NCBI GenBank assembly: GCA_001931535.1
Contig: CP016211.1
Location: 6,679,573 to 6,743,572, forward strand
From: Minicystis rosea
GTDB lineage: Bacteria; Myxococcota_A; Polyangia; Polyangiales; Polyangiaceae
Length of the DNA stretch: 64,000 nt
Direction: 5' to 3'
The number at the start of each line of letters is the position of its first letter. Within the stretch, counting starts at the first letter, position 1. The translations under genes and the position numbers were made by a program. The notes below the pieces were generated by a model. That model made no database searches. It was not told the DNA's origin and worked only from the letters and a program-made list of their open reading frames with translations. Shown piece by piece: positions 1 to 64,000 of this stretch.

Positions 1-1
1 C

Positions 2-577
2 TCAGCACGAGAGGATTCGGCGCACCCGCCCGACCTCACCCGACTCGAGGCGCACCTTGATGCCGCGCGGGTGCTCGGGCGAGCTCGTGAGGATGTCACG
101 CACCACGCCTTCGGTCAGCGCGCCGGTCTCCTGATCGGCCTTCTGCACGATGGCGACGCGCAGGCCGCGGCGGATCTGCGACCTCCGCGTCCCTCCGGGC
201 TCGCCGGCGCGCGAGAGATCGGGCAGGACCTCGCGCCGGACGAGCTTCACCTCGCTCGCGCCCGCGTCGCGCAGCACGGCGGCGATGCGCTCGACGTCGT
301 CCGTCATCACCAGGAGATCGCGCCCCTCGATCAGCACCTCGTGGCCCAGCTCGTCTCGCCATCGCTTGCCGAGCGGAGCGCGGCGCTCGGGCGGCACGCC
401 GATGACGCGGGTGAGCACCGCGCCGGCGGCAGCGAGCTCCTCGCGCACGACGACGCGACCGAGCGGCGCTGCGGCCGCAGGGGCAGGCGTGGGCTTGGGC
501 GCCGTCGCGTCGACGGTCCGAACGGCGCCGCGGAGCGAGGAGAAGGGATTGTGCTTCAGTCCTTTGTCGAGAGACAC
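2..577 (-). CDS. YwbE-family protein with an N-terminal SUI1-like segment
   Basis: A 191-residue protein. The last ~60 residues carry the hallmark of the YwbE (DUF2196) family, including KADQETGALTEGVVRDILT and HPRGIKVRLESGEVGRVRRIL. Family members are small conserved proteins of unknown role. Residues ~41-115 have a spacing of VxVREE, a central Gly-rich turn and an ERxAxxLRxxGA helix that recalls the eIF1/SUI1 fold of translation-related proteins, although the usual basic residues are thinner here. Residues 20-40 are an Ala/Pro linker. The two-part layout is seen directly; the SUI1 assignment is inference. The gene is read towards the left edge and is complete. A role touching RNA or translation is possible but not shown. 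Confidence 0.8.
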   Translation of the reverse strand: MSLDKGLKHNPFSSLRGAVRTVDATAPKPTPAPAAAAPLGRVVVREELAAAGAVLTRVIGVPPERRAPLGKRWRDELGHEVLIEGRDLLVMTDDVERIAAVLRDAGASEVKLVRREVLPDLSRAGEPGGTRRSQIRRGLRVAIVQKADQETGALTEGVVRDILTSSPEHPRGIKVRLESGEVGRVRRILSC

Positions 578-673
578 CGCCCCCAGTCTGCCACGAAGAC
601 ACGGTCGAGCGCGCCGAGCCGTCCATCTTCGCGTGGCCGAAGCCTTTGCGTTCGCAGACCGTCCCTCCGCCTG

Positions 674-1329
674 TCAGGCGCGGGGGACGCCGAGCCGCGC
701 CAGGAGCGCCTCGAGCTCGGCCACCGCGAAGCGCGGCCCCTGGAACGCGACCTCCTTGCGGCGGCGAGCAGCGAGCTCACCGAGGTCACGCCCGAGGAGG
801 AACGCGGCGACGAGGCCGCGGTTGCGCTCGTGGGGCGAGCGTCCGTTTGCTGCGAGGCCGTGCGCGGGAACGGGATCGTGGTTGAAGGCTTCGTCGATCG
901 CCTCCATCCGCGCGTGTGCGCTCAGCCAGTCGAGGAGCTGAGCGATGTCGACCGTCATCGAGCGGGCGACGTCCGGCGCGTCGTCGGGACTGCCGAGCGG
1001 ATGCCAACCGATCCCGAGCTTCTCCGCAGGAGCGACGAGCGTGCTCTCCGGTGTCGGGTGTCGTGGCCACAGCTCGGAAAGGAGCGACTCCACCGCCTGG
1101 AAGCGAAGCCCCCGCCGACACGCGCTCGGACGAAGACCGTGCTGCCGGGGCGCCGCCCGACCTCGAGCCCGATGTGGTGCTCGAGGGCCCCCTCCGGCCG
1201 CACGAACAGGCGGCGCTGCCGGTCCCACGTGAAGCCCGGGAGCATCCCGCTCTCGCGAAGCGCCGTCGCGAGGCGCTCGCGGCACGAATCGATCGGCGCG
1301 GCCACACGCGGGCGTTGCCACGGGCCCAT
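674..1329 (-). pseudogene. Hypothetical protein interrupted by a single-base frameshift
   Basis: Two minus-strand reading frames join into one ~218-codon gene. Residues 1-~70 (VAAPIDSCRERLATALRESG, then FVRPEGALEHHIGLEVGRRP) lie in the frame starting at 1329, and the rest (FQAVESLLSELWPRHPTPES onward) lies in the frame that stops at 674. The junction falls on a run of five C (five G on the coding strand) at 1109-1113; a sixth base would give one continuous protein. Either the gene is broken or the base is a sequencing or assembly error. The family is not recognised: the protein is soluble with no clear motif and a Trp/Leu-rich centre. It diverges from the tail-anchored gene at 1353. Confidence 0.5.
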
Positions 1330-1352
1330 GACCGCGACAAACGAAAATCACC

Positions 1353-1901
1353 ATGGGCACCGACCGTCGCTCCGCGGCGTCGAGTTGCTGCTCCTCGTTT
1401 GCAGCGCTGGGGCCGCTTCGGCATGCGTCGCGCGTGTCCCAGCCCATCGTGCACAGCGAGCGTCACGGCGACTTCGGCCCCGTCTACACCCTGACCCCCG
1501 AGTCGCTCGTCATGGAGAGCAAGGCGCCGCTCGGCAGCTTGCGCAAAGCCATTCCGGTGGCCTCCATCGTCGGCTTCTACACCGTCGTCTACCAGTTTCA
1601 GGGCGCGCTGACCGGGCGCGACATGGGCAGGTCGGAGCAGTTCCTCCTCGCGTGGCGCGAGGGCGAGCGGATCAACCGCGAGACGTGGATCGTGAACGTC
1701 GCCGCCCCCTCGTTCCGCACACTGCTCGAGGCGCTCGCACGGCTTCGGCCGGACGCCAGCCTCCTCGGTCTGCCTTCGCAGGAAGCGCACCGCCGACTGG
1801 GGATGACGAGCATGGCGCGGACCGCGATGATCGTGGCCGGCGTCATCATCGTCGTCGTCCTGCTCGTCGTGATTGCCGTCATCGCGCTCGTCGTCGGTTG
1901 A
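1353..1901 (+). CDS. Tail-anchored membrane protein of unknown function
   Basis: A 182-residue protein. The first ~30 residues are Ser/Ala-rich and poorly conserved-looking; an in-frame GTG at 1449, just before VHSERHGDFGPVYTLTPESL, may be the true start. The body (residues ~33-145) is a mixed alpha/beta soluble domain with SLRKAIPVASIVGFYTVVYQ, reminiscent of small PH-like or YcxB-like folds but not diagnostic. Residues ~157-182 are one very hydrophobic helix of Val/Ile (MIVAGVIIVVVLLVVIAVIA) at the extreme C-terminus, so the protein is probably tail-anchored with the body in the cytoplasm. No function can be assigned. Confidence 0.65.
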   Translation: MGTDRRSAASSCCSSFAALGPLRHASRVSQPIVHSERHGDFGPVYTLTPESLVMESKAPLGSLRKAIPVASIVGFYTVVYQFQGALTGRDMGRSEQFLLAWREGERINRETWIVNVAAPSFRTLLEALARLRPDASLLGLPSQEAHRRLGMTSMARTAMIVAGVIIVVVLLVVIAVIALVVG

Positions 1902-2096
1902 GTGGAAGCAAGACCATGCCGTCGCTGCCAACACGGCTGCATCACGATGCGTGGCGAGGGTGAGAGGAAGGCGAGACGCGGACCGGCTCACCCCGCGGTC
2001 CTCTTCATTCTGCCTGCTTGTGAAACCGTTTGCAGCCTCTGAGGAGAGCCGGATCGCGGCGGTGCTGCTCTACCGCCGCAAGAGCGCTGGCGGCGG

Positions 2097-3020
2097 TCAG
2101 GCCATCCCGCGCTGCAGGCGGGCCCATGTCTCGAAGCTCATGGGAGCGAGGCCGTAGGAGCGGGCGATCTCGGGCCGCGCCAGCAATGGGGCGACGTTCA
2201 CGTATGCCAGGCCGTGCGCGACGCCCGGGTGCAGTCCGGCGGCGATGGCCTCCTCGACCGTGCCCGACTGCACTACGTACGCCTTGCCGTCGAGGCGCGA
2301 GAGGATCTCGGCAACCTGAGGAAGCGTGAGCAGGTCGCCGGCGAGCTGCAGCGTGACGCCGTTGAACTTGGCAGGATCGGTGAGCGCCGCGGCGGCCGCC
2401 TTGCCGACGTCCTGCGGAGCGATCAGCTCGACCAGGCGATCGGTCCTGAGCACCGTGACCATCCGGTACCCTTCGACGAAGCCGGCCGGATCCAGCATGA
2501 CGTGATCCATGAAGGTGGCCGGCAGGATGATGGTCCAGTGCTCGAAGCCTGCGTTGCGTACGAGCTCGCAGGTGGCGAGCTTGTTCTCCCAGTAGACCTC
2601 GTGCGACTTCCATCGGCCCTCGGCCCACCCCTCGACGTTGCGGTGATCGCCGACGCCGGACGTCGCCGTGTGCACGAACGTCCGGACGCCCTCGGCGAGC
2701 GCGGCCTCGACGAGGTTCTGCCCTTGCCGGCGCTCCTTGCTGTAGTCGACACCGGTCGCGGACATGATCGGTGCCTGCATGGAGAACACCGCCCGTGCTC
2801 CGGCGCAGGCGGCACGCAGCGATGCCGGATCGTCGAGATCCCCGACGACCAGCTCGGCACCGGCCGCCGCGAGGGCCTTGGCGTTCGGCGCATCGGGGTT
2901 GCGCACCATCGCGCGCACCACCGTGTTGCCGAAAGCCAGCAGCGCCCGGGCGGTGGCGCCCCCCTGTCGCCCCGTGGCGGCGGTGACGAGAACGGGATCG
3001 TTGTTGCGGTTCGCGGACAT
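2097..3020 (-). CDS. NmrA-family NAD(P)-binding protein
   Basis: A 307-residue atypical short-chain dehydrogenase of the NmrA/HSCARG type. The N-terminal dinucleotide motif is LVTAATGRQGGATARALLA (residues ~10-28), followed by VVGDLDDPASLRAACAGA and the FVHTATSG strand. The catalytic Tyr-Lys pair is not in the classical YxxxK form; YWENK at ~142-146 may stand in. Such proteins either sense the NAD(P)H ratio or reduce quinones or ketones. It is divergently transcribed from the AraC regulator at 3162 across a 141-bp intergenic region, so the regulator probably controls it. Length is typical for the family. Confidence 0.85.
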   Translation of the reverse strand: MSANRNNDPVLVTAATGRQGGATARALLAFGNTVVRAMVRNPDAPNAKALAAAGAELVVGDLDDPASLRAACAGARAVFSMQAPIMSATGVDYSKERRQGQNLVEAALAEGVRTFVHTATSGVGDHRNVEGWAEGRWKSHEVYWENKLATCELVRNAGFEHWTIILPATFMDHVMLDPAGFVEGYRMVTVLRTDRLVELIAPQDVGKAAAAALTDPAKFNGVTLQLAGDLLTLPQVAEILSRLDGKAYVVQSGTVEEAIAAGLHPGVAHGLAYVNVAPLLARPEIARSYGLAPMSFETWARLQRGMA

Positions 3021-3161
3021 GGGTACCTCCGATTGGATGTCGTCGGAAGCCGTCGCGACGGTGGGCCTTCACGATGAGCTTCCTCCTTGGTGCCGCTTCT
3101 TCTACGTCCGCCGCGTGGACGAACAACAAACCGCCGTCTTGATCTCCTGACAGATCGTCCA

Positions 3162-4112
3162 ATGCTTCGGCGCGTGACCGCTTTCGACGAAGTCATCGGT
3201 GGCATGCGCGTGGAGAGCTCGCACTACGCGCAGTTTCGATTGCACGCGCCGTGGGGCGTGCGCTTCACGACAGGCACGCAGGCGCGCCTCATCGTGGTGG
3301 CGCAAGGCCAGTGTTGGCTGCGCTCGGCCGCGAGCAAGGAACCGTTGCTGGTGAAGAGCGGCGGTTGCCTCGTCATCAAGCCGGGCGTCGCGTTCGATCT
3401 GAGCGATGTCCAACGTCGAGCGGTCGTCCACTGCGAGTCGATGGGGCCCGCGTACAACGGGAGCGTCGTGGAGAACGTCGGCGAAGGCGAGCTGACCGTG
3501 CTCGTCATCGGGCGCTTCTCGTTCGACCCCGTCGCCGCCGAGCCGCTCGTGGCGCCCATGCCCCCGATCGTTCACGTGCCGCTCGAGAAGTCACATGCCG
3601 AGCTGCTGCAGGCGACGCTCGTGCTCATGGGCAAGGAAACGGCGCAAGGGGGACTGGGCTCTCGGCTCATCGTCGATCGCCTGACCGACGCGCTGTTCGT
3701 CCAAACGATCCGCGCGGTCTACTCCAGCGGAGGGTGCGCATTCGCGCCTGGGTGGGTCACCGGGCTCACCGACCGGCGGGTCGCGAAGGCCCTCCACGCC
3801 GTGCATGCCGACCTCGTACGCCCGTGGACGGTGGCCGACATGGCGCGGGAAGCCGGCGTTTCACGAGCGAGCTTCGCCGCCGCCTTCACGGCCGCCGTCG
3901 GCGAGCCACCTCTCGAGTACGTGACGCGCTGGCGGATCTACCGCGCGAAGGTGCTGCTCGCGTCCACGGACGAGAGCCTCGCGGAGATCGCGAGCCGCGT
4001 GGGCTACAACTCCGACACCGCGCTCAGCCGGGCGTTCACGCGCACGGTCGGCATGCCACCCGGCGAGTTCCGCAGGACCGCCGCCACCCGCACGCAAGCA
4101 ACCGAGCCCTGA
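3162..4112 (+). CDS. AraC-family transcriptional regulator
   Basis: A 316-residue protein from the ATG at 3162 (MLRRVTAFDEVIGG). An in-frame upstream extension to 3087 is rejected because it is Arg/Pro-rich and runs into the promoter. Residues ~10-170 form a cupin-like effector domain (SGGCLVIKPGVAFDL). The C-terminal ~95 residues carry two helix-turn-helix units, the first in WTVADMAREAGVSRASFAAA and the second in SLAEIASRVGYNSDTALSRA, with the family signature ending in FTRTVGMPPGEFRR. The preceding GEPPLEYVTRWRIYRAKVLL is typical of regulators linked to cupin_6 domains. It probably regulates the divergent NmrA-like gene and itself. Confidence 0.9.
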   Translation: MLRRVTAFDEVIGGMRVESSHYAQFRLHAPWGVRFTTGTQARLIVVAQGQCWLRSAASKEPLLVKSGGCLVIKPGVAFDLSDVQRRAVVHCESMGPAYNGSVVENVGEGELTVLVIGRFSFDPVAAEPLVAPMPPIVHVPLEKSHAELLQATLVLMGKETAQGGLGSRLIVDRLTDALFVQTIRAVYSSGGCAFAPGWVTGLTDRRVAKALHAVHADLVRPWTVADMAREAGVSRASFAAAFTAAVGEPPLEYVTRWRIYRAKVLLASTDESLAEIASRVGYNSDTALSRAFTRTVGMPPGEFRRTAATRTQATEP

Positions 4113-4299
4113 GAAGGCACGTGACGACGCGACGCGGAATCGGCGCGACCGTGCGCTCGAGCGCGGAGCTCCGCGTCGCTCGCTCGTCCGCGTGCACGCG
4201 CTCCTCTGGAGATTGAGTGAATCGATCGCACATGTCCGCCCGACGTCGCGAGCGGCCCGATCGCCGTGACAGGCGGCGATCTACCCGGCGATCCGCGCG

Positions 4300-4923
4300 T
4301 CAGCCCGCGTAGGCCACGGCCATGGCGGGGCGCTGCGTGGCACGCGCGGTCCACGCCGACGTGCGCGGGAAGCCTTCCTTGCCGAGGCCCGCCATGCGCG
4401 CGAAGAAGGCCACGGAGCTGGCGGTGGCCACGTCGACGAGGGTGAACGCGTCGCCGAGGATCCACTCACGGCCCTCGAGCCGGGCCTCGAGGATCGAGAG
4501 ACAGCGCTCCAGGCCCTCTCTCGCCTGCTTGGCCTGCACTTCGTTGCGCGCCTCGGCGGGGACGCGTTCGGACGTGTTGGCCATCAGCGCGATGCCTGCG
4601 GCGCCGACGGTGACGGTGCCCCACACGGCCCACGTGAGCGCCTCGGCGCTCTGCGCGGAGCCGGGCGCGGGCCAGAGGCCCTTCGCGACGCCGTACTTCT
4701 CCCCGAGGTGGATGATGATCGCGAGGGACTCGAACATGGGCGTGCCATCGTCGACGAGCGCAGCGACCTTGCCGTTGGGGTTGATCTTCAGGAACTCGGG
4801 GCTCTTCTGCTCGCCCTTCGCGAGGTCCAGTCGGACCTTCTCGTACGGGACGCCGAGCTCCTCGAGCGCCCAGTGCACGCGCGTCGCGCTGGTGGCCGGT
4901 GCGTAATAGAACGTGATGGACAT
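4300..4923 (-). CDS. Glutathione S-transferase
   Basis: A 207-residue protein with the two-domain GST plan. The thioredoxin-like N-terminal half (residues 1-80) contains SITFYYAPATSATRVHWALEE, where the early Ser/Thr cluster supplies the thiol-activating residue, then the cis-Pro region INPNGKVAALVDDG and the glutathione-contacting ES in FESLAIIIHLGEKYG. The helical C-terminal half ends in GDAFTLVDVATASSVAFFAR, where the conserved Asp N-caps a core helix. Enzymes of this type conjugate glutathione to electrophiles in the cytoplasm. It stands alone between the AraC gene and a gene-poor stretch; regulation is not evident. Confidence 0.9.
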   Translation of the reverse strand: MSITFYYAPATSATRVHWALEELGVPYEKVRLDLAKGEQKSPEFLKINPNGKVAALVDDGTPMFESLAIIIHLGEKYGVAKGLWPAPGSAQSAEALTWAVWGTVTVGAAGIALMANTSERVPAEARNEVQAKQAREGLERCLSILEARLEGREWILGDAFTLVDVATASSVAFFARMAGLGKEGFPRTSAWTARATQRPAMAVAYAG

Positions 4924-5386
4924 GGCTTCTCCTCTCGGAACTCCGAGGGCCGTGTTGGTACCACGCCCAGCGCTGAACGGGCGCCCGGTCTCGAGGGCGA
5001 CCCACGTGCCCGACTCACACCAGCTTCACCTCCACGCCGGCGCGCGCCAGGGCGCCGAGCGGGCGTGCCGCCGCGGTCTCGCAGCTCCCCGTCGAGCCTA
5101 CGAAGAGCACAGCGCCTGCAGATCCTCACCGTCAGCCTGGCCCTCCGCGCGAGCGCCCTCGTTGCGACCATCTCGCTCGCGCTCTCCAGCCCAGGCTGCA
5201 CGCGCACGGGCTCGCCGTCGAGGCTGGCTCCTCATGCGAACGAGCCAAAGCCGAAGCGGTCGTCAGCCCGTGCCCGGCGCGACGCGAAGCACGTTTGCGA
5301 CGTAGGAGCTTGGCCCGCGCACGTCACAAGCAGGCGATATTTCCGGTCAGGCGACCATCCGGGAACGGCGTACGCCTCTCCGACGA
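4924..5386 (+). other. Intergenic stretch without a supported gene
   Basis: About 460 bases between the GST start and the small membrane protein. Open frames here are short and have no family features. One minus-strand segment near 5025-5110 reads FVGSTGSCETAAARPLGAL and ends in VEVKLV and a stop, which could be the tail of a lost gene, but a stop lies immediately upstream and no homology is recognised. The promoter of the GST gene should lie at the left end of this stretch. Confidence 0.5.
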
Positions 5387-5893
5387 ATGACGATGACGAC
5401 CCCGAAGCTCCGGAAAACGCCGCGACCAGCGCCGGCCTCGAACAAGCGCCGCAGCCTTCATCGGCGCGCCCTGCTGCTCGCGCTCCTGGCGATGACGCTC
5501 CCCATGTCCTGGACCGAGCACAGCTCGTGTCAGGGGGACACGACGGTTCTCACGGGGATCGAGGTGATGCGCAAGCCTCCGTTCTCGCCGCTCGCGTTCG
5601 GGCTGATCTTCGTCGGTCCGGTGCTCTTCGCGCTCGTGCAGCTGGCCATCCGTCGCGCCCTTCTCGGGCTCGCGCTGGAGCTCCTGTCAATCGTGCTCGC
5701 GGGGCTCGGCGCGCTCCATTGCTTGGTCTACGCCTTGATTGGAAACATGATGTCTCGACACCATTACGTGGCGCCCTGGATCGCCCTCGGCGCGCCCCTC
5801 CTGATGGGCGTCGACGCGATTCAGGGGAGCCTCGACAGGATCACCGAATGGCTCGAAGAGAAGAGCGAGCCACGAGGGGATCCGCCGGCGTGA
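5387..5893 (+). CDS. Small multi-pass membrane protein, unknown
   Basis: A 168-residue protein. After a basic N-terminus (KLRKTPRPAPASNKRRSLHR) a hydrophobic segment follows (ALLLALLAMTLPMSW, residues ~28-42), which could be a signal anchor. Then come three or four membrane helices: LAFGLIFVGPVLFALVQLAI, LLGLALELLSIVLAGLGALHCL and APWIALGAPLLMGVDAI. A charged tail ends the protein. It resembles many lineage-specific membrane proteins and no family is recognised. It converges with the DUF2169 gene on the opposite strand. Confidence 0.6.
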   Translation: MTMTTPKLRKTPRPAPASNKRRSLHRRALLLALLAMTLPMSWTEHSSCQGDTTVLTGIEVMRKPPFSPLAFGLIFVGPVLFALVQLAIRRALLGLALELLSIVLAGLGALHCLVYALIGNMMSRHHYVAPWIALGAPLLMGVDAIQGSLDRITEWLEEKSEPRGDPPA

Positions 5894-5987
5894 AGCGAGC
5901 ACCATCTCGAAGGACTGTCGATGGGCTTCGGGGTGGATGAGACGCGCTCCGAGCCCGTCCCTGCCGGTCCCCCCGCTCCCGCCCGCT

Positions 5988-8387
5988 TCAACCCGCCTTG
6001 AGCCGGCTCGACGCGCGCGGCGCTGCCTTGGGGGGCGTGGCGACGCGCGCCAGCGCCAGCGTGCGCAGCGCGTACGGGTGCGACTCGTACTGATCCTGCT
6101 GGAGGTGCGCCTCGGCCATGATGCGGACGGGGAAGCGCGCGTAGAGGGGCAGGTGCCCGCCGAGATCCTCGGGCAGGTAGGTCGGCACCTGCGCCGTGCC
6201 CCCGCGCTGCGAGAGCGACGCCACGAGCCACGTCTGGCCGAAGACCTTGCGCTTCTGGTAGGCGCGCTTCTCGACGAGGGTGCGCTCGACCTGCTGGTCG
6301 AGCCAGCCCTGCGGGAGCTGCCACGCGCCCTGCGCGAAGGCCTCGGAGAGCCGCTTCTGGAGCGCCTCCGCGGCGCGGTGCGACCCCTGGACCCACGGCG
6401 ACTTCAAGCTCTCCACGACGCTGTCGAAGGCGTCCTTGAGGCGCTTGTCGGGGCCCGAGGTGAAGGGCGCGACCGCGGCCAGCGCGGCCTGGAGCGCCTC
6501 CACCTCGTCGAAGCGCATCTCCAGATCGCCCGCGAACAACACCAGCGGCGGCGTCAGCGCGCCCTCCGGCGAGGTCGCGCCTTCGAGCGCGGCGTCGAGG
6601 TCGTCGAGCATCATCCGATCGGCCTCGGTCAGCACGCCGAGCACGTCGCGCCGGGCCGCCACCTCGGGGGGATCCTCGGGCGTGTCGTCGTCGGGATCCT
6701 CGAGGTCCGGCGGGGGACGGAGGCGCGCGATCAGCTCCTGCCAGGGCTGGTGCATGCGCGCGCGGTCGGGCGTCTTCGGATCGAAACCCAAGAGATCGAT
6801 GATCTCGCCGGGCGCAGCCCGCGCCGCGGCGCGCGGCGGTGACGCGGGCGCGGGCTCGGCCAGCGGCGGCGCCGTGACCGGCGCGACCAGCGGCGACGGC
6901 ATCACCGCCGAGATGAGCGACGGTGCGGACGCGAGCGGCGCCACCATCGGCGGGGCCATCATCGGGGGCGCGGGCGGCGCGAGCGGCGGGGCTACCATCG
7001 GCGGCGCGGGCGGCGCGAGCGGCGGGGCCACCATCGGCGGCGCAGGCGGCGCGGGCGGCGTCGCTGGCAGCGAGGACGGCGGCATCGACGGTGGCATCGT
7101 CGCGCCGGGCGGCGCCCAGCGCTTGACGGCGATGGCCCGCGTCTCCGTCGGGCCCGGCTCGGGCCGCGGCACGGGGCGGTTCGCTTCGAGCCAGGGCGGC
7201 GCGCTCGGCGCGACGGACCGCGGGCCCGCGGCGCTCTGCGAAGCCACGAAGGGCAGCACCCCTCCGTCGAGAATCTCCTGCACCTGGATCCCCGACGACG
7301 TGTGCTCCGCATCATCGAACGTGCGGTCGAGCGTGGTGGTGGGATCCACCAGCGCGATGGTCTTGGGGCCACGCTTGCTCGGCGCGCCCGCGGGGGCGCC
7401 GCGCGCGCACTTGCGCTGGATCTCGTCCCAGCCGAGCGGCATGCCGGCGTGCTCCCAGAGCACGGAGATGTGGCCCTCGTCGCGCGCGGTGGCGAGGCCG
7501 ATCTGGGCGCGCCACGTCAGCGTGGCCACGGCGCGATCGGTGTCGATCCACAGCGTGTCGCAGAGCAGGTTCAGCTCCTCCAGCCCGGCGCCGCGATCGA
7601 GGAAGGCGCGGGGACGCGCGGCCGGCAGCGTGGCGTGGAGGACCGGGTGCTTGGGCGAGAGGTTCTCGAGCACGAGGCGCTCACCGGGCTCGAAGAAGTC
7701 GCGCTGCTGATCGGGCGGCGCGACGTTGAAGAACGCGGGATCGAGCGCGTCGGGGATCGGCACGTCCACGAAGGCGCGCGGCGCGTAGCCCGAGGGGAGG
7801 TGGCCGAGCTTGCTGTGCCGCGCGGGCCACTGCGAGGCGATGGGCCCGAAGCCGATCGGCGGGATGGCCTCGGGCCGCCGGCCGTGCATGGCGCCCGGCG
7901 GCATCAGGTTGGGGAGCGCGCCGCCCGCGTGCGGATCGAAACGCACGCCCGCGGGGTTCTCGGCGCCGTAGGCGGCCCGCTCGTAGAGGAGCCACATGCT
8001 CGTGAAGGGCGCGCCCTCGCGCTCGCCGCCCGGCGACCACGATCGATCGGCGCAGCACTCGACGGTCTTGTCGATGGCGCCGATCGAGAGCCGGGCGTGC
8101 AGCGTCCGCACCGGCGCCTGCTGCGGAGAGAAGGCCTTGCCGACCAGCACCACGTCCGCGCGAACCTTGAAGGGGGCGAGATCGCTGGGCGCGTACACGC
8201 TCCGGTTCCGATCGTCGTCCCAGAAGTTCTCGTCCTCGTTCGGGTCGTCCTGCTCCTCGGTGAGTCGCAGCTCTCCGGGCATGAGCGCGAAGGTGGCCTT
8301 GCAGATCACCGTGAGCGCGTAGCCGCCGTTGCGGGTACGCCAGGGCAGAGAGGTGGTGCGGAGAGGGCAGAGGGACGAGAGCTGCAT
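5988..8387 (-). CDS. DUF2169 type VI secretion-associated protein with a proline-rich linker
   Basis: A 799-residue protein. The N-terminal ~310 residues match the DUF2169 family: the WRTRNGGYALTVICKATFAL opening, DLAPFKVRADVVLVGKAFSP, the VRTLHARLSIGAIDKTV strand, then GFGPIASQWPAR. DUF2169 proteins accompany PAAR/VgrG cargo and are thought to help load effectors onto the type VI spike. Residues ~415-520 are Pro/Ala/Met repeats (APPAPPMVAPPLAPPAPPM), coded by imperfect ~39-bp units at about 6950-7070. The C-terminal ~280 residues are an unfamiliar helical domain with LTEADRMMLDDLDAALEGA. It lies divergent from the GH19 and PAAR genes, which supports a shared job. Confidence 0.85.
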   Translation of the reverse strand: MQLSSLCPLRTTSLPWRTRNGGYALTVICKATFALMPGELRLTEEQDDPNEDENFWDDDRNRSVYAPSDLAPFKVRADVVLVGKAFSPQQAPVRTLHARLSIGAIDKTVECCADRSWSPGGEREGAPFTSMWLLYERAAYGAENPAGVRFDPHAGGALPNLMPPGAMHGRRPEAIPPIGFGPIASQWPARHSKLGHLPSGYAPRAFVDVPIPDALDPAFFNVAPPDQQRDFFEPGERLVLENLSPKHPVLHATLPAARPRAFLDRGAGLEELNLLCDTLWIDTDRAVATLTWRAQIGLATARDEGHISVLWEHAGMPLGWDEIQRKCARGAPAGAPSKRGPKTIALVDPTTTLDRTFDDAEHTSSGIQVQEILDGGVLPFVASQSAAGPRSVAPSAPPWLEANRPVPRPEPGPTETRAIAVKRWAPPGATMPPSMPPSSLPATPPAPPAPPMVAPPLAPPAPPMVAPPLAPPAPPMMAPPMVAPLASAPSLISAVMPSPLVAPVTAPPLAEPAPASPPRAAARAAPGEIIDLLGFDPKTPDRARMHQPWQELIARLRPPPDLEDPDDDTPEDPPEVAARRDVLGVLTEADRMMLDDLDAALEGATSPEGALTPPLVLFAGDLEMRFDEVEALQAALAAVAPFTSGPDKRLKDAFDSVVESLKSPWVQGSHRAAEALQKRLSEAFAQGAWQLPQGWLDQQVERTLVEKRAYQKRKVFGQTWLVASLSQRGGTAQVPTYLPEDLGGHLPLYARFPVRIMAEAHLQQDQYESHPYALRTLALARVATPPKAAPRASSRLKAG

Positions 8388-8595
8388 CGAAGGGGGCGTA
8401 CACTACGCGACTCGCGGCGCACGCGCATGCTCGCGCGTAGCGTCAATCGTGCGCCGACCCGCGTCAAAGTGAGGGAGAGCATGCAGCGGAGCCAAAGGCG
8501 CGTGTATGCTGCCGTCCGTTCACGCGGCGCGCGCTCGTCACTCCGCGGCGTCCGTCACGCCGCACCAGCGCCTGCGAGCAACAGAGGGATCGATC

Positions 8596-9420
8596 ATGAC
8601 GACTGCCGCGCCCCGTGAAGTGACTGGACTCGTGGCGACCCTGATCCTGCCGGCGCCCCGCGGACGCGCCGCGTCGGACGCCCATGATGCGGCGGCGGCG
8701 CTCACGCCCTCCGGCACCGGGGGCCCGACGGCCGCAGCGCACGTGCCGCAGGCGCCGCCCCCCACGCCGGCGGCCAAGCCTCCTGCGCATCCGACGGCGC
8801 CCAGCGCGGTCCCGCACGCCGCGCCCGCGGCGGAGGAGCACCACGAACCGACCCCGGCGGGGCAGGTCGTGAGCATCACCGCCCTGCGCAAGATCATGAC
8901 GCGGCTGCCGCTGGCGAAGGGGCAGCGGTACCTCGAGCCGCTCAACCAGGCGATGGCCGAGTTCCACATCACGACGCGGCTGCGCAAGGCGGCGTTCCTA
9001 GCGCAGATCGCGCACGAGAGCGGCGAGCTGCAGTGGTTCCAGGAGTTCGCCTCGGGGATGGAGTACGACATCCGCCAGCGGCCGAAGAAGGCGCTCGAGC
9101 TGGGGAACGTGAACCCCGGCGACGGCCCCCGCTACAAGGGGCGCGGGCCCATCCAGCTCACGGGGCGGAACAACTACCGCGCCTGCGGGAAGGCGCTCGG
9201 CCTCGATCTCGAAGGCCACCCGGAGCTGGCCATCGGCCCCGGCGTCGCCTTCCGCAGCGCGGGCTGGTTCTGGTCGACACACAACCTCAACACGCTCGCC
9301 GACAAGTCCGATTTCCGCGCCATCACGCGCCGGATCAACGGCGGCTACAATCACTACGCCGAACGTCTCGCGTATTACCAGCGCGCGCTCACGGTCTTCC
9401 CGGCCGACGCGCACACCTGA
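8596..9420 (+). CDS. GH19-type chitinase/lysozyme-like protein, presumed type VI effector
   Basis: A 274-residue protein starting at the ATG at 8596, preceded by AGAGGGA; the in-frame upstream extension is not used. Residues ~1-85 are an Ala/Pro-rich leader without a signal peptide. Residues ~92-270 are a glycoside hydrolase family 19 fold: FLAQIAHESGELQWFQEF carries the catalytic Glu, followed by RYKGRGPIQLTGRNNYRACG, the substrate-binding signature of the family, then AGWFWSTHNLNTLAD and ITRRINGGYNHYAERL. GH19 enzymes cut chitin or peptidoglycan glycans. It lies 13 bases upstream of the PAAR gene, so delivery by the type VI spike into a rival's periplasm is the best inference. No dedicated immunity gene is obvious. 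Confidence 0.85.
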   Translation: MTTAAPREVTGLVATLILPAPRGRAASDAHDAAAALTPSGTGGPTAAAHVPQAPPPTPAAKPPAHPTAPSAVPHAAPAAEEHHEPTPAGQVVSITALRKIMTRLPLAKGQRYLEPLNQAMAEFHITTRLRKAAFLAQIAHESGELQWFQEFASGMEYDIRQRPKKALELGNVNPGDGPRYKGRGPIQLTGRNNYRACGKALGLDLEGHPELAIGPGVAFRSAGWFWSTHNLNTLADKSDFRAITRRINGGYNHYAERLAYYQRALTVFPADAHT

Positions 9421-9433
9421 GTCGGAGCCACGC

Positions 9434-11386
9434 ATGCCTCTCGCCGGAAGGGTCGGAGATCGCGCCAAGTGTCCTTCGTGCAAGGAAGAAGGACCGTCGA
9501 AGCAGGGGTCGCCCCACCTGTTCATCAACAACCAGGCCGCACTGCGCGTGGGCGACACGGGCAAGCACAACGCCGGGGCGTGGAAGGCCACGAAGGGGAG
9601 CCGCTCGGTCTTCATCGACGGCATCCCCGCGCATCGCGTGGGCGACACGACGGATCACGGGCACGGCAGCGGCCAGCTCGTGGAGGGCAGCCCCAACGTC
9701 TTCATCGGTGATCGCGGCGGCGGCGCCTCCAAGCCGGTGGCGCACGATCGCACGCTGGTCGTGGGGGCGAAGGACGCGCTCGGGCGCAGCGTCTCGGGCG
9801 CCGAGGCGCACGTGACCTGCCCCCACCTCGACGATCGGGTGATCCCCTTCAGCGGCACCACCACCATCACGGGCCTGTGCAGCGGCTCGGCGGTGACGGT
9901 GAAGAAGGCGCTGCAGAAGGGCTCGTGGGACGCGCGCGCGACCAACGGCGAGATGCTGCCGGCGACGCACGCGCACACCGGGGAGGCGCCCGCGCCCGCG
10001 GCGTCGGCGGCGGGCGCGCCCGCCGGCAAGCCTGCGGCCCCGCCGGCAGCGCCGCCCAAGCCGGCGCCCGAGCCGGCGAAGCCCGCGGGCGCGCCCGCAG
10101 CGGCCAAGACCACGCCTGCGTCCACGCCGGCAGGCAAGGCCGCGGCCCCGCCTGCGCCGGCAGCCAAGCCCGCGGCGGCGCCTGCTTCCGCGCCGGCCTC
10201 GGCGAGCACGACCGCACCCGCGGCCAAGCCTGCGGCCGCGCCCGCGACTCAGCCGCTGAACCACGTGGTGCACGCGCCCGCGCCGCCGGCGACGCCCAAC
10301 GATCAGCACCAGGTGCACATCGTCCGGCCGACCACGCCCAACGCGCAGGTGCAGCTCACCACGGTGCACAACTGGGTCGAGCTCGTCTTCCGGGCCTTCG
10401 GCTACACGCTGCCGACGGCCGCGACGGAGATCGCCATCCTCGGCGTGCGCGAGGCCAGCCTCTCGGGCAAGGGCGGCGTCGACGCGCTGGAGGAGGCGGC
10501 CGCCAAGGGCGAGACCGACAAAGTCACGTTCACGCGCGAGACGCGCGACAAGGACTTCTCGACGGCGAAGACGTCGGAGCACGCGACGACGTACAACGAT
10601 CTGCTCTTCATCACCTCGACCGACTCGACGCCGGCCCACACGCAGAGCACCGACGTGTTCGAGTGCACCATCGACGCCGGCGCGACGGAGAGCGCGGAGG
10701 GGATCCCGGTCACGCTGGAGGGCAAGCTCTACAGCGGGACCCCCGGCTCCCACATCGCCAAGCGCTACCCCGGCAGCGACATCGCGCTCCACCTCTTCTA
10801 CGAGAAGGCCGGCAAGATGGCGCTCGCGCGCGAGGCCAGCAAGGCGTACCGCGTGTTCACCGAGATCGCGAGCGCCAAGAACGGGGCCACCAACTGGAAG
10901 TGGGCGCGCATCGAGGACAACGCGTCCATCCACATGCACTTCGGATCCGAGTCCGGCAAGGTCGGGAGCTGGTCGACGGGCTGCACGGTGCTGCACCACC
11001 ACCTGTTCGTGAAGAACAAGGCCGGCGCGAACGTGGAGGACTCGAAGGCCACCCGCTACAAGCGGTTCATGACGCTCTACCGGGGCGCCGCCAACAAGAA
11101 GAAGATCCCGTACCTGGTGGTCTCCAGCAAGTACGTGCGCTCCTACGCGGAGTGGGCGCGCTACGTCGGCGAGCACCCGGACGAGGCCAGCAAGCCGGCG
11201 AGCGTGATCCTGAAGGATCAGCTCGTGGCCGCCCCCGGCGCGCCGGGGCGCTACCTGCCGTCGTTCGTGACCGAGAAGTTCGCGAAGGACGTGGTGGCGC
11301 TGGCCGCCGACAAGGCGACGACCAAGCCGCACGCGGACAACCTGAAGTCGTCGCTGGATCTGGTGACGTTCACGCTCTCGCTCTGA
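9434..11386 (+). CDS. PAAR-domain protein with an L,D-transpeptidase-like C-terminus (candidate specialised effector)
   Basis: A 650-residue protein. Residues 1-~100 are a PAAR/DUF4150-type spike tip with the repeats PHLFINNQAALRVGDTG, SVFIDGIPAHRVGDTTDHG and GSPNVFIGDRGG. Residues ~105-165 form a small beta domain, and ~180-280 an Ala/Pro linker. The last ~370 residues are the cargo. In it SIHMHFGSES is followed by GKVGSWSTGCTVLHHH (residues ~508-523), matching the H...G...S-x-GC core of YkuD-like L,D-transpeptidases or related peptidoglycan-acting enzymes, with Cys as nucleophile. Type VI effectors with this fold alter cell-wall cross-links or NAD(P). The gene follows the GH19 gene closely and ends before a hairpin. 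Confidence 0.75.
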   Translation: MPLAGRVGDRAKCPSCKEEGPSKQGSPHLFINNQAALRVGDTGKHNAGAWKATKGSRSVFIDGIPAHRVGDTTDHGHGSGQLVEGSPNVFIGDRGGGASKPVAHDRTLVVGAKDALGRSVSGAEAHVTCPHLDDRVIPFSGTTTITGLCSGSAVTVKKALQKGSWDARATNGEMLPATHAHTGEAPAPAASAAGAPAGKPAAPPAAPPKPAPEPAKPAGAPAAAKTTPASTPAGKAAAPPAPAAKPAAAPASAPASASTTAPAAKPAAAPATQPLNHVVHAPAPPATPNDQHQVHIVRPTTPNAQVQLTTVHNWVELVFRAFGYTLPTAATEIAILGVREASLSGKGGVDALEEAAAKGETDKVTFTRETRDKDFSTAKTSEHATTYNDLLFITSTDSTPAHTQSTDVFECTIDAGATESAEGIPVTLEGKLYSGTPGSHIAKRYPGSDIALHLFYEKAGKMALAREASKAYRVFTEIASAKNGATNWKWARIEDNASIHMHFGSESGKVGSWSTGCTVLHHHLFVKNKAGANVEDSKATRYKRFMTLYRGAANKKKIPYLVVSSKYVRSYAEWARYVGEHPDEASKPASVILKDQLVAAPGAPGRYLPSFVTEKFAKDVVALAADKATTKPHADNLKSSLDLVTFTLSL

Positions 11387-11400
11387 GCGGCGCATCGCGC

Positions 11401-11424
11401 GGAGCGGGCTTATTGGCCCGCTCC
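11401..11424 (+). terminator. Hairpin after the PAAR gene
   Basis: A perfect 9-bp stem (GGAGCGGGC / GCCCGCTCC) with a 6-base loop, 14 bases past the PAAR stop codon. There is no T-run, so it may act as an intrinsic or RNA-stabilising structure rather than a classic terminator. It lies between convergent genes and could serve both. Confidence 0.5.
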
Positions 11425-11651
11425 GCTCCGCCCGTCGCCGTCACCAGGCCCGGTGCAGAAGCCCTCCACGCAGCGCACGTAGGCCACCCGCACGAAGCCC
11501 TCGATGCCGTCATCAGCGACGTCGTCGACGCGGGAAGGTGCGCGCCGAAGAGGCTGGCGCACGCCGTCTCGTTCATGACGGAGAGCTGACCATCATCGCG
11601 CACGCGCCGACTGTGGATGACGGCGCGTCGCGATGGGAAGCCGCACGAAAG

Positions 11652-14600
11652 CTACGGGCGCTTGCGCGGATCGGGGAGCTCGGGCGGCCAGATGCGGGCC
11701 TTGGCGTCCTCGGGCACGGGGTACTTGGCGTCGAGAGAGCTGTGCGTGTCGCCGAGGACCCAGTCGACATAGCCGACGTTCTTCGGGGTGGTGTGCGGGT
11801 TGACGACGTAGTGCTTCCCGTCGGCGCTGGCGTCGAACTCGCGGCCGCCGTTGTACGCGCGGACGGCGGCGCGGATGATGACGCCTTCCGGGGGCTGCGG
11901 CAGATTGGGATTGGCCTTGCGCAGCTTGGCGATCAGGCGGCGCCCCGTGGGCAGCTTGGCCGAGTTGAAGTGCTGGATGCCGCTCACCACGTTCTTCCGC
12001 CAGTCCCAGAAGATGCGCGGATGGAAGTTGCTGGGCGTGGTGATCCGATCCGCCGGCCACTTCCACTCGTCCTCCTCGGGATCCTGCTGCGCGATGCCGG
12101 TGCCGGCCGGCGGCCCGTAGCGGACCTCGCCCTTCTTGAACTGAGCGAGCGTGTGCTCCGACTCGTGGCAGAACATGCGCAGGAAGAGCCAGGCGAGATC
12201 GCCGGCGTTATCGACGATGTACTGCTCGACCTGGGCGCGCGGCCCGTTCTTGCCGAGCACCTTGAGCCCCTTCAGCACCTTGACCGCGGTGATGTTGCCG
12301 AGCTCGGGCCCGCCTTCGAAGGTGGCCTTGATCTCGAGATCACCGCCGACGATCTCCGCCGGCGTGAGGCGCACCTTCTGCTCTTGGTTGGGCTTGGTGC
12401 GCGCAGTGCCGGCCGCGTACTTGAACTCCTGCCAGCGGTAGCCCGTCGTCTTGGACGAGTGATCGCGGACGCGGTACTTGCCGGAGATGGAGAACTCCCA
12501 GCGCACCGAGCCCACGCTCGTCTCCTTGCCCTCGACCAGCACCTTGGCGAGGAGCGTGACGAGCGGCATCGAAGGCTCGGGCCCGGGGTAGGTGCCGGGA
12601 TCGATCTCGAGCGTGGTGGGGACCACCGGCGAGACGATCTCGACGGCGACGGGGACCGCGTGATCGGTCGGCTTGGCCTTCGCTGCCTGCTGCGAGGGCG
12701 TGGTGCCCACCGGGATGGCCGGCTTGGTCTCGGGCTTCGGCGCGGGCGCCGGCTTGGCCTCGGGCTTCGCGGCGGGCGCGGGCGCAGGGGCCTTCGGCGC
12801 GGGTGCGGGCGCAGGGGCCTTCGGCGCGGGCGTGGCCGGCTTGGCGGGCGGGTCGCCGATCTTGATCTGGTACGGGCCCGGCTTGTCGACGGGGATGCGC
12901 ACCTGGCCGGCACCGTCGGTGGCGTGCGGCGCCGACGTCGAGCCGTCCGCGTGCTCCAGGTGAACGCGCGCGCCCGCCAGCGGCTGGCCGCCGTCGGATG
13001 CGAGGCGGAACCACACCACCTGCTCCGCGGGCGCCGGTGCCTTGGTGGCGTCGGCGGCCTTGGTGATCTTGGGCGGGTTGATCTGCACGTACGGCGTGCC
13101 CTGGATGTTCACCTCGCCGCCCGCCACGAAGCGGACCTCGTGCTGCGCGGTCACCGTGATGTCCGGCCCGTCGAGCATGATGGTCGCGCCGCCCGTGGTG
13201 AGCGTGATGCGCTTGGCGATGATCTCGCGCCGCGTGTCCAGCGGGGTCACCTTGGGCTGGCCGATCTCGCCGGTGTTCGCCGCGGTGACGCCGGCCATCC
13301 GCACTTCGTGCATGCGGCCCGCGCTGATGGTGTCGACGGCGGTGATCTTGGTGTCGAGGTGACGGCCGACGGCGGCGGTGGTGTTGCCTTCGATCTTGTC
13401 GACCTCGGCGGCCACGACGACCTTCTCGAGATCACGCTCGGAGCGGAGCGTGACCAGCTCCTTCCCGGCCGCGTCGTCGAAGCTGAGCTCGTGGTAGCCC
13501 GAGGAGCGCGGCGTCGATCGCGTGCGCCAGGCGAAGCGCGTCTTGCCGCCGGGCAGGTTGGTGGGCGCGGGGTTCTCGGCGTCGAAGAGGCGGCCGACGA
13601 TCACCGGCTGATCGGGGTTGCCCTCGTAGAAAGAGACGAGGACCTCCTGCCCGACGCGGGGGATGGCGATCATCCCGAAGCCGGCGCCGGCCCAGCCCTC
13701 GGCCACGCGCACCCAGGCGAAGGCGCGGTCGTCGAGGGCGGCCTCGCGATCCCAGTGGAAGCGCACGCGCACGCGGCCGTGCTCGTCGGTGTGGATCTCT
13801 TCGCCGGCGGGGCCGACCACGATGGCGCTCTGCAGGCCCTCGATGCGCGGCCACGGCACGCGCCGCGGCGGGCGCACCTTGGCCGTGGCGAACGAGGCCA
13901 CGACGTGCACCGTCCAGGCCTGGTCGACGCGGCCGTCGATGTTGGTCTGCACCACCAGGAGGCGCTGATCGTGGGCCAGCTCGGGGCGCGGCGCGCCCGA
14001 GATGCTGAACACCGTGCCGGGCGAGAGGTCGACGAGGTTGGTGGTGATCTCCACGCGGCGCCGGCCCTCGCGCAGCGCCGCCTGCCGGCGCTCGGCGAGC
14101 GCATAGCCCTGCGCCTCCGAGGTGCGGGCGTAGCCGTGATCGTCGGCGACCGGCGTGTCGTTGGCCTTGTTCGCGGCGGCGGGCAGCTCGGCCAGACCGG
14201 AGCCGGGCGCGTAGGTGTAGCGCTCGAGGCGCGCCTCGCCCGGCCCCGCCTGCTCCGAGTGGTACACCACCGGGAAGCGCGGGCGGCGGAAGTCGAAGTC
14301 GGCGATGGTGACGGCGCCCGGCTTCACCTCCAGCGCGACGTGGACGTCGGCCGCGAAGGGGTGGGCGATCGTCGGGCTCGGCTCGCTCGTGAAGGGGATG
14401 CTGTGCGACCGCGGCTCGGCGCGCTCGGGCGCGTCGGTGATCACGAGCTTCCCGGGGCCCTCGATGGTCTCGTCGAAGTAGTAGCCGAGGCCCGCCTCCT
14501 CGAGCAGCCGCGAGACGAAGTCGAGGTCGGTCTCGCCGTACTGCACGCGAATCTCGTGGCGCGCCAGGTTCTCCTCGGTGACGCGCGCGGTGATCTCGAT

Positions 14601-14972
14601 GCCGTGCTCCTTGAGGAGCGCGCGCACCGTCTCCAGCGCGGTCTGGTGCTGGAAGACGCGATGGTTCGTGCGTTGCGAGAGCAGCCACAGGCGCGGGACG
14701 ATGCGCAGCGTGTAGGTCGAGAGGCCGGCGGGCTCCGCGTCGGTCTGCTCGACGAAGGAGCAGACGCCCGTCCACGAACGGCTCCCGAGCCGGCCGTTGT
14801 TGAGGTGGAGCGACGCGTCCTGACCGAGGATGCGCGTGAAGTCGAGGTCGGCGTCCGCCGACATGACGAGGAGCGCGACCTCGAAGGGCATGGAGAGGCC
14901 CTCGACGATGTCGACGCGACGGACCGAGAGGTCGCTGTGCGGAAGGGAAGGGATCTTGAGCTCGACGTGCAC
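11652..14972 (-). CDS. vgrG: Evolved VgrG spike protein with a lysozyme-like C-terminal domain
   Basis: A 1106-residue protein with a GTG start behind GAGGAG. Residues 1-~560 are the gp27/gp5-like VgrG core, including GEEIHTDEHGRVRVRFHWD and GFGMIAIPRVGQEVLVSFYE, then a beta-helix tail. After ~655 comes a transthyretin-like beta domain, then an Ala/Pro/Lys linker (~710-775) and an Ig-like segment. Residues ~920-1104 look like a goose-type lysozyme/lytic transglycosylase: FCHESEHTLAQF (Glu as candidate acid), GTGIAQQDP, NVVSGIQHFNSA and AAVRAYNGG. It would puncture and then digest a rival's cell wall. It lies 17 bases downstream of the second vgrG, so the two are probably co-transcribed. Confidence 0.88.
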   Translation of the reverse strand: MHVELKIPSLPHSDLSVRRVDIVEGLSMPFEVALLVMSADADLDFTRILGQDASLHLNNGRLGSRSWTGVCSFVEQTDAEPAGLSTYTLRIVPRLWLLSQRTNHRVFQHQTALETVRALLKEHGIEITARVTEENLARHEIRVQYGETDLDFVSRLLEEAGLGYYFDETIEGPGKLVITDAPERAEPRSHSIPFTSEPSPTIAHPFAADVHVALEVKPGAVTIADFDFRRPRFPVVYHSEQAGPGEARLERYTYAPGSGLAELPAAANKANDTPVADDHGYARTSEAQGYALAERRQAALREGRRRVEITTNLVDLSPGTVFSISGAPRPELAHDQRLLVVQTNIDGRVDQAWTVHVVASFATAKVRPPRRVPWPRIEGLQSAIVVGPAGEEIHTDEHGRVRVRFHWDREAALDDRAFAWVRVAEGWAGAGFGMIAIPRVGQEVLVSFYEGNPDQPVIVGRLFDAENPAPTNLPGGKTRFAWRTRSTPRSSGYHELSFDDAAGKELVTLRSERDLEKVVVAAEVDKIEGNTTAAVGRHLDTKITAVDTISAGRMHEVRMAGVTAANTGEIGQPKVTPLDTRREIIAKRITLTTGGATIMLDGPDITVTAQHEVRFVAGGEVNIQGTPYVQINPPKITKAADATKAPAPAEQVVWFRLASDGGQPLAGARVHLEHADGSTSAPHATDGAGQVRIPVDKPGPYQIKIGDPPAKPATPAPKAPAPAPAPKAPAPAPAAKPEAKPAPAPKPETKPAIPVGTTPSQQAAKAKPTDHAVPVAVEIVSPVVPTTLEIDPGTYPGPEPSMPLVTLLAKVLVEGKETSVGSVRWEFSISGKYRVRDHSSKTTGYRWQEFKYAAGTARTKPNQEQKVRLTPAEIVGGDLEIKATFEGGPELGNITAVKVLKGLKVLGKNGPRAQVEQYIVDNAGDLAWLFLRMFCHESEHTLAQFKKGEVRYGPPAGTGIAQQDPEEDEWKWPADRITTPSNFHPRIFWDWRKNVVSGIQHFNSAKLPTGRRLIAKLRKANPNLPQPPEGVIIRAAVRAYNGGREFDASADGKHYVVNPHTTPKNVGYVDWVLGDTHSSLDAKYPVPEDAKARIWPPELPDPRKRP

Positions 14973-14989
14973 GTTGCGCTCCTCGCCCC

Positions 14990-16852
14990 TCAGTCGCAGT
15001 TGATCTTCACGTTCGGACCGCCGCGGATGATGACGTCACCCTCGTGCGCGACGATCGTGATGTTGCCCTTGGCCTCGAGCTTGATGTCGGGCCCGTCGAA
15101 CGCGACGGTGGCCTGGCCGGTGGAGTAGACGATGTGGCGATCGGTCATCTCCACGCTGGTCGACTGCCCGCCGGCCGCGCCCACCACGATCGAGTGCTTC
15201 TGGCCTACGAAGGTGGAGTCGACCGCGCCGATGGTGGCCGAGCGGCTCTTGCCCACGGAGACGGTGCGATCGGTGCCGGTGCGCTCGACCTCGTTGGCCT
15301 TCACCAGCTTGTGCAGATCGCGCTGGGCGCGCAGGCTCACGAGCTCGGCGCCCTGCTTGTCCTCGAACATCAGCTCGTTGTACGCAGGCGACGCCGCGGG
15401 CTGCGGCGAGGAGCGCGTGCGGATGCCGCTCCTCGTCTTGTGGTCGGGGAGCTTGTACGGCACCTGGTTGAGCGCGTCGTAGACGCGGCCGATGACGATG
15501 GGCTGATCGGGGTCGCCCTCGAAGAAGCCGACCGTGACCTCCTGCCCGATGCGGGGCAGCACGATCATGCCGAAGCCCGTGCCGGCCCAGCCCTGGCTCA
15601 CGCGGATCCAGCAGGAGCTGTTCTCGTCCTGCTTGCCCTCGCGATCCCAGGGGAACTGCACGCGCACGCGGCCGTGGTCGTCGGTGTAGATCTCGTCGCC
15701 CTTGGGGCCGACCACGATGGCGGCCTGCACGCCGAGGATGCGCGGGCGCGGCGTGCTCATGGCCGGCCGCCACGGCGTGTCGGCCACCACCGCGCGCGAG
15801 GCGATCGACCACTGGCCGCCCACCGTGCCGTCGATGCGCTGCTCGAGCACGAGGAGCGCGTTCGGCGCGGCGATGCGGCTCTTGGGGTGGCCGCTCACGG
15901 TGAAGACCATGCCAGGCGCGAGGTCGAGCGCGTTGGTCTCGAAGCCCACCGACTCGCGCGGACCGCGCAGCGCATCGAGCGTGCGCTCGGCGAGGGCTGC
16001 GCCCTCTTTCTCGTCGGCGACGGCAGCGCGCTCGGCGCCGGGCCGGCCCTCGGTGAGGAACGCGTTGGGCGCGTAGCGATATTGCTCCAGCGGGGCCTCG
16101 ATGCCCTGCACCGGGCCCGCCTTGCCGAAGAGCGGGTAGGTGAGACGGCCGCGGAAGTCGAAGTCGCGCAGCGCGACCGCGCCCGGGCGGATCTCGCGCG
16201 ACACGCGCACCTTCGTCACGAAGTCGCGCGCGCTCTGGTGGCCTGGGGTCTCCAGGAAGGGCACGGCGCCGCCCGCGCGCGGCTCGGCGCGGTGGGGCTT
16301 GTCGGTGAGGATGACCTTGCTCCCGTGATCGGGCTCGTACGCGAAGTGGTACGAGATGCCGGCCTCCTCCAGGAGGCGGCTCATGAAGGCGAAGTCCGAC
16401 TCGCCGTACTGCACGCGGTACTCGAAGCGGGGGTAGACGGCCGCGTCGATCGAGAAGGCGTGCTCGATGCGCCACTCGGTGAGCAGCTTGCCCACGATGG
16501 TGGGGATGCTCGCGTGCTGGAAGATGCGGTGGTTCTGCCGCTGCGACAGGAGCCAGAGCTCGGGGACGATGCGGACCAGGTAGGTCGACATCCCCGTCTC
16601 TTCGGCCTGGGTCTGCTCGAAGTGCGAGCAGATGCCCGACCACTGCCGCGAGGCCGTGCTCCCGTCGCCTGCATGCTGGATGCGGAACGAGGCGCCCTGG
16701 CCGATGATGGTCTCGAAGTCGATGTCGTCGAGCCGCGAGAGCGCGACGATCGTGATCTCGAACGGAGCGCTCATGCGCTCACTGATCGTGAAGTGTCGAA
16801 CGGAGAGGGAATCGTGCTCCGAGGCGAACGACAGGTTCAAGCTCGACGACAT
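14990..16852 (-). CDS. vgrG: VgrG type VI secretion spike protein
   Basis: A 620-residue VgrG of standard length without an effector extension. Landmarks are the N-terminal gp27-like barrel (LSVRHFTISERMSAPFEITI), the RIVPELWLLSQRQNHRIFQH segment, the gp5 OB fold with GDEIYTDDHGRVRVQFPWD and GFGMIVLPRIGQEVTVGFFE, and the short beta-helix ending in VIIRGGPNVKINCD. VgrG trimers tip the Hcp tube and carry PAAR proteins. It is first in a two-gene unit with the effector-tailed vgrG. No tss core gene is in this window, so this is an orphan vgrG island served by an apparatus elsewhere. Confidence 0.93.
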   Translation of the reverse strand: MSSSLNLSFASEHDSLSVRHFTISERMSAPFEITIVALSRLDDIDFETIIGQGASFRIQHAGDGSTASRQWSGICSHFEQTQAEETGMSTYLVRIVPELWLLSQRQNHRIFQHASIPTIVGKLLTEWRIEHAFSIDAAVYPRFEYRVQYGESDFAFMSRLLEEAGISYHFAYEPDHGSKVILTDKPHRAEPRAGGAVPFLETPGHQSARDFVTKVRVSREIRPGAVALRDFDFRGRLTYPLFGKAGPVQGIEAPLEQYRYAPNAFLTEGRPGAERAAVADEKEGAALAERTLDALRGPRESVGFETNALDLAPGMVFTVSGHPKSRIAAPNALLVLEQRIDGTVGGQWSIASRAVVADTPWRPAMSTPRPRILGVQAAIVVGPKGDEIYTDDHGRVRVQFPWDREGKQDENSSCWIRVSQGWAGTGFGMIVLPRIGQEVTVGFFEGDPDQPIVIGRVYDALNQVPYKLPDHKTRSGIRTRSSPQPAASPAYNELMFEDKQGAELVSLRAQRDLHKLVKANEVERTGTDRTVSVGKSRSATIGAVDSTFVGQKHSIVVGAAGGQSTSVEMTDRHIVYSTGQATVAFDGPDIKLEAKGNITIVAHEGDVIIRGGPNVKINCD

Positions 16853-17120
16853 GGGGCGCCAGGCTAACCCGTGAGCCGGGAAACCTCGTAAGGATTCCGC
16901 ACGTTCAATGCCGCTGACGCACGTTCATGACGCCAAGCAGCATGAACCGCCGGCGGCCCCACCCGGGCGTATGGGCGTGCTTTCCCCCGGGGACCAGGCT
17001 GGATCACTCAGGCCTGGGCCCGACACCCGCCCGAGCGATCCGCGCCTTCCAACACCAGCGTCTCGTCGCCATCCCCCTCCCCTACTCGCCCCGCAACCAC
17101 CTCGCATACCTCTCCACCCA
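16853..17120 (+). other. Leader region between vgrG and the heptad repeat
   Basis: No convincing gene. The vgrG promoter should lie here on the minus strand. Open frames on both strands are Pro/Arg/Gly-rich and look like by-products of high GC. Confidence 0.4.
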
Positions 17121-17128
17121 GGATCGGA

Positions 17129-17607
17129 TTCGCGACGAGCCTTGGACGCATCGCCGGCATCGTCACGAAGCTTGCTTGGACCCTCGACAACGTCAGCAAC
17201 GTGGTCTTCGAGACTGATGACATCGTCCTTCGAGCTTGGTGATGTCGTCGTCAACCTCGACGGGATCGTCGCCAAGCTTGGTGATGTCGTCGCCAACCTC
17301 GACGGGATCGTCGCCAACCTCGACGGGATCGTCGCCAAGCTTGACGGCATTGCCGTAGAGACTGCGGACATCGTCCTTCGAGCTTGGTGATGTCGTCGTC
17401 AACCTCGACGGGATCGTCACCAAGCTTGGTAATGTCGTCGTCAACCTCGACGGGATCGTCACCAAGCTTGACGGCATTGCCGTCGAGAGTGAGGACATCG
17501 TCTTCGAGCTTGGTGATGTCGTCGTCAGCCTCGACGGGATCGTCGCCAAGCTTGACGGCATGGGCCTGTACCGACGTTTGTGCACGCCCCACGGACATGC
17601 CACTTGA
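17129..17607 (+). pseudogene. Heptad-repeat (coiled-coil-like) coding region with two frame jumps
   Basis: Read on the plus strand with two corrections, ~150 codons form unbroken heptads without proline: IAGIVTK, LAWTLDN, then repeats of LDGIVAK, LGDVVAN, LDGIAVE, ending ...LDGMGLY and a stop at 17605. The frame changes twice, each time at the identical string ATCGTCCTTCGAGCTTGG (near 17222 and 17372); a third copy near 17495 has one C fewer and stays in frame. No start codon is certain. Minus-strand reading also gives heptads (KLGDDPV, EVDDDIT), but with prolines, so plus is preferred. It is either a decayed coiled-coil gene, a sequencing artefact in repeats, or frameshift-controlled. The family is not recognised. 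Confidence 0.45.
17225..17570. repeat. 21-bp periodic tandem repeat
   Basis: Imperfect 21-base units (core CTCGACGGGATCGTC followed by GCCAAG, GCCAAC or ACCAAG) alternate with GGTGATGTCGTC-type units in two higher-order blocks of about 130-150 bases. Because the unit is a multiple of three, all six frames stay open for long stretches. There are no spacers, so this is not a CRISPR array. Confidence 0.9.
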
Positions 17608-18077
17608 ACGAAGGCCAAGTGGTCTCCGTCGCCGAATGGGCAGCACGGCGCGCAGCCCGAGGAGCGCGGAGCACGCTCCTGCCTTCATCCATCGCTCCGG
17701 CGTCGGACAGGCCGAAGTCGGAGTTTCGGCCAGCCGACGTGCGGGAAGCTGGCTTGAACGTCGTCATTCGATGGCGGGGACAGGGCGAGTGGGGGCCTCC
17801 CCAACCGGAGCAGCGGGCGCGGAATCATCCACATGGGCTCGATGCCGGCCGGAGCGCCCGGAGCCTCGACGACGACGCTCGAGCACATCTGCGCACCGGC
17901 GGCGGCGCTCCAGGGCCTGAGCCGTGACAATGTTGCTCGGCAACCCGGGCCGGCGAGGCTGGGTGTTCACTCGTCGGACGTGCAGCCGACGCCGGCGTGA
18001 TGCGGACGCTCCGTGCCCGCATGGTGCGCTGGTCGATCGCGCTTGGAATCGAGGGGCCTTTGCTTTATGCGCGTAAG
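17608..18077 (+). other. Intergenic stretch without a supported gene
   Basis: About 470 bases between the heptad repeat and the lipoprotein gene. Open frames on both strands overlap each other and show Arg/Pro-rich composition with no family features. The right end should hold the promoter of the FGE-like lipoprotein. Confidence 0.4.
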
Positions 18078-19178
18078 ATGTCTTTGCGCTTCCGTCGCAT
18101 GGCGTGGGCCGCCATGCTGACCACGGTGGCCCTGGTCGGCGCGAGCTGCCTGTTTCCGTCGGTCGACGGGTTCAGCGACTGCATCGACGGGTGCGGCGGG
18201 GGCGGCTCGTCCAGCTCGACCGCGACCGGAAGTCGCGGGACCGGCGGAGAGAACCCGTCGCTCTCGTCGTCGTCCTCGAGCAGCGCGAGCACGAGCGCGT
18301 CGTCCTCGAACAGCACGAGCTCGTCCGTGTCGTCGACCTCCGCTTCCTCATCATCCGGTGGGACGGGCGGTGCCGCGCCCCTGTCCTGCGAGCTGACGGC
18401 CACGATGCACGGGCCCGAGGGCGTGACGATCACGCCGGCGGGCGGCTTCCCGCCGTTCTGCATCGACGCGACCGAGGTCACCGTCGGGCAGTACCGGGCG
18501 TTCTACGAGGGCAACAACTTCCCCGTGGCTGCGCAGTACATCCCGGCGCGGTGTGGGTGGAAGGCAACCAGCAAGTCTGCGTTCAAGCCGAAGGGCCACG
18601 GGTCGGGCGGCACCGTGGTCGACTACATCTGGGCTCACTACGACGGCGGCGGGGAGGATCAGCGGCCCGTGCAGGGCGTGGACTGGTGCGACGCCGCGAT
18701 CTTCTGCGCCTGGTCCGGGAAGCGCTTGTGCGGCTCGGAGAGCCCCGCCAGCCGGCACATCGACACCTCCGACTCCGAGTGGAAGGCGACCGGCGAGTGG
18801 CGCCGCGCCTGCGGCGGGTCGGCCCAGGCGCCCTATGGCTACGGCTCGACCCCGATGGCGGGGCTCTGCAACACCAGCGGCGGGCCCTCGCCGGGGGAGC
18901 CGGCGCCGTTCAACACCACCGACGTGACCGTGCCGGCGACCTGCGTCGCCACCTGGCCGGACGGGCTCGTGCACGGGATGAACGGGAACGTGCAGGAGTA
19001 CGAAGACAACTGCGACGATGGCTCGGGCGCGACGCCCGACAAGGACATCTGTCACCCCCGCGGTGGGACCTATATCCACATGCCGGAGTACACCTCGTGC
19101 GACTACGCGGAGACGGGCACGACCGCATACACACGCGACAGCAAGAGCGAGTACACCGGCTTCCGCTGCTGCTGGTGA
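18078..19178 (+). CDS. Formylglycine-generating-enzyme-like lipoprotein
   Basis: A 366-residue protein starting at MSLRFRRMAWAAMLTT. A lipobox LVGASC places the lipidated Cys at residue 24. Residues ~44-95 are a Ser-rich spacer typical of myxobacterial surface lipoproteins. The rest is an FGE/SUMF1 sulfatase-modifying-factor fold: FCIDATEVTVGQYRAFYEGN, PVQGVDWCDAAIFCAWSGKR, GMNGNVQEYEDN in place of the usual NVWEW, and a closing SEYTGFRCCW. The domain is often used as a binding rather than catalytic module, and the spacing of the Cys residues does not prove enzyme activity. It is followed by a hairpin and the kinase gene in the same direction. Confidence 0.85.
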   Translation: MSLRFRRMAWAAMLTTVALVGASCLFPSVDGFSDCIDGCGGGGSSSSTATGSRGTGGENPSLSSSSSSSASTSASSSNSTSSSVSSTSASSSSGGTGGAAPLSCELTATMHGPEGVTITPAGGFPPFCIDATEVTVGQYRAFYEGNNFPVAAQYIPARCGWKATSKSAFKPKGHGSGGTVVDYIWAHYDGGGEDQRPVQGVDWCDAAIFCAWSGKRLCGSESPASRHIDTSDSEWKATGEWRRACGGSAQAPYGYGSTPMAGLCNTSGGPSPGEPAPFNTTDVTVPATCVATWPDGLVHGMNGNVQEYEDNCDDGSGATPDKDICHPRGGTYIHMPEYTSCDYAETGTTAYTRDSKSEYTGFRCCW

Positions 19179-19199
19179 GCCCTCGAGAGCAAGGGCTCA
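19176..19199 (+). terminator. Hairpin at the stop of the FGE-like gene
   Basis: An 8-bp perfect stem TGAGCCCT / AGGGCTCA with an 8-base loop; the stem begins at the stop codon itself. No T-run follows. It separates the lipoprotein from the kinase gene that starts 26 bases later. Confidence 0.5.
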
Positions 19200-19224
19200 C
19201 GCTTCCAACGACGAGACGTGAAGG

Positions 19225-20922
19225 GTGACAACCTCAGGATCGGAGCGAATTCCTGGTACCGTCGATCCGTTGACCTCGGCTCCTCCCGACGTCCGGCGCG
19301 TCGGCCGCTACATGCTCCACGGCGAGATCGCCGCCGGAGGCATGGCCACCGTCCATGTCGGCCGCCTGCTCGGCCCCGTGGGCTTCACGCGCACGGTGGC
19401 GATCAAGCGGCTCCACGCCCAGTTCGCCAAGGATCCGGAGTTCGTCTCCATGTTCCTCGACGAGGCGCGGCTCGCCGGGCGCATCCAGCACCCCAACGTC
19501 TGCGCGACCCTCGACGTGGTGGCGACCAACGGCGAGCTGTTCCTGGTGATGGAGTACCTCCAGGGCGAGACGCTGTCGCGGCTGATCCGCGCGTCGTACA
19601 TGAAGAAGCAGCACATCCCGCCGGCCATCGTGGTGGCGGTGATCGCCAGCGCGCTGCACGGGCTGCACGCCGCGCACGAGGCGCGCGACGAGCGGGGCGA
19701 GCCGCTCAACATCGTGCACCGCGACATCTCGCCGCAGAACATCCTGATCAACCGCGACGGGGTGCCGAAGATCCTCGACTTCGGCGTGGCCAAGGCGTCG
19801 GGGCGCTTCCACTCGACCCGCGAGGGCAACGTGAAGGGGAAGCTCCCGTACATGTCCCCGGAGCAGCTCCGCGGTCAGCCCATCGATCGGCGCACCGACG
19901 TCTACGCGGCCTTCGTGTGCTGCTGGGAGGCGCTCACCAGCCGCAAGCTCTTCCGCGGCGACAACGAGGGCAGCGTGCTCGTGAGCGTGCTCGAAGGCGC
20001 CATCGACCCGCCGAGCAAGCTGGTCGACACGGTCCCCGCCGCGCTCGATGCGGTGGTGATGGCGGGGATCTCGCGCAATCCCGCCGCGCGCTTCGCGACC
20101 GCGAAGGAGGGCGCGACGGCGCTGGAGCGCGCGCTCCGGCCCGCCCTCATGACCGAGGTGGCCGAGTGGGTCGAGCAGATCGCGGGCGAGGCGCTGAACC
20201 GGCAGGCGGTGCGCGTCGCCGAGATCGAGAGCCGCACCGGCGAGCTGCCCGAGCTCGCGGACATCCTGTCCGGCCTCTCCGACGCGGTGACCCGCGTGGC
20301 CAACGTCGCGGTGCCGCCGGAGGCCGTCCCGTCGAGCACCGGGGTGCAGGCGCCGGAGGCGAAGGCGCCGCCGGAGGTCGAGCCGAGCGACGCGGCGAGC
20401 ACGCCTGACGCGAGCGCGAAGGACGCGCGCGAAGCGCCTGCTCCCGAAGCGGCGAGCGCGCCGACGCCGGCGTCGACGGCGGCCCCCGCACAGCCCGACG
20501 CTGCGCCCCGCAGCGGGACGTCGGGGCGACTGCTCGTGGCGGCGGCGGCGATCGCCGTGCTCGGGGGTGGGGTCCTCGTGGCGAGCCGCGGGAGCAGCCC
20601 GGCGGCGAGCCCGGCGCCGGGGGCCGGCAGCGTGGTCACGGCGGCGCCCAGCGCGACCGTCACGGCGGCGCCCAGCGCGAGCGCCACCGTCACGGCAGAG
20701 CCCAGCGCGAGCGCGACCGTCACGGCAGCGCTCAGCGCGAGCGCGGCGCCCAGCGTCGCTCCCTCCGCGAGCGCTGCGGGCACGCCGCCCGCCGGGCGTG
20801 GGACGTGGAAGCCTCCGGCGGGTGGAGTGCCCCCGACCGTGAAGCCGGCGAAGCCCGACTGCAGCACGCCTTATCGGATCGGACCGAACGGGGAGAAGAT
20901 CTACAAGCGCGAGTGCATGTGA
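19225..20922 (+). CDS. Transmembrane Ser/Thr protein kinase (bacterial Hanks type)
   Basis: A 565-residue protein with a GTG start. The kinase domain (~28-290) has the Gly-rich loop GEIAAGGMATVHVGR, the ATP Lys in TVAIKRLHAQF, the catalytic loop IVHRDISPQNILI, DFGVAKA and the MSPEQLRG segment. A Pro/Glu/Ala juxtamembrane region leads to one membrane helix (LLVAAAAIAVLGGGVLVAS, ~434-452). The outer tail holds 10-residue repeats (VTAAPSASAT type) and ends GEKIYKRECM. This layout is typical of myxobacterial PknB-like kinases. Its GTG-overlapping downstream neighbour suggests translational coupling. The stimulus is unknown. Confidence 0.93.
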   Translation: MTTSGSERIPGTVDPLTSAPPDVRRVGRYMLHGEIAAGGMATVHVGRLLGPVGFTRTVAIKRLHAQFAKDPEFVSMFLDEARLAGRIQHPNVCATLDVVATNGELFLVMEYLQGETLSRLIRASYMKKQHIPPAIVVAVIASALHGLHAAHEARDERGEPLNIVHRDISPQNILINRDGVPKILDFGVAKASGRFHSTREGNVKGKLPYMSPEQLRGQPIDRRTDVYAAFVCCWEALTSRKLFRGDNEGSVLVSVLEGAIDPPSKLVDTVPAALDAVVMAGISRNPAARFATAKEGATALERALRPALMTEVAEWVEQIAGEALNRQAVRVAEIESRTGELPELADILSGLSDAVTRVANVAVPPEAVPSSTGVQAPEAKAPPEVEPSDAASTPDASAKDAREAPAPEAASAPTPASTAAPAQPDAAPRSGTSGRLLVAAAAIAVLGGGVLVASRGSSPAASPAPGAGSVVTAAPSATVTAAPSASATVTAEPSASATVTAALSASAAPSVAPSASAAGTPPAGRGTWKPPAGGVPPTVKPAKPDCSTPYRIGPNGEKIYKRECM

Positions 20923-21848
20923 CCCCGACCGAGGCGCCCTTTACACCGCGCGCACCGTTTGGTTTGCTGCACGGCGTGCTGCGCGCTCTCGCCCGTGTCG
21001 CCCTGCTCGCCCCTCTGAGCGCCGCCGTCCTCGTCCCCGCGACCGCTCGCGCCGACGAGAAGGCGGCGTGCTTCGACGCCGCCGAGAACGCCCAGCGCCT
21101 GCGGCGGGAGAGCAAGCTCCAGCAGGCGCGGGCCGAGCTCCTCACGTGCTCGCGCGACGTGTGCCCCCAGATCGTGCGGCGCGACTGCGCCGGCTGGCTC
21201 ACCGAGGTCACCGCCAGCCAGCCGACGGTCGTCGTCGCCGCCCGCGACGCGAACGGCCGCGACTTCACCGACGTCAAGGTGACCGTCGATGGGAAGCCGT
21301 TCCTGCAGCACCTGCAGGGGGCGGCCGTGCCGATCGATCCGGGCGACCACGTGTTCCGCTACGAGTTCGCCGACGGGAGGAGCACGACGGAGAAGATCCT
21401 CATCGTCTCCGGCGAGAAGGATCGCGTGATCCACGTCGAGATCAACAAGCCGCCCGCGAAGGCTGCGGGCGCCGCGGCACCCAGCCGTCCGACCGAGGCT
21501 CCGGCGACGCCCGCGGGCCCGGGGCCTGGGCCGTGGGTGATCGGCGGCGTCGGCGTCGCCGGTCTGGTGGTGTTCGGCGTGCTGCAGGGCGTGGCGCAGA
21601 GCAAGTACGCGAAGCTCGAGGACGGCTGCGCCAAGACCAAAACGTGCGATCCCGGCGAGGTGAGCGCGGTGCGCACGCAGCTCATCGCGAGCGGCGTCAG
21701 CCTCGGCGTCGGCGCCGCCGCCCTCGTCACGGGCGTGACGTGGCTCCTGGTCTCGTCGCGCAAGCGCACGGAGGCCGCGCCGAAGGTCGCGCTCGACCTG
21801 ACGCCCCAGCCCGGCGGCGCGGTGCTCACGTTCGGCGGGCGCTTCTAA
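20919..21848 (+). CDS. Secreted/membrane protein of the myxobacterial kinase-associated type
   Basis: About 309 residues if started at the GTG at 20919, which overlaps the kinase stop; a GTG at 20976 just before the signal peptide is an equally good start. LARVALLAPLSAAVLVPATA is a signal peptide. After it, CFDAAENAQRLRRESKLQQA and RAELLTCSRDVCPQIVRRDC form a short Cys-containing helical repeat, and ~100-190 is a PEGA-like beta domain (DVKVTVDGKPFLQHLQGAAV). Two membrane helices (WVIGGVGVAGLVVFGVLQGV, then LGVGAAALVTGVTWLLVSS) end the protein. Such genes commonly follow kinases in these genomes; function unknown. Confidence 0.8.
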   Translation: MTPTEAPFTPRAPFGLLHGVLRALARVALLAPLSAAVLVPATARADEKAACFDAAENAQRLRRESKLQQARAELLTCSRDVCPQIVRRDCAGWLTEVTASQPTVVVAARDANGRDFTDVKVTVDGKPFLQHLQGAAVPIDPGDHVFRYEFADGRSTTEKILIVSGEKDRVIHVEINKPPAKAAGAAAPSRPTEAPATPAGPGPGPWVIGGVGVAGLVVFGVLQGVAQSKYAKLEDGCAKTKTCDPGEVSAVRTQLIASGVSLGVGAAALVTGVTWLLVSSRKRTEAAPKVALDLTPQPGGAVLTFGGRF

Positions 21849-21867
21849 TCGGCTCCGCATCCTGACC

Positions 21868-21887
21868 GCGGCGTCGTGGGACGCCGC
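21868..21887 (+). terminator. Hairpin after the kinase operon
   Basis: Perfect 8-bp stem GCGGCGTC / GACGCCGC with a GTGG loop, 19 bases after the stop codon. No T-run; a stabilising or terminator-like structure. Confidence 0.5.
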
Positions 21888-22004
21888 TCGACGTTGCGCG
21901 CGCACCGACGTGCTCGCGGGCCCGCTCTCGATGTCAGGGAGCTCGTGCCGCCGCGCTTCCAATCGGCGCGCGCCGGCGTGAAGACGAGCTTGCCCAGCGC
22001 GCTC

Positions 22005-22157
22005 ATTCACGCGGCCGAGGACTTTGTCCGCATTCCCATGCGACGCACGTGAGGTGGTGGGCCCATGAGCTTGCCGGGGCGTGGGCGTAGGCGAAGCCGA
22101 CCCGAAGCCCCACATGAAGACTGGCGCGGCGCGGACGCGAGTCCCCGCCGTGTGAAT
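22005..22157. mobile_element. MITE-like element, copy A
   Basis: A 153-base non-coding element with inverted ends ATTCACGCGGC (22005-22015) and GCCGTGTGAAT (22147-22157), one mismatch. A second copy lies at about 32123-32288: the first 25 bases agree at 21 positions (both contain GACTTTGTCCG) and the right ends share GACGCG, GTCCCCGCCG and GTGAATCAG. The right end overlaps the stop codon of the MuiA-like gene. No transposase is linked. Confidence 0.6.
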
Positions 22158-24085
22158 CAGAACGACTGTTCGAGCTTCTGGATGTCCTTCTTCACGTCGT
22201 GCTCGAAGCCGCGAGGTGAGGGGCTGGCGTGGCCCGCGGGGCTCGGGTGAGGCGGATGGCTTGCCTCGGCGGCCTGTTGGCGCTTCATCTCCAGGACCAA
22301 GCTCGGCGGGTATTCGATCTGGTAGCGGATGTCGATCTGCCGCTTCTCCTTGGGCTGGAGCGTGAGCTGCCACTTGAGGATGCCCTTGGAGTCGGGCTTG
22401 GCGTCGGGGCTGATCTTCACGTTGCTGATGACGATCTCCCGCTCCTCGGAGACGGGCACGCGATCGGCCAGCGTCAGCGTGACCGGCTTGCCGGACAGGT
22501 TCTCCACGGTGACCACGAAGGCGAGCTGCATCTGGGTGTGCTGCTTGCGCACCAGAGCGCTGTGCTTGCGGTCGAGGGCCCGGGACATCTTGAGCTGATC
22601 GGCGACGCCCAGGAACATCGAGAACGACTCACCGTCGGCCACGAAATCGAGGTTGGTCATGCCCAGGAAAGAGCTGCCTTGGTAGAGCCCCACCGCCCCC
22701 GGGAGGAGCGCCTGCCCGGTCTCGTTGCGCATGTCGAGCGTGATCGCGGCGTTCAGGGATTGCTCGGGCGCGGCCACGATGGCCTGCTTGGCCTGGAGGT
22801 GCGCGCGGCCGATGGGGACGCGCACCGAGCGGCCGTCGGCGCGCACCTTGGTGGCGCCGAGGGCTTTGAACTGCGCCGTCGTCCCCCGCTGCTGCAGGCT
22901 CTGGAAGATCTGCACCGTCTTGCTCTGCACCACCTGCAAAGCTTCGAAGTTGGTCTTGTAGATCTCCTCCACTGCTTGGCTCTGCTCGGAGCCCTGCAAG
23001 CGCAGGTTCCACAGGCGGTTCTGGACCCGGAAGGCGGTCTCGGCGCGGCTGAACGACGCCTCTTTTCGCTCCATGGTCTGGGTGGCTGCGCGGGTGTCGC
23101 CGAGGGTCAGCGCCCCGAGCTGGGGGATGCTCACGGCGGCGGTGGAGGACTGCGTCGAGAACGCCAGCTCGGCATTGCTCCAGTCCTCGCCGCTGGCCTG
23201 GGTGACCACCGCGAACGAGCTCACCTCGACCGAGGACGCCCCCGCGCCGTCGGTGCGCAGCTCATGCACCGGCTCCCACGTCGCGCCGGGGAGCATGTAC
23301 GTGAGCGTGACGGCGGCGTCCGCGGAGGCCGTGCCTTGGAGGGTGACGTAGACCGTCGTCTCCTCGATCTGGGTCATGCCCTTGAGCTCCTCCAAGCGGC
23401 GCTTCTTGGTCTCGACGGCGGGGGTCAGGTCCACCCGCTCGGCCTCCACCTCGCGCCGCGCCTTGGCCGTCTCGCGCAGGGTGCTCGTGACGTAGTCGAC
23501 GACGCTGGCGTAGTTCTGCACGCCGAGCTTGTCGACGAGCACGTCCTTGGGGAGCTTCTCCATGGAGAAGGCGCGGACCTCCGCGATCTGCTTGGCCTGC
23601 GCGTCCAACACCTTGAGCTCGTCGTCGAGCGCGCCCATGCGCGCCGTGAGCGCGCGGACCTCTGCCTCCGCCTTGCGGAAGGTCGGGTCGGTGTCGCGGG
23701 CCAAATAGGTGCGGCCCACGCGCACCTCCACGATGCGACCAGCGCTCGAGGCAGCGCGCACCGAGCCGTCATCGACCCAGCCGGGGAGGTGCTTGAACGC
23801 GTACACCGTGGCCTCGGAGGTAACCTTGGCGCGCGCCTCACGCGTCACCAGCGCGCGATCCGAGAAGACCGTCACCTTCTTGATCTCGGAGGACAGCCCC
23901 ACCGTCCCCGGATCCTCCGGCTCCGGCGTCACCAGGCTGGCCTGCGGCAGTGGTTCGCCGAGCCGGGCATCGCGGGCATCCTGGGCGGGCTTGCTCGGCT
24001 CGCAGCCCATCACGAGCCCCGCGAGCAGCGCCGTCAGGGTGAAAAACGCCGCCCGCTCCTTCATTCGCTTGGTCTGCATCATCAT
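22157..24085 (-). CDS. MuiA-like DUF4139 lipoprotein
   Basis: About 643 residues from one of three consecutive ATGs (24085, 24082 or 24079) behind AGAGG. An in-frame extension to 24361 is a repeat remnant and is not used. The lipobox LTALLAGLVMGC makes it a lipoprotein. Residues ~45-150 form the DUF4140 N-terminal domain (VTVFSDRALVTREARAKVTS), then a coiled coil (AEVRALTARMGALDDELKVL), then the DUF4139 beta region with VTLTYMLPGATWEPVHELRT and ITLDMRNETGQALLPGAVGL. Members are called mucoidy inhibitor A family; a role in the envelope is assumed, not shown. The stop codon lies inside the MITE-like element. Confidence 0.85.
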   Translation of the reverse strand: MMMQTKRMKERAAFFTLTALLAGLVMGCEPSKPAQDARDARLGEPLPQASLVTPEPEDPGTVGLSSEIKKVTVFSDRALVTREARAKVTSEATVYAFKHLPGWVDDGSVRAASSAGRIVEVRVGRTYLARDTDPTFRKAEAEVRALTARMGALDDELKVLDAQAKQIAEVRAFSMEKLPKDVLVDKLGVQNYASVVDYVTSTLRETAKARREVEAERVDLTPAVETKKRRLEELKGMTQIEETTVYVTLQGTASADAAVTLTYMLPGATWEPVHELRTDGAGASSVEVSSFAVVTQASGEDWSNAELAFSTQSSTAAVSIPQLGALTLGDTRAATQTMERKEASFSRAETAFRVQNRLWNLRLQGSEQSQAVEEIYKTNFEALQVVQSKTVQIFQSLQQRGTTAQFKALGATKVRADGRSVRVPIGRAHLQAKQAIVAAPEQSLNAAITLDMRNETGQALLPGAVGLYQGSSFLGMTNLDFVADGESFSMFLGVADQLKMSRALDRKHSALVRKQHTQMQLAFVVTVENLSGKPVTLTLADRVPVSEEREIVISNVKISPDAKPDSKGILKWQLTLQPKEKRQIDIRYQIEYPPSLVLEMKRQQAAEASHPPHPSPAGHASPSPRGFEHDVKKDIQKLEQSF

Positions 24086-24724
24086 CCTCTGGATTGGGCC
24101 GCGGTCGTGCGCCCTCTGGGCTCGATCGGGTCGGGTTCTCCCCCCACGAGCGTACGTCGCTCCTGTGACGCGCGAGCGCGCCGAACGATCCATCGAAGCA
24201 ACCAGCAAGCTCCTTGGCGCCCCCACGCCTTCTCGCCGCCGCTGCTCGACGAGCTCGAGCTCCGCTTGTCGCGTGGCCTCCGAACGAGGTCGGCCCAATC
24301 CAATGTTGCTCCGAACCAACGCAGCCCGAAGCTCCTCAACCATCTTCGCCTTCTTGTTCACTCACGCGCACGCGCGAGGAGATGGGCAATCGAGGGCTGC
24401 GTCACGACGGGGTATTACCAAGGACCTCCCCGGTTGCATGGCGCATACGCAGCCACTCGTGCGCTCGATTCGAACGTCGCACGGTCTCGTGTGCCTCGAA
24501 GGAGCGATGGAGTGGACGTAGGGTGGTTGTGACTTCATGCGGTGAGCACGTCCGCTCCGGCTCGCCGAGGAGAGATCGCTGCGCTTGACTTCCCGCACGT
24601 GTCGCGGCCCATTGGCCGCGGTGCAGGTGGAGCTCGCGACCTCTTCTTCGTCCCCCGAAGCAGCGGAGATGCTGCGCGAAGGCGGGCAGGCGCGCGCCGC
24701 GCACGAAAGGGCCCCGGCGGAGAG
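24086..24724. other. Gene-poor stretch with a repeat remnant
   Basis: About 640 bases between the MuiA-like gene and the second DUF2169 gene. It contains the dispersed repeat at 24309-24412 and its downstream open frame on the minus strand, which fuses without a stop to the MuiA frame. No other gene is supported. Confidence 0.5.
24309..24412 (-). repeat. Dispersed ~100-bp repeat, copy 1
   Basis: Closely similar to 30705-30803. On the minus strand both encode a short start-like segment (MNKKAKMVEELRAALVRS here, MTTKAVEEIRVALVRS there) and share ~45 bases upstream of the ATG. The two-codon length difference keeps frame, so the repeat looks like the 5' end of a gene family. Here the frame continues as PRSEATRQAELELVEQRRRE before running into the lipoprotein gene. 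Confidence 0.7.
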
Positions 24725-25840
24725 ATGAGCAGGCTCCCCGTCCCGAAGATCCCCGCGCCGCGACTCCAGCTCGTGCGCAACCTGACGCCGTTCGCGCTGT
24801 TCCAGTGCGACAAGATGGGCGTCGGCCGGCGCTTCCACGACACCGTGGTGCTCAAGGGCTCATTCGCGTTGGCCCAGGGCGTGCTGAAGATCGCAAGCGA
24901 CCAGGCGCCCATCGAGCTCGCCGACGACTACTGGGATCTCGCCGCGCCCGAGCGATCGAGCGTGAAGCGCGCCGGCGACGTGGTGCTGACCAAGCCGGGC
25001 ACCGATGTGATCATCACCGGCAGCGTGCGCGCGCGGCGGCCGCTCCGCGCCTGGGACGTGGCCGTGCGGGTCGAGGGCCGCGCAGGTGTCGTGATCGACT
25101 ACGGCGCGCGCGTCACCGGTCCGCGGGAGTGGCGCTACAGCAGTGTGCGAGGCTGGGTGATCTCCGATCCCGAGCCCACCGCCGAGGTGCCCATTCGCTA
25201 CGAGCTGGCCTACGGCGGCGCCTACCTCGATCGAAACCACGCGGCGCAGGGGGGCGCCGCGCCGCGATGGATCGTCCACGCGCCCAACCCGAGCGGCACC
25301 GGCTTCTTCGACGTGCGCGCGCTGAACACCGGCGCCACCTACCGCGCGCCCCAGTGGGAGCCGATCGGGAGGCCGGTGACCACCATCAACGAAGAAGTGC
25401 CGCTCACCGGCTTCGGCCCGATCTCCCGGCCGTGGAGCGCGCGCGTCCGCCACGTCGGCACCTACGACGCCGCGTGGGAGCAGGCGATGCGCGCCGACGC
25501 CGCGCGCGGGTTGCCGATGGACTACGCGGCCGACTTCGATGCGCGCTTCTTCCAGTGCGCGCACCCCTCGCTCGTCACGCGCGAGCACCTCCGCGGCGAC
25601 GAGACCGTGGCGCTCGCCGGCATGATTTCCGAGCCGGATCCGATCGTCCTCCAGCTCCCGGGCCTCGCGCCGCACGCCTCTCTCGTGGACGGCCGGAATG
25701 GCGTGGCGGAGGAGCGCCTGCCGCTCGACACGGTCCACGTCGATCTCGACGCCGGCGCGGTCCACCTGTGTTGGCGGCTCACGCTGGACCAGGCCAGGGA
25801 CATCCGGAGCGCCGTCCTTTTCACGCAGGAGGGAGCATGA
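24725..25840 (+). CDS. DUF2169 type VI secretion-associated protein
   Basis: A 371-residue protein from the ATG at 24725 (MSRLPVPKIPAPRLQLV); the longer frame upstream is rejected as Arg/Gly-rich. The whole protein is the DUF2169 domain: MGVGRRFHDTVVLKGSFAL, PIRYELAYGGAYLD, PLTGFGPISRPWSARVRHVG, ADFDARFFQCAHP and LPLDTVHVDLDAGAVHLCW. These proteins act as adaptors for PAAR-tipped effectors. It overlaps the next gene by four bases (ATGA), so the DUF2169, PAAR-like, effector and immunity genes form an operon. Confidence 0.93.
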   Translation: MSRLPVPKIPAPRLQLVRNLTPFALFQCDKMGVGRRFHDTVVLKGSFALAQGVLKIASDQAPIELADDYWDLAAPERSSVKRAGDVVLTKPGTDVIITGSVRARRPLRAWDVAVRVEGRAGVVIDYGARVTGPREWRYSSVRGWVISDPEPTAEVPIRYELAYGGAYLDRNHAAQGGAAPRWIVHAPNPSGTGFFDVRALNTGATYRAPQWEPIGRPVTTINEEVPLTGFGPISRPWSARVRHVGTYDAAWEQAMRADAARGLPMDYAADFDARFFQCAHPSLVTREHLRGDETVALAGMISEPDPIVLQLPGLAPHASLVDGRNGVAEERLPLDTVHVDLDAGAVHLCWRLTLDQARDIRSAVLFTQEGA

Positions 25841-26184
25841 GCGCACGTCACATCGCCGACGGAGAGGTGGCCTTCCGGGTGGTCAACGTCACGCCCGACT
25901 TCTGCCGGGTCAAGGGCCAGGTCGTGGCCTTCGAGATCTCCCGGGATCTCACACCCGAGCGGGTCAACTACGCCAAGAAGGTGAGGGCGAGGGGCTACCC
26001 CGTGCTGACCACGGACAGCGTCATCGCCGGGGTGGTGGGGAACATGGGGAGCGGCGTGCTCTCGACGGTCTCGCAGGGCGCGGGCGACGTGGTGCTGGTG
26101 GAGGGCGTGCCCAACGTCCGCGCCGAGGGGCACCCAGTCTGCCGGCACGGGGACCTGTGCCTGATGAACACGAAGAGCGGCTGA
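25837..26184 (+). CDS. PAAR-like (DUF4150) spike-tip protein
   Basis: A 115-residue protein with GDVVLVEGVPNVRAEGHPV and CRHGDLCLMNTKSG, the signature of PAAR-like DUF4150 proteins that cap VgrG. The start ATG overlaps the stop of the DUF2169 gene and is preceded by AGGAGGGAG. It has no effector extension, so the following gene probably supplies the toxin. Its length suits a stand-alone tip. Confidence 0.88.
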   Translation: MSARHIADGEVAFRVVNVTPDFCRVKGQVVAFEISRDLTPERVNYAKKVRARGYPVLTTDSVIAGVVGNMGSGVLSTVSQGAGDVVLVEGVPNVRAEGHPVCRHGDLCLMNTKSG

Positions 26185-26201
26185 CGCACCCTGGTGAGCC
26201 C

Positions 26202-27314
26202 ATGGCAGAGCCCATCTCCGAGAGCGAAGCCGCGGATCAGGCCAACTGCGTGGGCCGGATCCACACCGCGGTCACGCACGGCAACATCCGGCCCGAGATC
26301 ATGGAGGTGGTCCACAAGGGCGACGAGACCCTCTGCACGCCGAAGGGGAAGACGACCACCGCGCAGATCACGGGGGCGCTCTCGGCCATCACCAAGGCGC
26401 TCGAGCGCACCGACCTCTCGGATGCCGAGGCCAACGCCCTCAAGAGCAGCTACCTGAGCGCGTACGGCCGCGGCCAAACGGACGGGGTCATCCCTCCGAC
26501 GCTCACCAAGACCCTCCTGCAAATCGGCATGAACGCGATGGACTGGAGCGGGGGTGGCTCGGGCGTCGGTCGCGGCGCGCACGTGCCGGAGGGCCCGTCT
26601 TCGCCGATCGTGAGGACCTCCTCCCCGCACGAGCCCATCACCACGCCCAAGCCTGCGGGCGGTCCCGGCGGAGCCGGTGGATCCGAGCCCATCACCGCAC
26701 CGAAGCCCGGCGAAGCGCCCGGCGGGTCCGAGCCGCTCGCAGCACCGAAGCCGGCCGACGCATCTAGCGCCTCCGAGCCGCCGGCGCAGAAGCCGGCCAA
26801 CGCCTCCGACGGGGCCAAGCCGGACGCCGAACAGAAGCCGAACGCCGAACAGAAGCCGAACGCCGAACAGAAGCCGGCGGATGGCCCCAACGAGCCCAAG
26901 CCGAACGCCGAACAGAAGTCTTCATCCACCGCGACCCGGATCAACCGGAAGGGGAAACCGATCTCCGAAGAGCGGGCGAAGAAGGCCGAGGCCATCGATG
27001 CGCTCGGGCGTTCGCGCGAGCAAAGGGTCGCCGACCAAGTCGGCGGCAAGGTGTCCCGCGAGAGGATCGTCACGCCGATCGGATCGAGTGACATCGACGT
27101 GGTCGGCCCGAAGGGGGAGCTCATCGCGGTCGGCGGCCCGGCGAAAGCCAACGACCTCGGGAAGCTGGGGCATCAGTTGAATGTCCTGAAGCACGCGGCC
27201 GATGCACGCGGCGTCGCGGCGATGGCGGCGTTCGAGGTCGGCACCCCGCAGTCGGCCATCAATCTGGCCATCAAGAAGCTCGGCGCAGCGAACGTGTTCA
27301 CGTTCGGTCCTTGA
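26202..27314 (+). CDS. Candidate type VI effector with a nuclease-like C-terminal domain
   Basis: A 370-residue protein. Residues 1-~110 form a helical adaptor (VGRIHTAVTHGNIRPEIMEV) without a signal peptide. Residues ~130-250 are a Pro/Ala/Lys linker with an 18-base tandem repeat coding EQKPNA. The last ~100 residues look like a restriction-endonuclease-fold toxin: SREQRVADQVGGKVSRERI, then GSSDIDVVGPKGELIAVGG and LGKLGHQLNVLKHAADARGV, ending IKKLGAANVFTF. The acidic DxD and the following strand fit, but the usual ExK is written VGGPAK, so catalysis is unproven. The PAAR-like gene upstream and a small acidic gene downstream give the typical effector-immunity context. Confidence 0.7.
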   Translation: MAEPISESEAADQANCVGRIHTAVTHGNIRPEIMEVVHKGDETLCTPKGKTTTAQITGALSAITKALERTDLSDAEANALKSSYLSAYGRGQTDGVIPPTLTKTLLQIGMNAMDWSGGGSGVGRGAHVPEGPSSPIVRTSSPHEPITTPKPAGGPGGAGGSEPITAPKPGEAPGGSEPLAAPKPADASSASEPPAQKPANASDGAKPDAEQKPNAEQKPNAEQKPADGPNEPKPNAEQKSSSTATRINRKGKPISEERAKKAEAIDALGRSREQRVADQVGGKVSRERIVTPIGSSDIDVVGPKGELIAVGGPAKANDLGKLGHQLNVLKHAADARGVAAMAAFEVGTPQSAINLAIKKLGAANVFTFGP

Positions 27315-27322
27315 GGTGTTTC

Positions 27323-27898
27323 GTGGCAGAGCGATCGATCTTTCTGTACGAGGTTCGCGAAGGCGCCGATTGGCTGGGCTCGCTGGAGCGAGACCTCGGT
27401 CGCGCCGGGCTTCACCTGAAGCCGCCCGGGAGCGATCTCGTCACCCCCTACGACGACGAAGGCGAGCGGCTATCCATGTCGGAGGAGGAGCTCCGTCGCT
27501 GGGTCGACGCCGGGCACGACGCGCGCTTCTCCTTCTGGTTCGCAGCAGACCACGACGTCTATTGTCGAATCCGAGAGAGCGACGGCGTGACCGTGATCGC
27601 GCTCGGCATGGATGGCTGCAGCCGCGCCGAGATGGAGAGCCTGCGAGCCGCCATGGAGCACCGGTTCCTCTCGCGCCGGACGACCAGCGCAGGGTTTGTC
27701 TTCGATCCCGACGGCGTGACGGAGGACTACGACTGGGATCGGTTCTTCCTGGCGAAAGAGCGCCTCGATCTGTCGGTCGAAAACCTCCCCGAGGCGCTGG
27801 GCGTGACCAGGGCCGAGCTCGGTCGCTTGGTGGCCGTGCCCGCCGCCGCCGAGGTGGTCGACGATGGTGCGCTCGTCGTCATCCGCGCCGCGCGTTGA
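27323..27898 (+). CDS. Presumed immunity protein of the effector at 26202
   Basis: A 191-residue protein from the GTG at 27323 (preceded by TTGAGGT); an in-frame TTG at 27311 overlapping the effector stop is an alternative. It is soluble and acidic with DWLGSLERDLGRAG, FSFWFAADHDVYCRI and FDPDGVTEDYDWDRFFLAKE. No family is recognised. Position directly after the toxin, tight spacing and an acidic composition suit a cognate immunity protein. This is inference from context only. Confidence 0.65.
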   Translation: MAERSIFLYEVREGADWLGSLERDLGRAGLHLKPPGSDLVTPYDDEGERLSMSEEELRRWVDAGHDARFSFWFAADHDVYCRIRESDGVTVIALGMDGCSRAEMESLRAAMEHRFLSRRTTSAGFVFDPDGVTEDYDWDRFFLAKERLDLSVENLPEALGVTRAELGRLVAVPAAAEVVDDGALVVIRAAR

Positions 27899-27900
27899 TC

Positions 27901-27919
27901 GAGCCGCCTCGTGCGGCTC
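27901..27919 (+). terminator. Hairpin ending the effector operon
   Basis: Perfect 7-bp stem GAGCCGC / GCGGCTC with a CTCGT loop, two bases after the stop of the immunity gene. A short mixed T/C tract follows. Confidence 0.55.
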
Positions 27920-27980
27920 CTCATGGCCGATGATATCGCTGCGGCGCGCTTCGACACGATGAAGCTCCTGTCCCGACGCG

Positions 27981-28571
27981 TCAGTCAGCACCTCTGCGGT
28001 CGAGAGGGTTTCCAGCGATCCGCCCAGCGACATCGTTGCTGACCGATGCGGCGGCGGCGCTGCCCGGCTTGCGCCTGGCCTGGTCCTCGAAGCACGCCCG
28101 AACCTCTTCTCCGAATCCCAGCCGAGGATAGCGAGCGAGCATCTCCACCCTCACGTCCGGCGGGAACAGCTCCGGCCGCCGTCCGACGACCTCCCAGCGC
28201 GTGGCGATCTGCAGCAGGTGAGACTCGGGATCGATGGCCGGGGACACGTCGTCCCTCATGTGCAACACGATGATCTTCTCGGCCCGGGCAGCCCGCTCCT
28301 CCGACCAGCCGGCGGCCAACCCGAAGACCCAGGCCAGGCACCCGCCCGCGTCCTCGAACGCCAGCCTGTGGCTGTCGAACGCCTCCGTCAGCCCGATGTC
28401 GTGGAGCAGCGCAGAGATGAAGTACAGCTCGTCATCGAAGGTGATCCCGTGCGCTCTGCCGTACATCACTCCCCAGAGGTAGGAGCGGACGGCGTGGTTG
28501 AGCAGCGCGGGCGAGTAGAAGCGAGTGGCCACGGACAGCGCGGCCGCTGCGGCGGGACTTTGCGGGAACAT
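27981..28571 (-). CDS. HD-domain phosphohydrolase-like protein
   Basis: A 196-residue protein from the ATG at 28571; a longer frame reaching 28709 is Arg-rich and not used. The metal-binding HD motif is in FISALLHDIGLTEAFDSHRL, with an upstream His in NHAVRSYLWGVMYGRAHG and the later HMRDDVSPAIDPESHLLQIA. It resembles the YedJ/cyanamide-hydratase-like HD proteins that act on small substrates or nucleotides. It converges with the effector operon and stands alone otherwise. Confidence 0.8.
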   Translation of the reverse strand: MFPQSPAAAAALSVATRFYSPALLNHAVRSYLWGVMYGRAHGITFDDELYFISALLHDIGLTEAFDSHRLAFEDAGGCLAWVFGLAAGWSEERAARAEKIIVLHMRDDVSPAIDPESHLLQIATRWEVVGRRPELFPPDVRVEMLARYPRLGFGEEVRACFEDQARRKPGSAAAASVSNDVAGRIAGNPLDRRGAD

Positions 28572-28824
28572 GGGCCCACGTTGCCAGCGGGGATGGGCCA
28601 AGCAACCCATCTCTCCATGGGAGTCATCGCCACGTGAAACCAAGCTCTCGTCACCCCGTGAGCTTCTCCGTTTCGACGCGGCGTGCCGACAGCCGAGGAG
28701 ACGAGTCAACCAGCGAGTCGACGAGCGGCGAATTCGTAGTGCAAGCGGACCGCCTCAACGCATGATCGTCACCTGAGCGTGGACGCTTGCTCCGTGTGCG
28801 ACAGACGTTTACCGTCCGCCGCCG

Positions 28825-30030
28825 ATGGACGTCGCGCCGCGATCGGACTGCCTGCTGGATCCGATCCGTCTCTCCGCGGCTCGCGAGACGATCGCGGAGA
28901 TCGCTTCTGCGCTGCCCATGCCTGAAGAGAGCTCGGTCGACCACTCTCTCCATCAGGGACACGCCGGGCTCGCCCTCTTCTTTGCGACGCGAGCGTGCTC
29001 CGAAGGTGCCTCGCCAACGGACCACGCGCGGGCCGTTGCGCATCTCGAGCGCGCCCTCGCTCTGCTGGTCGAAGGCGCGCACGCCCTCCACCTTGGCGAG
29101 GGAGCCGCGGGCGTCGCGTGGGCCGCGGCGCACCTCGCCGAGCTCGGGCTCATCGACGTGGACGAGGACTTCTTCGCCGACCTCGACCCGCAACTCCTCA
29201 CGTGGCTCGATGGACATGGAGCGCGCGGCTACGCCGAGCTTCTCTACGGCGTCGCCGGGATCGGCCTCTACGGCTGGAAGCGGCGCCACGCAGGCTCGGG
29301 TCGCGCGATCGTTCGAGCGGCGGTCGCCGCGCTGTCCGCGTCGGCGGTTCGCGACGGCTCGGGCGCCGTCTTCTGGCGGCGTCTGCGCGAGTCGATCGGC
29401 GACCCGGAGGCCGTCCGGTGCGGCATTGCCCATGGGATCGCAGGGCCGCTCGGGTTCCTCGGTCGCGCATCCGGCCTCGGAGACCCGGAGGCCAGAAGCC
29501 TCGTCGAGGCGAGCACGCGATGGCTTCGACCGCTTCTCGTCGACCGCGAGCAAAGCCCGAGCGCGTCAGCCGCGGAGCTCGGCGGCCGCGTCGCCTGGTG
29601 CACGGGGGATCTCGGCCTCGCCGGTGCTCTCAGGATCGCGGCGCGGGCCTGCAAGCTGGCCGAGCTCGAGCAAGCCGCGTGCGCGCTGGCGGAACGCTCC
29701 GCGAATCGCCCCACTCCGCACAGCGGCATCGGGGACGCCGGCCTCTGTCACGGCGCCTTTGGAAACGCGCATGTCTTCCATCGATGGTGGCAAGCGACAG
29801 GGGCCCCGCCGTTCGCCGATGCCGCGCTCCGATGGCTCGACCGCGGGCTCGCGCTGCGAAGACCAGGTCTCATCGCACACGCATTCACGAGCCTGGCAGA
29901 GATGTCGTCAGGGCTTTCTCCTTGGGGGCTGCTCACCGGTCTGGCCGGTATCGGTCTCGCCCTTCAGACGTTTTGTGACGCGCGTGTCCCGGCCTGGGAC
30001 GGTCACCTGTTGCTGGATCTCACGAATTGA
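28825..30030 (+). CDS. LanC-like lanthionine synthetase cyclase-family protein
   Basis: A 401-residue alpha/alpha-toroid. The repeated G-x-x-G inner helices are GHAGLALFFATRA, LHLGEGAAGVAWAA, LLYGVAGIGLYGWKR, GIAHGIAGPLGFLG, VAWCTGDLGLAGAL, GLCHGAFGNAHVF and LTGLAGIGLALQ. Zinc ligands match the family: Cys in WCTGDLG and the Cys-His pair in LCHG. LanC enzymes close thioether rings on dehydrated lanthipeptides. No lanB dehydratase is nearby, so it may work with an unlinked partner or as a stand-alone LanC-like protein. The facing small gene at 30195-30356 is a plausible substrate. Confidence 0.85.
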   Translation: MDVAPRSDCLLDPIRLSAARETIAEIASALPMPEESSVDHSLHQGHAGLALFFATRACSEGASPTDHARAVAHLERALALLVEGAHALHLGEGAAGVAWAAAHLAELGLIDVDEDFFADLDPQLLTWLDGHGARGYAELLYGVAGIGLYGWKRRHAGSGRAIVRAAVAALSASAVRDGSGAVFWRRLRESIGDPEAVRCGIAHGIAGPLGFLGRASGLGDPEARSLVEASTRWLRPLLVDREQSPSASAAELGGRVAWCTGDLGLAGALRIAARACKLAELEQAACALAERSANRPTPHSGIGDAGLCHGAFGNAHVFHRWWQATGAPPFADAALRWLDRGLALRRPGLIAHAFTSLAEMSSGLSPWGLLTGLAGIGLALQTFCDARVPAWDGHLLLDLTN

Positions 30031-30194
30031 TGGGCGCCTCCGCTCACGCCGTTCGATCGAGACGCTGAGCGAATCGCCGCTCTGGCGGAGGAGATCGCCT
30101 GCGCGACGCGGACACGTCGTCCACGGCATCGGGCTGCAGAATGCGGGTGCAGGAGCCGCCGGAGATCGGCAGCTCACTGCACCCGTTATGACTG

Positions 30195-30356
30195 TCAGTC
30201 GACGGTGGTATCGGGATAGCAGTGGACGAGGGTGCCCTGCCCGTACTCATCGATCACGCCTTCGCGAATCTGGGTACGGATGCGACGCACCTCGAGCCGA
30301 AGGCCCTTCTTCTGCTCGACCTTCGAATCCTGGCTGGCCTTGTCTTTGTTGTCCAT
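30195..30356 (-). CDS. Candidate RiPP (lanthipeptide-like) precursor peptide, 53 residues
   Basis: A complete 53-codon gene with a strong AGGAGA site five bases before the ATG. The peptide starts MDNKDKASQDSKVEQKK, continues GLRLEVRRIRTQIREG, and ends VIDEYGQGTLVHCYPDTTVD. A charged helical leader, a Leu/Arg-rich recognition-like stretch, a Gly near the expected cleavage point, and a short tail with one Cys and three Thr fit a leader-core plan able to form one thioether ring. It faces the LanC-like gene across 164 bases. The gene structure is seen in the sequence; the RiPP role is inference from the neighbour and layout. A longer overlapping frame at 30254-30475 is less coherent. Confidence 0.6.
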   Translation of the reverse strand: MDNKDKASQDSKVEQKKGLRLEVRRIRTQIREGVIDEYGQGTLVHCYPDTTVD

Positions 30357-30704
30357 GGGATGTCTCCTGATGGTTGTCCGAATTGCCGATCAAGTCGTCC
30401 GAAATGGCTCTCGAGGGCGCTCATGACGAGTCGCCTACACAACTCGTGTGGATAGGTCCCGAGCTCAGGCGCCAATTCTTCCTACATGCCGATTTGGAGG
30501 GCAACTGTTAGATCCTGCCATCCAATCGTGAGGGGCGTGTAGCCGTTGCAAACGGGTTCGCGAAGCCATGCAAGGAGCCAGTGCTCCTCACCGGAGTCCT
30601 GCGTGCATTCAGGCTTGTATACCGGCGAAGCAGCCGTGCCGTTTCAACGGATAGGCACCTGGAGAACTCCACTGCTCCACGATCCATGGCTCCATATCCG
30701 CGAG

Positions 30705-30803
30705 CTCCGAACCAGCGCAACCCGAATCTCCTCAACCGCCTTCGTCGTCATCGCGTCCTCACGCGCGAGGAGATTGGCCATTGAGGGCTACGCCACGGCG
30801 GGG
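30705..30803 (-). repeat. Dispersed ~100-bp repeat, copy 2
   Basis: Counterpart of 24309-24412, mostly identical. On the minus strand it begins a 35-residue frame (MTTKAVEEIRVALVRSSRIW...) that stops early, so this copy looks decayed. Confidence 0.7.
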
Positions 30804-31012
30804 AGCTCGCCCAAGAATCGAGTTGCGGACTCTTACCGATCGAGGGCGCAACGAGCTGCCCCGAGGCGGGCCAGACGCCTTTCGTCGAGATCTGCCCCGG
30901 GTATCGCGCGCGCATCGTGAAGTCCATCCTCGACGCCCGCGCGCGCCGTCACGGCGGCACGCTCCCGGAGGAGGTCGAAGAGCCCGCGTTCGACGAGGAC
31001 GAGGACTTCTGA
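30785..31012 (+). pseudogene. C-terminal remnant of an unidentified gene
   Basis: A 75-codon open stretch with good codon use at its end: FVEICPGYRARIVKSILDA, RRHGGTLPEEVEEPAFDEDE and a stop at 31010. A TGA at 30782 interrupts it upstream and there is no start codon before residue ~50. The acidic tail looks like a genuine protein end. Family not recognised; probably a truncated gene. Confidence 0.4.
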
Positions 31013-31194
31013 TGATCACCGTCCATCGACGGCGCGGAACCAAACACGCATGCATGAAGCACGGCGCCTCGTCGTTCGTCTCGGCGCGGAGTCCCAGTGT
31101 GGATCTCCTTGCCGAGCCGCACGTGACCCGGGGCGCGAGCACGCGCGATCCCTGGACGCGCACCGACGAAAGCGTGAGCGGAAGCCGGGCCTCT

Positions 31195-32076
31195 CTACGC
31201 TGCACCGGGTCCCATCACGCGATACCCCGCCTTCCGCAGGGCCTTGACCGCGGCCTTCCGGCCGCTCTCCACCCTCCCCTGCACCATCCGCGCGATCTGC
31301 TCCGGCGTCGCCCGGAACGCCACCACCGACCGGCAAAGGATGGCGCCGCCCGCATCCGCGACGAACGAGAGCTTCCGACTCGGCGGGCGTGCGGCCTGGG
31401 CCGCTTCCACCGCGACGGAGCGCGCGTCGTCGTCGCCTCCGGAGATGACGATGCGGTGGGTCTTGTCGACCCGCACCCTCACGACGGGCGGCGCGACGAT
31501 TCGGTGTCCGGCCGCCCGCAGCGCCCGGAGGGCTGCCTCCTGGCCTTTTCTCACGACGGCAGCGGGCGCCTTCGTGGACGTGGCCTTCGTGGTGCTCGCC
31601 TTCACGGTGCTCCTCTTCGACGCCGGCCGGCAGCGGATCGCCTCGTCCTCGCCGGCGACGAAGTCGAACCTTCGGTCCACGCCCAACAGCGTCACGCGGG
31701 CCGCGTGCAGGGCGATCGCGCGAGCGTCGTCACCGCCCCCGGACACGAAGATGCCCCCGGCGGCGTCGATGCGGATCGTCACGGGGCCTGGACCGTCGAC
31801 CTGATACCCGGCCGCACGCAAGGCCGTGATGACGGCTCTCCGTGCCCGCGACACGTTGCGCTCCGCCATCTCCCGGAGCTGTTGCGGCGTGGCCCGGAAC
31901 GCCGCCCGCTGCTCGCACCGGAGAGCGCCGTCCTCACCGACGACGTAGGCGAACGCGGGGTTCCGCGCGAGCGTGCCTCGGGCCGCCCGGAGCGCGATCG
32001 CACGTGCGGCCTTCCCGCCGCCGCGCACGACGATGTTCAACGACCCGCCGACCCGCACCTGCGCCTCGCCCACCAT
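31195..32076 (-). CDS. Protein of three tandem ~97-residue repeats, unknown function
   Basis: A 293-residue protein starting MVGEAQVRVGGSLNIVV at 32076. The sequence is three copies of one module (about 1-98, 99-197 and 198-293). Each has a beta strand pair (VTIRIDAAGGIFVSGGGDDA), a helix (RAIALHAARVTL), an FVAGEDEAIRCR strand and a helix ending in ALRAAGYQVDGPG. Modules 1 and 3 also share FRATPQQLREM / FRATPEQIARM; module 2 replaces this with a Thr/Lys-rich insert. No signal peptide or membrane segment. The single-module fold recalls small alpha/beta domains but I do not recognise the family. It stands alone, facing repeat debris. Confidence 0.75.
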   Translation of the reverse strand: MVGEAQVRVGGSLNIVVRGGGKAARAIALRAARGTLARNPAFAYVVGEDGALRCEQRAAFRATPQQLREMAERNVSRARRAVITALRAAGYQVDGPGPVTIRIDAAGGIFVSGGGDDARAIALHAARVTLLGVDRRFDFVAGEDEAIRCRPASKRSTVKASTTKATSTKAPAAVVRKGQEAALRALRAAGHRIVAPPVVRVRVDKTHRIVISGGDDDARSVAVEAAQAARPPSRKLSFVADAGGAILCRSVVAFRATPEQIARMVQGRVESGRKAAVKALRKAGYRVMGPGAA

Positions 32077-32497
32077 GGCGCGGACGATACACGCTCGCCG
32101 GTCGCGTCCAGCCTCGTTTCTCCTTCGCACGGCTGATGACTTTGTCCGTGATCGCGTATCGTCGAGGCAACGAACGCCAGGTCCGAAGCGGCGAAACGCC
32201 CTGGAAATTGCGGGTGGATCGCGGGGTGGTGGGGCCCCGACGGCAAAGTCTGCGGGGCGGCGGGGACGCGCGTCCCCGCCGCGTGAATCAGGTCGGACGG
32301 CGAGCGACCACCAGCGGCTCGATGGTCGCGACGAGACCAACACCCACGAGGGAACGGACACCTCGCGCACCAGTGAATCGCGTGCATCCACGCCCGCGAA
32401 ACGGCCTTCGGCGTTGGGAATGTGCCGTGTCGCCGCCGTCACGCGAGAGCGAGATAATCTTTGCGTCGTCTCCCTCCGCAGCGCGACGGACGCCCCC
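32077..32497. other. Intergenic stretch with MITE-like copy B
   Basis: About 420 bases between divergent genes. It contains the 166-base element at 32123-32288; the remainder (32289-32497) should hold the promoter of the gene at 32498. No gene is supported. Confidence 0.5.
32123..32288. mobile_element. MITE-like element, copy B
   Basis: About 166 bases, related to the copy at 22005-22157. Left end TTCGCACGGCTGATGACTTTG, right end GCCGCGTGAAT, preceded by the palindrome GGGGACGCGCGTCCCC. The left inverted end has drifted more than in copy A. Non-coding. Confidence 0.6.
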
Positions 32498-33685
32498 ATG
32501 AGCGACACGGACGATGCCCTCGCGATCCTCGAGTTGCTGCGCCCCGAGGCCGGCGAGGCCGCGCACGACTGGAAGGCGCTCATGGATGGCATCCGGCGCG
32601 CGAGCGAAGAGAGGCACCATCGGGTCCTCGTCGCGCTCGTGCGCCTCTGCCACGCGCCGCCCGCGCGCCTCGCGATGCTCGACGAGAAGCTTCGTCGCAT
32701 CAGCAGCCTCGCGCTCGAGACCCTCGCGCTCGTCGACGGCGACGAAGCGGCGCTCGCGTTCGCGACGCTCGCGCTGGAGGTCCCGGCGATCTTCACGGCG
32801 CCCTGCCGCGCTCATCCCGACGCGCTCGCCCGCGCGTACGGTGCGCGCCTCGCGCAAACGCACCACGAGGACACGCTCGGCGCGGTGCTGCGCGCGCACG
32901 GGGAAGATGCGGCGCTCCTCGATCTGCTCGCGTGCTGGCTCCACGAGAAGGTCCTCCGCGGCGGGCGCGTGTCGGCCCTTCCGGAGGTGCAGCGCTTCGT
33001 CGCGACGCTCGTACGCGCCGGGCACCCGCTGGCCGCGCTGCCGCTCGATCTGCTCGCGATCGAGCGCGGCGTCTCCGAGATGGCTACACGTTACTACCTG
33101 TTCGGCGCGTCGGGCTGGGGCGCGCGGATCAACCTTCCGACGGGCTCGGAGCCCGAGTGGCCCGCGGGGCTCGATCTGCCCGCGTCCTCCAACGTCACGA
33201 CGCCACGTGACATGAATCTCATTCGGGCGATTTGGGAGAGCGCGAAGGCCGTCTCCAACGGCAGGTCGGAGGGTCGCGTGCTCCTCCTCGATCCGCCGGC
33301 CCCGACGGTCACGAGCGCGCTGCTCCGCTCGCTGCCAGTCCGCTGCCTCGCGGGCGCGACGGCGGACGCGGTGCAGACCAAGTCGACCTCTCCCGAGCTC
33401 GCGTTCGAGGCGCTCCTCGCGTTCGCCGCGAACGGCGGCGACTACAACATCGGGTGGAGCGGCCCGTGGGGCCGGCTCGCCGCGTGGCGCTCGCTCCGCG
33501 GGCTCACGCTCTCCGGCGACGACGCGTCGCTCGCCGACGTCGAGGCGCGGGCGCAGGCATGCTCGTGGTTCCACTTCCGCGCCGACACCCAGTGGTTCTA
33601 TCGCATCGTCACCGACTTCGGCATCGCCGCGCTCCAGCCCGACGGCAGCGCGATCGCCGTCTTCGCGGGCACCGACACCGACTGA
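32498..33685 (+). CDS. DUF6183-like protein
   Basis: A 395-residue protein from the ATG at 32498 (MSDTDDALAILELLRPEAGE); in-frame sequence upstream to 31973 crosses the MITE-like element and is rejected. The N-terminal two thirds are helical (LALETLALVDGDEAALAFAT, LLDLLACWLHEKVLRG). The C-terminal part, ACSWFHFRADTQWFYRIVTD followed by ALQPDGSAIAVFAGTDTD, resembles DUF6183 proteins of actinomycetes and myxobacteria, which have no known function. No signal peptide. The family call is from memory of the ending and moderately sure. Confidence 0.65.
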   Translation: MSDTDDALAILELLRPEAGEAAHDWKALMDGIRRASEERHHRVLVALVRLCHAPPARLAMLDEKLRRISSLALETLALVDGDEAALAFATLALEVPAIFTAPCRAHPDALARAYGARLAQTHHEDTLGAVLRAHGEDAALLDLLACWLHEKVLRGGRVSALPEVQRFVATLVRAGHPLAALPLDLLAIERGVSEMATRYYLFGASGWGARINLPTGSEPEWPAGLDLPASSNVTTPRDMNLIRAIWESAKAVSNGRSEGRVLLLDPPAPTVTSALLRSLPVRCLAGATADAVQTKSTSPELAFEALLAFAANGGDYNIGWSGPWGRLAAWRSLRGLTLSGDDASLADVEARAQACSWFHFRADTQWFYRIVTDFGIAALQPDGSAIAVFAGTDTD

Positions 33686-33690
33686 GCTTC

Positions 33691-33719
33691 ACGGCGCGCC
33701 GCTCGGGCAAGCGCGCCGT
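33691..33719 (+). terminator. Hairpin after the DUF6183-like gene
   Basis: Nine-base perfect stem ACGGCGCGC / GCGCGCCGT with an 11-base loop, five bases past the stop codon. No T-run. Confidence 0.55.
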
Positions 33720-33813
33720 GCGTGTCGGAACGGCGGCGCGATTCCTCCTTTGCCGGAGCGGCGCTTGCGGTTCCTCCCAGGGCCCGAGGCGCGCGCCGGT
33801 GGCACGCTGCGCG

Positions 33814-35190
33814 ATGCGCATCGATCCGCGACCGCTGCTCGCGTGCGACGACGTCGAGGGGCTGCGGGCCCGCTTTCGCGGCGAGATCCTGCTTCCCGGC
33901 GACGCCGGGTACGACGCCGCGCGCGCCGTGTTCAACACCATGATCGATCGACGGCCGGCCCTCGTCGCCCGCGCGACCGGCGTCGCCGACGTGATGGCCG
34001 CGCTGGAGCTCGCCGCCGCACGCAAGCTCGGCATCTCGGTACGCGGCGGCGGTCACAACATCGCCGGACATGCCGTGTGCGACGGCGGGTTGATGCTCGA
34101 TCTCGGCCGCATGAAGGGCATTCACGTCGATCCCGCGGCCCGCACGGCGCGCGTGCAGCCGGGCGTGACGTGGGGAGAGATCGATCGCGAGAACGCCGCG
34201 CTCGGGATGTTCATGCCCGGCGGCGCCGTCTCCACGACGGGCATCGCGGGCCTCACGCTCGGCGGCGGCATCGGCTGGGCGAGCCGCAAGCTCGGCCTCG
34301 TGTGCGATCACCTCACGTCGGTCGATATCGTCACCGTCGACGGCCGCTTCCTCACTGCGGACGCGTCGCGCCACGCGGAGCTGTTCTGGGGCGTGCGCGG
34401 CGGCGGCGGCAACTTCGGTGTCGTCACCTCGTTCACGTACCGGCTGCACCCGATCGAGCCCGTGCTCGCCGGCGCCCTGGTGCATCCACGCGCGCGCGGC
34501 ATCGAGGTCCTGCGCTTCTGTCGCGAGGTGCACCGCGCCGCGCCCGACGCGCTCAGCGTGTACGTCGCCTTCGATCACGCGCCGGACGGCGAGCCGATCG
34601 TCGTCGTCATGCCGGTGCACATCGGCGCCGTCGAGGACGGGCTGCGCCTCGTCGAGCCGCTCCGTCGCTTCGGCCCTCCTACGGAGGATCACGTGCGACC
34701 GATGCTGTACCCCGCGCTGCAATCGATGCTCGATGCGCAAGCGCCATGGGGCATCTTCAACTACTGGAAGTCGAGCTACCTGAAGGGGCTCGACGACGGC
34801 GCGATCGACATCATCACCGCGTTCGCCGCGCGCGCGCCGTCGCTGCTCTCGACGGTGATGATCGAGCACGTGGGCGGCGCCATCCGCCGCGTCGCCAAGG
34901 ACGCGACGGCGTTCTGCCACCGCGACGTGGAGTACAACCTGCTCATCATGGCCAAGTGGCGGCGCCCCGAGGAAACGGCCGCCAACGTGCAGTGGGCGCG
35001 CGATTTCTGGAGCGCGATGCAGCCGCACGCGATCGACGCGGTGTACGTCAACTACGTCGAGCCGGGCGCGGAGGGGGCGGCGCGCACGGGCGCAGCGTAC
35101 GGCCCGCACCTCGCGCGGCTCGCGGCGCTGAAGCGCGCCTACGATCCGGACAACCGCCTCCGCCACAACCAGAACATCGTCCCCGCGTGA
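33814..35190 (+). CDS. FAD-binding oxidoreductase of the berberine-bridge-enzyme type
   Basis: A 458-residue flavoenzyme from the ATG at 33814. The PCMH-type FAD fold has SVRGGGHNIAGHAVCDGGL, whose His is the usual covalent FAD anchor, and TTGIAGLTLGGGIGWASRKL; the second Cys anchor of bicovalent relatives is not visible there. ELFWGVRGGGGNFGVVTSF follows, and the BBE C-terminal motif is KRAYDPDNRLRHNQNI. Such enzymes oxidise sugars, alkaloid-like or secondary-metabolite substrates using oxygen. No signal peptide. It ends three bases before the stop of the convergent Cys-rich lipoprotein. Confidence 0.92.
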   Translation: MRIDPRPLLACDDVEGLRARFRGEILLPGDAGYDAARAVFNTMIDRRPALVARATGVADVMAALELAAARKLGISVRGGGHNIAGHAVCDGGLMLDLGRMKGIHVDPAARTARVQPGVTWGEIDRENAALGMFMPGGAVSTTGIAGLTLGGGIGWASRKLGLVCDHLTSVDIVTVDGRFLTADASRHAELFWGVRGGGGNFGVVTSFTYRLHPIEPVLAGALVHPRARGIEVLRFCREVHRAAPDALSVYVAFDHAPDGEPIVVVMPVHIGAVEDGLRLVEPLRRFGPPTEDHVRPMLYPALQSMLDAQAPWGIFNYWKSSYLKGLDDGAIDIITAFAARAPSLLSTVMIEHVGGAIRRVAKDATAFCHRDVEYNLLIMAKWRRPEETAANVQWARDFWSAMQPHAIDAVYVNYVEPGAEGAARTGAAYGPHLARLAALKRAYDPDNRLRHNQNIVPA

Positions 35191-35193
35191 AGC

Positions 35194-36318
35194 TCAACGG
35201 CGGGTGCGCAGCCGGCATTGCCGCGTCTGCGCGTCGCACTCCATCGACGCTGGACAGCCGCTCACCTCGTCGGAGGGAACGCACGATTCCCCGACGTCGC
35301 CGAGCCGCGTGCACTTGCCCTTGCGCGCGACCTCCAGCGTCGAGCCGTACTTGTGGCGACGGGTGTTGTGCTGGAGCCCGCGGCAGCGGAGCCCTTCCCC
35401 GCACGCGTCATCGGTGGAGCAGACCGCGCCTTCCGCGAGCGGCGCGGCGCACACGGGCGGGTCCTTGCCGAAATCACACATCAAGCCGGCACCGCACACG
35501 CGCACCTCTTCGACCGTCGCGCAGATCTCGCCGGCCGCGAGCTCGCGCCGGCAGCGGCCCGGCTCGCGTCCTTCGTGCTGGCAGAAGAGCCCTTCGGCGC
35601 ATCCGGCGGGCGCCGGGCACGCGTCGCCTTCGCGGAGCGGCGGCGCGCATTCACCGAACTGATCGGGCCGCGCGCGATCGTAGATCGGGCGGCAGACGTT
35701 GCCCTCGGCGCACTCGTCGGCGACGCAGGCCTCGCCTTTCGGCCTGCGCGCGACGCACGTGCCTTCGCCTCCATCGCGCGCATCACAGCGACCGTCGATG
35801 CATTCGTCGGAGCGACGACAAGCGCCGCCGCGCGCCACCGCGGGCGCGAAGTACGGCCGCGCCATGTGCGCGCACGGCCGAACGAGCTGCGAAAGGAGCG
35901 GCGAAGCGGGGCCGGCGCCGAGCTCCTCTTTCATCTTCTTCAAGCAGGCTTCACCGGCCGCAGGCACATGCACGTAGCGTCCCTTCTTCGCCTCTTCGTC
36001 CACGAGCTCCCGCTCTTCGAAGTGCCAGAAGGCCCAAACGTGATCGAGGCCGCGGCCGCCGGGCCCGCGCAGGCAATCGGCGCGTTGCGACGCACCGATC
36101 GCGCCGCCGCGCACCGCGTGATCGCAGAGCATCGGCAGCAACTCGCGCTCGTACGCAGCCGCCCAGTCCGCAGGCGTGCCCATCGAGGGCGCCGCCGCGG
36201 ACGCAGACGGCGCCGCCGACGCGACGATGCTCGACGACGACGCCGACGACGGTCGACCTGCATCCGGGCGGCACGAAATCAGGGCCAACATCGCGAACGT
36301 CAACCGAAGGGAGCGCAT
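35194..36318 (-). CDS. Cys-rich lipoprotein with Dickkopf/EGF-like repeats
   Basis: About 374 residues from MRSLRLTFAMLALISC, a short lipoprotein signal with the Cys at residue 16. A Ser/Ala spacer follows, then a helical domain to ~150. Residues ~160-374 hold about 24 Cys in units such as GGACRRSDECIDGRCDA, GEACVADECAEGNVCRP, GDACPAPAGCAEGLFCQ and GAVCSTDDACGEGLRC. This spacing is common in large myxobacterial surface lipoproteins and probably forms disulfide-linked knots outside the cell. Function unknown. Confidence 0.85.
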   Translation of the reverse strand: MRSLRLTFAMLALISCRPDAGRPSSASSSSIVASAAPSASAAAPSMGTPADWAAAYERELLPMLCDHAVRGGAIGASQRADCLRGPGGRGLDHVWAFWHFEERELVDEEAKKGRYVHVPAAGEACLKKMKEELGAGPASPLLSQLVRPCAHMARPYFAPAVARGGACRRSDECIDGRCDARDGGEGTCVARRPKGEACVADECAEGNVCRPIYDRARPDQFGECAPPLREGDACPAPAGCAEGLFCQHEGREPGRCRRELAAGEICATVEEVRVCGAGLMCDFGKDPPVCAAPLAEGAVCSTDDACGEGLRCRGLQHNTRRHKYGSTLEVARKGKCTRLGDVGESCVPSDEVSGCPASMECDAQTRQCRLRTRR

Positions 36319-36468
36319 GATCGTCGGCCCGCATCCTATCCGCACGGACCTGCCTCGGAGCAGAAACGGATCTCGATCGAGCCTGCACGCTCTCGCAGCG
36401 CCGTCACCAGACGGGAGAGCACGCTCACGAAGAACGATCGCCGCCTGTACCGTCGCGCGTGCGGCGGC

Positions 36469-38046
36469 TCACCCCGCGCCCCGCACCGCCGACGCTGCCT
36501 TGGCCAGCGCCGACGTGAGCGCACCGGCCGAGTCTTGCGCCCGATCGACGGAGCGCCATGCGATGTAACCGTCGGGCCGGACCAGCGATGCGCCGCCGGC
36601 CTCGATGCCGAACGCTCCATGCACCGCGGCGACATCCGCAGGCTCGGGCGCGACACGCGCAACGTCGATGCCGAGCGCACGCGTCGCGGCGACCGCCGCC
36701 TCGCTCCAAGCATCGTCTCCCGCGAGCAGCACCCAGCGATGCCCGAACCAATCGAGCGTGGACACGCGCTCGCCGGCGCGCTGGATCCAGAGGTGCGGCG
36801 CACGCGTGCCAGGCTGCCCAGCCCACTCGTCGGGACGCGCCGCCGGCGGAAGCTCGAGCCCCGCGCCGACGATGGCCGAGGATCGGTAGAGCTGGCCGAG
36901 CTCCATCGCCACCTCGTCGCGGATCGGCACGCCGTCGGCGAAGCCCGCGCCGTGCTTCGCATAGTCGGGGCGCGCGAACGTCTGCTCGAGCCGCTCCCAC
37001 GCCACCGGATGGCGCTCGTCGTGGTACGTCGCGAGCAGGTCCTTCGTCGAGCGGCCCGCGAGCACCGCGGCGAGCTTCCACGCGAGGTTGTGGACGTCGT
37101 GGATGCCCGTGTTGGCGCCGAAGCCTCCGCGCGTCGGCGGCAGCGTGTGCGCCGCGTCCCCCGCGAGGAACACGCGGCCCGACGAGAACCGATCGGTGAT
37201 CGCCGCGGCGAGCTCCCAGCGCCCCGTCGTGATGATCTCGATCGGAAGATCCATCCGCCCGATCGCCTTCTGGATCGCGCCTCGCAGCGCGGCCTCGTCG
37301 CGCTCCACGTCGTCGTGAAACATCAGCACCCAGCGGCCGTCGCCGTAGGTCGTGAGGAACGCCTTGAGCTCCGGCTGATCGATCTCGAACTGCGAGATCC
37401 CCTTCTCGAGGTACGGCTCGAGCGGCGCGCGGAACAGGACGCTGCGCATCGTCTGCAGGTGGCCCGGGCCCTTGCGCCCGATGCCCAGGGCCTCGCGGAT
37501 GCCGCTCCGCGTCCCGTCGGCCGCGATCACGTAGTCGGCGTGGAGGCTGTACGTGCGCCCCTCGCGCTCGCGCAGCGACGCGGTCACCCCCGTCGCATCC
37601 TGCTCGAAGCGGACGAGCTCGGTGCCGAGCCGGAGGTCGGCCCCGAGCTCCCGCGCGCGGCCGCGCAGGATGGGCTCGAGTCGATCCTGGGCGATCGCCG
37701 CGCCCGGCGACGTCGAGAAGGCCGTGATGGGAGCGACCTTGGAAACGTCCTTCGTCTTCGCCTCCGGCGTCCACTCGGACGACTCGAACCATGCTCCGGC
37801 GAGGCTCTCGACCCTCGCGCGCGAGAGGCGAAATCCCGGCGGCGCCTCCGGGATCTGCGACGCAATCCCCACCGCCCGGAACAGCTCCATCGTGCGCGGC
37901 GTGTAGCCGATCGCGCGCGGGTGCGGATGGCTGCCGGTATGCGGCTCGACGAGCACGCAGGGCACACCTTCCCAAGCGAGGAACATCGCGGCGGAGAGCC
38001 CGACCAAGCTGCCGCCGACCACGAGCACCGACGTTGAACCGTCCAT
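36469..38046 (-). CDS. FAD-dependent aromatic-ring monooxygenase (class A flavoprotein)
   Basis: A 525-residue protein of the PHBH/RdmE/rifampicin-monooxygenase group. The N-terminal FAD motif is VLVVGGSLVGLSAAMFLAWE, the middle DG motif is DYVIAADGTRSGIRE, and the ribityl-binding GD motif is VFLAGDAAHTLPPTRGGFGA. The C-terminal ~110 residues form the thioredoxin-like tail of this group (WFGHRWVLLAGDDAWSEAAV). It hydroxylates aromatic or polyketide compounds with NAD(P)H and oxygen. A palindromic operator lies 53 bases upstream, shared with the TetR gene, so it is probably de-repressed by its substrate. Confidence 0.92.
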   Translation of the reverse strand: MDGSTSVLVVGGSLVGLSAAMFLAWEGVPCVLVEPHTGSHPHPRAIGYTPRTMELFRAVGIASQIPEAPPGFRLSRARVESLAGAWFESSEWTPEAKTKDVSKVAPITAFSTSPGAAIAQDRLEPILRGRARELGADLRLGTELVRFEQDATGVTASLREREGRTYSLHADYVIAADGTRSGIREALGIGRKGPGHLQTMRSVLFRAPLEPYLEKGISQFEIDQPELKAFLTTYGDGRWVLMFHDDVERDEAALRGAIQKAIGRMDLPIEIITTGRWELAAAITDRFSSGRVFLAGDAAHTLPPTRGGFGANTGIHDVHNLAWKLAAVLAGRSTKDLLATYHDERHPVAWERLEQTFARPDYAKHGAGFADGVPIRDEVAMELGQLYRSSAIVGAGLELPPAARPDEWAGQPGTRAPHLWIQRAGERVSTLDWFGHRWVLLAGDDAWSEAAVAATRALGIDVARVAPEPADVAAVHGAFGIEAGGASLVRPDGYIAWRSVDRAQDSAGALTSALAKAASAVRGAG

Positions 38047-38098
38047 TCGATACCGCCCTTCTCAGATGATGTGCTCGCCCGAGCGAATGCCATTCGCG

Positions 38099-38113
38099 AC
38101 GAACACTGTTCGT
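38099..38113. promoter_or_regulatory. Palindromic operator upstream of the monooxygenase
   Basis: ACGAACACTGTTCGT, a palindrome with a single central base. The same site, read on the other strand as ACGAACAGTGTTCGT, occurs at 39042-39056 before the TetR gene. The pair is best explained as TetR binding sites. Confidence 0.85.
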
Positions 38114-38184
38114 TATGGGACAAAAAAAAAAGAGTCGATGCGCCGGACCTGTCGAGCCCGACGGTGAGATCAAAGGTCAATCCA

Positions 38185-38279
38185 CCCGGCCCGGGGGTTG
38201 AGGCCGCTTGTGGCCCATCGTGATCAGGCCGGCGTGGCCGGCCCGGGGTTTGGGGCCGCTCGCGGGCCCACCTCGATCA
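38185..38279. repeat. Imperfect direct repeat between tetR and the monooxygenase
   Basis: Two ~42-base units (38185-38226 and 38238-38279) sharing CCGGCCCGGGG, GGCCGCT, GCCCA and CGATCA/GTGATCA. Between them GGCCGG-CGTGG-CCGGCC can form a hairpin. On the minus strand it lies directly after the tetR stop, so it may work as a terminator-like spacer. Confidence 0.6.
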
Positions 38280-39023
38280 CCGAACGCGCTTCGGCTTCCG
38301 CGCGGAAGGCGCCTTCGCCGCCGGCTCGCGGCGGCTTGCAGGCTTTGCCCGCGGCGTCACCAGAATGCCTTTCAGGAGCGCTTCGAGCGCCCATGAGACA
38401 CGACCCGGCCCCGAGAGGAGGTCGTCGCGCGCGGCGAAGATCCGCGGATGGTCCTTTTCCGAAACAGCCCCGATCACGCGCGCGATCGGCCCCAAAGCGT
38501 CCTCACCTTCGCGGCGATGGCTCTGCTCCGCGGCGACGGCCGTCACGTACAACGTGAGCAGGTCGACGGCCCACGCGGCGGTCGCGCGATCGACCCCGCC
38601 TTCGTCGAGGTGACCGAGGAGCGCCTCCGTGATGCGCAGCGCATTCGGACCGGCCGCCACGGTGCCGAGCGCGAGCGACGCGAGGCCCGGCGTGTCGAAC
38701 AGGACCTGAAGATACGACGTGAGGAGCGCCGTGATGCGGCGCTGCCAGCCTTGCCCGCGGGCGCCGTCTGTCTTCACGTCGGAGAGCGCGCGATCGAGGA
38801 CGAGGGCCTGAAGCTCCTGGAGGTTCTCCACGTAGACGTAGAGAGAAGCGGGGCCCGTATCGAGCGCCGACGCGACCTTGCGGAGGCTCATCCCCTCCGG
38901 CCCTTCTCGCCGGAGCAGCTCGAGCGCCGCCGTCACGATCGCATCGCGGCTCAACGGCTCCTTCGCGGGGCCTCCGCGACGGCTCGTGACCTCCGGGGCT
39001 TGAAACGGGTTCCGACTCCCCAT
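38277..39023 (-). CDS. TetR-family transcriptional repressor
   Basis: A 248-residue protein. Residues ~25-70 contain the TetR helix-turn-helix (LSRDAIVTAALELLRREG, MSLRKVASALDTGPASLYVY). The C-terminal ligand domain follows (ITALLTSYLQVLFDTPGLAS), ending in a Lys/Arg/Pro tail. The palindromes 19 bases before its start and 53 bases before the monooxygenase make autorepression and control of that enzyme very likely. The ligand is probably the enzyme's substrate. Confidence 0.92.
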   Translation of the reverse strand: MGSRNPFQAPEVTSRRGGPAKEPLSRDAIVTAALELLRREGPEGMSLRKVASALDTGPASLYVYVENLQELQALVLDRALSDVKTDGARGQGWQRRITALLTSYLQVLFDTPGLASLALGTVAAGPNALRITEALLGHLDEGGVDRATAAWAVDLLTLYVTAVAAEQSHRREGEDALGPIARVIGAVSEKDHPRIFAARDDLLSGPGRVSWALEALLKGILVTPRAKPASRREPAAKAPSARKPKRVR

Positions 39024-39041
39024 GCCCGATCATTATTCGTC

Positions 39042-39056
39042 ACGAACAGTGTTCGT
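39042..39056. promoter_or_regulatory. Palindromic operator upstream of tetR
   Basis: ACGAACAGTGTTCGT, matching the site at 38099-38113 base for base as its reverse complement. It sits 19 bases before the TetR start codon, overlapping where the promoter should be. Confidence 0.85.
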
Positions 39057-39132
39057 CAAGCCCGGAGATGAAGAGGTCGTCCCGGCGCGCGGCAGCCTCG
39101 ACGCTCCCGCGATCGTCGAGAAATGCGTCGGC

Positions 39133-39924
39133 CTACCAGTCCGACGTGCACTCGTTGTCGCGGAACTTGCGACAGATGCAGCCGTTGTCCGCATCTGGGT
39201 TCGTCGGGTCGTGCGTGGAAGGACAAGGCATGGTCCCGCGGCCGGGGAAGTACGGGTTGCCGCAGACCGCGGTGCAGAGCGGCTTGCTCAGGTCCTTCGG
39301 CGCGTCGCCGCTGAAGTACACGAGGGGCTGCGGGGTGCCGGGTGTCCACGCCACGGTCAGCACGCGCGCGAAGTCGCTCCACACGAACTCGACCCTCGCC
39401 TTCGTCTGCCGCCGGATCGGGAACACGATGCTCGCCAGCGTGCCCGGCTTGGTCATGTCGTAGAAGTCCGGAAGCTTCGCGCTGGGCTCGATCCAGCGAA
39501 GCTCCTTGATCTGGCTGGCAGAGTCTTCCGTCGTCCGGCAGCTCACGCGCAGCCACTCGCGCGCGGACTTGACCTCGCACCCGAGGCGCTTGGCGTTCTT
39601 CACCTCGATCTCGGACGCCGCCGCCCACTCGGCCACGGTGGGCGGCTTCGACGGCGTCTCCGGAGGATCCCACTTGCTCGGCGTCAGGTTAGGCAGCACC
39701 GCGACGACGCTCGCGCTCGGTGCGGGCGTCGCGGTCTTGACGGGAGCGGCGCTCGCCGTCGCCGCCGTCCGCTGCGCCTCCGGCGCGGGGGCGGCCTGCT
39801 GCTTCGGAGTCGCGTCGCAGCCCGCCGCGCCCGCGAGCGCCACCGATGCCACCAGCGCAACCCGCGACCACGCGGGCCATCGACCATCGCGCGGCCTCCG
39901 TCCTTCGCAGCGTCGCTCGATCAT
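39133..39924 (-). CDS. Lipoprotein of unknown function with a Cys-rich end
   Basis: A 263-residue protein. A basic start (MIERRCEGRRPRDGRW) leads into ALVASVALAGAAGC, a lipobox with Cys at ~36. An Ala/Pro/Thr spacer follows, then a folded part with PPTVAEWAAASEIEVKNAKR, ARVEFVWSDFARVLTVAW and TPQPLVYFSGDAPKDLSKPL, ending with CTAVCGNPYFPGRGTMPCPS and a Cys-rich tail (CICRKFRDNECTSDW). No family recognised; envelope location is inferred from the lipobox. It is divergent from the serpin gene. Confidence 0.75.
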   Translation of the reverse strand: MIERRCEGRRPRDGRWPAWSRVALVASVALAGAAGCDATPKQQAAPAPEAQRTAATASAAPVKTATPAPSASVVAVLPNLTPSKWDPPETPSKPPTVAEWAAASEIEVKNAKRLGCEVKSAREWLRVSCRTTEDSASQIKELRWIEPSAKLPDFYDMTKPGTLASIVFPIRRQTKARVEFVWSDFARVLTVAWTPGTPQPLVYFSGDAPKDLSKPLCTAVCGNPYFPGRGTMPCPSTHDPTNPDADNGCICRKFRDNECTSDW

Positions 39925-40131
39925 CCACGCAAGCTATCACGCGCCGCCGCGGCGATGCTGCAATCGCGCCGGCCCACGGCCACGATGAGCCTCGCCACGG
40001 AGCGTGCGACGCGCCTTCGCGAACGGCGGTGTAATGCCTTGCCGACGAGCGACGTTGTCGATGTGGACGTGCAGTCGTCGCCGATGGACGATGTCGACGT
40101 TCGGCACGAGCCCTCCACCCCGGAGATCTTC

Positions 40132-41382
40132 ATGGCCCGTTTCCTCGCCGTTCTCGCGTTCATCCCGGTCGTGCTCGCGGCGTGCAAGTCGGGCATCCCG
40201 GTCGACGAGAGCCCCGTCACGACGCCGCCGTCCGCCGAAGAGCTCACGGCCTTGGCGAAGAGCAACAATGCCTTCGCGATCGATCTCTACGGAAAGCTGC
40301 GTGTCTCGAAAGGCAACCTCGCTTTCTCGCCGACGAGCATCTCGACCACGCTCACGATGGCGTGGGCCGGCGCCCGAGGCGAGACGGCCGCGGAGATGAA
40401 GGCGGCCCTCCATGTCGACACCACCGCCGCCGAAGCCGGCGCAGCCGCAGGCAAGCTCTTCGGGAGCTACCGCGCGTCCAACGCCGACGTCACGCTGCGC
40501 GTCGCCAATCGTCTCTTCGGCGACAAGAGCTTCTCGTTCGACCCCACCTATCTCGCGCTGACGCGAGGCACCTTCGGCGCGCCTCTCCATCCACTCGACT
40601 TCAAGGGCGACGCCGACGGTAGCCGCACGCTCATCAACGACTGGGTGGCGGGGCAAACCAACGATCGCATCAAAGACCTCTTCCCGCCGGGCGCCATCAA
40701 GCCGCAAGCCACGCTCGTGCTCACCAATGCCATCTGCTTCCTCGGCAAATGGGTGACGCCGTTCCCCAAGAACATGACCCGGCCAGCCACGTTCCACGTC
40801 ACCGCCACCGAGAGCCACGACGTGCCGACGATGCATGTGAAGGAGCATTTTCGCTTCGCCGCCGTCGACGGGCTGAAGCTCCTCGAGATGCCCTACAAGA
40901 GCAGCGATCTCGCGATGACGATCATTCTGCCCGACGCGAGAGACGGCCTCGAAGCGGTGGAGAAGCAGCTCTCGCCGGCGACGCTCGACCGCTGGCTTCT
41001 CGACCTGGCCGCAGATGAAGTCAACGTGTCGCTTCCCACCTTCACCATCGATCCCGCCGAGCCGATGGCCCTCGACGAGCCGCTCTCGGCGCTCGGCATG
41101 TCCCGCATGTTCGATCCCGGCGCGGCCGATTTCACCGGCATGGCCAGCCCACAGAGCGATCGACTCTTCGTCAGCCGCGTGTTCCACAAGGCCTTCGTGA
41201 AGGTGGACGAGCAGGGCACCGAGGCTGTCGCCGCAACAGGGGCCACCATCAGTCTGGTAACGGCACGCGCGGCACCGCCCCCCGAATTCCACGCCGATCA
41301 CCCATTCCTCTTCCTTTTGCGCGACACGCGCTCCGGCATCGTCCTCTTCATCGGGCGCATCACCGATCCTGCCAAGCGCTGA
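40132..41382 (+). CDS. Serpin-family protease inhibitor, lipoprotein form
   Basis: A 416-residue protein from MARFLAVLAFIPVVLAACKS, preceded by GGAGA; the in-frame extension upstream is rejected. The lipobox LAAC lipidates Cys 19. The serpin fold is clear: NLAFSPTSISTTLTMAWAGA, KDLFPPGAIKPQATLVLTNA, VNVSLPTFTIDPAEPMALDE and HKAFVKVDEQGTEAVAATGA, the hinge of the reactive loop, ending PPPEFHADHPFLFLLRDT. The small-residue hinge suggests an inhibitory serpin. By counting from the hinge the P1 residue would be the Val in SLVTAR, or the Arg three residues on, since the loop is about four longer than in antitrypsin. Surface defence against predators' or own proteases is a fair guess. Confidence 0.92.
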   Translation: MARFLAVLAFIPVVLAACKSGIPVDESPVTTPPSAEELTALAKSNNAFAIDLYGKLRVSKGNLAFSPTSISTTLTMAWAGARGETAAEMKAALHVDTTAAEAGAAAGKLFGSYRASNADVTLRVANRLFGDKSFSFDPTYLALTRGTFGAPLHPLDFKGDADGSRTLINDWVAGQTNDRIKDLFPPGAIKPQATLVLTNAICFLGKWVTPFPKNMTRPATFHVTATESHDVPTMHVKEHFRFAAVDGLKLLEMPYKSSDLAMTIILPDARDGLEAVEKQLSPATLDRWLLDLAADEVNVSLPTFTIDPAEPMALDEPLSALGMSRMFDPGAADFTGMASPQSDRLFVSRVFHKAFVKVDEQGTEAVAATGATISLVTARAAPPPEFHADHPFLFLLRDTRSGIVLFIGRITDPAKR

Positions 41383-41553
41383 GGCTGTGAGCATCGCAAC
41401 CGCAGCGAAGAACGTCGCCCCACTCCCCGCCTCCCCTCTCCTCCTGAGACCAGCGCCAGGCCCGAAGCGCCTCCACGCCCGCGTCAGCTCGGGGGGTCCG
41501 GGTATGGGAGGACTTCGATCTGCTCCTCCCATCATCGCTCAACGAGGGATAGC

Positions 41554-41790
41554 TCATCGTGGATGAGCCTGCGGATGGACCCCACACGTCTTCACCGTGG
41601 GTGGCGGCGGCGTTCCTCCGCCTCGAATGGGGCGGCAGACGCCGTTCGAACACTCGTTATCGGGGTGCGTACAGCCCCAGGAGCAGCAGAGTTGGGGCGC
41701 CTTCCTGCAAGGGATGCACTTGTCGCTCGCGGCGTCGCACCTCACGTTGCCCCAGCACTCAATGCATGGGGTCTCCCAGATGATCGACGG
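41554..41790 (-). pseudogene. Cys-rich C-terminal fragment overlapping the lipoprotein gene
   Basis: A minus-strand frame ending at 41554 reads ETPCIECWGNVRCDAASDKC, IPCRKAPQLCCSWGCTHPDN and ECSNGVCRPIRGGGTPPPPT. Ten or more Cys in ~60 residues with good codon use make it a real coding remnant. It overlaps the 3' end of the neighbouring lipoprotein gene in another frame and lacks its own start. It is either a broken Cys-rich secreted protein or the proper C-terminus of the upstream gene separated by a frameshift. Confidence 0.55.
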
Positions 41791-42283
41791 CGTTGGCCCA
41801 TGAAATCTCGTCCGCGGTGGCTGCCGTGTAGTGGGTCGTCTTGAAGGCTTCGTTGACGACGTCGACTTGCGACATCGCGGATCCATGCGCGGGGCTGCCC
41901 ACGAAGTCGAACATCGAAGCGACGTCGCGCCAGACCGTGAGGGTCCGACCGGAGCGGCAGGATTGCGAGGTGCGCATCTGGAATGCGACGAGCCCGGGGC
42001 TCGAGACGAGCGTGGGCATGATCGACGTGATGAGCTCCTTCGATTTCTCCTGCGAGGCGTCGTCGGGACGCACGATTCCCCAGGTGGTGCTGACGATGTA
42101 GCCATCCGGTCCGGGCTCGGCGAGCTTGCCCGTGTTCGTATCGACGCCAGGCCCGCTCAACGGGACTGCGTCGACGAGATCGGGCTCGAGCCCTGCGGCG
42201 CTGCAGTCGTCCGTCTGAGCGCTTTGCGAGTTGCTGCAGGCAGCAGCCAGGACGGGCAAGAGCAGAATGGAAACAATCCTCAT
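41759..42283 (-). CDS. Small lipoprotein with an antibiotic-biosynthesis-monooxygenase-like fold
   Basis: A 174-residue protein starting MRIVSILLLPVLAAACSN, with the lipid Cys at ~16. The body (YIVSTTWGIVRPDDASQEKS, LVAFQMRTSQSCRSGRTLTV, WRDVASMFDFVGSPAHGSAM) looks like a ferredoxin-like dimeric alpha/beta-barrel domain (ABM or DUF3291-like). A heme or quinone-like ligand is possible but not shown. Its start overlaps the stop of the gene at 42280 (ATGA), so the two are one operon. A Cys-rich frame overlaps its end. Confidence 0.7.
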   Translation of the reverse strand: MRIVSILLLPVLAAACSNSQSAQTDDCSAAGLEPDLVDAVPLSGPGVDTNTGKLAEPGPDGYIVSTTWGIVRPDDASQEKSKELITSIMPTLVSSPGLVAFQMRTSQSCRSGRTLTVWRDVASMFDFVGSPAHGSAMSQVDVVNEAFKTTHYTAATADEISWANAVDHLGDPMH

Positions 42284-42705
42284 GGTCGACTCTCCTTTTC
42301 GAGTTGCACGATGGCGAACAAAAGCGTGTCGAATCGTCTTTGCAGGCGTTTGGATTCGAAGTCCGTCGCCCGCCCGAAGACCTTGGCGCGCACCCTCGTG
42401 GCGGTTCTGGGCGAGAGGCTCGCGAGCGTGACGATCCAGCGATCGGCGCCGGCGTCGTCGCGCACGTGGAAGTAGGCGTAGCTGCCCGCGGGGATGCGCT
42501 CCACGACGGTCGCTTCGAGCTCGAAGCGCTCCGAAGGTTTCAGCGCGGCGGTCAGCAGCGGCGACGGGCTCGGCGCGACGATTCGCCTGCTCGGCTCCCA
42601 GGCTCGCGTCAAAATCGGAACGAGAGCACAAGCCGACAGCACGGCGCCGATCACGACACGTCGCGCCCGTTTGCGTACGTCGTATGCAGACGTTGGCTGC
42701 GTCAT
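42280..42705 (-). CDS. Single-pass membrane-anchored protein, unknown
   Basis: A 141-residue protein. After KRARR a membrane anchor follows (VVIGAVLSACALVPILTRAW, residues ~17-36). The outer part has FELEATVVERIPAGSYAYFH and WIVTLASLSPRTATRVRAKV, a small beta barrel like the OB folds of periplasmic bacterial proteins. No family recognised. It is translationally coupled to the downstream lipoprotein and divergent from the GntR-TetR regulator, whose sites lie in the shared promoter region. Confidence 0.7.
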   Translation of the reverse strand: MTQPTSAYDVRKRARRVVIGAVLSACALVPILTRAWEPSRRIVAPSPSPLLTAALKPSERFELEATVVERIPAGSYAYFHVRDDAGADRWIVTLASLSPRTATRVRAKVFGRATDFESKRLQRRFDTLLFAIVQLEKESRP

Positions 42706-42768
42706 GCGTGCACCATACGCTCGGATCTCACGGTTGCAACCGATCGTCTCCGTGCCGCGCAGAACTCC

Positions 42769-42818
42769 GCACTAGTGCGTCACGGGGCTCATTCGCCATG
42801 TGCACTAGTGCACTAGTG
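42769..42818. promoter_or_regulatory. Three CACTAGTG operator half-palindromes
   Basis: The 8-base palindrome CACTAGTG occurs at 42770-42777, 42803-42810 and 42811-42818, the last two in tandem. All lie between divergent promoters and 17 bases before the GntR-TetR start. They are the likely binding sites of that regulator. Confidence 0.75.
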
Positions 42819-42834
42819 GTGTAAGGAGAACGGC

Positions 42835-43830
42835 ATGGTACGTCGACAGGCTCACGAAGAGCCCATCTCCAATCGAATCGTGGCGGATCTCGCGCGCCGC
42901 ATTTCGTCGGGCGAGCTCAAACCCGGGGACAGGGTCCCGTCGACACGACAGATCATGCGCCGCTGGCGCGTCGCCATGGCGACCGCGACGAAAGCGCTGA
43001 CCGCATTGCAACGCGAAGGGCTGGTGCGCTCGATCCGCGGCTCGGGTTGCGTGGTGGCGGGGAAGCGAACGATTCGGGACGCCCGCAGACCCAAAAAGGC
43101 GGAACCGGGGCAGCTCACGCGAGAGAGCGTCGTGCGCGTCGCGATCGCGATCGCCGATGGTGAAGGCTTGGGCTCCGTCTCGATCCGGCGAGTCGCGATG
43201 GAGCTCGGTGCTGCTCCCATGGCGATCTATCGCCATGTTCCGAGCAAGGAGGATCTGCTGCAAAGCATGGCCGAGATGGTGATGGGCGAAGCCGGTCTGC
43301 CGACGCACGCGTGCGCGGGCTGGAAGGAACGCCTCGATGCGATCGCGCGGCTGCAGTGGAGCATCTACAAACAACACGCGTGGCTTGCGCAGGTCTTCTC
43401 ATCCACGTTCAGTCGTCCGACGGTCGCTCCCAACGCGATGGCTCACACCGAGTGGATGCTCGCCGCGATCGGTGGATTTCGACTCGGGGGCACCGAGCGC
43501 CTGCACTTGGCGACCACGCTCACCGGGTACGTGCAGGGCACGGCGTTGAAGCTCGTCTCGGAGGTCGACGCGCAATCGGAGACCGGCGTGTCGCGAGAAG
43601 AGTGGCTACGCGCCGCAAGCGCCGCCGTCGATGCCTACATTCAATCCGGAAAGTGTCCCGAGCTCGGGCGCGCCCTCGCCGAGGGCGCGGACCTCGATCT
43701 CGACAGCCTTTTCGATTTCGGCCTATGCCGGTTGCTCGACGGCTTCGCCGATTTCATCGAGCGCCGTTCGGATTCAGAGCTTCGTCGCGGACACCGACAT
43801 GAGAGAGAGCGCGAGTCAGCGCGTAAGTGA
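42835..43830 (+). CDS. GntR-TetR fusion transcriptional regulator
   Basis: A 331-residue protein with two DNA-binding heads. Residues ~10-80 are a GntR winged helix (PISNRIVADLARRISSGELK, VPSTRQIMRRWRVAMATATK, ALQREGLVRSIRGSG). Residues ~95-145 are a TetR head (LTRESVVRVAIAIADGEG, VSIRRVAMELGAAPMAIYRH, VPSKEDLLQ). The rest is a TetR_C-type ligand domain (WMLAAIGGFRLGGTERLHLA). The start follows GTAAGGAG. Tandem CACTAGTG palindromes immediately upstream suggest autoregulation and control of the divergent 42280 operon. Confidence 0.9.
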   Translation: MVRRQAHEEPISNRIVADLARRISSGELKPGDRVPSTRQIMRRWRVAMATATKALTALQREGLVRSIRGSGCVVAGKRTIRDARRPKKAEPGQLTRESVVRVAIAIADGEGLGSVSIRRVAMELGAAPMAIYRHVPSKEDLLQSMAEMVMGEAGLPTHACAGWKERLDAIARLQWSIYKQHAWLAQVFSSTFSRPTVAPNAMAHTEWMLAAIGGFRLGGTERLHLATTLTGYVQGTALKLVSEVDAQSETGVSREEWLRAASAAVDAYIQSGKCPELGRALAEGADLDLDSLFDFGLCRLLDGFADFIERRSDSELRRGHRHERERESARK

Positions 43831-43939
43831 ATCAAGGCGGGCACCTGGGAGGCGGCGCCACCCTTCGCTCTGATGGGGGCGCAACCTCCGCGCTCTCGGG
43901 ATCAGGTGCGAGCTGTGTCGGGCCCCGCCGCCGCACGGG

Positions 43940-44163
43940 TCACACGCCATCCACCGCCGTCATCAAGAGCTCCATTCCTCGCCGAAGCTCGGCAGGGGTC
44001 TGCATCGAAAACCCCAGCTTGAGGTGGTTCGTGGCCCCTTGATGGCGCGGGAGCTCCCCTTCTGCCGGGGCGGACACCCCGAGCTGCGCGCCTTCGCGGC
44101 GATGCGCCGGCCGTCCTTCGGAAACTTCACCCACACGGCCATTCCTCCGTCTGGAGTCGACAC
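43940..44163 (-). pseudogene. MocR-type (GntR/aminotransferase) regulator, C-terminal remnant
   Basis: Two minus-strand frames joined by a frameshift give the end of a PLP fold type I domain. STPDGGMAVWVKFPKDGRR is the PxGGMxxWV strand, and NHLKLGFSMQTPAELRRGME is the closing LRLGFA helix typical of MocR regulators. The N-terminal wHTH and the PLP-lysine region are gone. Clearly decayed. Confidence 0.65.
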
Positions 44164-44280
44164 TCCTGCGTGAGGTCTTCGGGGACAGGGCCTATCTACC
44201 CGCCGGGGCGTTCATTCAATACACGGTCGAGGAGTTTCCGGTCCGCCTGATCGCGCTCGACACTCACGTCCCGGGCCAGG
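44163..44280 (+). pseudogene. Metallophosphoesterase fragment
   Basis: A plus-strand frame of ~40 codons reads LLREVFGDRAYLPAGAFIQY and TVEEFPVRLIALDTHVPGQA. This matches the middle of calcineurin-like cAMP-phosphodiesterase-type enzymes (yl...gfiQY-v-e-yPvRliaLDTv-pG). Both ends are missing and the metal-binding motifs are absent, so it is a remnant. Confidence 0.55.
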
Positions 44281-44287
44281 CCGGAGG

Positions 44288-44302
44288 GTACCTCCTAGGT
44301 AC
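44288..44302. promoter_or_regulatory. Inverted repeat in the SDR promoter
   Basis: GTACCT-CCT-AGGTAC, a perfect 6-base inverted repeat, followed by ACTTACCAAAAGGTGCATAC. HxlR- and MarR-type regulators bind similar sites before oxidoreductase genes; no such regulator gene is in this window. Confidence 0.5.
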
Positions 44303-44378
44303 TTACCAAAAGGTGCATACTAGCAGAAAAGAAAGAGTTGACCCATGTTGCTGTCCACCACCAAGCAAGGAGTTTCAA

Positions 44379-45161
44379 ATGGGCAGGCTTGCAGGAAAGA
44401 TCGTCCTCATCACCGGCGGAAACAGTGGCATCGGCCTCGCGAGCGCGCAGCGTTTCGTGAGCGAAGGAGCATTCGTGTTCATCACCGGGCGACGTCAGGA
44501 GGAGCTCGATAAAGCCGTCGCGGAGATCGGTCACGACGTGCGAGCGCTCCAGGGCGACGTCTCGAAGCTCGACGACCTCGATCGCATCATCGCGACCATC
44601 CGCGAGGAGAAGGGGCGCCTCGACATCGTGTTCGCGAACGCAGGGATCGGCGAGACGGCGCCGCTCGGCAGCATCACCGAGGCGTCGTTCGCCAAGGTCT
44701 TCGACGTCAACGTCAAGGGAACGCTCTTCACCGTGCAGAAGGCGCTGCCGTTGATGCGCGCGGGAGGCTCGATCATTCTGAACGGGTCCACCGCCGGCTC
44801 GAAGGGAACCCCGGCGTTCAGCGTCTACAACGCGACGAAGGCCGCCGTGCGCAACTTCGCGCGAAGCTGGGCGCTCGAGCTCAAGGACACGGGCATCCGC
44901 GTGAACGTGTTGTCCCCCGGAGGCACCGTCACGCCGGGGCTTGCGAACTTGCTGACGTCGGGCTCGTCGACGCCGGGTGACCGCGCGGTCGATGCTGCAC
45001 AGCGAGACGCGATCTTCGCTTCGTTCGCCACGCAGATCCCGCTCGGGCGCATCGGCGAAGCGGCTGAAATCGCAGCCGTCGCCGTGTTCCTTGCATCCGA
45101 AGACAGCAGCTACATGACGGGGAGCGAGATCTTCGTCGACGGCGGCCACGCGCAAGTCTGA
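44379..45161 (+). CDS. Short-chain dehydrogenase/reductase (classical SDR)
   Basis: A 260-residue enzyme from the ATG at 44379, behind AAGGAG. Motifs in order are the coenzyme TGGNSGIGLA (13-22), the GDVSKLDDL acidic turn, FANAGIGE, the catalytic Ser in LNGSTAGSKG, and YNATKAAVRNFA with the Tyr-Lys pair. SPGGTVTPGL and FLASEDSSYMTGSEIFVDGG close the fold. It uses NAD(P)H to interconvert alcohols and ketones. It is monocistronic with an inverted repeat upstream. Confidence 0.95.
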   Translation: MGRLAGKIVLITGGNSGIGLASAQRFVSEGAFVFITGRRQEELDKAVAEIGHDVRALQGDVSKLDDLDRIIATIREEKGRLDIVFANAGIGETAPLGSITEASFAKVFDVNVKGTLFTVQKALPLMRAGGSIILNGSTAGSKGTPAFSVYNATKAAVRNFARSWALELKDTGIRVNVLSPGGTVTPGLANLLTSGSSTPGDRAVDAAQRDAIFASFATQIPLGRIGEAAEIAAVAVFLASEDSSYMTGSEIFVDGGHAQV

Positions 45162-45164
45162 CGG

Positions 45165-45335
45165 TGTCCCCAGAGGTGGAGCGCGGAGGCTTTGCCGCTT
45201 CGTGCCCCCGCGCACGACGGGCTTCGGGATGCCGAGCCTCGCGCCAATACGCGCCAAGGCGCGTCCCATGGTGTTGACACTCACGTAGGCCCGATCTTCG
45301 CGCTGCATCTGGCGGCAGAGAAGCTCGCGCGTTCA
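45165..45335 (-). pseudogene. IS630-type transposase remnant
   Basis: A short minus-strand frame, RELLCRQMQREDRAYVSVNT then MGRALARIGARLGIPKPVV, matches the second helix-turn-helix of IS630/Tc1-like transposases (l...g..vS..tv.RaL.rlG). The catalytic DDE part is absent and flanking frames do not continue it. A scar of a past insertion. Confidence 0.5.
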
Positions 45336-45384
45336 CGTGGGGTACGCCGGAGCAACTCCGCGACACGCGTCAAACGCGTCAGGC

Positions 45385-45454
45385 GGCACCGAAGTCGAGA
45401 AGCGTTGCGGAGCGTGCTCGCCGTACGTGAGCATGCACCGCAAACTTCGGTGCC
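45385..45454. repeat. Inverted repeat GGCACCGAAGT
   Basis: Perfect 11-base inverted repeats GGCACCGAAGT (45385-45395) and ACTTCGGTGCC (45444-45454), 48 bases apart, between the transposase remnant and the DoxX gene. Could be ends of a lost element or a large hairpin between convergent genes. Confidence 0.55.
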
Positions 45455-45478
45455 GGATCACGTCACCTGGTCAGGTCT

Positions 45479-45904
45479 CTAGGCCGCCTGGGCCACGCCC
45501 GGAACCTGCGCGTCAGCCGAAGGCTCGGTCGCCTTCGACGGGAGCTTCCGCGATGCCGGCCGCAGCGCCCAGGATGCGACCGTGAGCGCCAGGATCACCA
45601 GCGGGGCGGCGATCTTGTCCGCGCCATCGCCCGAGGCCGCGTGCGAGAACGCCGCGCCGCTGAGGTCGAAGGCGATGCCCGCGTAGGCCCACTCCTTCAG
45701 CCGCGGAAAGCCCGGCGCGAGCACGGCGATGCCGCCCAGGAGCTTCCAGACGCCGATGAGCAGCGCGAAGTACAGCGGGTAACCGAGGTGGCGCATGATC
45801 GTCTGGATGTCTGCGACGCGGCCGGCGTCCAAAGCGCCAGTCGAGAGCATGACGAACGCCACCAGCGCGGTGGTGATCCAGTAGCCGATGTTCTTGTTCT
45901 TCAT
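45479..45904 (-). CDS. DoxX-like membrane protein
   Basis: A 141-residue, four-helix membrane protein: IGYWITTALVAFVMLSTGAL, IMRHLGYPLYFALLIGVWKL, PRLKEWAYAGIAFDLSGAAF and AAPLVILALTVASWALRPAS. The HLGYP motif and GVWKLLGGIAVLAPGFPRLK are typical of the DoxX_2/DoxX-like family, linked to thiosulfate or organic redox stress. It lies 21 bases downstream of ohr in the same direction; likely an operon. Confidence 0.88.
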   Translation of the reverse strand: MKNKNIGYWITTALVAFVMLSTGALDAGRVADIQTIMRHLGYPLYFALLIGVWKLLGGIAVLAPGFPRLKEWAYAGIAFDLSGAAFSHAASGDGADKIAAPLVILALTVASWALRPASRKLPSKATEPSADAQVPGVAQAA

Positions 45905-45925
45905 GTGCGTTGCTCCTGGCCGTGC

Positions 45926-46342
45926 TCAACCGACGGACAAGCTCACGTCGATGTTCCCGCGCGTGGCCTTCGAGTACGGGCAGGTCTGATGGGCGGCTTC
46001 GACCAGCGAACGCGCGGTCTGGGCATCCAGTCCGGGCAGGCTCACGTGAAGCCGCGCCCGCAGCTGGAAGCCATCCTGCGCCAGACCCAGGTCGACCTCG
46101 GCGTCGACCGCCAGCTCCTTCGGCAGCGCGATCTTTTGCGTCGCCGCCACATGCTGAATCGCCCCCATGAAGCAGGCCGACCAGCCTGCCGCGAACAGTT
46201 GCTCCGGGTTGGTTCCGTTTCCGGGCGCACCGGGCGGGGTGAGCTGGACATCGAGCCGACCATCGTCGCTGCGTGCAGTGCCGTCCCGCCCTCGCGTAGT
46301 GTGCGTGCGAGCCGTGTAGAGAATCTTTTCCATCTTCGTCAT
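45926..46342 (-). CDS. ohr: Ohr/OsmC-family organic hydroperoxide resistance protein
   Basis: A 138-residue protein from MTKMEKILYTARTHTTRGRD. The peroxidatic Cys is in GWSACFMGAIQHVA and the resolving Cys in EAAHQTCPYSKATRGNIDVS, both in the Ohr spacing. Family proteins reduce organic hydroperoxides using lipoylated or thiol donors in the cytoplasm. A longer frame upstream is not used. A decayed second copy lies at 49970-50118. The upstream region matches the 3' end of the large regulator at 50247, showing the ohr-regulator junction was duplicated. Confidence 0.92.
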   Translation of the reverse strand: MTKMEKILYTARTHTTRGRDGTARSDDGRLDVQLTPPGAPGNGTNPEQLFAAGWSACFMGAIQHVAATQKIALPKELAVDAEVDLGLAQDGFQLRARLHVSLPGLDAQTARSLVEAAHQTCPYSKATRGNIDVSLSVG

Positions 46343-46500
46343 GACCTTTTCTCCAATCGCATCCGGTCCGCTCGGCTCGAGCTCGAATTCGAGCATCGGA
46401 TGCACGAACAGCAGTAGTCGGTGATGGCGACGCCTGACCAATCATCCCGTGTGAGCCCGCGTCAGGTGCTGTTAGCGGGCGCGGAGCGTGCTTAGGAGAA
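46341..46500. repeat. Direct repeat, left copy (ohr upstream region)
   Basis: About 160 bases nearly matching 50117-50277 (CGCTCGGCTCGAGCT, GCAGTAGTCGGT, CCAATCATCCCGTGTGAGCC shared). It includes a decayed match to the last codons of the regulator gene. Together the copies bracket 46501-50116. Confidence 0.8.
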
Positions 46501-46606
46501 GGCCAATTCAGCGCGTCGACGACTCCCACGCTGCCGCGCAGCGCGGCGCCCTCCTACCTGGGGGCGTTTCGCGCATCACCCAGTGGGGTGTACGATCCGC
46601 CGACCG

Positions 46607-46774
46607 TCAGCGGGTGTCTTTCCGCGAGCGGAACAGGCCGAAACCCTCGAGCAGCCGGAGGTGCTGGAGGAACCACGGCAGCACCATGTCGAAGGGTTTG
46701 GCGAGCACAGCCATCCGCGTCGGATCGGCCAGAGCGTGAAACACGCGATCGCGTTGCGCCGATTGATTAGGCAT
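46607..46774 (-). pseudogene. Miniaturised ArsR-family regulator
   Basis: A complete 55-codon frame: MPNQSAQRDRVFHALADPTR, MAVLAKPFDMVLPWFLQHLR, LLEGFGLFRSRKDTR and stop. This is the winged helix of an ArsR repressor, but ~13 residues between PTRMAVL and AKPFDM (normally a helix and turn, ...GPxSVSEL) are missing, and so is the C-terminal wing. The clean in-frame loss suggests a deletion remnant, although a tiny expressed protein cannot be excluded. It precedes the hydrolase gene in the same direction. Confidence 0.6.
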
Positions 46775-46794
46775 GCAACGCACGACCTATCTAC

Positions 46795-47862
46795 TTACAC
46801 ACGCGATCCTGCGAGTCGGTTGGCGTCGATGACCGCGCGGGCGAAGGCTTCGGGCGCCTCCTGTGGCAGGTTGTGCCCAATCCCTGCGCTGACGATGCGG
46901 TGCTCATACTTGCCCGAGAACTTCCCGGCGTAGGACGCGGCCGCCGGGTGCGGCGCGCCATTCGCGTCGCCCTCCAGCGTGATGCTCGGCACTTGGATGT
47001 TCGGTGCCTGGCCGAGCCTTCGCTCGATTTCGTCGTACTGCGCTTCTCCCTCCGCCAGGCCGAGGCGAAAGCGATAGTTGTGGATCACGATCTCCACGTG
47101 ATCGGGATTGTCGAAGGCTGCGGCGGTGCGCTCGAAGGTCGCCTCGTCGAACGACCAGCGCGGGGAGGCGAGCTGCCAGATCAGCTTGGCAAACTCGCGG
47201 GTATTCGCCGCATAACCGGCGCGACCGCGCTCGGTGGCAAAATAGAACTGATACCACCAGTCGCGCTCGGCCTGGGGCGGGAGCGGCCGCCTGTTCGCGT
47301 CGCGACTCCCGATCAGGTAGCCGCTGACCGAGACCATGGCTTTGCAGCGCTCCGGCCAGAGCGCGGCCAGGATGTTCGCGGTGCGCGCTCCCCAATCGCA
47401 ACCAGCGATGATCGCGCGCTCGATCCTCAGGGCGTCCAGAAGCGCGAGAGCATCGGCGGCCAGCGCCGCCTGCTGACCGTTGCGCGGGGCCTCGCCGCTG
47501 CGAAACCGGGTCGCACCGTAGCCGCGCAGATAAGGGACGATCGCGCGGTAGCCCTGCCCTGCCAGGATCGAGCTCGCGTCTGCGTAGGTGTGGATGTCAT
47601 AGGGCCAACCATGGAGGAGCAGGACGGGAGTACCGTTGGCGGGGCCGGCCTCGGCGTAGGCCACACGGAGCGCGCCGGCATCGATCTGTTTCAGGTCGCC
47701 GAACCCGGATCGGGGGCCCCTTGCAGCCGCCGGCGCAGACGCGGGTGGCGCCGTTTGGGCGCAGCCCGCGTGCAGGAACGCGGAGGCTGCTCCCAGCAGG
47801 GCCTGGCCGAGAAACCGGCGGCGCGGCTCGCCGGCAATCTGGAGAGTGACGCGATCATTCAT
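46795..47862 (-). CDS. Secreted alpha/beta hydrolase (epoxide-hydrolase-like)
   Basis: A 355-residue protein with a Tat-like signal (GEPRRRFLGQALLGAASAFL, then AGC). The hydrolase core has VLLLHGWPYDIHTYADASSI (oxyanion HGWP), the nucleophile Asp in IIAGCDWGARTANILAAL, a cap domain with WWYQFYFATERG, and the catalytic His in SAGIGHNLPQEAPEAFAR. Asp instead of Ser at the nucleophile fits epoxide hydrolases and haloalkane dehalogenases. It forms a block with the aldehyde dehydrogenase and SnoaL-like genes. Confidence 0.9.
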   Translation of the reverse strand: MNDRVTLQIAGEPRRRFLGQALLGAASAFLHAGCAQTAPPASAPAAARGPRSGFGDLKQIDAGALRVAYAEAGPANGTPVLLLHGWPYDIHTYADASSILAGQGYRAIVPYLRGYGATRFRSGEAPRNGQQAALAADALALLDALRIERAIIAGCDWGARTANILAALWPERCKAMVSVSGYLIGSRDANRRPLPPQAERDWWYQFYFATERGRAGYAANTREFAKLIWQLASPRWSFDEATFERTAAAFDNPDHVEIVIHNYRFRLGLAEGEAQYDEIERRLGQAPNIQVPSITLEGDANGAPHPAAASYAGKFSGKYEHRIVSAGIGHNLPQEAPEAFARAVIDANRLAGSRV

Positions 47863-47947
47863 GCTTGCTTCTCTTGTCGATTGAGCGTGGAACGTCGGAG
47901 GCGGCGAGCGGGTTTGCTGGCCGCGTTTCGCGGATCAAGAGCTGCGG

Positions 47948-49366
47948 TCAACCATCGATGATGGCCTTCAGCTCCAGATGATCCTCGATGCCATAGACGC
48001 CGTATTCGCGCCCGATGCCCGACTCTTTGAAGCCGCCGAAAGGCGCGAGCGGCTCGTGCGTCAGGCCGTTGATCGCGACGCGGCCGGCGTCCACCCGCCC
48101 GGCCAGGAGGCGCGCGCGCGCGCGATCCTGCCCGAGGACGTAGGCATGGAGCCCGTAGGGCGTGTCGTTGGCGATCGCGAGAGCGTGATCCTCGTCGTCG
48201 TAGGCAATCACGCAGAGCACCGGCCCGAAGATCTCCTCGCGCGCGATCCGCATGTCGTGGGTCACGTCTGCGAACACCGTCGGCTTGACGAAATAGCCGC
48301 GGCGCAGGCCGTGCGGCCGCCCTTCGCCGCCCAGCACGAGCCGTGCTCCTTCGGCGATCCCGGCTCGAATGTAGGCCTGAACGCGTTCATACTGCCGCTG
48401 GTTGACGAGCGGCCCCAGCGTCGTGTTTGCATCACGCGGATCGCCGGGGACCACGCTGGTCACCGCCCGCGAAAGCGCCGCACAGAAGGCCTCGACCCGC
48501 GCTCGCTGGACCAGGATGCGCGTGCCGGCGATACACGCCTGACCATTGTTGGCGAACCCGATCGCGAGCGCTTGGGTCGCCGCCTGCGCGAGATCGGCGT
48601 CCTCCATGACGATGGTCGGCGCCTTGCCGCCGAGCTCGAGCGTCACACGCGTCAGTGCATCGGCCGACTTGCGCAGGATCGCCTTGCCGATCGCGTTCGA
48701 CCCCGTGAAGGAGATCTTGCGGACGTCCGGGTGACCGGTCAGGGCCTCGCCCACCACGTCGCCGCGTCCGGCCACGACGTTGATGACCCCAGCGGGAGCG
48801 CCGGCGGCGTGCAGGCACTCGGTGAAGAGCTGGCTTTGCCAGGCGCTGAATTCGCTCGGCTTGACGACGATCGTGCAGCCGGCCGCGAGCGCGCCCGCCA
48901 GCTTGACGCTGATCGCGTTGTACACGCTGTTCCAGGGGACGATGTGCACCGCGACGCCGACCGGCTGTGCGACCACCTCGACGTTGTTGATGCGACGCGT
49001 GAAGGCGAAGTCTTCGAGCAGCTTCGCGGCAGCGACGAAGTTGCCGGCCGCGAGACCGGCGCGCCAACGCGCCTGCTCCACGGGCCCGCCATACTCGACA
49101 ATGGTTGCCTCGGTCAGCTCGTCCCGGCGCGCGCGCACGGCATCTGCCAAAGCATGGAGGAGGGCGATGCGCTCCTTGCGGTCGGTGCGCGAAAACCCGG
49201 CGAACGCTCGTTTCGCGCTGGCGACGGCGAGCTTCGCGTCCTCGTCGTCGGCCATCACGAGCACGCCGGCCGGCTCCTCGGTCGTGGGATTGACGAGCGC
49301 GAGCTCCTCGTGGCCGTGCGCGCGGCCGAAAGCGCCGTCGATGTAGACTTGGTCGAACCTTCGCAT
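47948..49366 (-). CDS. NAD(P)-dependent aldehyde dehydrogenase
   Basis: A 472-residue enzyme. Motifs in order: the cofactor region VHIVPWNSVYNAISVKLAGA, KPSEFSAWQSQLF, FTGSNAIGKAILRKSADAL, the Glu in LELGGKAPTIVMEDADL, the catalytic Cys in NNGQACIAGTRILV (~275), and the C-terminal PFGGFKESGIGREYG. It oxidises aldehydes to acids. The substrate is not evident; the neighbouring hydrolase and SnoaL-like genes on the same strand suggest a small catabolic unit. Confidence 0.95.
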   Translation of the reverse strand: MRRFDQVYIDGAFGRAHGHEELALVNPTTEEPAGVLVMADDEDAKLAVASAKRAFAGFSRTDRKERIALLHALADAVRARRDELTEATIVEYGGPVEQARWRAGLAAGNFVAAAKLLEDFAFTRRINNVEVVAQPVGVAVHIVPWNSVYNAISVKLAGALAAGCTIVVKPSEFSAWQSQLFTECLHAAGAPAGVINVVAGRGDVVGEALTGHPDVRKISFTGSNAIGKAILRKSADALTRVTLELGGKAPTIVMEDADLAQAATQALAIGFANNGQACIAGTRILVQRARVEAFCAALSRAVTSVVPGDPRDANTTLGPLVNQRQYERVQAYIRAGIAEGARLVLGGEGRPHGLRRGYFVKPTVFADVTHDMRIAREEIFGPVLCVIAYDDEDHALAIANDTPYGLHAYVLGQDRARARLLAGRVDAGRVAINGLTHEPLAPFGGFKESGIGREYGVYGIEDHLELKAIIDG

Positions 49367-49402
49367 CAGTACCTCCTTGTCGTCGTGTCAGCTTGTCGTG
49401 TG

Positions 49403-49873
49403 TCAGGCAGGCGATCGGAGCTCGAAATCGAGGACACCCAAGACGTAGCGCTGGTGCAGGACGCGCCCGTCGATCCGCCATGCGCCGTTCGCCCGAACGA
49501 AGCTCAGCTCGTAGCGGCCGCCGATGGTCGCGTGCTGCTGCCGACCGTGCGAGGTCGCAGCGATCTCGACCACCACGTCGATCCGCGCCGTGGCCCGAGC
49601 CCGATGGGTGTCGACGCGGACGATCGGATTGGCGAGCTTGTGATGCGTCCAGTCGGTGCGCGAGAGCCTCGCAATCGCCTGCCTCGCATACTCTTCAGCG
49701 GGTATCGTCGCGGTGAGACCGCCCGGCGACCCGCTCTGCACGGTGTCCGCGAAACACACTCGATACGCAGTCTCGTCGCGGTCGTCGCTCGCCTGCGCCA
49801 ACCGGGCGACGAGGCGCAAGATCGCCAGCTCGTCGGCCGACGGATCGCCTCCGTCTCTCTCGTCGTGGGCCAC
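49403..49873 (-). CDS. SnoaL-like (NTF2-fold) protein
   Basis: A 156-residue protein. ADELAILRLVARLAQASDDR and DETAYRVCFADTVQSGSPGG open the fold, and GRYELSFVRANGAWRIDGRV followed by LHQRYVLGV closes it, as in SnoaL_4 ring-hydroxylating-dioxygenase beta-like proteins. These act as small isomerases/cyclases or binding proteins. It is 36 bases upstream of the aldehyde dehydrogenase and probably starts this operon. Confidence 0.85.
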   Translation of the reverse strand: MAHDERDGGDPSADELAILRLVARLAQASDDRDETAYRVCFADTVQSGSPGGLTATIPAEEYARQAIARLSRTDWTHHKLANPIVRVDTHRARATARIDVVVEIAATSHGRQQHATIGGRYELSFVRANGAWRIDGRVLHQRYVLGVLDFELRSPA

Positions 49874-49969
49874 TTCGCTCTCCTCGCAGCGTCGAGAGAG
49901 AGCTGTACCCGGAGCGACGGCGGCACACCCGTTAGACGCTGTGATCCAGTGTTGGCGAGCTGGCCGTGC

Positions 49970-50118
49970 TCAAACGATGAGCCAGCTCACGTCGATGTCC
50001 CCGCATGGCCTTCGAGCAGGGGCAGCTCTGATGGCGACATCGACCAGCGAGCCCGCAGTCTGGGCCTCCAGTCCGAGCAGGCTCACGTGCTGCCGCGCCT
50101 GCAGCCGGAAGCCATCAT
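49970..50118 (-). pseudogene. Decayed second copy of ohr
   Basis: A minus-strand frame, DGFRLQARQHVSLLGLEAQT through CGDIDVSWLIV, mirrors the C-terminal third of Ohr (DGFQLRARLHVSLPGLDAQT...GNIDVSLSVG). The N-terminal ~80 codons with the peroxidatic Cys are deleted and the resolving CPYS is changed to APAR. It lies next to the right direct repeat. Confidence 0.8.
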
Positions 50119-50277
50119 GACCTTTCTCCGATCGCATCCGGCCCGCTCGGCTCGAGCTGAAGCTCGAGCGCCGGATGCACGATCAGCAGTAGTCGGTCGT
50201 GGCGACGCCTGGCCAATCATCCCGTGTGAGCCCGCGTTAGGCGCTGTTAGAGGGCGCGAAGTGCGCTTAGGAGCAGG
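50117..50277. repeat. Direct repeat, right copy (regulator 3' end and ohr leader)
   Basis: Counterpart of 46341-46500. It covers the last ~10 codons of the regulator gene and the former ohr leader. The repeat pair brackets the ArsR remnant, hydrolase, aldehyde dehydrogenase and SnoaL genes. Confidence 0.8.
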
Positions 50278-53174
50278 TCGGCAGCGCGCACGTCGGCGGT
50301 GTCCGCTCCCTCCGAGAACTGCGCCCTGACGCGCTGCAAGCGCTCGTGTGCCTCGGCGGCGCGGCCTTGCTGCTGCCACAGCCGCGCAAGGTCGATCGTG
50401 GCGCGCAACTCCCAGGCGCGTGCCCCTTGGCGCTGGCTGTGGTCGACCGACTCGAGCAGCCACTCCTCGGCCCGCAACGGGTCAGCAGCGACGCCTTGCT
50501 GTGCGGCCCGTGCCTTGATGCGCAGCAACTCGGGGCGCGCGAGCCCCTCGCCGTCGTCCTGACAGCGAGCGATGGTGGCATTCACCAGCTCGAGCGCCTC
50601 CTCGTATCGGCCACAGAGCGTGAGGCCCTCGGTGAGCGCGGCCTCGAACGAGGTGGTCAGGAGCTCGTAGCGAGCGGCGTGCAGTCGAGCGAGGCTCTCC
50701 TCGATCCAGGTCAGGGCCTCCCGAGTCTCCCCTCGATGCACCATCAGCTGCCCGCGAAAGCCGCTGGACGCCGTGATGTACGGCTCGAACCCGTTCACTT
50801 CGGCGCGATTGGCGAAGGTGTCGAGGGCCGACTCGGCCTTCGCCAGGTCGCCCGTCCAGAGGTACACCGAGAGCATCCAGATCAGCGCGATGCACTCGGT
50901 GATCGGGTGCTCCAGCACGGCCGCTTCGCGCACGGTTCGTTCCGCCGTGCGCCGCGCTTGATCCGCATGGCCTTGCAGCCAGAGCGTGCGCGCGAGGGCA
51001 ATGCCCGAACGGTTTCGATGGTCGAAGCCGTAGTAGATGGTCCGCTCGCGCTTCGAGGGCAGGCTCTTGCGCAACGACAGCGAAAGCTCGCGGTGCGCGC
51101 GGCTTTGGTCTCCAGCCAGGTGGTGGGAGATGCCCGCGAGCGAGGCAGCGACCGCCGTCGCTTCCGGCTCGCCGATCGCTTCGGCAACCTCCACTGCCGT
51201 GGTGGCCCAGGCGAGGGCAGTCTGGAAGTCCCCGATGCGCTCGTGGAAGATGTGCAACCGTCCCAAGAGCCGCAGCTGATTCCAGCGATCGCCGAGGCTT
51301 ACCGCCACGTCCAGGGCGCGGCGCAGCGCGACGTCGGCGGCCGGGGTGTTGCCGCGCGTGAACATGAGCGACAAGCCCAGCGCGGCCTGGAGCTCGAGCT
51401 CGATCGCAGTGCCGCGCTGGTCAGGGGCGAGCTGTGCGGCGGCGCGGGCGCACCACGTCCGACACTCGACGAGCAGCGAGAGGTTCAGGAACACCGGCGC
51501 GCTCGCTGCTGCGAGCGCGATTCCGATCGAGAGGTCCCCGCCTGGTTCGAAACACCAGGCCAAGGCGCTGCGGATGTTGCCGAGCTGGTCGGAGAACTGC
51601 GCCGCTCCATCCTGCGCGCCGAGGAGCGCCGGCGCAGCCACCTCGAGCGAGCGCAGAAGCGAACGCAGAAAATAGCTGGCGTGGCGGCGCGCGGCGGCGC
51701 GAAGCTCCTCACTGCCGTGGGCGAGGAGCTTCTGCCGGGCATAGGCCCGCGTCATCTCCAACAGGCGATATCTGGCATCGCCGTGCGTCGGGATGAACGA
51801 GAGCAGGGATTTGGCCGTGAGCTGGTCCAGCGCCCTCACGGCCGTGTCCGGTCCCATGGTGTCGTCCGCAATCACCTCTTGCGCCGCGTCCATGGAGAAC
51901 GGACCGAGGAACAGCGAGAGCCGCTCCAGGCTGCGCTGCTCCGGCTCGGAGAGCAGGTCGTAGCTCCAGTCCAAGGTTGCCTGGAGTGTCTGCTGGCGCG
52001 GAAGCGCGGTCCGGCGCCCCGTCCAGCCGAGACTGAAACGCTCTCCCAGGAGCCGCGCGGTCGCGTCGACCCCGTGCGTCGCCACGCGCACTGCCGTGAG
52101 CTCGATCGGCAACGCCATGCCATCGAGGCGTCGGCACATGTCGGCGATCGAGCGCGCGGCCTCGAGCTCGATTTCGAGCGTGCTGTTGGCAGCTGCGGCG
52201 CGCTCCACGAACAGCTCGATGGCCGGATAGGCGAGCAGCTGCTCGAGCGAGAGTCCCTCCGTGACGGCCGGGTAGCCCAGGGAACCCAGCCAGTGCACGT
52301 GCTCTCCGCGTGCGCGCAGCGGCTCACGGCTCGTAGCCAGGACGCTCACCTGCGGCGCAGACTCGGTCAGTCGCTCGAGCATCGCCGAGACTGCGTCGAT
52401 CAGGTGCTCGCAGTTGTCCAACAGGAGCAGCAGCTTCTGCGCCCGGATGTGACCCAGCAGCACCCGCATCGGGTCTTCCACCTGGACCGCGATGCCGAGC
52501 GCCCCCGCGATGGCCGACGGGATGAGCGCGGGATCTTCCAGCGCGCCCAAGTCGACGAACGCGACCTTTCCCCCGAAGCTCGCCGAGAGCGCGTGGCCGA
52601 TCTCGACGGCGAGCGTCGTCTTGCCGACACCGCCCGCTCCCACGATGGTGAAGAGCCGCGTGTCCGAGAGGCGCTGGGTCAGCAGGTCGACGTCGTGATC
52701 CCGGCCGATCAAATGCGTCAAGCGTGCGGGAAGACTCCCCGCGCGAGGCGTCTCCGCGGGCTCGTGCTGCGCTTCCGGTCGCTCGCACGACGCGCTCGAC
52801 GGCGAGTGGTCCGGCAGCGGTAGTCGCTGCACCGGCGCGACGAAGGCGTAGCCGACCCCGACCTGAGTCGCGATGTAGCGGGCGCCATTTTCACCGTCGC
52901 GCAGGATCTTGCGCAGACCGGCCATGTGAAATCGCAAGCTGCCGTCTTCGATGACGACGTCGGGCCACACGCGCTTCAACAGCTCATCTTTCGAGTGCAC
53001 GCGGCCGGGCTGTTCCACGAGCACCGTGAGCAGATCGAGGGAGCGCCCACCAATCTCGACGCGCACCCCATCTCGCGTGAGCAGCCGTTCACTCGGAGTA
53101 AGGCAGAATGCGCCAAACGTGACTCGTCCAATTCGTTCAGGCGGCGCCATCTCTTTGGAAACGCGATCGACCAA
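50247..53174 (-). CDS. Large regulator: OmpR-type wHTH, STAND/NB-ARC ATPase and TPR repeats
   Basis: A 975-residue protein. Residues ~15-110 form a winged helix (RSLDLLTVLVEQPGRVHSKD, ELLKRVWPDVVIEDGSLRFH, ending YIATQVGVGYAFVAP). Residues ~150-430 are a STAND ATPase: LIGRDHDVDLLTQRL, P-loop IVGAGGVGKTTLAVEIG (~175-191), LLLLDNCEHLIDAVSAMLER and the GLPL-like LDGMALPIELTAVRVA. The C-terminal ~500 residues are helical TPR-like repeats. Such proteins are signal-triggered activators. The duplicated junction shows it once sat directly upstream of ohr, so control of peroxide defence is plausible. Confidence 0.92.
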   Translation of the reverse strand: MVDRVSKEMAPPERIGRVTFGAFCLTPSERLLTRDGVRVEIGGRSLDLLTVLVEQPGRVHSKDELLKRVWPDVVIEDGSLRFHMAGLRKILRDGENGARYIATQVGVGYAFVAPVQRLPLPDHSPSSASCERPEAQHEPAETPRAGSLPARLTHLIGRDHDVDLLTQRLSDTRLFTIVGAGGVGKTTLAVEIGHALSASFGGKVAFVDLGALEDPALIPSAIAGALGIAVQVEDPMRVLLGHIRAQKLLLLLDNCEHLIDAVSAMLERLTESAPQVSVLATSREPLRARGEHVHWLGSLGYPAVTEGLSLEQLLAYPAIELFVERAAAANSTLEIELEAARSIADMCRRLDGMALPIELTAVRVATHGVDATARLLGERFSLGWTGRRTALPRQQTLQATLDWSYDLLSEPEQRSLERLSLFLGPFSMDAAQEVIADDTMGPDTAVRALDQLTAKSLLSFIPTHGDARYRLLEMTRAYARQKLLAHGSEELRAAARRHASYFLRSLLRSLEVAAPALLGAQDGAAQFSDQLGNIRSALAWCFEPGGDLSIGIALAAASAPVFLNLSLLVECRTWCARAAAQLAPDQRGTAIELELQAALGLSLMFTRGNTPAADVALRRALDVAVSLGDRWNQLRLLGRLHIFHERIGDFQTALAWATTAVEVAEAIGEPEATAVAASLAGISHHLAGDQSRAHRELSLSLRKSLPSKRERTIYYGFDHRNRSGIALARTLWLQGHADQARRTAERTVREAAVLEHPITECIALIWMLSVYLWTGDLAKAESALDTFANRAEVNGFEPYITASSGFRGQLMVHRGETREALTWIEESLARLHAARYELLTTSFEAALTEGLTLCGRYEEALELVNATIARCQDDGEGLARPELLRIKARAAQQGVAADPLRAEEWLLESVDHSQRQGARAWELRATIDLARLWQQQGRAAEAHERLQRVRAQFSEGADTADVRAADLLLSALRAL

Positions 53175-53848
53175 GGATCCTCACGGGGTAGACAGGGTTC
53201 GTCTCGGCTCTTTGTACCTTGAGCGCGAGCCCCGATCACGTCTTCCCTCGCCCCGGTACCAAGGGCCTGGCACCTGGTCCGCACGAAGAGGAGGCCCATG
53301 AAATCACGCGCCCATCCGACGATTTGGCCACGGTCGCGGCCTCCACGTGCGCGGACACCGGCGCGGCGCGGCTCGAGGAGCCCGACACGAAGCACAGCTC
53401 GCGGTCAGCGGGACCACGAAGGGCGCGCTCTCGACGCTGCCCGAGAAGGATGCCGCTGTGTATCAACTGGGACGAGCCTCGAGCACGTAGCGCGTCGGCC
53501 TCCGCGACCTCGAAAAATTTCGGGTCTCGATCACATCGGCGACGACGAGCGCGGGAGGCATGCTGTTCCGCTTGCCCTGGGGCGCGTCGACGGTCTCGCT
53601 CGCCCCAGGACGCGTGACGGAGCTCGACGGCCATCCGATGGTGTCCGAGGATCTCCGCAGGCAGCGCGTTCTTCAGATCGGAGGGCAGGCGCGCGGGCTC
53701 GACCGGATGTCGCGTGAGCGGCGCAAAGGCCTTGATCATGATGACTCTTGATGAGGCTCGGATCGGTCCAACCGGCCGTGCCTGCGAGGACGTGGCCGAC
53801 GCGGGCGGGCACCGGGGCGTGCTCTGCGGGCGCTGATGCGCGCTCGTA
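53175..53848. other. Gene-poor stretch with a DUF72 remnant
   Basis: About 670 bases upstream of the regulator. The left part should hold the regulator promoter. Apart from the fragment at 53530-53739, nothing is supported. Confidence 0.5.
53530..53739 (-). pseudogene. DUF72 (YecE-like) fragment
   Basis: The minus-strand frame starting at 53739 reads LPSDLKNALPAEILGHHRMA then VELRHASWGERDRRRAPGQA. PAE...hrMAVELRHASW is the conserved central strand of DUF72 proteins. The flanking sequence loses the frame, and a second piece, FFEVAEADALRARG, is also DUF72-like. A decayed gene; the call rests on one strong motif. Confidence 0.5.
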
Positions 53849-54753
53849 ACGATTGAGAAGTGGAAGATCTACGAGAAGCGGCAGGTGCCGACGCACCCGC
53901 TCATCGGCGTCACGACGCTCAACGCGCTCAACGAGGGTGTGTCGTCGCTGCGCCGTCCACCCGATCACGTGCTCGATGCGAGTCGTCCCCCGGGGATCGG
54001 CGATTTGACCGAGCGGTTGCTCATCGAGAGCTACGCGCCCACCTGCGTCGTCGTCGACGAGCACTACGACATCCTCTACGCGCATGGGCGCACCGGCCGG
54101 TACCTCGAGCTGCCGGCGGGCGAGCCGCACCTCAACGTCCTCAAGATGGCGCGCGAGGACCTGCTCCACGAGCTCCGCACCGCGCTGCACAAGGCGATGA
54201 AGGAGCGGACGACCATCGCGCGCGAGCGCGTCGTCATCCGCGAAAATGGAAGCCGTCGCTTCGTGCGCATCGGGGTCAAGCCGTTCCGCGGAGCGCGGGC
54301 CTCGCAGATGCTCCTTCTCGTGACGGCGAGCCCTTCGCGCACGGAAACGTGTTCCTCGCCCCGCGCGACCGGCACCTCTTGTTCGAGGACGGCATGTTCC
54401 GCCTGGGCCGCGGGCCCAAGCAGCACTTCGTCCGGCCCGCGGTGGACGTGCTCTTCGAGTCCGCGGCCAAGGCTCACGGCCGGCGCGTCGTCGCCGTGGT
54501 GCTCTCCGGGGGCGGCTTCGACGGCGCCATGGGGGCTCTGGCCATCAAGCGCGCCGGCGGAATCGTGCTCGCACAGGATCTCGAGGACGCCGACATCCCA
54601 TTCATGCCGATGCACACCATCCAACGCGATCACGTCGATGCGGTGCTCCCGCTTCCCAAGTTGATCGAGGCGATCACGGCGCTTTCGGCGGGCAAGGAGA
54701 TCGAGGCGAACGAGAAGGTGTCTCGTCCGCACCGCGCTCGCGAGCTCGAATGA
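53849..54753 (+). pseudogene. Decayed chemotaxis gene: PAS segment joined to a CheB methylesterase end
   Basis: Two plus-strand frames. Up to ~54310 the frame reads LTERLLIESYAPTCVVVDEH, YDILYAHGRTGRYLELPAGE and LLHELRTALHKAMKERTTIA, the PAS-linker segment of CheB-CheR-PAS fusion proteins. From ~54318 another frame reads HGNVFLAPRDRHLLFEDGMF, RPAVDVLFESAAKAHGRRVV, VLSGGGFDGAMGALAIKRAG and DADIPFMPMHTIQRDHVDAV, the C-terminal half of a CheB methylesterase domain. The active-site Asp of CheB (DG after SGGG) remains, but its N-terminal Ser/His parts are lost. The order PAS then CheB is reversed from intact fusions, so a deletion or rearrangement occurred. Confidence 0.75.
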
Positions 54754-55046
54754 GATCGACGGACAAGGCCCTTGCTCGACAATCGCAACGATGAACGAGC
54801 ACAGGCCGCCGAGCGAGCTCGGTTCGACTCGCGCCTTGCTTCGGCAGACCGCCCTCGTCGAGCGACTGCGCGGTAGAGGTCAGGCGCCCGCGAGCGACGC
54901 ACCGTGCGCAGAAGGCGCCGGAACAGCCTTCCTGAGCGCAGTGTTGGAGCTTCGACATTTCGAGATGGAAGGTGAGAGGCATCAGCTTGCCGCGGTGGGC
55001 AGAGGGCTCCACGTCTCGACACCAGCCATCATCCAAGGAGGGGCAC

Positions 55047-56234
55047 ATGGCCCTGGACATCCTGAAGGAGCGAGGCGTCCCGCTCGATCGGCAGAAGTTC
55101 GATTGGCGCGATTTGGTGCGTGCACCGATCAGCAAGCTCGATGACGACGCGTTCACGCGCGTGCGCATCATCCTGATGAACGGCATCGAGCTCGAAGCGG
55201 TGCGCTTTCAGCACTCCTTCGCGCGCATGAACGCCGAGCTGCGCCGGCCGCTCGCGGAGGTGCGCCGGGTCGAGCATCACCAAGCGACGCTGGTCAACTG
55301 GCTCCTGCCGGCCGACCAGTCCCCGCTCGAGACCACCATCGCCTACGAGCAAGTCGCCATCGAGGTGACCGCCAGCCTCGCGCTGCACGAGCCCGACCCG
55401 TACATCGCGCAGGTCATGCGTTTCGGCCTGCTCGAGGACTTCGATCATCTCTATCGCTACACGGCGCTGCTCGACCGGCTCGAGGGCAAAGACGCCAACA
55501 ACATCACCCAGTCGTACACCGACATTCGCCCGGGCCGGCCCACCGTCATCGAGCACCGCGCGCCGGTCGACGATCTACGCGAGCACTACGACCGCAAGAC
55601 GGCCAAGCCGCTCACCAAGCTGAACGCGCTCACCATCATGGCCGGCGAGCAGCAGACACACAATTACTACATGAACATCGGGCCGCTCTTCGCCGACCCG
55701 GTGGCGCGCCAGCTCTATGCGGAGATCGCCTCGATCGAGGAGCAGCACGTCACCCAGTACGAGTCGATCATCGATCCACACGAAACGTGGTTGGAGAAGT
55801 GGCTCTTGCACGAGGCGACGGAGGTCTACAATTACTGGAGCTGCCACGAGCAGGAGTCCGACAAGCGCATCAAAGCCGTCTGGGCGCGGTTCCTCGATTA
55901 CGAGCTCGGGCACCTGCACCTCGTGATGGATCTGTTCCAGCGCTTCGAGAAGCGTGACCCCGCCGAGGTGCTGACCGCGGAGCTGCCCGAGCCCATCGGC
56001 TACGAGAGTCACCGCACGTTCGTCCGCGATACCCTCGCTGCCGAGGTGGGGATGCAGTCGATTGGCACGCAGTTCGTCAATCCGAGCCCGGGCTCTCCCT
56101 CGTCGATCGCCTATCGCGAGCAGCTCAATCGCCGTGGCTCGCCTTCGGACACCGTGGCGCTCGGCTATTGCTACAGCCCGGGGACGGAGCTCGCCGCCGC
56201 GAACGCGGAGCAGAAGGAAGCGAGGGCCGCATGA
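55047..56234 (+). CDS. Ferritin-like diiron-fold protein
   Basis: A 395-residue protein from the ATG at 55047, behind AAGGAGG, the best ribosome site in this part. Three helices carry spaced Glu/His residues: ILMNGIELEAVRFQHSFARM, MAGEQQTHNYYMNIGPLF, IASIEEQHVTQYESIIDPHE and FLDYELGHLHLVMDLFQRFE. The E-x(2)-H pairs fit a ferritin-like metal site, but this is not a classical ferritin or Dps. Relatives are found in stress clusters of Gram-negative bacteria. It overlaps the next ferritin-like gene by four bases (ATGA), so the two proteins are made together. Confidence 0.8.
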   Translation: MALDILKERGVPLDRQKFDWRDLVRAPISKLDDDAFTRVRIILMNGIELEAVRFQHSFARMNAELRRPLAEVRRVEHHQATLVNWLLPADQSPLETTIAYEQVAIEVTASLALHEPDPYIAQVMRFGLLEDFDHLYRYTALLDRLEGKDANNITQSYTDIRPGRPTVIEHRAPVDDLREHYDRKTAKPLTKLNALTIMAGEQQTHNYYMNIGPLFADPVARQLYAEIASIEEQHVTQYESIIDPHETWLEKWLLHEATEVYNYWSCHEQESDKRIKAVWARFLDYELGHLHLVMDLFQRFEKRDPAEVLTAELPEPIGYESHRTFVRDTLAAEVGMQSIGTQFVNPSPGSPSSIAYREQLNRRGSPSDTVALGYCYSPGTELAAANAEQKEARAA

Positions 56235-56986
56235 AGACCGAAGCGACGTCGATGGGGATGAATCGGACCGGCATCGGCACTTCGCCCGTGGACAGCGCGA
56301 CGCTCATTCGCGCGGCGGAGGAGGCCTGTGCGAGCGGCGCGCTCGACAGCGGCGTGAGCCTCGCGTCCGTGCGTGTGGCGTACGAGAGCGAAGCCGAGCC
56401 CATCGGGACGGTGCCCATCCCGACGACGCTCAAGGGCGCCGTCAAGACCGCCATCGAGCTCGTGAAGGGCCGCGGCGCCACCGCGTTCATCGACAAGCTG
56501 GGTGAGCGGCTCGCCTTCGAGCGGACGGGCACGCGTCTCTACGAGGCGCTGCTCACGAAGCTCGACGCCTCGTCGAGCTGGGAAGGCGGGCCGAGCTGGA
56601 GCGAGCTCGTGCGTTTCCGCGACGAGGAGGCCGCGCACTTCACGCTGCTCCGCCGCTGCATGGAGGAGCTGGGCGCCGACCCGACGGCGCAGACGCCCTC
56701 GGCCGACGTGATCGGCGTCGCCTCGATGGGGCTCTTGCAGGTGGTGACCGATCCACGCACGACGGTCGCGCAGAGCCTCAACGCGCTCCTCACGGCCGAG
56801 CTCACCGACAACGATGGATGGGAGATGCTGGTCGACGTGGCCGAGGCCTTGAAGCAGGATGAAATGGCGGAGCGCTTCCTGCGCGCGCAGGAGCAGGAGG
56901 ATATCCACCTCAGCAGCGTGCGCGAGTGGCTGAGGGCACGCGCAATGCTGGACACGATGGCCGAGCACGGCAAGAAGGCCGCCTGA
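56231..56986 (+). CDS. Second ferritin-like protein
   Basis: A 251-residue protein translationally coupled to the gene before it. After a flexible first 60 residues, helices with metal-type residues follow: LAFERTGTRLYEALLTKLDA, ELVRFRDEEAAHFTLLRRCM and FLRAQEQEDIHLSSVREWLR. E..R..Y and DEEAAHF match the ExxH of four-helix ferritin-like proteins. A role in iron or oxidative stress handling is inferred. An inverted-repeat element begins at its stop codon. Confidence 0.8.
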   Translation: MKTEATSMGMNRTGIGTSPVDSATLIRAAEEACASGALDSGVSLASVRVAYESEAEPIGTVPIPTTLKGAVKTAIELVKGRGATAFIDKLGERLAFERTGTRLYEALLTKLDASSSWEGGPSWSELVRFRDEEAAHFTLLRRCMEELGADPTAQTPSADVIGVASMGLLQVVTDPRTTVAQSLNALLTAELTDNDGWEMLVDVAEALKQDEMAERFLRAQEQEDIHLSSVREWLRARAMLDTMAEHGKKAA

Positions 56987-57111
56987 AGATGTGTCGATAA
57001 TTGCGTCGCGAGCGGCCCGCCGTTAGGGCGGCCGACCGAGGAATCCTCGGCGATTTTGAGGAAGGAAAGCCGACGCGGCGGGGCGCGTAGCAGCAATCAT
57101 CGACACATCTT
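56986..57111. repeat. 126-bp inverted-repeat element
   Basis: AAGATGTGTCGATAATTGC (56986-57004) and GCAATCATCGACACATCTT (57093-57111) are inverted repeats matching at 18 of 19 bases, 88 bases apart. Inside lie two smaller hairpins, one of them CCGAGG-AAT-CCTCGG. It starts on the last base of the ferritin-like stop codon. Either a tiny non-autonomous mobile element or a long structured 3' RNA end. Confidence 0.75.
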
Positions 57112-57190
57112 GAGCCGACATCGATTGGCTCACGGAGCATGCCTGAGACACGGACTCTCGCCGCCTTCGACGGGCTTCGAAGCAGGATGA

Positions 57191-57234
57191 GAAAACGGCC
57201 CGCGGGCATGCGGTGAAGCGCGCCCGCGAGCCGT
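57191..57234 (-). terminator. Rho-independent terminator of the histidine kinase gene
   Basis: On the minus strand, ACGGCTCGCGGGC is followed ~10 bases later by GCCCGCGGGCCGT, a stem with one mismatch, and then TTTTCTC. It lies 30 bases beyond the kinase stop codon. It is the best classical terminator in the window. Confidence 0.75.
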
Positions 57235-57263
57235 CATCGGTACATGACGGAGCTCGTAGCCAG

Positions 57264-58502
57264 TCAGTCGCGTGGGGCCTTTGGAGAGGCCACTGGCAAC
57301 GTCAGACGAAAGGTGACGCCCCGCTCCGGACGCGAGACCACGGTGAGATCGCCTCCGTGCGCGGTGGCAATCTGCTTGGCCAAGTAGAGACCGAGGCCGA
57401 GCCCCGACGACTTCGTGCCTCGGGTGAAGCGCTCGAACACGCGCGGCAGGACGTCCTCGGGGATTCCGGGCCCCTCATCGGTGACTTGGACGACGGCGTG
57501 CTCCGCGCCCTCGGTCTCGGCGATGCTCAACGCGACGAGGACCTCCGTTCCCTTCGGCGAGTGCTGAACGGCATTGCTGACGAGGTTCTCGAGCGCCTGG
57601 CGAAAGCGCTCGGGATCGGCTGCCGCGAGGAGCTCCGCCGGGGCTTCGACGCGGACCGCGACATCGGACGAGGCGAGCGCCTGCGCCGTCTCCTGCGCGA
57701 TCCGGACGAGATCGATCGGCTCCGGCACCAGCATGAACAACCCCTGCTCGATGCGGCCCACGTCGAGCAGATCCGACACGAGGCGGGCGAGCCGCGCCAC
57801 CGAGCGATCGCAGAGGTCTGCGTCGCGTGCTTCGTCGCTCCGGCCCTCCCGCTGGGCGCGCTTCCGGATCACCCCGAGGCGCCCACGGAGCGGCACGAGG
57901 TGGTTGCGCAGATCATGAGCAAGCACGGTGACGAGCTCCTCCGCAGCGCTGTTTCGGCCCGCTTCTCGGGCCCCCGCGGCGAGCGTCTCGACCAGCTCCG
58001 CGCGGTGCACCACGGCGCCGAGCCAGCGGGCGACCGCGCTCAGAAAACGTAGCTCCACCTCGGTGAAGAATGCTGGTTCCCGCGATTGGACGGCGAGCAC
58101 GCCGCGCCGCTGATCGGCGACGTCGAGCGGGACGCCGACCTGCGACCGGATCCCGAGCGCGCCGGCGATGCCTGGAACCTCGTCGGCGACCTGATCCATG
58201 TGTTCGATGAGTCGGGGCTCTCCCGTCTTGAAGACCTCCACGATCGTGCCGCCGTTCGCCAGAGGCAGGCGATCCAGGCCGAGCGCGAGCTGACGGCGCC
58301 CGAGCGGCGTATCGCTCGTCCCCAGCGCACGGAGCGATTCCTTCGTTGGATCGTGGAGCCAGGCGTCGACTTTGTCGGCTTTCACAGCTTCTGCGATGAG
58401 CGAGCTGGCCCGATCGAGCGCTGTCTTCAGGTCCAGAGCAGGGAGCTCCAACAAGCGTTCGAGCGTTTGCAGCCGCCGCTCCCGGTCTGCTTCGTTCGTC
58501 AT
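57264..58502 (-). CDS. GAF-domain sensor histidine kinase
   Basis: A 412-residue soluble kinase. Residues ~20-165 form a GAF domain (DKVDAWLHDPTKESLRALGT, LGIRSQVGVPLDVADQRRGV). The phospho-acceptor H box is VTVLAHDLRNHLVPLRGRLG (~His 196). Then the ATPase domain has the N box ALENLVSNAVQHSPKG, G1 VTDEGPGIPEDVLPRVFERF and G2 SSGLGLGLYLAKQIATAHGG. No membrane segment, so it senses an intracellular cue. No response regulator gene is adjacent (orphan). Neighbouring genes suggest a stress circuit. Confidence 0.93.
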   Translation of the reverse strand: MTNEADRERRLQTLERLLELPALDLKTALDRASSLIAEAVKADKVDAWLHDPTKESLRALGTSDTPLGRRQLALGLDRLPLANGGTIVEVFKTGEPRLIEHMDQVADEVPGIAGALGIRSQVGVPLDVADQRRGVLAVQSREPAFFTEVELRFLSAVARWLGAVVHRAELVETLAAGAREAGRNSAAEELVTVLAHDLRNHLVPLRGRLGVIRKRAQREGRSDEARDADLCDRSVARLARLVSDLLDVGRIEQGLFMLVPEPIDLVRIAQETAQALASSDVAVRVEAPAELLAAADPERFRQALENLVSNAVQHSPKGTEVLVALSIAETEGAEHAVVQVTDEGPGIPEDVLPRVFERFTRGTKSSGLGLGLYLAKQIATAHGGDLTVVSRPERGVTFRLTLPVASPKAPRD

Positions 58503-58630
58503 CTCATGGCCTGTCTCGTAGAGCCCTGCCGCGTGAAGCAGCTTGCGAGCCCAACGACTTTTCGGGCTCGGGTGCGGACGTTGCGACGGCGGCCGGCCAA
58601 TCTCGAGACGGCTGGAGCACGGATGATGTC
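58503..58630. other. Spacer upstream of the kinase
   Basis: No gene; it should include the kinase promoter on the minus strand. It adjoins the alcohol dehydrogenase remnant. Confidence 0.4.
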
Positions 58631-58850
58631 AAAAGCTCCGAGGTCGTGCTCCCTGGGCATCTGCATGCGGAGCGCGCTCTCGTCCTCGGAATCTCGCCCA
58701 TGCGCTCGTGCCCGAGGATGTCGCCCTTCTGCTCGTGGGCATGAAGCCGTCGTAGAGGTGCAGATCGGAGCTGCAGATTGCGGTCTTCGTGATCTCGAGG
58801 ATGGCGTCGTGGGTATTCAGGAGCTTGGGATCATCGCGTGCCTCCCCGCG
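58630..58850 (-). pseudogene. Zinc-dependent alcohol dehydrogenase, N-terminal remnant
   Basis: Minus-strand fragments [20 protein letters not shown] then LYDGFMPT, and after a frameshift [12 protein letters not shown], match the start of FdhA-like Zn alcohol dehydrogenases (DAIxxVTxTAICGSDLHLY, GDILGHExMG). The catalytic Zn Cys and the GHE are both present, but the frame is broken and the rest of the gene is missing. Its start overlaps the 3' end of the SRPBCC gene. Confidence 0.7.
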
Positions 58851-59874
58851 GGCTCGTCCACACCCGACGTTGCGGCTTCGCGGAGGCGGCCACCCAATCC
58901 GTCCCGAGGCGGGGCGGCGGCTCCTTGGGCGGCTGGGCGGGGTGCTGCCCACGATGAATGCTGGCGTCCGACCGCACGACTTCGCCGAGCTCCATCATCT
59001 GCTTGAAGCGGCGTAGCTCGGAAGCAACCTCGAGGTCGATCACCCGCGAAGCGAGCTTGAAGAGGCTCCTCCCGAAGAATCCGCGAGGCACCTCGTAACC
59101 CATCTTCACGTGAACCTCGGTCCCACGCGCACCGGGCGCGTCGGTGAAGCGCACCGAGCCGCAGGCCGCGACGCGTCCCTCGTCGGAGCGCCATTCGATT
59201 CGCTCATTCGGTGCCTCGTCGGTGATCACTGCCTCCCACGAGAGGGTCTCGTCCCCGACCATCCTCGCGGTCCACCGCGAGCGCCGCTCGTCGATCACCT
59301 CTACCGATTGAAGGTGATCCATGAACGACGGCAGGTTCCTGAAGTCGCGCCAGAAGCGATAAACCTCCTCGCGCGAACGATCCACGGTGATGCTCTCCTC
59401 GACCGGCGCAGCCCCCTTCTTGGGCCATCGCGAGGTCGACGCACCGGCCTTCCGATCGAGCCGCCGCCCCGCGAGCACATCGGTCATGGCCACTCCCATG
59501 AGGGCCATCATTGCTTTTCTTCCCCGATCCTTGTCCACGTGCGGCGAGGCGAGCGCGCGTCCCATCAAGCCGAGGTCGATGAGATCTCCGCCGATGCGCG
59601 ACCACAGCCAAACGGCCGGCCACACGCCCGAGAAGAGGCCGAGGCCGACGAGGATCTCGCGCGCTCCGAGCCCGCGCATGACCCGCTGGTCGCGTCGATT
59701 GCCATCGAGGCCAATCGTCCTCGACACGGCCCGGGGCGCCACGATCTGGGCGCTCCCGAGCGCCAGGCTGAACCATCCGAGCCCGCGCGGAAGCCCGCGA
59801 AGCGGTGATGCTCCGGTGGAAGCGCGCTGACCAGGCGGGCGCTGGGGCCGCTCTTCATGTCGATGCTGCATCAT
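58831..59874 (-). CDS. SRPBCC-domain (cyclase/dehydrase-like) membrane protein
   Basis: A 347-residue protein. The N-terminal ~120 residues have hydrophobic stretches ([55 protein letters not shown]) of a small membrane domain. Residues ~160-300 are a START-like SRPBCC fold: [60 protein letters not shown] and [19 protein letters not shown]. Such two-part proteins usually sit upstream of a Zn alcohol dehydrogenase, and a remnant of one lies directly downstream. The last ~20 residues may read into the disrupted junction. Confidence 0.85.
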
Positions 59875-60021
59875 GTGTCTCCCTCCTTCTTCACGCTGGA
59901 GGGCACATCGATGGTGGAGGACGAGCGGCGCCGAGGGCCGCGCGGCGGCCGCATCGATGGGCGTTCCAGCGGGGCCTCACGCTGGAGTGTGTCGCACTGC
60001 GCACGGCCCTCCATCGCAGGA

Positions 60022-60549
60022 TCACGCAGCCCGTCGCCCAGACTTGCTCACCCGCTTTTCGGGCTCCACGGGCGCAGCCGCGATCGTCTGCCGGGGGATG
60101 TCGTTCCGGGGCTCGGTCCCTTCGAGCGCGACACACATCTCTTCCATGACCTGACCCAGCGCCGCCAGCTTCGAGGCGCCGAGCGCCTTCTTCACCTTGG
60201 GGAAGATCTCGTGCTCCTCCTCCTCGACGTGATGCTGAACCTGCTCCTTCAGCACCTCCACCTTGGCGTCGAACTCGGGATCTGCGGCATCGGTCTCGAG
60301 CAGATCCGCGATGATCCGCTTCATGCCGAGGTGCTCTTCGACGGCCTCACGGAGGAGCTCCTCCGCCTCCGGCTCCGCCGCGAGCGACGTCGGATAGAAG
60401 TGCTTCTCCTCGATGGCCGTGTGAATGGCGAGCTTGTCGGCGAGCGTGTCGAAGATGTCCTCTTTGTCGTCCAGCCCGGCCTTTTCCAGCTTGGCGAACA
60501 ACGCGTCGGCCTCGCGATGTTGCTGCTTGAGAAGACTCAATGCGTCCAT
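60022..60549 (-). CDS. Hemerythrin-like diiron protein
   Basis: A 175-residue protein from MDALSLLKQQHREADALFAK. Iron ligands sit in four helices: the His in KQQHREADALF, HTAIEEKHFYPTSL, EEHLGMKRIIADL and QHHVEEEEHEIFPKVKKAL, the H-HxxxE-H-HxxxD/E plan of bacterial hemerythrins. It may bind oxygen, sense redox state or repair iron-sulfur damage. The C-terminus is a flexible Pro/Lys tail. A longer upstream frame to 60615 is not used. Confidence 0.9.
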   Translation of the reverse strand: MDALSLLKQQHREADALFAKLEKAGLDDKEDIFDTLADKLAIHTAIEEKHFYPTSLAAEPEAEELLREAVEEHLGMKRIIADLLETDAADPEFDAKVEVLKEQVQHHVEEEEHEIFPKVKKALGASKLAALGQVMEEMCVALEGTEPRNDIPRQTIAAAPVEPEKRVSKSGRRAA

Positions 60550-60760
60550 GGCTCCTCCAATCCGGTGTTGCGGTGACGGTGCACGAGCAAGGCGTAGACC
60601 ACGCATGAGGAGCACCGTTGCCAGAGCTTCGCGCGGACCTTTCGCTGGGCGAGCAACTCTCCGCCGGTCACGCCTCGCTCATCGCTGGGCTCGACGCCTC
60701 GAGATGACGCCGCCGGCTCACGCCCCTGGCGGGTCTTCTCGTGGGCGCGGACTACCCAAC

Positions 60761-61915
60761 ATGAAGGAGATGCGAGAGAGCGCATGCCAGCCGCGCAAGC
60801 TCGCCAACAGGCACACGGGCACGCGCAAGAAGAGTGCTTCCGTCAAAAGAAGGCGACAGCGCCCCGTGACGCTCGCGGACTTGCCGGTGGTCACCGAGCC
60901 GACGCTCTCGGCAGAGGCGGCGGGGCTCGTCTACGTCGATGATGATGGGCCCGGCATTCATCGCCGTCGGGCCGGGCGCGGCTTCACGTACGTGAGCGCG
61001 GACGGACACCCCATCAAGAGCGCCGAGCGAGCCAGGCTCGAAGCTCTGCGGGTGCCTCCGGCCTGGACCGATGTCTGGCTCTGCCCGCTCGCCAATGGTC
61101 ACATCCAGGCCACCGGCCGAGACGAGCGAGGGCGGAAGCAATATCGCTATCACCCGCGCTTCCACGCCGTGCGCGACGAGACGAAGTACCACCGTGTCAT
61201 CGCGTTCGGCCACGCGCTCTCGACGATCCGCGAGCGCGTCGAGCGCGCCCTGGCGCTGCCGGGTCTCCCGCGCGAGAAGGTGCTCGCGACCGTGGTCCGC
61301 CTCCTCGACTGGACACACATCCGCGTGGGCAACGACGAGTACACGCGGGAGAACGGGTCCTTCGGCCTGACCACGATGCAGGATCGCCACGTGAAGGTGG
61401 AGGGCGACACGTTGCGCTTCCACTTCCGCAGCAAGCACGGAAAGGAGCGGCGGGTCGACGTCCGCGATGCGCGCTTGGCCAAGGTCGTGCGCCGCTGTCA
61501 CGACCTGCCCGGCCACGAGTTGTTTCGCTATGTCGACGACGACGGCAGCCTCGTGCGCATTCACTCCGGCGACGTGAACGATTACCTGCGCGAGATCAGC
61601 GGACAGGATTTCACCGCGAAGGACTTCCGCACCTGGGCTGGGAGCGTGCTGGCCGCGCGTGAGCTCCTCGCGCTCGGCGCATGCGACACGACGACGCAGG
61701 CGAAGCACAACATCGTCACCGCGATCGACAGCGTGGCTCGACACCTCGGCAACACGCGCACCATCTGCAAGAACAGCTACGTGCACCCCGCTCTGCTCGA
61801 CGCCTACACCGAAGGATCGCTCGTCGGCGCGTTGAGCGAGGACGTCGAAGCGGAGGCGCGGATGGCGGAGGAAGAGCTGAGGCTGCTCGCGTTCCTGGAA
61901 GCGCACCTCCCGTAG
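60761..61915 (+). CDS. DNA topoisomerase IB
   Basis: A 384-residue protein from the ATG at 60761 (GAAGGAG follows it, so the ATG at 60770 is another option). After a basic tail (TGTRKKSASVKRRRQRP), the N-terminal domain has GRGFTYVSADGHPIKSAERA and VPPAWTDVWLCPLANGHIQA. Catalytic residues are visible: RYHPRF, Arg in LLDWTHIRVGNDEYTRENGS, RSKHGKERRVDV, DFRTWAGSVLAARELLAL and the nucleophilic Tyr in ICKNSYVHPALLDAY. It relaxes supercoils by single-strand cleavage without ATP. Poxvirus-like topo IB genes are scattered in soil bacteria and often lie near stress genes. Confidence 0.95.
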   Translation: MKEMRESACQPRKLANRHTGTRKKSASVKRRRQRPVTLADLPVVTEPTLSAEAAGLVYVDDDGPGIHRRRAGRGFTYVSADGHPIKSAERARLEALRVPPAWTDVWLCPLANGHIQATGRDERGRKQYRYHPRFHAVRDETKYHRVIAFGHALSTIRERVERALALPGLPREKVLATVVRLLDWTHIRVGNDEYTRENGSFGLTTMQDRHVKVEGDTLRFHFRSKHGKERRVDVRDARLAKVVRRCHDLPGHELFRYVDDDGSLVRIHSGDVNDYLREISGQDFTAKDFRTWAGSVLAARELLALGACDTTTQAKHNIVTAIDSVARHLGNTRTICKNSYVHPALLDAYTEGSLVGALSEDVEAEARMAEEELRLLAFLEAHLP

Positions 61916-61989
61916 GCCTCGACGCCGCTCGGCTGCTTCCGCCGCATCGCGCTGCGCTCCAGCAGAGCCCGCGAATGAGGGAGCGCCGT

Positions 61990-62574
61990 ATGGAATTATC
62001 GGGGACGCCGTTCTTCGACGCGGTGCGCGTGAGACATCGAAAGGACGTGGCCGGCGCGAGCGATGTCACGCAGGGAGGACCGTCCCGGTGGAGGAGCGTC
62101 CTCGCCTGGCTCATGCAGCTCGGCGCCTCGCTCGCGCTCTATTTCTGCTTCACGGCCAAGATCGATCGGTACGAAGCGATGGTCGGCGCGGTGGTCGCGG
62201 TGTTGGCCGCGATCGCTTCGCACGTGATCCTGCGCGAGCACGTGGCGCGCTTCAGCGGCCATGTTCGCTGGATGGCGCAAGCCTTCCGTCTGCCCAAGTA
62301 CGCGCTCACGGGGACGTGGGAGATCTTCACGGTCCTGTTCTTCCACCTCTTCACGCGACGCAAGGCCGAGTCGCTCTTGCTCGAGGTGCCGTTCGTGATG
62401 GACGACGACGACGAGGTCGCGGCGACGAGGCGGGCGCTCGCGGCCGCATACACCACGATCACGCCGAACTTCGTCGTCCTCGGCTTCGACCACGAGCGGC
62501 GCACGCTGATCTTCCACCAGGTCAAGCGCAGCAAGGTCCCGGAGATGACGCGGCGCCTCGGGGCCAAGCCGTGA
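61990..62574 (+). CDS. mrpE: Mrp/Mbh antiporter subunit E (MrpE/MnhE)
   Basis: A 194-residue protein. The ATG at 61990 has GAGGGA at the right distance; an in-frame ATG at 61975 is possible. Two or three N-terminal membrane helices (AWLMQLGASLALYFCFTAKI, AMVGAVVAVLAAIASHVIL), then YALTGTWEIFTVLFFHLF. The C-terminal cytoplasmic part has AAAYTTITPNFVVLGFDHER, the family signature around TITPGT. It belongs to the multi-subunit Na+/H+ antiporter and overlaps the next gene (GTGA). Confidence 0.85.
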   Translation: MELSGTPFFDAVRVRHRKDVAGASDVTQGGPSRWRSVLAWLMQLGASLALYFCFTAKIDRYEAMVGAVVAVLAAIASHVILREHVARFSGHVRWMAQAFRLPKYALTGTWEIFTVLFFHLFTRRKAESLLLEVPFVMDDDDEVAATRRALAAAYTTITPNFVVLGFDHERRTLIFHQVKRSKVPEMTRRLGAKP

Positions 62575-62822
62575 GCGTCTGGTGGCTCGCCGCCGCTGGG
62601 CTCGTCATCGCGCTCGGGCCGTGCCTCGTCGTGGCGATGCGCGGGGCTCCGCGCGACCGCGTCGTCGGGCTCGAGGCGATGGCGATCATCGAGTCCCAGC
62701 TCTTCGTGGTCCTGGCGAGGGCGCTCGGGCTGAGCATCCTGTACGACATCGCGCTCGCGCTCGCGTTGCTCTCGTTCGGAGGCAGCTTGGTGTTCGCGCG
62801 CTTCCTGGAGCGTTGGCTGTGA
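62571..62822 (+). CDS. mrpF: Mrp/Mbh antiporter subunit F (MrpF/MnhF)
   Basis: An 83-residue, three-helix protein with a GTG start overlapping the previous stop. WWLAAAGLVIALGPCLVVAM, then RGAPRDRVVGLEAMAIIESQ and LYDIALALALLSFGGSLVFA match MrpF, whose DRVVGL motif is diagnostic. It is a small structural subunit of the antiporter membrane complex. Confidence 0.88.
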   Translation: MSVWWLAAAGLVIALGPCLVVAMRGAPRDRVVGLEAMAIIESQLFVVLARALGLSILYDIALALALLSFGGSLVFARFLERWL

Positions 62823-63154
62823 GCGCCGTCCTCGTCGCCGTCATCCTCGCGGTCACGACGATCATCACCGCCATCTCCGCCGTCGGGGTGTTGGCGATGC
62901 GTGATCCCCTTCAGCGTTTGCATTTCGTGGCGCCGCCGGCGACCGTCCCGTTCCTGGTCGTCGCCGCGTTGGCCATCGACGGCGCCGGAATGGATGCGGT
63001 GATCAAGGCGCTGTTCGTTGCCGTCCTGCTCACCTTGATCAACGGCATCGTGACGCATGCGACCGCACGCGCAGCCTTCGTGAGCGAGCACGGAGCATGG
63101 CCACCTGCCCCCGGCGAAGCCACCGACGTGAGCGCCTCGGAGAAGGAGTCGTGA
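62819..63154 (+). CDS. mrpG: Mrp/Mbh antiporter subunit G (MrpG/MnhG)
   Basis: A 111-residue protein, GTG start overlapping the stop of mrpF. LVAVILAVTTIITAISAVGV and LAMRDPLQRLHFVAPPATVP contain the RxxDxxxRLH motif of MrpG; two further helices follow (FLVVAALAIDGAGMDAVIKA, LFVAVLLTLINGIVTHAT). The tail is Pro/Glu-rich. Confidence 0.9.
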   Translation: MSAVLVAVILAVTTIITAISAVGVLAMRDPLQRLHFVAPPATVPFLVVAALAIDGAGMDAVIKALFVAVLLTLINGIVTHATARAAFVSEHGAWPPAPGEATDVSASEKES

Positions 63155-63405
63155 TCCTGCGCGTGATGCAGGCATGCGTGCTGGCGCTGGTCGCCGCGAG
63201 CGCCGTGGGGGTGGTGCGCACGCGCAGTCCCTTCGCACAGGCCGTCGCCGTGAGCGCATATGGCCTCCTCTTGTCGCTGATGTTCCTGTTGTTTCAGGCG
63301 CCGGACGTGGCGCTGTCCCAGGTCGTGGTCGGCGCCGTGGCGCTGCCGCTCATGATCTTGCTCAGCCTGGCGAAGATCCGCCGCGATCGGGAGGGCCGGC
63401 GGTGA
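63151..63405 (+). CDS. DUF4040 subunit (MbhD-like, C-terminal MrpA-type)
   Basis: An 84-residue, GTG-started protein overlapping mrpG. AVAVSAYGLLLSLMFLLFQA followed by PDVALSQVVVGAVALPLMIL is the DUF4040 signature (PDVA-x-TQ-x-x-VG), seen in the C-terminal part of MrpA and as the separate MbhD protein of membrane hydrogenases. Its presence as its own gene places this operon in the Mbh-like gene-order class. Confidence 0.85.
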   Translation: MILRVMQACVLALVAASAVGVVRTRSPFAQAVAVSAYGLLLSLMFLLFQAPDVALSQVVVGAVALPLMILLSLAKIRRDREGRR

Positions 63406-64000
63406 GCCGCCTCTCCCGTCGGGTCGCGTTCTGGGTGAGCGGCGCGGTGCTCTTCGTGATCCTGATGGCGGGCATGCGTGGCTTACCGCCGCTCGGCGCG
63501 TATCAAGGCGTGTACGGAGCGCTCATCAACACGGTCGCCGTCGCCGAGCGCCACGCGACGGACGTGGTCTCGACGACCAACTTCGACTATCGCGGCTTCG
63601 ACACGCTCGGCGAGGAGTTCATCCTCTTCACGTCGGTCATCGGGGTGGCGATGCTCCTCCGCCAACACCGGGACGAGCACGACGAGCGCCCGAGCGACGA
63701 AGAGGATCGCCGGCTGCGGCGCCGGGTGCCTCCGATGGGCGACGCCGTGCGCGACATGGCGATGGTCCTCGTGCTCTTCGACGTGACCTTCGGGGGCTAC
63801 GTCGTGTCACACGGCACGGTGTCACCGGGAGGCGGCTTCCAGGGAGGCGTGATCCTCGCGACCGCGCCGCTCGTCATCTACCTCGCCTCGGGGCCTCGGA
63901 CTTTCCACCGCGTCGCGCCGGACGCGCTCGTCGAGATCACCGAGGCGTCCGGCGCCGCGGGATACATCGCCGTCGGCGCGCTCGGCCTCGCGCTCTCGCG
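63402..64000 (+). CDS. MbhE-MrpB fusion subunit, cut by the window edge
   Basis: Partial: the start is the GTG at 63402 overlapping the previous stop, and the end lies beyond 64000. Residues 1-~90 resemble MbhE (VSTTNFDYRGFDTLGEEFIL, FTSVIGVAMLLRQHRDEHDE). Residues ~110-199 are the start of an MrpB/MnhB domain (DVTFGGYVVSHGTVSPGGGF, QGGVILATAPLVIYLASG). A fusion of the two is seen in bacterial Mrp-like antiporters. MrpC and MrpD should follow outside the window. Confidence 0.85.
   Translation, partial: MSRLSRRVAFWVSGAVLFVILMAGMRGLPPLGAYQGVYGALINTVAVAERHATDVVSTTNFDYRGFDTLGEEFILFTSVIGVAMLLRQHRDEHDERPSDEEDRRLRRRVPPMGDAVRDMAMVLVLFDVTFGGYVVSHGTVSPGGGFQGGVILATAPLVIYLASGPRTFHRVAPDALVEITEASGAAGYIAVGALGLALS

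Follow-up and report, generated by a model that had tools for sequence, protein, structure and literature searches.

In this study, we propose that a LanC cyclase gene and a facing small precursor gene of Minicystis rosea make up half of a class I lanthipeptide pathway distributed over two loci, with one LanB and one LanC that probably serve both precursors in trans. Both enzymes are of the ordinary class I kind; what stands out is that duplication and reciprocal loss have separated LanB from LanC, while each daughter locus kept its precursor. We lean towards an obligate two-locus system, in which one LanB and one LanC process two precursors and neither locus forms rings alone. The first-pass annotation had suggested that the gene pair could be an incomplete or split RiPP system, or a new way of using LanC. 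The word 'split' is now specifically backed by a precursor paralogue beside a LanB, by leader relatives and by reciprocal gene remnants. A new use of LanC is not needed, since the window (the whole stretch of DNA analysed, 64,000 nucleotides) once carried a LanB and its LanC keeps the canonical catalytic residues.

Cyclase, precursor gene and sister locus

The strong LanC family call made earlier is borne out by sequence and fold. Pfam LANC_like covers the protein along the whole domain (E=1.8e-26), and an AlphaFold model built from a 14-sequence alignment (pLDDT 83, pTM 0.88) has the class I cyclase MadC (8byk, TM 0.72) as its top PDB match, with NisC (2g02, TM 0.69) also among the fold matches. 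All residues expected of a working class I cyclase are there (H203, R255, C259, C308 and H309), and four of them, H203, C259, C308 and H309, do not vary when the protein is aligned with 13 relatives. The yardstick was NisC, of which we take H212, R280, C284, C330 and H331 to be the zinc and acid-base residues. The window thus encodes the LanC-fold cyclase that belongs to class I lanthipeptide biosynthesis. LanCs of the window type in other families often stand directly upstream of a LanB; a pattern scan of genome contigs using the window LanC found 0 relatives.

The precursor gene is convergent with LanC, so that the 3' ends of both genes face each other (Table 1). Its AGGAGA site lies six bases ahead of the ATG, and its composition is coding-like (GC2 0.34, GC3 0.81). 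The peptide gave no match in NCBIfam or the other family libraries searched.

Table 1. Features of the precursor and LanC locus. Positions refer to the window; L016 denotes the region of the sister locus at 5.29 Mb.
Feature	Position	Strand	Description	Basis
LanC cyclase gene	28825..30030	+	401 aa, intact	Pfam LANC_like, ligand residues, fold match
LanB C-terminal remnant	30001..30043	-	versus LanB end, L016 12441-12483	86% over 43 bp
Decayed LanB remnant	30033..30134	-	versus LanB codons, L016 12122-12223	76% over 107 columns, frameshifts
Precursor 3'UTR	30139..30194	-		48/56 nt same as in paralogue
Class I lanthipeptide-type precursor gene	30195..30356	-	53 aa	paralogue beside LanB; leader-profile matches near LanB in other genera
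Predicted core	30198..30257	-	VIDEYGQGTLVHCYPDTTVD	diverged from paralogue from codon 41 on
Cys46 codon	30219..30221	-	sole cysteine	aligns with the single core Cys of both paralogues
Leader	30258..30356	-	codons 1-33, ends GLRLEVRRIRTQIREG	leader/paralogue conservation
Precursor 5'UTR	30357..30393	-	AGGAGA at 30363-30368	practically identical to that of paralogue

The genome is a single contig of 16,040,666 bases, and a peptide search within it returned two further copies, at 5.29 Mb and (weaker) at 15.67 Mb. The close paralogue at C1:5291098 shares 83% protein identity over residues 1-41 (E=1.2e-16). Its locus (C1:5291098-5294464) lies 1.42 Mb from the window, and a full-length LanB starts within about 0.1 kb downstream of this sister precursor. 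Both LanB domains are readily recognised (PF04738, E=6.9e-84; PF14028, E=1.3e-41), and R91/R95/T97, H793/R795/R797, E837/R840 and H982 are invariant in 4 relatives. The genome therefore encodes a full-length LanB with glutamylation and elimination domains, and the window locus itself has none. This agrees with the first-pass annotation, which had noted the lack of a nearby dehydratase and suggested looking for one elsewhere; two LanB genes were found in the genome. No LanC stands beside the 5.29 Mb LanB, and no transporter or protease genes were recognised beside the window's gene pair or at the 5.29 Mb locus. The usual but not obligatory arrangement of lanA, lanB and lanC in one cluster is thus replaced by two distant loci.

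Genome-wide, we counted two LanB, two free-standing LanC that passed the cut-off, a single LanM-type protein and, for this leader type, three precursors. The precursor region as a whole exists in exactly two copies. The second LanB/LanC pair sits together at 15.67 Mb (L017) with its own precursor. By elimination, the 5.29 Mb LanB and the window LanC are therefore each left partnerless locally.

Gene remnants and divergence of the precursors

The minus strand of the window is collinear with the plus strand of the 5.29 Mb locus. The precursor and its untranslated regions (window 30393-30139 versus L016 9061-9312) are 87% identical, and the LanB scar between precursor and LanC amounts to about 130 bp. 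The internal LanB remnant reaches a local score of 49 versus a control maximum of 31 in 2967 control comparisons. The terminal remnant overlaps the 3' end of LanC in antisense and keeps the stop in register (AEAPINS-stop in the window, AKAPIQS-stop in the L016 LanB); its best non-self match genome-wide is the 3' end of LanB (E=5.5e-7). The genome-wide DNA search recovered the terminal remnant only, as the internal piece has no 11-nt exact seed, and support for the latter comes from the control test of local alignments.

The 5.29 Mb locus carries the counterpart scar. Just past the LanB stop, in antisense and in frame, lies a remnant of the LanC C-terminus, KPGPRALALTS-TRR-GHLLLD, corresponding to RRPGLIAHAFTS-(36 residues)-GHLLLD in the window LanC. 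At about 40 bp plus 19 bp, this remnant is short, and its local score of 30 exceeds the control maximum of 24-25 (4000 controls) by a modest margin; the adjoining L016:12540-12780 has no likeness to LanC above controls. The internal LanB remnant and the LanC remnant were assessed by DNA-level local alignment with controls; tblastn of the whole LanB and LanC against the opposite locus gave low-complexity noise only.

Since each locus bears the scar of the gene kept by the other, we infer that one cluster was duplicated and that a complementary enzyme was lost in each copy. The richness of this genome in duplicates, with paralogous genes making up 44% of the coding potential (PMC8436480), likewise counts for a cluster duplication. 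The ancestral cluster would have had the order precursor, LanB and, in the opposite orientation, LanC, the last two genes overlapping at their 3' ends, and would have been duplicated before the reciprocal loss. The nearest LanB relatives (that of L017 and that of the Polyangiaceae genome G026) have as their partner a LanC of another, divergent type. The case for an ancestral pairing with a window-type LanC is therefore built on the remnants. An intact ancestral cluster was not found in any relative searched.

The two precursor copies have diverged unevenly. The first 40 codons carry 8/120 nt changes and 7/40 residue changes, and the leader substitutions are conservative (D/N, N/D, A/V, Q/H, Q/E, D/E). 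From codon 41 on, 14/36 nt differ, in addition to a one-codon (3-nt) indel that leaves the frame and the stop preserved, while the 3'UTR differs at 8/56 nt. The core thus diverges more than the leader (p=1e-5) and more than the 3'UTR (p=0.011); a conserved leader with a diversified core is the usual pattern of RiPP precursors. Each core has one Cys, 3 or 4 residues past a Ser/Thr (TLVHC in the window, SDLC in the sister), and the combination of a conserved leader with a core of Ser/Thr plus Cys is that of a class I precursor. The likeness of the 5'UTRs ends at 30393, 37 bp upstream of the start codon, and the two precursors therefore stand under different upstream sequence.

Several earlier statements on the small gene can be judged from this comparison. 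That the frame with its AGGAGA site is a real gene is supported by the 83% identical second copy, the kept frame and the coding-like composition. The proposed division into leader and tail coincides, within a few residues, with the boundary between conserved and variable parts of the paralogues. Codon changes that are not protein-like had been named as grounds for rejecting the gene, and the conservative leader changes and the kept frame are the opposite of this.

The likeness between window 30258-30393 and L016:9061-9196 is uneven as well: the 5'UTR and codons 16-35 are nucleotide-identical, synonymous sites included, in contrast to a difference of about 14% in the 3'UTR. Gene conversion or strong nucleotide constraint may be at work here.

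Leader relatives, proposed pathway and alternatives

A leader profile built from five sequences was run over 318 Polyangia genomes. Besides the own genome, it clearly or weakly matched G285 (whose peptides are part of the profile), G270 and G026, all Polyangiaceae; matches below the top eight were mostly parts of longer frames and were left out. The peptide itself, searched in 59 relatives at E<=0.01, was found in the own genome only, so that distant leaders came to light only with the profile; plasmids gave no match. In G285 and G270, the leader peptides lie on the contig of LanB, within about 9 kb. In the case of G026, two tandem precursors stand at the end of contig C9; by inspection, this end shares about 127 bp with the start of C26, the place where LanB begins. 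The reading of the window peptide as a lanthipeptide-type precursor is thus strengthened by the paralogue beside LanB and by leader relatives near LanB in three Polyangiaceae.

A Pfam search found no LanC in G285 and G270, so that two genomes hold LanB and this leader without LanC. The small frame had been expected to be conserved in relatives and not independently of lanC homologues; nothing found counts against its conservation, with the qualification that the leader family follows LanB, not LanC, in the relatives. Across the four genomes, cores are Cys-free in the LanC-less G285 and G270 and Cys-bearing in the LanC-holding G026 and M. rosea. The direction of this pattern, drawn from a small set of four genomes and in part from the G285 peptides that went into the profile, would fit a LanB acting on this leader and a LanC needed only where a Cys gets ringed.

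The LanB-associated precursors of the same leader type are located at L112:14709-15360 in G270 and at L113:8442-8777 and L034:741-1040 in G285. They carry the leaders LTLSVKRIRTHVRGG and LDLKVRRVLKTSLRGG and Ser/Thr-rich, Cys-free cores, and may become ringless dehydroamino-acid peptides.

In the proposed pathway, the single retained LanB of this type would bind the near-identical leaders of both precursors and dehydrate core Ser/Thr by glutamylation and elimination. The zinc-dependent window LanC would add the lone core Cys to Dha or Dhb, so that each product receives a single (methyl)lanthionine ring: T42-L-V-H-C46 in the window and S-D-L-C in the sister. For the window core, a Thr42-to-Cys46 (TxxxC) ring is possible. 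A protease, for which neither locus showed a gene, would remove the leader near REG, and cleavage after REG is suggested by the position of GG/EG/AG in the relatives. The product peptides would derive from VIDEYGQGTLVHCYPDTTVD minus water and VIEEYGQLSDLCDTGTGAH minus water. Trans action, ring topology and cleavage site, as well as export, expression and activity of the products, are predictions from sequence.

The chief alternative is decay of one or both halves. We regard it as unlikely that the window pair is a dying remnant, with a silent or useless LanC and precursor, and that the 5.29 Mb LanB yields either a dehydrated peptide untouched by LanC or no product. Decay would be in line with a lanB that is already a scar in the window, with two loci of which neither is complete or flanked by recognised transporter or protease genes, and with two relatives that use LanB and this leader family without any LanC. 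Yet, 401 LanC codons and both precursor frames have stayed open, with intact active sites, beside a lanB worn to about 130 bp, and both Minicystis cores retain one Cys 3-4 residues past Ser/Thr despite their strong divergence. The window half could be at an early stage of decay.

A shared enzyme pool, in which the LanB of L017 or both LanBs serve the window precursor and LanC, seems decidedly improbable. The 5.29 Mb LanB has its closest relative in L017 (44%), and the L017 precursor has the leader core L.LEVRRIR in common, but its leader is only 50% identical to that of the window over about 28 residues, whereas the 5.29 Mb copy reaches 83% (residues 1-41). L017 moreover owns a precursor and a LanC, and the scars link the window to the 5.29 Mb locus. 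A new use of the fold, with LanC working independently of any LanB-type dehydratase, is scarcely credible: the window holds no LanB and LanC-like genes without a nearby dehydratase are common in genome surveys (PMC7268733), but a LanB scar lies between both genes, a LanB with the same leader type is encoded elsewhere in the genome, and the zinc and acid-base residues are kept, unlike in the motif-less free-standing LanCs of Bacteroidales (PMC10352776).

The two-locus pathway is similar to known class I systems (nisin NisB/NisC, MadC) in its separate full-length LanB (PF04738+PF14028), its canonical zinc LanC and its leader-core precursor with Ser/Thr and Cys. It differs in the distance of 1.42 Mb between LanB and LanC, in the own precursor of each, in the single-Cys cores and in the leader motif L.LxV[KR]R...[RK].G. 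Reliance on genes elsewhere in the genome is also seen for unclustered lanthipeptide proteases (PMC8960859) and for Nif11/prochlorosin-type precursors far from their LanM (PMC7268733). However, in those cases the protease or extra precursors are remote, whereas here the two core modifying enzymes are parted and the scars are visible. A dehydratase-less neighbourhood is shared with the free-standing LanC of Bacteroidales (PMC10352776) and with 'unclassified' LanC loci (PMC7268733), but the former are without zinc motifs, in genomes without LanB (PMC10352776), whereas the window LanC has kept its motifs and a matching LanB is encoded elsewhere in the genome. No description of a reciprocal LanB/LanC split was found in a non-exhaustive search of the open-access literature, subscription papers being outside its scope.

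Genome mining classes lanthipeptides from the genes adjoining LanC. In one survey, 3052/12705 LanC-like proteins were unclassified, and 1392 of these 3052 remain once contig edges and probable non-lanthipeptide proteins are discounted (PMC7268733). The present locus is a concrete example of how LanC and LanB genes that look like orphans can be the two halves of one pathway, legible from scars and a common leader. It is also a natural test case for the trans action of LanB and LanC and for cluster subfunctionalisation in one of the largest bacterial genomes. The pairing of orphan LanC and LanB loci via leader identity could be extended to other genomes.

Other lanthipeptide loci and neighbouring genes

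The 15.67 Mb region (L017:9418-16285 on C1) is a complete second class I cluster. The ligand motifs of its LanC are unusual (FCNG and LCCGG, not WCxG and CHG), the Cys of its precursor stands before the only nearby Thr, and an ORF that lies between its precursor and its LanB (11141-13273) matched nothing in Pfam. At 1.41 Mb, L018:7537-13867 (C1) is a class II cluster. It comprises a LanM of 1100 aa (DUF4135 and LanC domain), a candidate precursor of the double-glycine type at 10885-11232 (-) and a gene at 11594-13867 that probably encodes a C39-peptidase ABC transporter. This LanM has its own candidate precursor, and no link between it and the precursor of the window emerged.

Type VI secretion cargo genes occur next to the LanC locus (window 5988-16852 and 24542-27898), coding for VgrG-type spikes, PAAR, Tox-PAAR-like and DUF2169 proteins, with a possible effector/immunity pair at 26193-27898. 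Pieces of a dispersed intergenic repeat, 80-92% identical, lie at 32163-32287, 22006-22054 and 22122-22156 of the window, and the same repeat is found at L017:11094-11248, beside the 15.67 Mb precursor. The window also contains another pair of repeats, at 24369-24412 and 30760-30803.

Follow-up and report, generated by a model that had tools for sequence, protein, structure and literature searches.

The chromosome of the soil bacterium Minicystis rosea is a single contig of 16,040,666 bp, and the window, meaning the whole analysed stretch of 64,000 nucleotides, covers its positions 6679573–6743572. The locus considered here contains a large regulator gene, hereafter REG, an intact and a decayed copy of an ohr gene, and a block of metabolic genes between two direct repeats. 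Its features, in window coordinates, are the following:

45479–45904, minus strand: gene for a DoxX_2-family small membrane protein (doxX), next after the intact ohr (PF13564, E 2e-23)
45916–46502, no strand assigned: left repeat, with the REG 3' end (about 12 codons), leader and ohr, by sequence comparison
45926–46342, minus strand: intact ohr, an Ohr-family peroxidase of 138 aa (TIGR03561)
46460–46475, minus strand: left candidate REG operator, CTAAC-N5-CTGAC, a 10-bp direct repeat (pattern scan; putative function)
46607–46783, minus strand: probable ArsR-family remnant, a 58-aa ORF (NF033788 below cut-off, no Pfam match)
46795–47862, minus strand: alpha/beta hydrolase, epoxide-hydrolase-like (PF00561, E 1.2e-16)
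47948–49366, minus strand: aldehyde dehydrogenase, ALDH (PF00171, E 2.6e-148)
49403–49873, minus strand: SnoaL_4-domain protein (PF13577, E 3.2e-16)
49960–50277, no strand assigned: right repeat, with the decayed ohr (49960–50120), leader and REG 3' end, by sequence comparison
50235–50250, minus strand: right candidate REG operator, CTAAC-N5-CTAAC, overlapping the REG stop codon (pattern scan; putative function)
50247–53174, minus strand: REG, a 975-aa regulator with an OmpR-type winged helix, a STAND/NB-ARC-type ATPase and TPR (Pfam)

The REG-ohr junction has been duplicated at this locus. The preliminary description had reported a close match between 46341–46500 and 50117–50277, each copy carrying the 3' end of the regulator and the ohr leader, with about 3.8 kb that recombination between them could remove, and the sequence agrees on every count: a repeat search of the window returned a core of 155 nt that is 88% identical (46348–46502 versus 50123–50277) at a spacing of 3,775 bp. 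The repeat is longer than had been claimed and also takes in the 3' part of ohr, as a search of the whole genome with window positions 45900–46520 recovered both the leader part of the right repeat (88%, E 7.7e-52) and a match of 45916–46078 to 49960–50119 (85%, E 1.0e-43), giving a full extent of 45916–46502 versus 49960–50277 at 85–88% identity. The same genome search found no third copy, and a short extra match corresponds to a separate ohr paralogue at 11.29 Mb. The left repeat, read on the minus strand, consists of roughly 12 terminal codons of REG with its stop, the leader and the complete ohr, while at the right repeat REG is intact over its 975 aa. The block is flanked exactly by the repeats, whose ends are sharp. 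Since the ends are directly repeated, and a crossover in the leader would place the intact ohr and doxX behind REG, restoring a REG-leader-intact ohr-doxX arrangement, the block could be imagined as an element that excises actively and lets the locus alternate between REG-ohr-doxX and its interrupted state. However, the repeats diverge by 12–15% and their longest perfect match is 25 bp, therefore excision, although possible on paper, should be rare, and there is no recombinase among the annotated genes, which makes a switching element very improbable indeed.

The left ohr scores 171.9 bits against TIGR03561 (cut-off 88.85) over residues 8–137, and its translation contains SACF and QTCPYS motifs, which were equated by eye with the catalytic cysteine pair; in the part of PMC3107159 that describes the Ohr family, the active-site cysteines form a conserved pair. 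No MarR-family gene lies beside the window ohr, as none of the 41 MarR_2 matches in the genome falls in the window. The genome's other ohr (11.288 Mb, 11287992–11288782) is preceded, at a distance of about 0.2 kb, by a MarR-type gene, with which it likely forms a classical OhrR-Ohr pair, and because of this difference in neighbourhood the two ohr genes are probably under different control.

The right ohr has no complete open reading frame. As the preliminary description had maintained, a decayed ohr lies behind the right repeat: about 265 bp including the start are gone, by a deletion that appears by eye to be joined at a 2-bp TC overlap, and gaps of 2 and 1 bases add frameshifts. In the shared part of the gene, left and right copies differ at 4/49, 11/51 and 7/50 sites of codon positions 1, 2 and 3, and the third-position share is thus 7/22 (0.32), compared with a mean of 0.68 and a lowest value of 0.33 in 95 non-independent pairs of functional ohr genes of 80–90% identity, drawn from the 64 usable of 80 loci. 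Among the 18 differing gap-free codons 16 are non-synonymous, and polarizing these against an outgroup consensus assigned 11 changes to the right copy, 1 to the left and the other 4 to neither, a group of four that includes both codons at the deletion join. These codon-position counts and the outgroup polarity show that the right ohr decayed neutrally, without constraint, a pattern more in keeping with a duplicate arising within the lineage than with import of a functional allele.

Relatives were sought among 183 genomes of the order, a set that includes no congeneric genome. In G153, a member of the same family, a REG homologue (58%) is followed directly by ohr without the block; relatives carrying both copies and no empty site, which would have spoken against the preliminary description, are therefore not what G153 represents, as its REG-ohr is single-copy. 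A second Polyangiaceae genome, G152, provides a parallel case. At its REG locus (L157, 1.04–1.058 Mb, at 9704–9820), REG is followed by an internally deleted ohr with about 39 recognisable bp. In a relocated copy elsewhere (L132, 8.308–8.323 Mb, at 7158–7706), some 20 terminal codons of REG are joined to the leader, an intact ohr and, as the next gene, one named DUF308-like by eye. Together with the window this gives two genera in which the REG end and ohr persist away from REG and the REG-attached ohr decays. The G152 and G153 copies are about equally distant (82–88%), hence the G152 duplication may be older than the split of these genomes and may have been followed by reciprocal loss.

REG itself matches PF00486 (E 6.4e-15) and PF13424 (E 1e-13), and weakly PF13401/PF00931. 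Proteins resembling it at E<=1e-100 occur in 4 of the 183 genomes. In a tree, the window protein, G418, G153a and G152a form one clade with 100/100 support and no settled inner order, and REG of the window shares 70% identity with the protein of G418, an order-mate of Bosea; horizontal exchange between the Rhizobiales and myxobacterial groups is likely. More distant paralogues are also present: three lie in tandem elsewhere in M. rosea (3843392–3851701) and are 35–36% identical to REG, and in G152 (L207, 5.849–5.867 Mb, at 8422–12608) a hydrolase homologue (58%) is divergent from another REG paralogue (35%), which adds one more link between REG-type proteins and the hydrolase.

In a Rhizobiales sample, where 15 of 21 listed places with REG homologues were read, ohr (at least 60% identity) is found at 9 of the 15 loci and the hydrolase (at least 61%) at all 9 of these. 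In 7 of the 9, REG and ohr lie next to each other in divergent orientation, and a Bosea locus (L079) has the order REG-hydrolase-other gene-ohr. From the side of ohr, the hydrolase lies within the flanks of 46 of the best 80 loci. The window likewise holds the REG homologue, ohr and the hydrolase in one locus; to our knowledge, this REG-ohr-epoxide hydrolase neighbourhood has no established name. The arrangements differ in that the Rhizobiales REG is mostly divergent from an ohr-hydrolase pair, whereas all genes in the window are co-directional, and the window adds a second ohr, ALDH, SnoaL and doxX. As a conserved neighbour of both genes in other bacteria, the hydrolase belongs with the REG-ohr functional neighbourhood, and, judged by this usual partnership in Rhizobiales, the block is not simply a foreign passenger. 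Peroxide and electrophile detoxification would be a role common to the genes of the locus.

Regarding the gene content given in the preliminary description, Pfam supports the hydrolase, the aldehyde dehydrogenase and the SnoaL protein, but the ArsR remnant is weak, with residues 13–28 only matching the ArsR/SmtB model NF033788 (24.5 bits against a cut-off of 55). At E<=1e-12 SnoaL is matched among the 183 genomes of the order solely by the M. rosea genome itself; it was found neither on plasmids in a plasmid search nor in seven ohr-bearing genomes. Close relatives of the ALDH are rare in the order (best 53%), and in G152, G153 and G001 the surroundings of the hydrolase homologues contain neither gene. 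This rarity of SnoaL and of close ALDH relatives fits a separate acquisition. The restriction of SnoaL to this one genome of the 183 also lends some weight to a different origin, in which circular or concatemeric DNA carrying a REG tail-ohr unit and the block entered a resident REG-ohr-doxX locus by a single homologous crossover and left the homology as repeats. Such an event would account for the sharp repeat ends that flank the block exactly and for G153 as the block-free site, and relatives of the hydrolase are common on rhizobial plasmids. On the other hand, the neutral nature of the left/right differences argues against long-separated functional alleles, no replication, integrase or transposase gene is found among the ten annotated window proteins, and the window contains no tRNA, so that the block shows neither the transposase or integrase nor the tRNA target that mark insertion-sequence or integrase-borne elements. 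We consider the crossover unlikely, but a serious contender.

A third possibility is that a tandem ohr pair came first and the block was inserted between its members later, by an unrelated event. A short tandem duplication would suffice, and G152 demonstrates that ohr units are copied and moved, but neither joint showed an insertion signature, and the scenario offers no account of the ArsR-like gene, which is truncated and lies near the REG tail; this order of events is accordingly rated as improbable.

The preferred reading, to which we assign a probability of roughly 0.55, is a duplication of REG-ohr within the lineage, after which the second unit was stripped of its REG body and its ohr replaced the original one, which decayed. 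Following duplication of the REG-ohr unit, the right ohr, attached to the intact REG, would have lost selection and acquired the start-removing deletion and the frameshifts. In the left unit the REG body would have been lost down to approximately its last 12 codons, with leader and ohr kept and doxX now next to them, and the REG tail would most likely have been retained since it adjoins the ohr control region, that is, the 10-bp repeat and the leader. This route by loss of the second REG body is conjectural: tblastn and blastn searches of the joints and of the region upstream of REG detected no remnant of a REG body and none of a second block, and a tblastx comparison of the block with the upstream region gave only sum-statistics noise, thus the larger duplication is not directly seen. 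The earlier proposal of a duplication around the block holds for the regulator-ohr junction and is conjectural for the entry of the whole block.

The control region may offer a clue to what was retained. A scan of 12 sequences with a relaxed CTAAC-N5-CTAAC pattern gave two matches in the 64-kb window, each at a REG end, and one match at the corresponding place in the REG-ohr region of G153, in that of G152 and in the relocated G152 copy. The 10-bp repeat is thus present near the REG end in 5/5 myxobacterial copies, with no further match in any of the sequences, the other eight included. The left candidate operator is imperfect (CTGAC), though the left ohr is the intact one. Between REG and ohr, seven Rhizobiales loci have in common CTCACAACTTCTCACAA-n5-AACGGG, or a near variant of it, with a 10-bp lag, and in a lag-10 shuffle test six of the seven gave p<=0.018 (p 0.46 in L195), while the two window copies were non-significant (p 0.40 and 0.19). 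Direct repeats with a period of about 10 bp are the type of site bound by PhoB-type winged helices. The 10-bp-phased direct repeat at the REG stop is therefore possibly the REG operator and is best taken as a lead, and REG may regulate the adjacent ohr, on the basis of linkage and this candidate repeat. Two other explanations of the leader were considered. It contains GCCTAAC-like cores as in an integron attC site, but the partner GTTRRRY box is absent by eye, and this reading was rejected. A structured RNA leader is not supported, with no Rfam match and fold z values of -0.16 (left) and -1.95 (right).

Among the closest known systems is the OhrR-ohr pair, such as Sinorhizobium meliloti SMc00040, where, in the relevant part of PMC3107159, ohr lies beside a putative regulator and sites are in the intergenic leader. 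OhrR, however, belongs to the MarR family, whereas REG is a winged-helix/STAND/TPR protein, and a literature search at the level of result lists returned no recognisable description of a REG-type regulator of ohr. The locus also resembles other cases of duplication and loss of one copy, in having direct repeats with one copy constrained and the other decaying neutrally, and differs from ordinary ones in its recurrence in a second genus, where the edge of the REG tail is similar. Taken further, and as a less likely possibility, REG may be a so far unrecognised regulator that acts independently of OhrR on a second class of ohr-hydrolase detoxification operons common to Rhizobiales and Polyangiaceae. 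In myxobacteria its operator would lie at the end of the REG gene, and operator, leader and ohr might form a portable unit that has repeatedly been copied out and has replaced the original ohr.

The M. rosea genome was the largest bacterial genome when published, and gene duplication is named a main mode of its growth, as stated in excerpts of PMC8436480. The present locus gives a well-resolved example, within that genome, of duplication with decay. The duplication itself is ordinary, and the parts worth keeping are REG, the Rhizobiales neighbourhood and the recurrence in G152. The wider value is that a large sensor-type regulator, itself uncharacterised, is linked in a testable way to peroxide/epoxide detoxification, with a candidate operator and with G152 as another instance of the rearrangement.

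Elsewhere in the window, two overlapping frames at 53860–54753 (plus strand) appear by eye to be pieces of one PAS/CheR-CheB-type protein, probably a frameshifted pseudogene, and the stretch 53885–54664 alone has no Pfam match. The C-terminal part of an ORF at 39022–41382 (plus strand) is serpin lipoprotein-like by eye. Finally, a protein encoded at 42835–43830 (plus strand) combines GntR HTH, TetR HTH and TetR C-terminal domains, which is an unusual regulator fusion.
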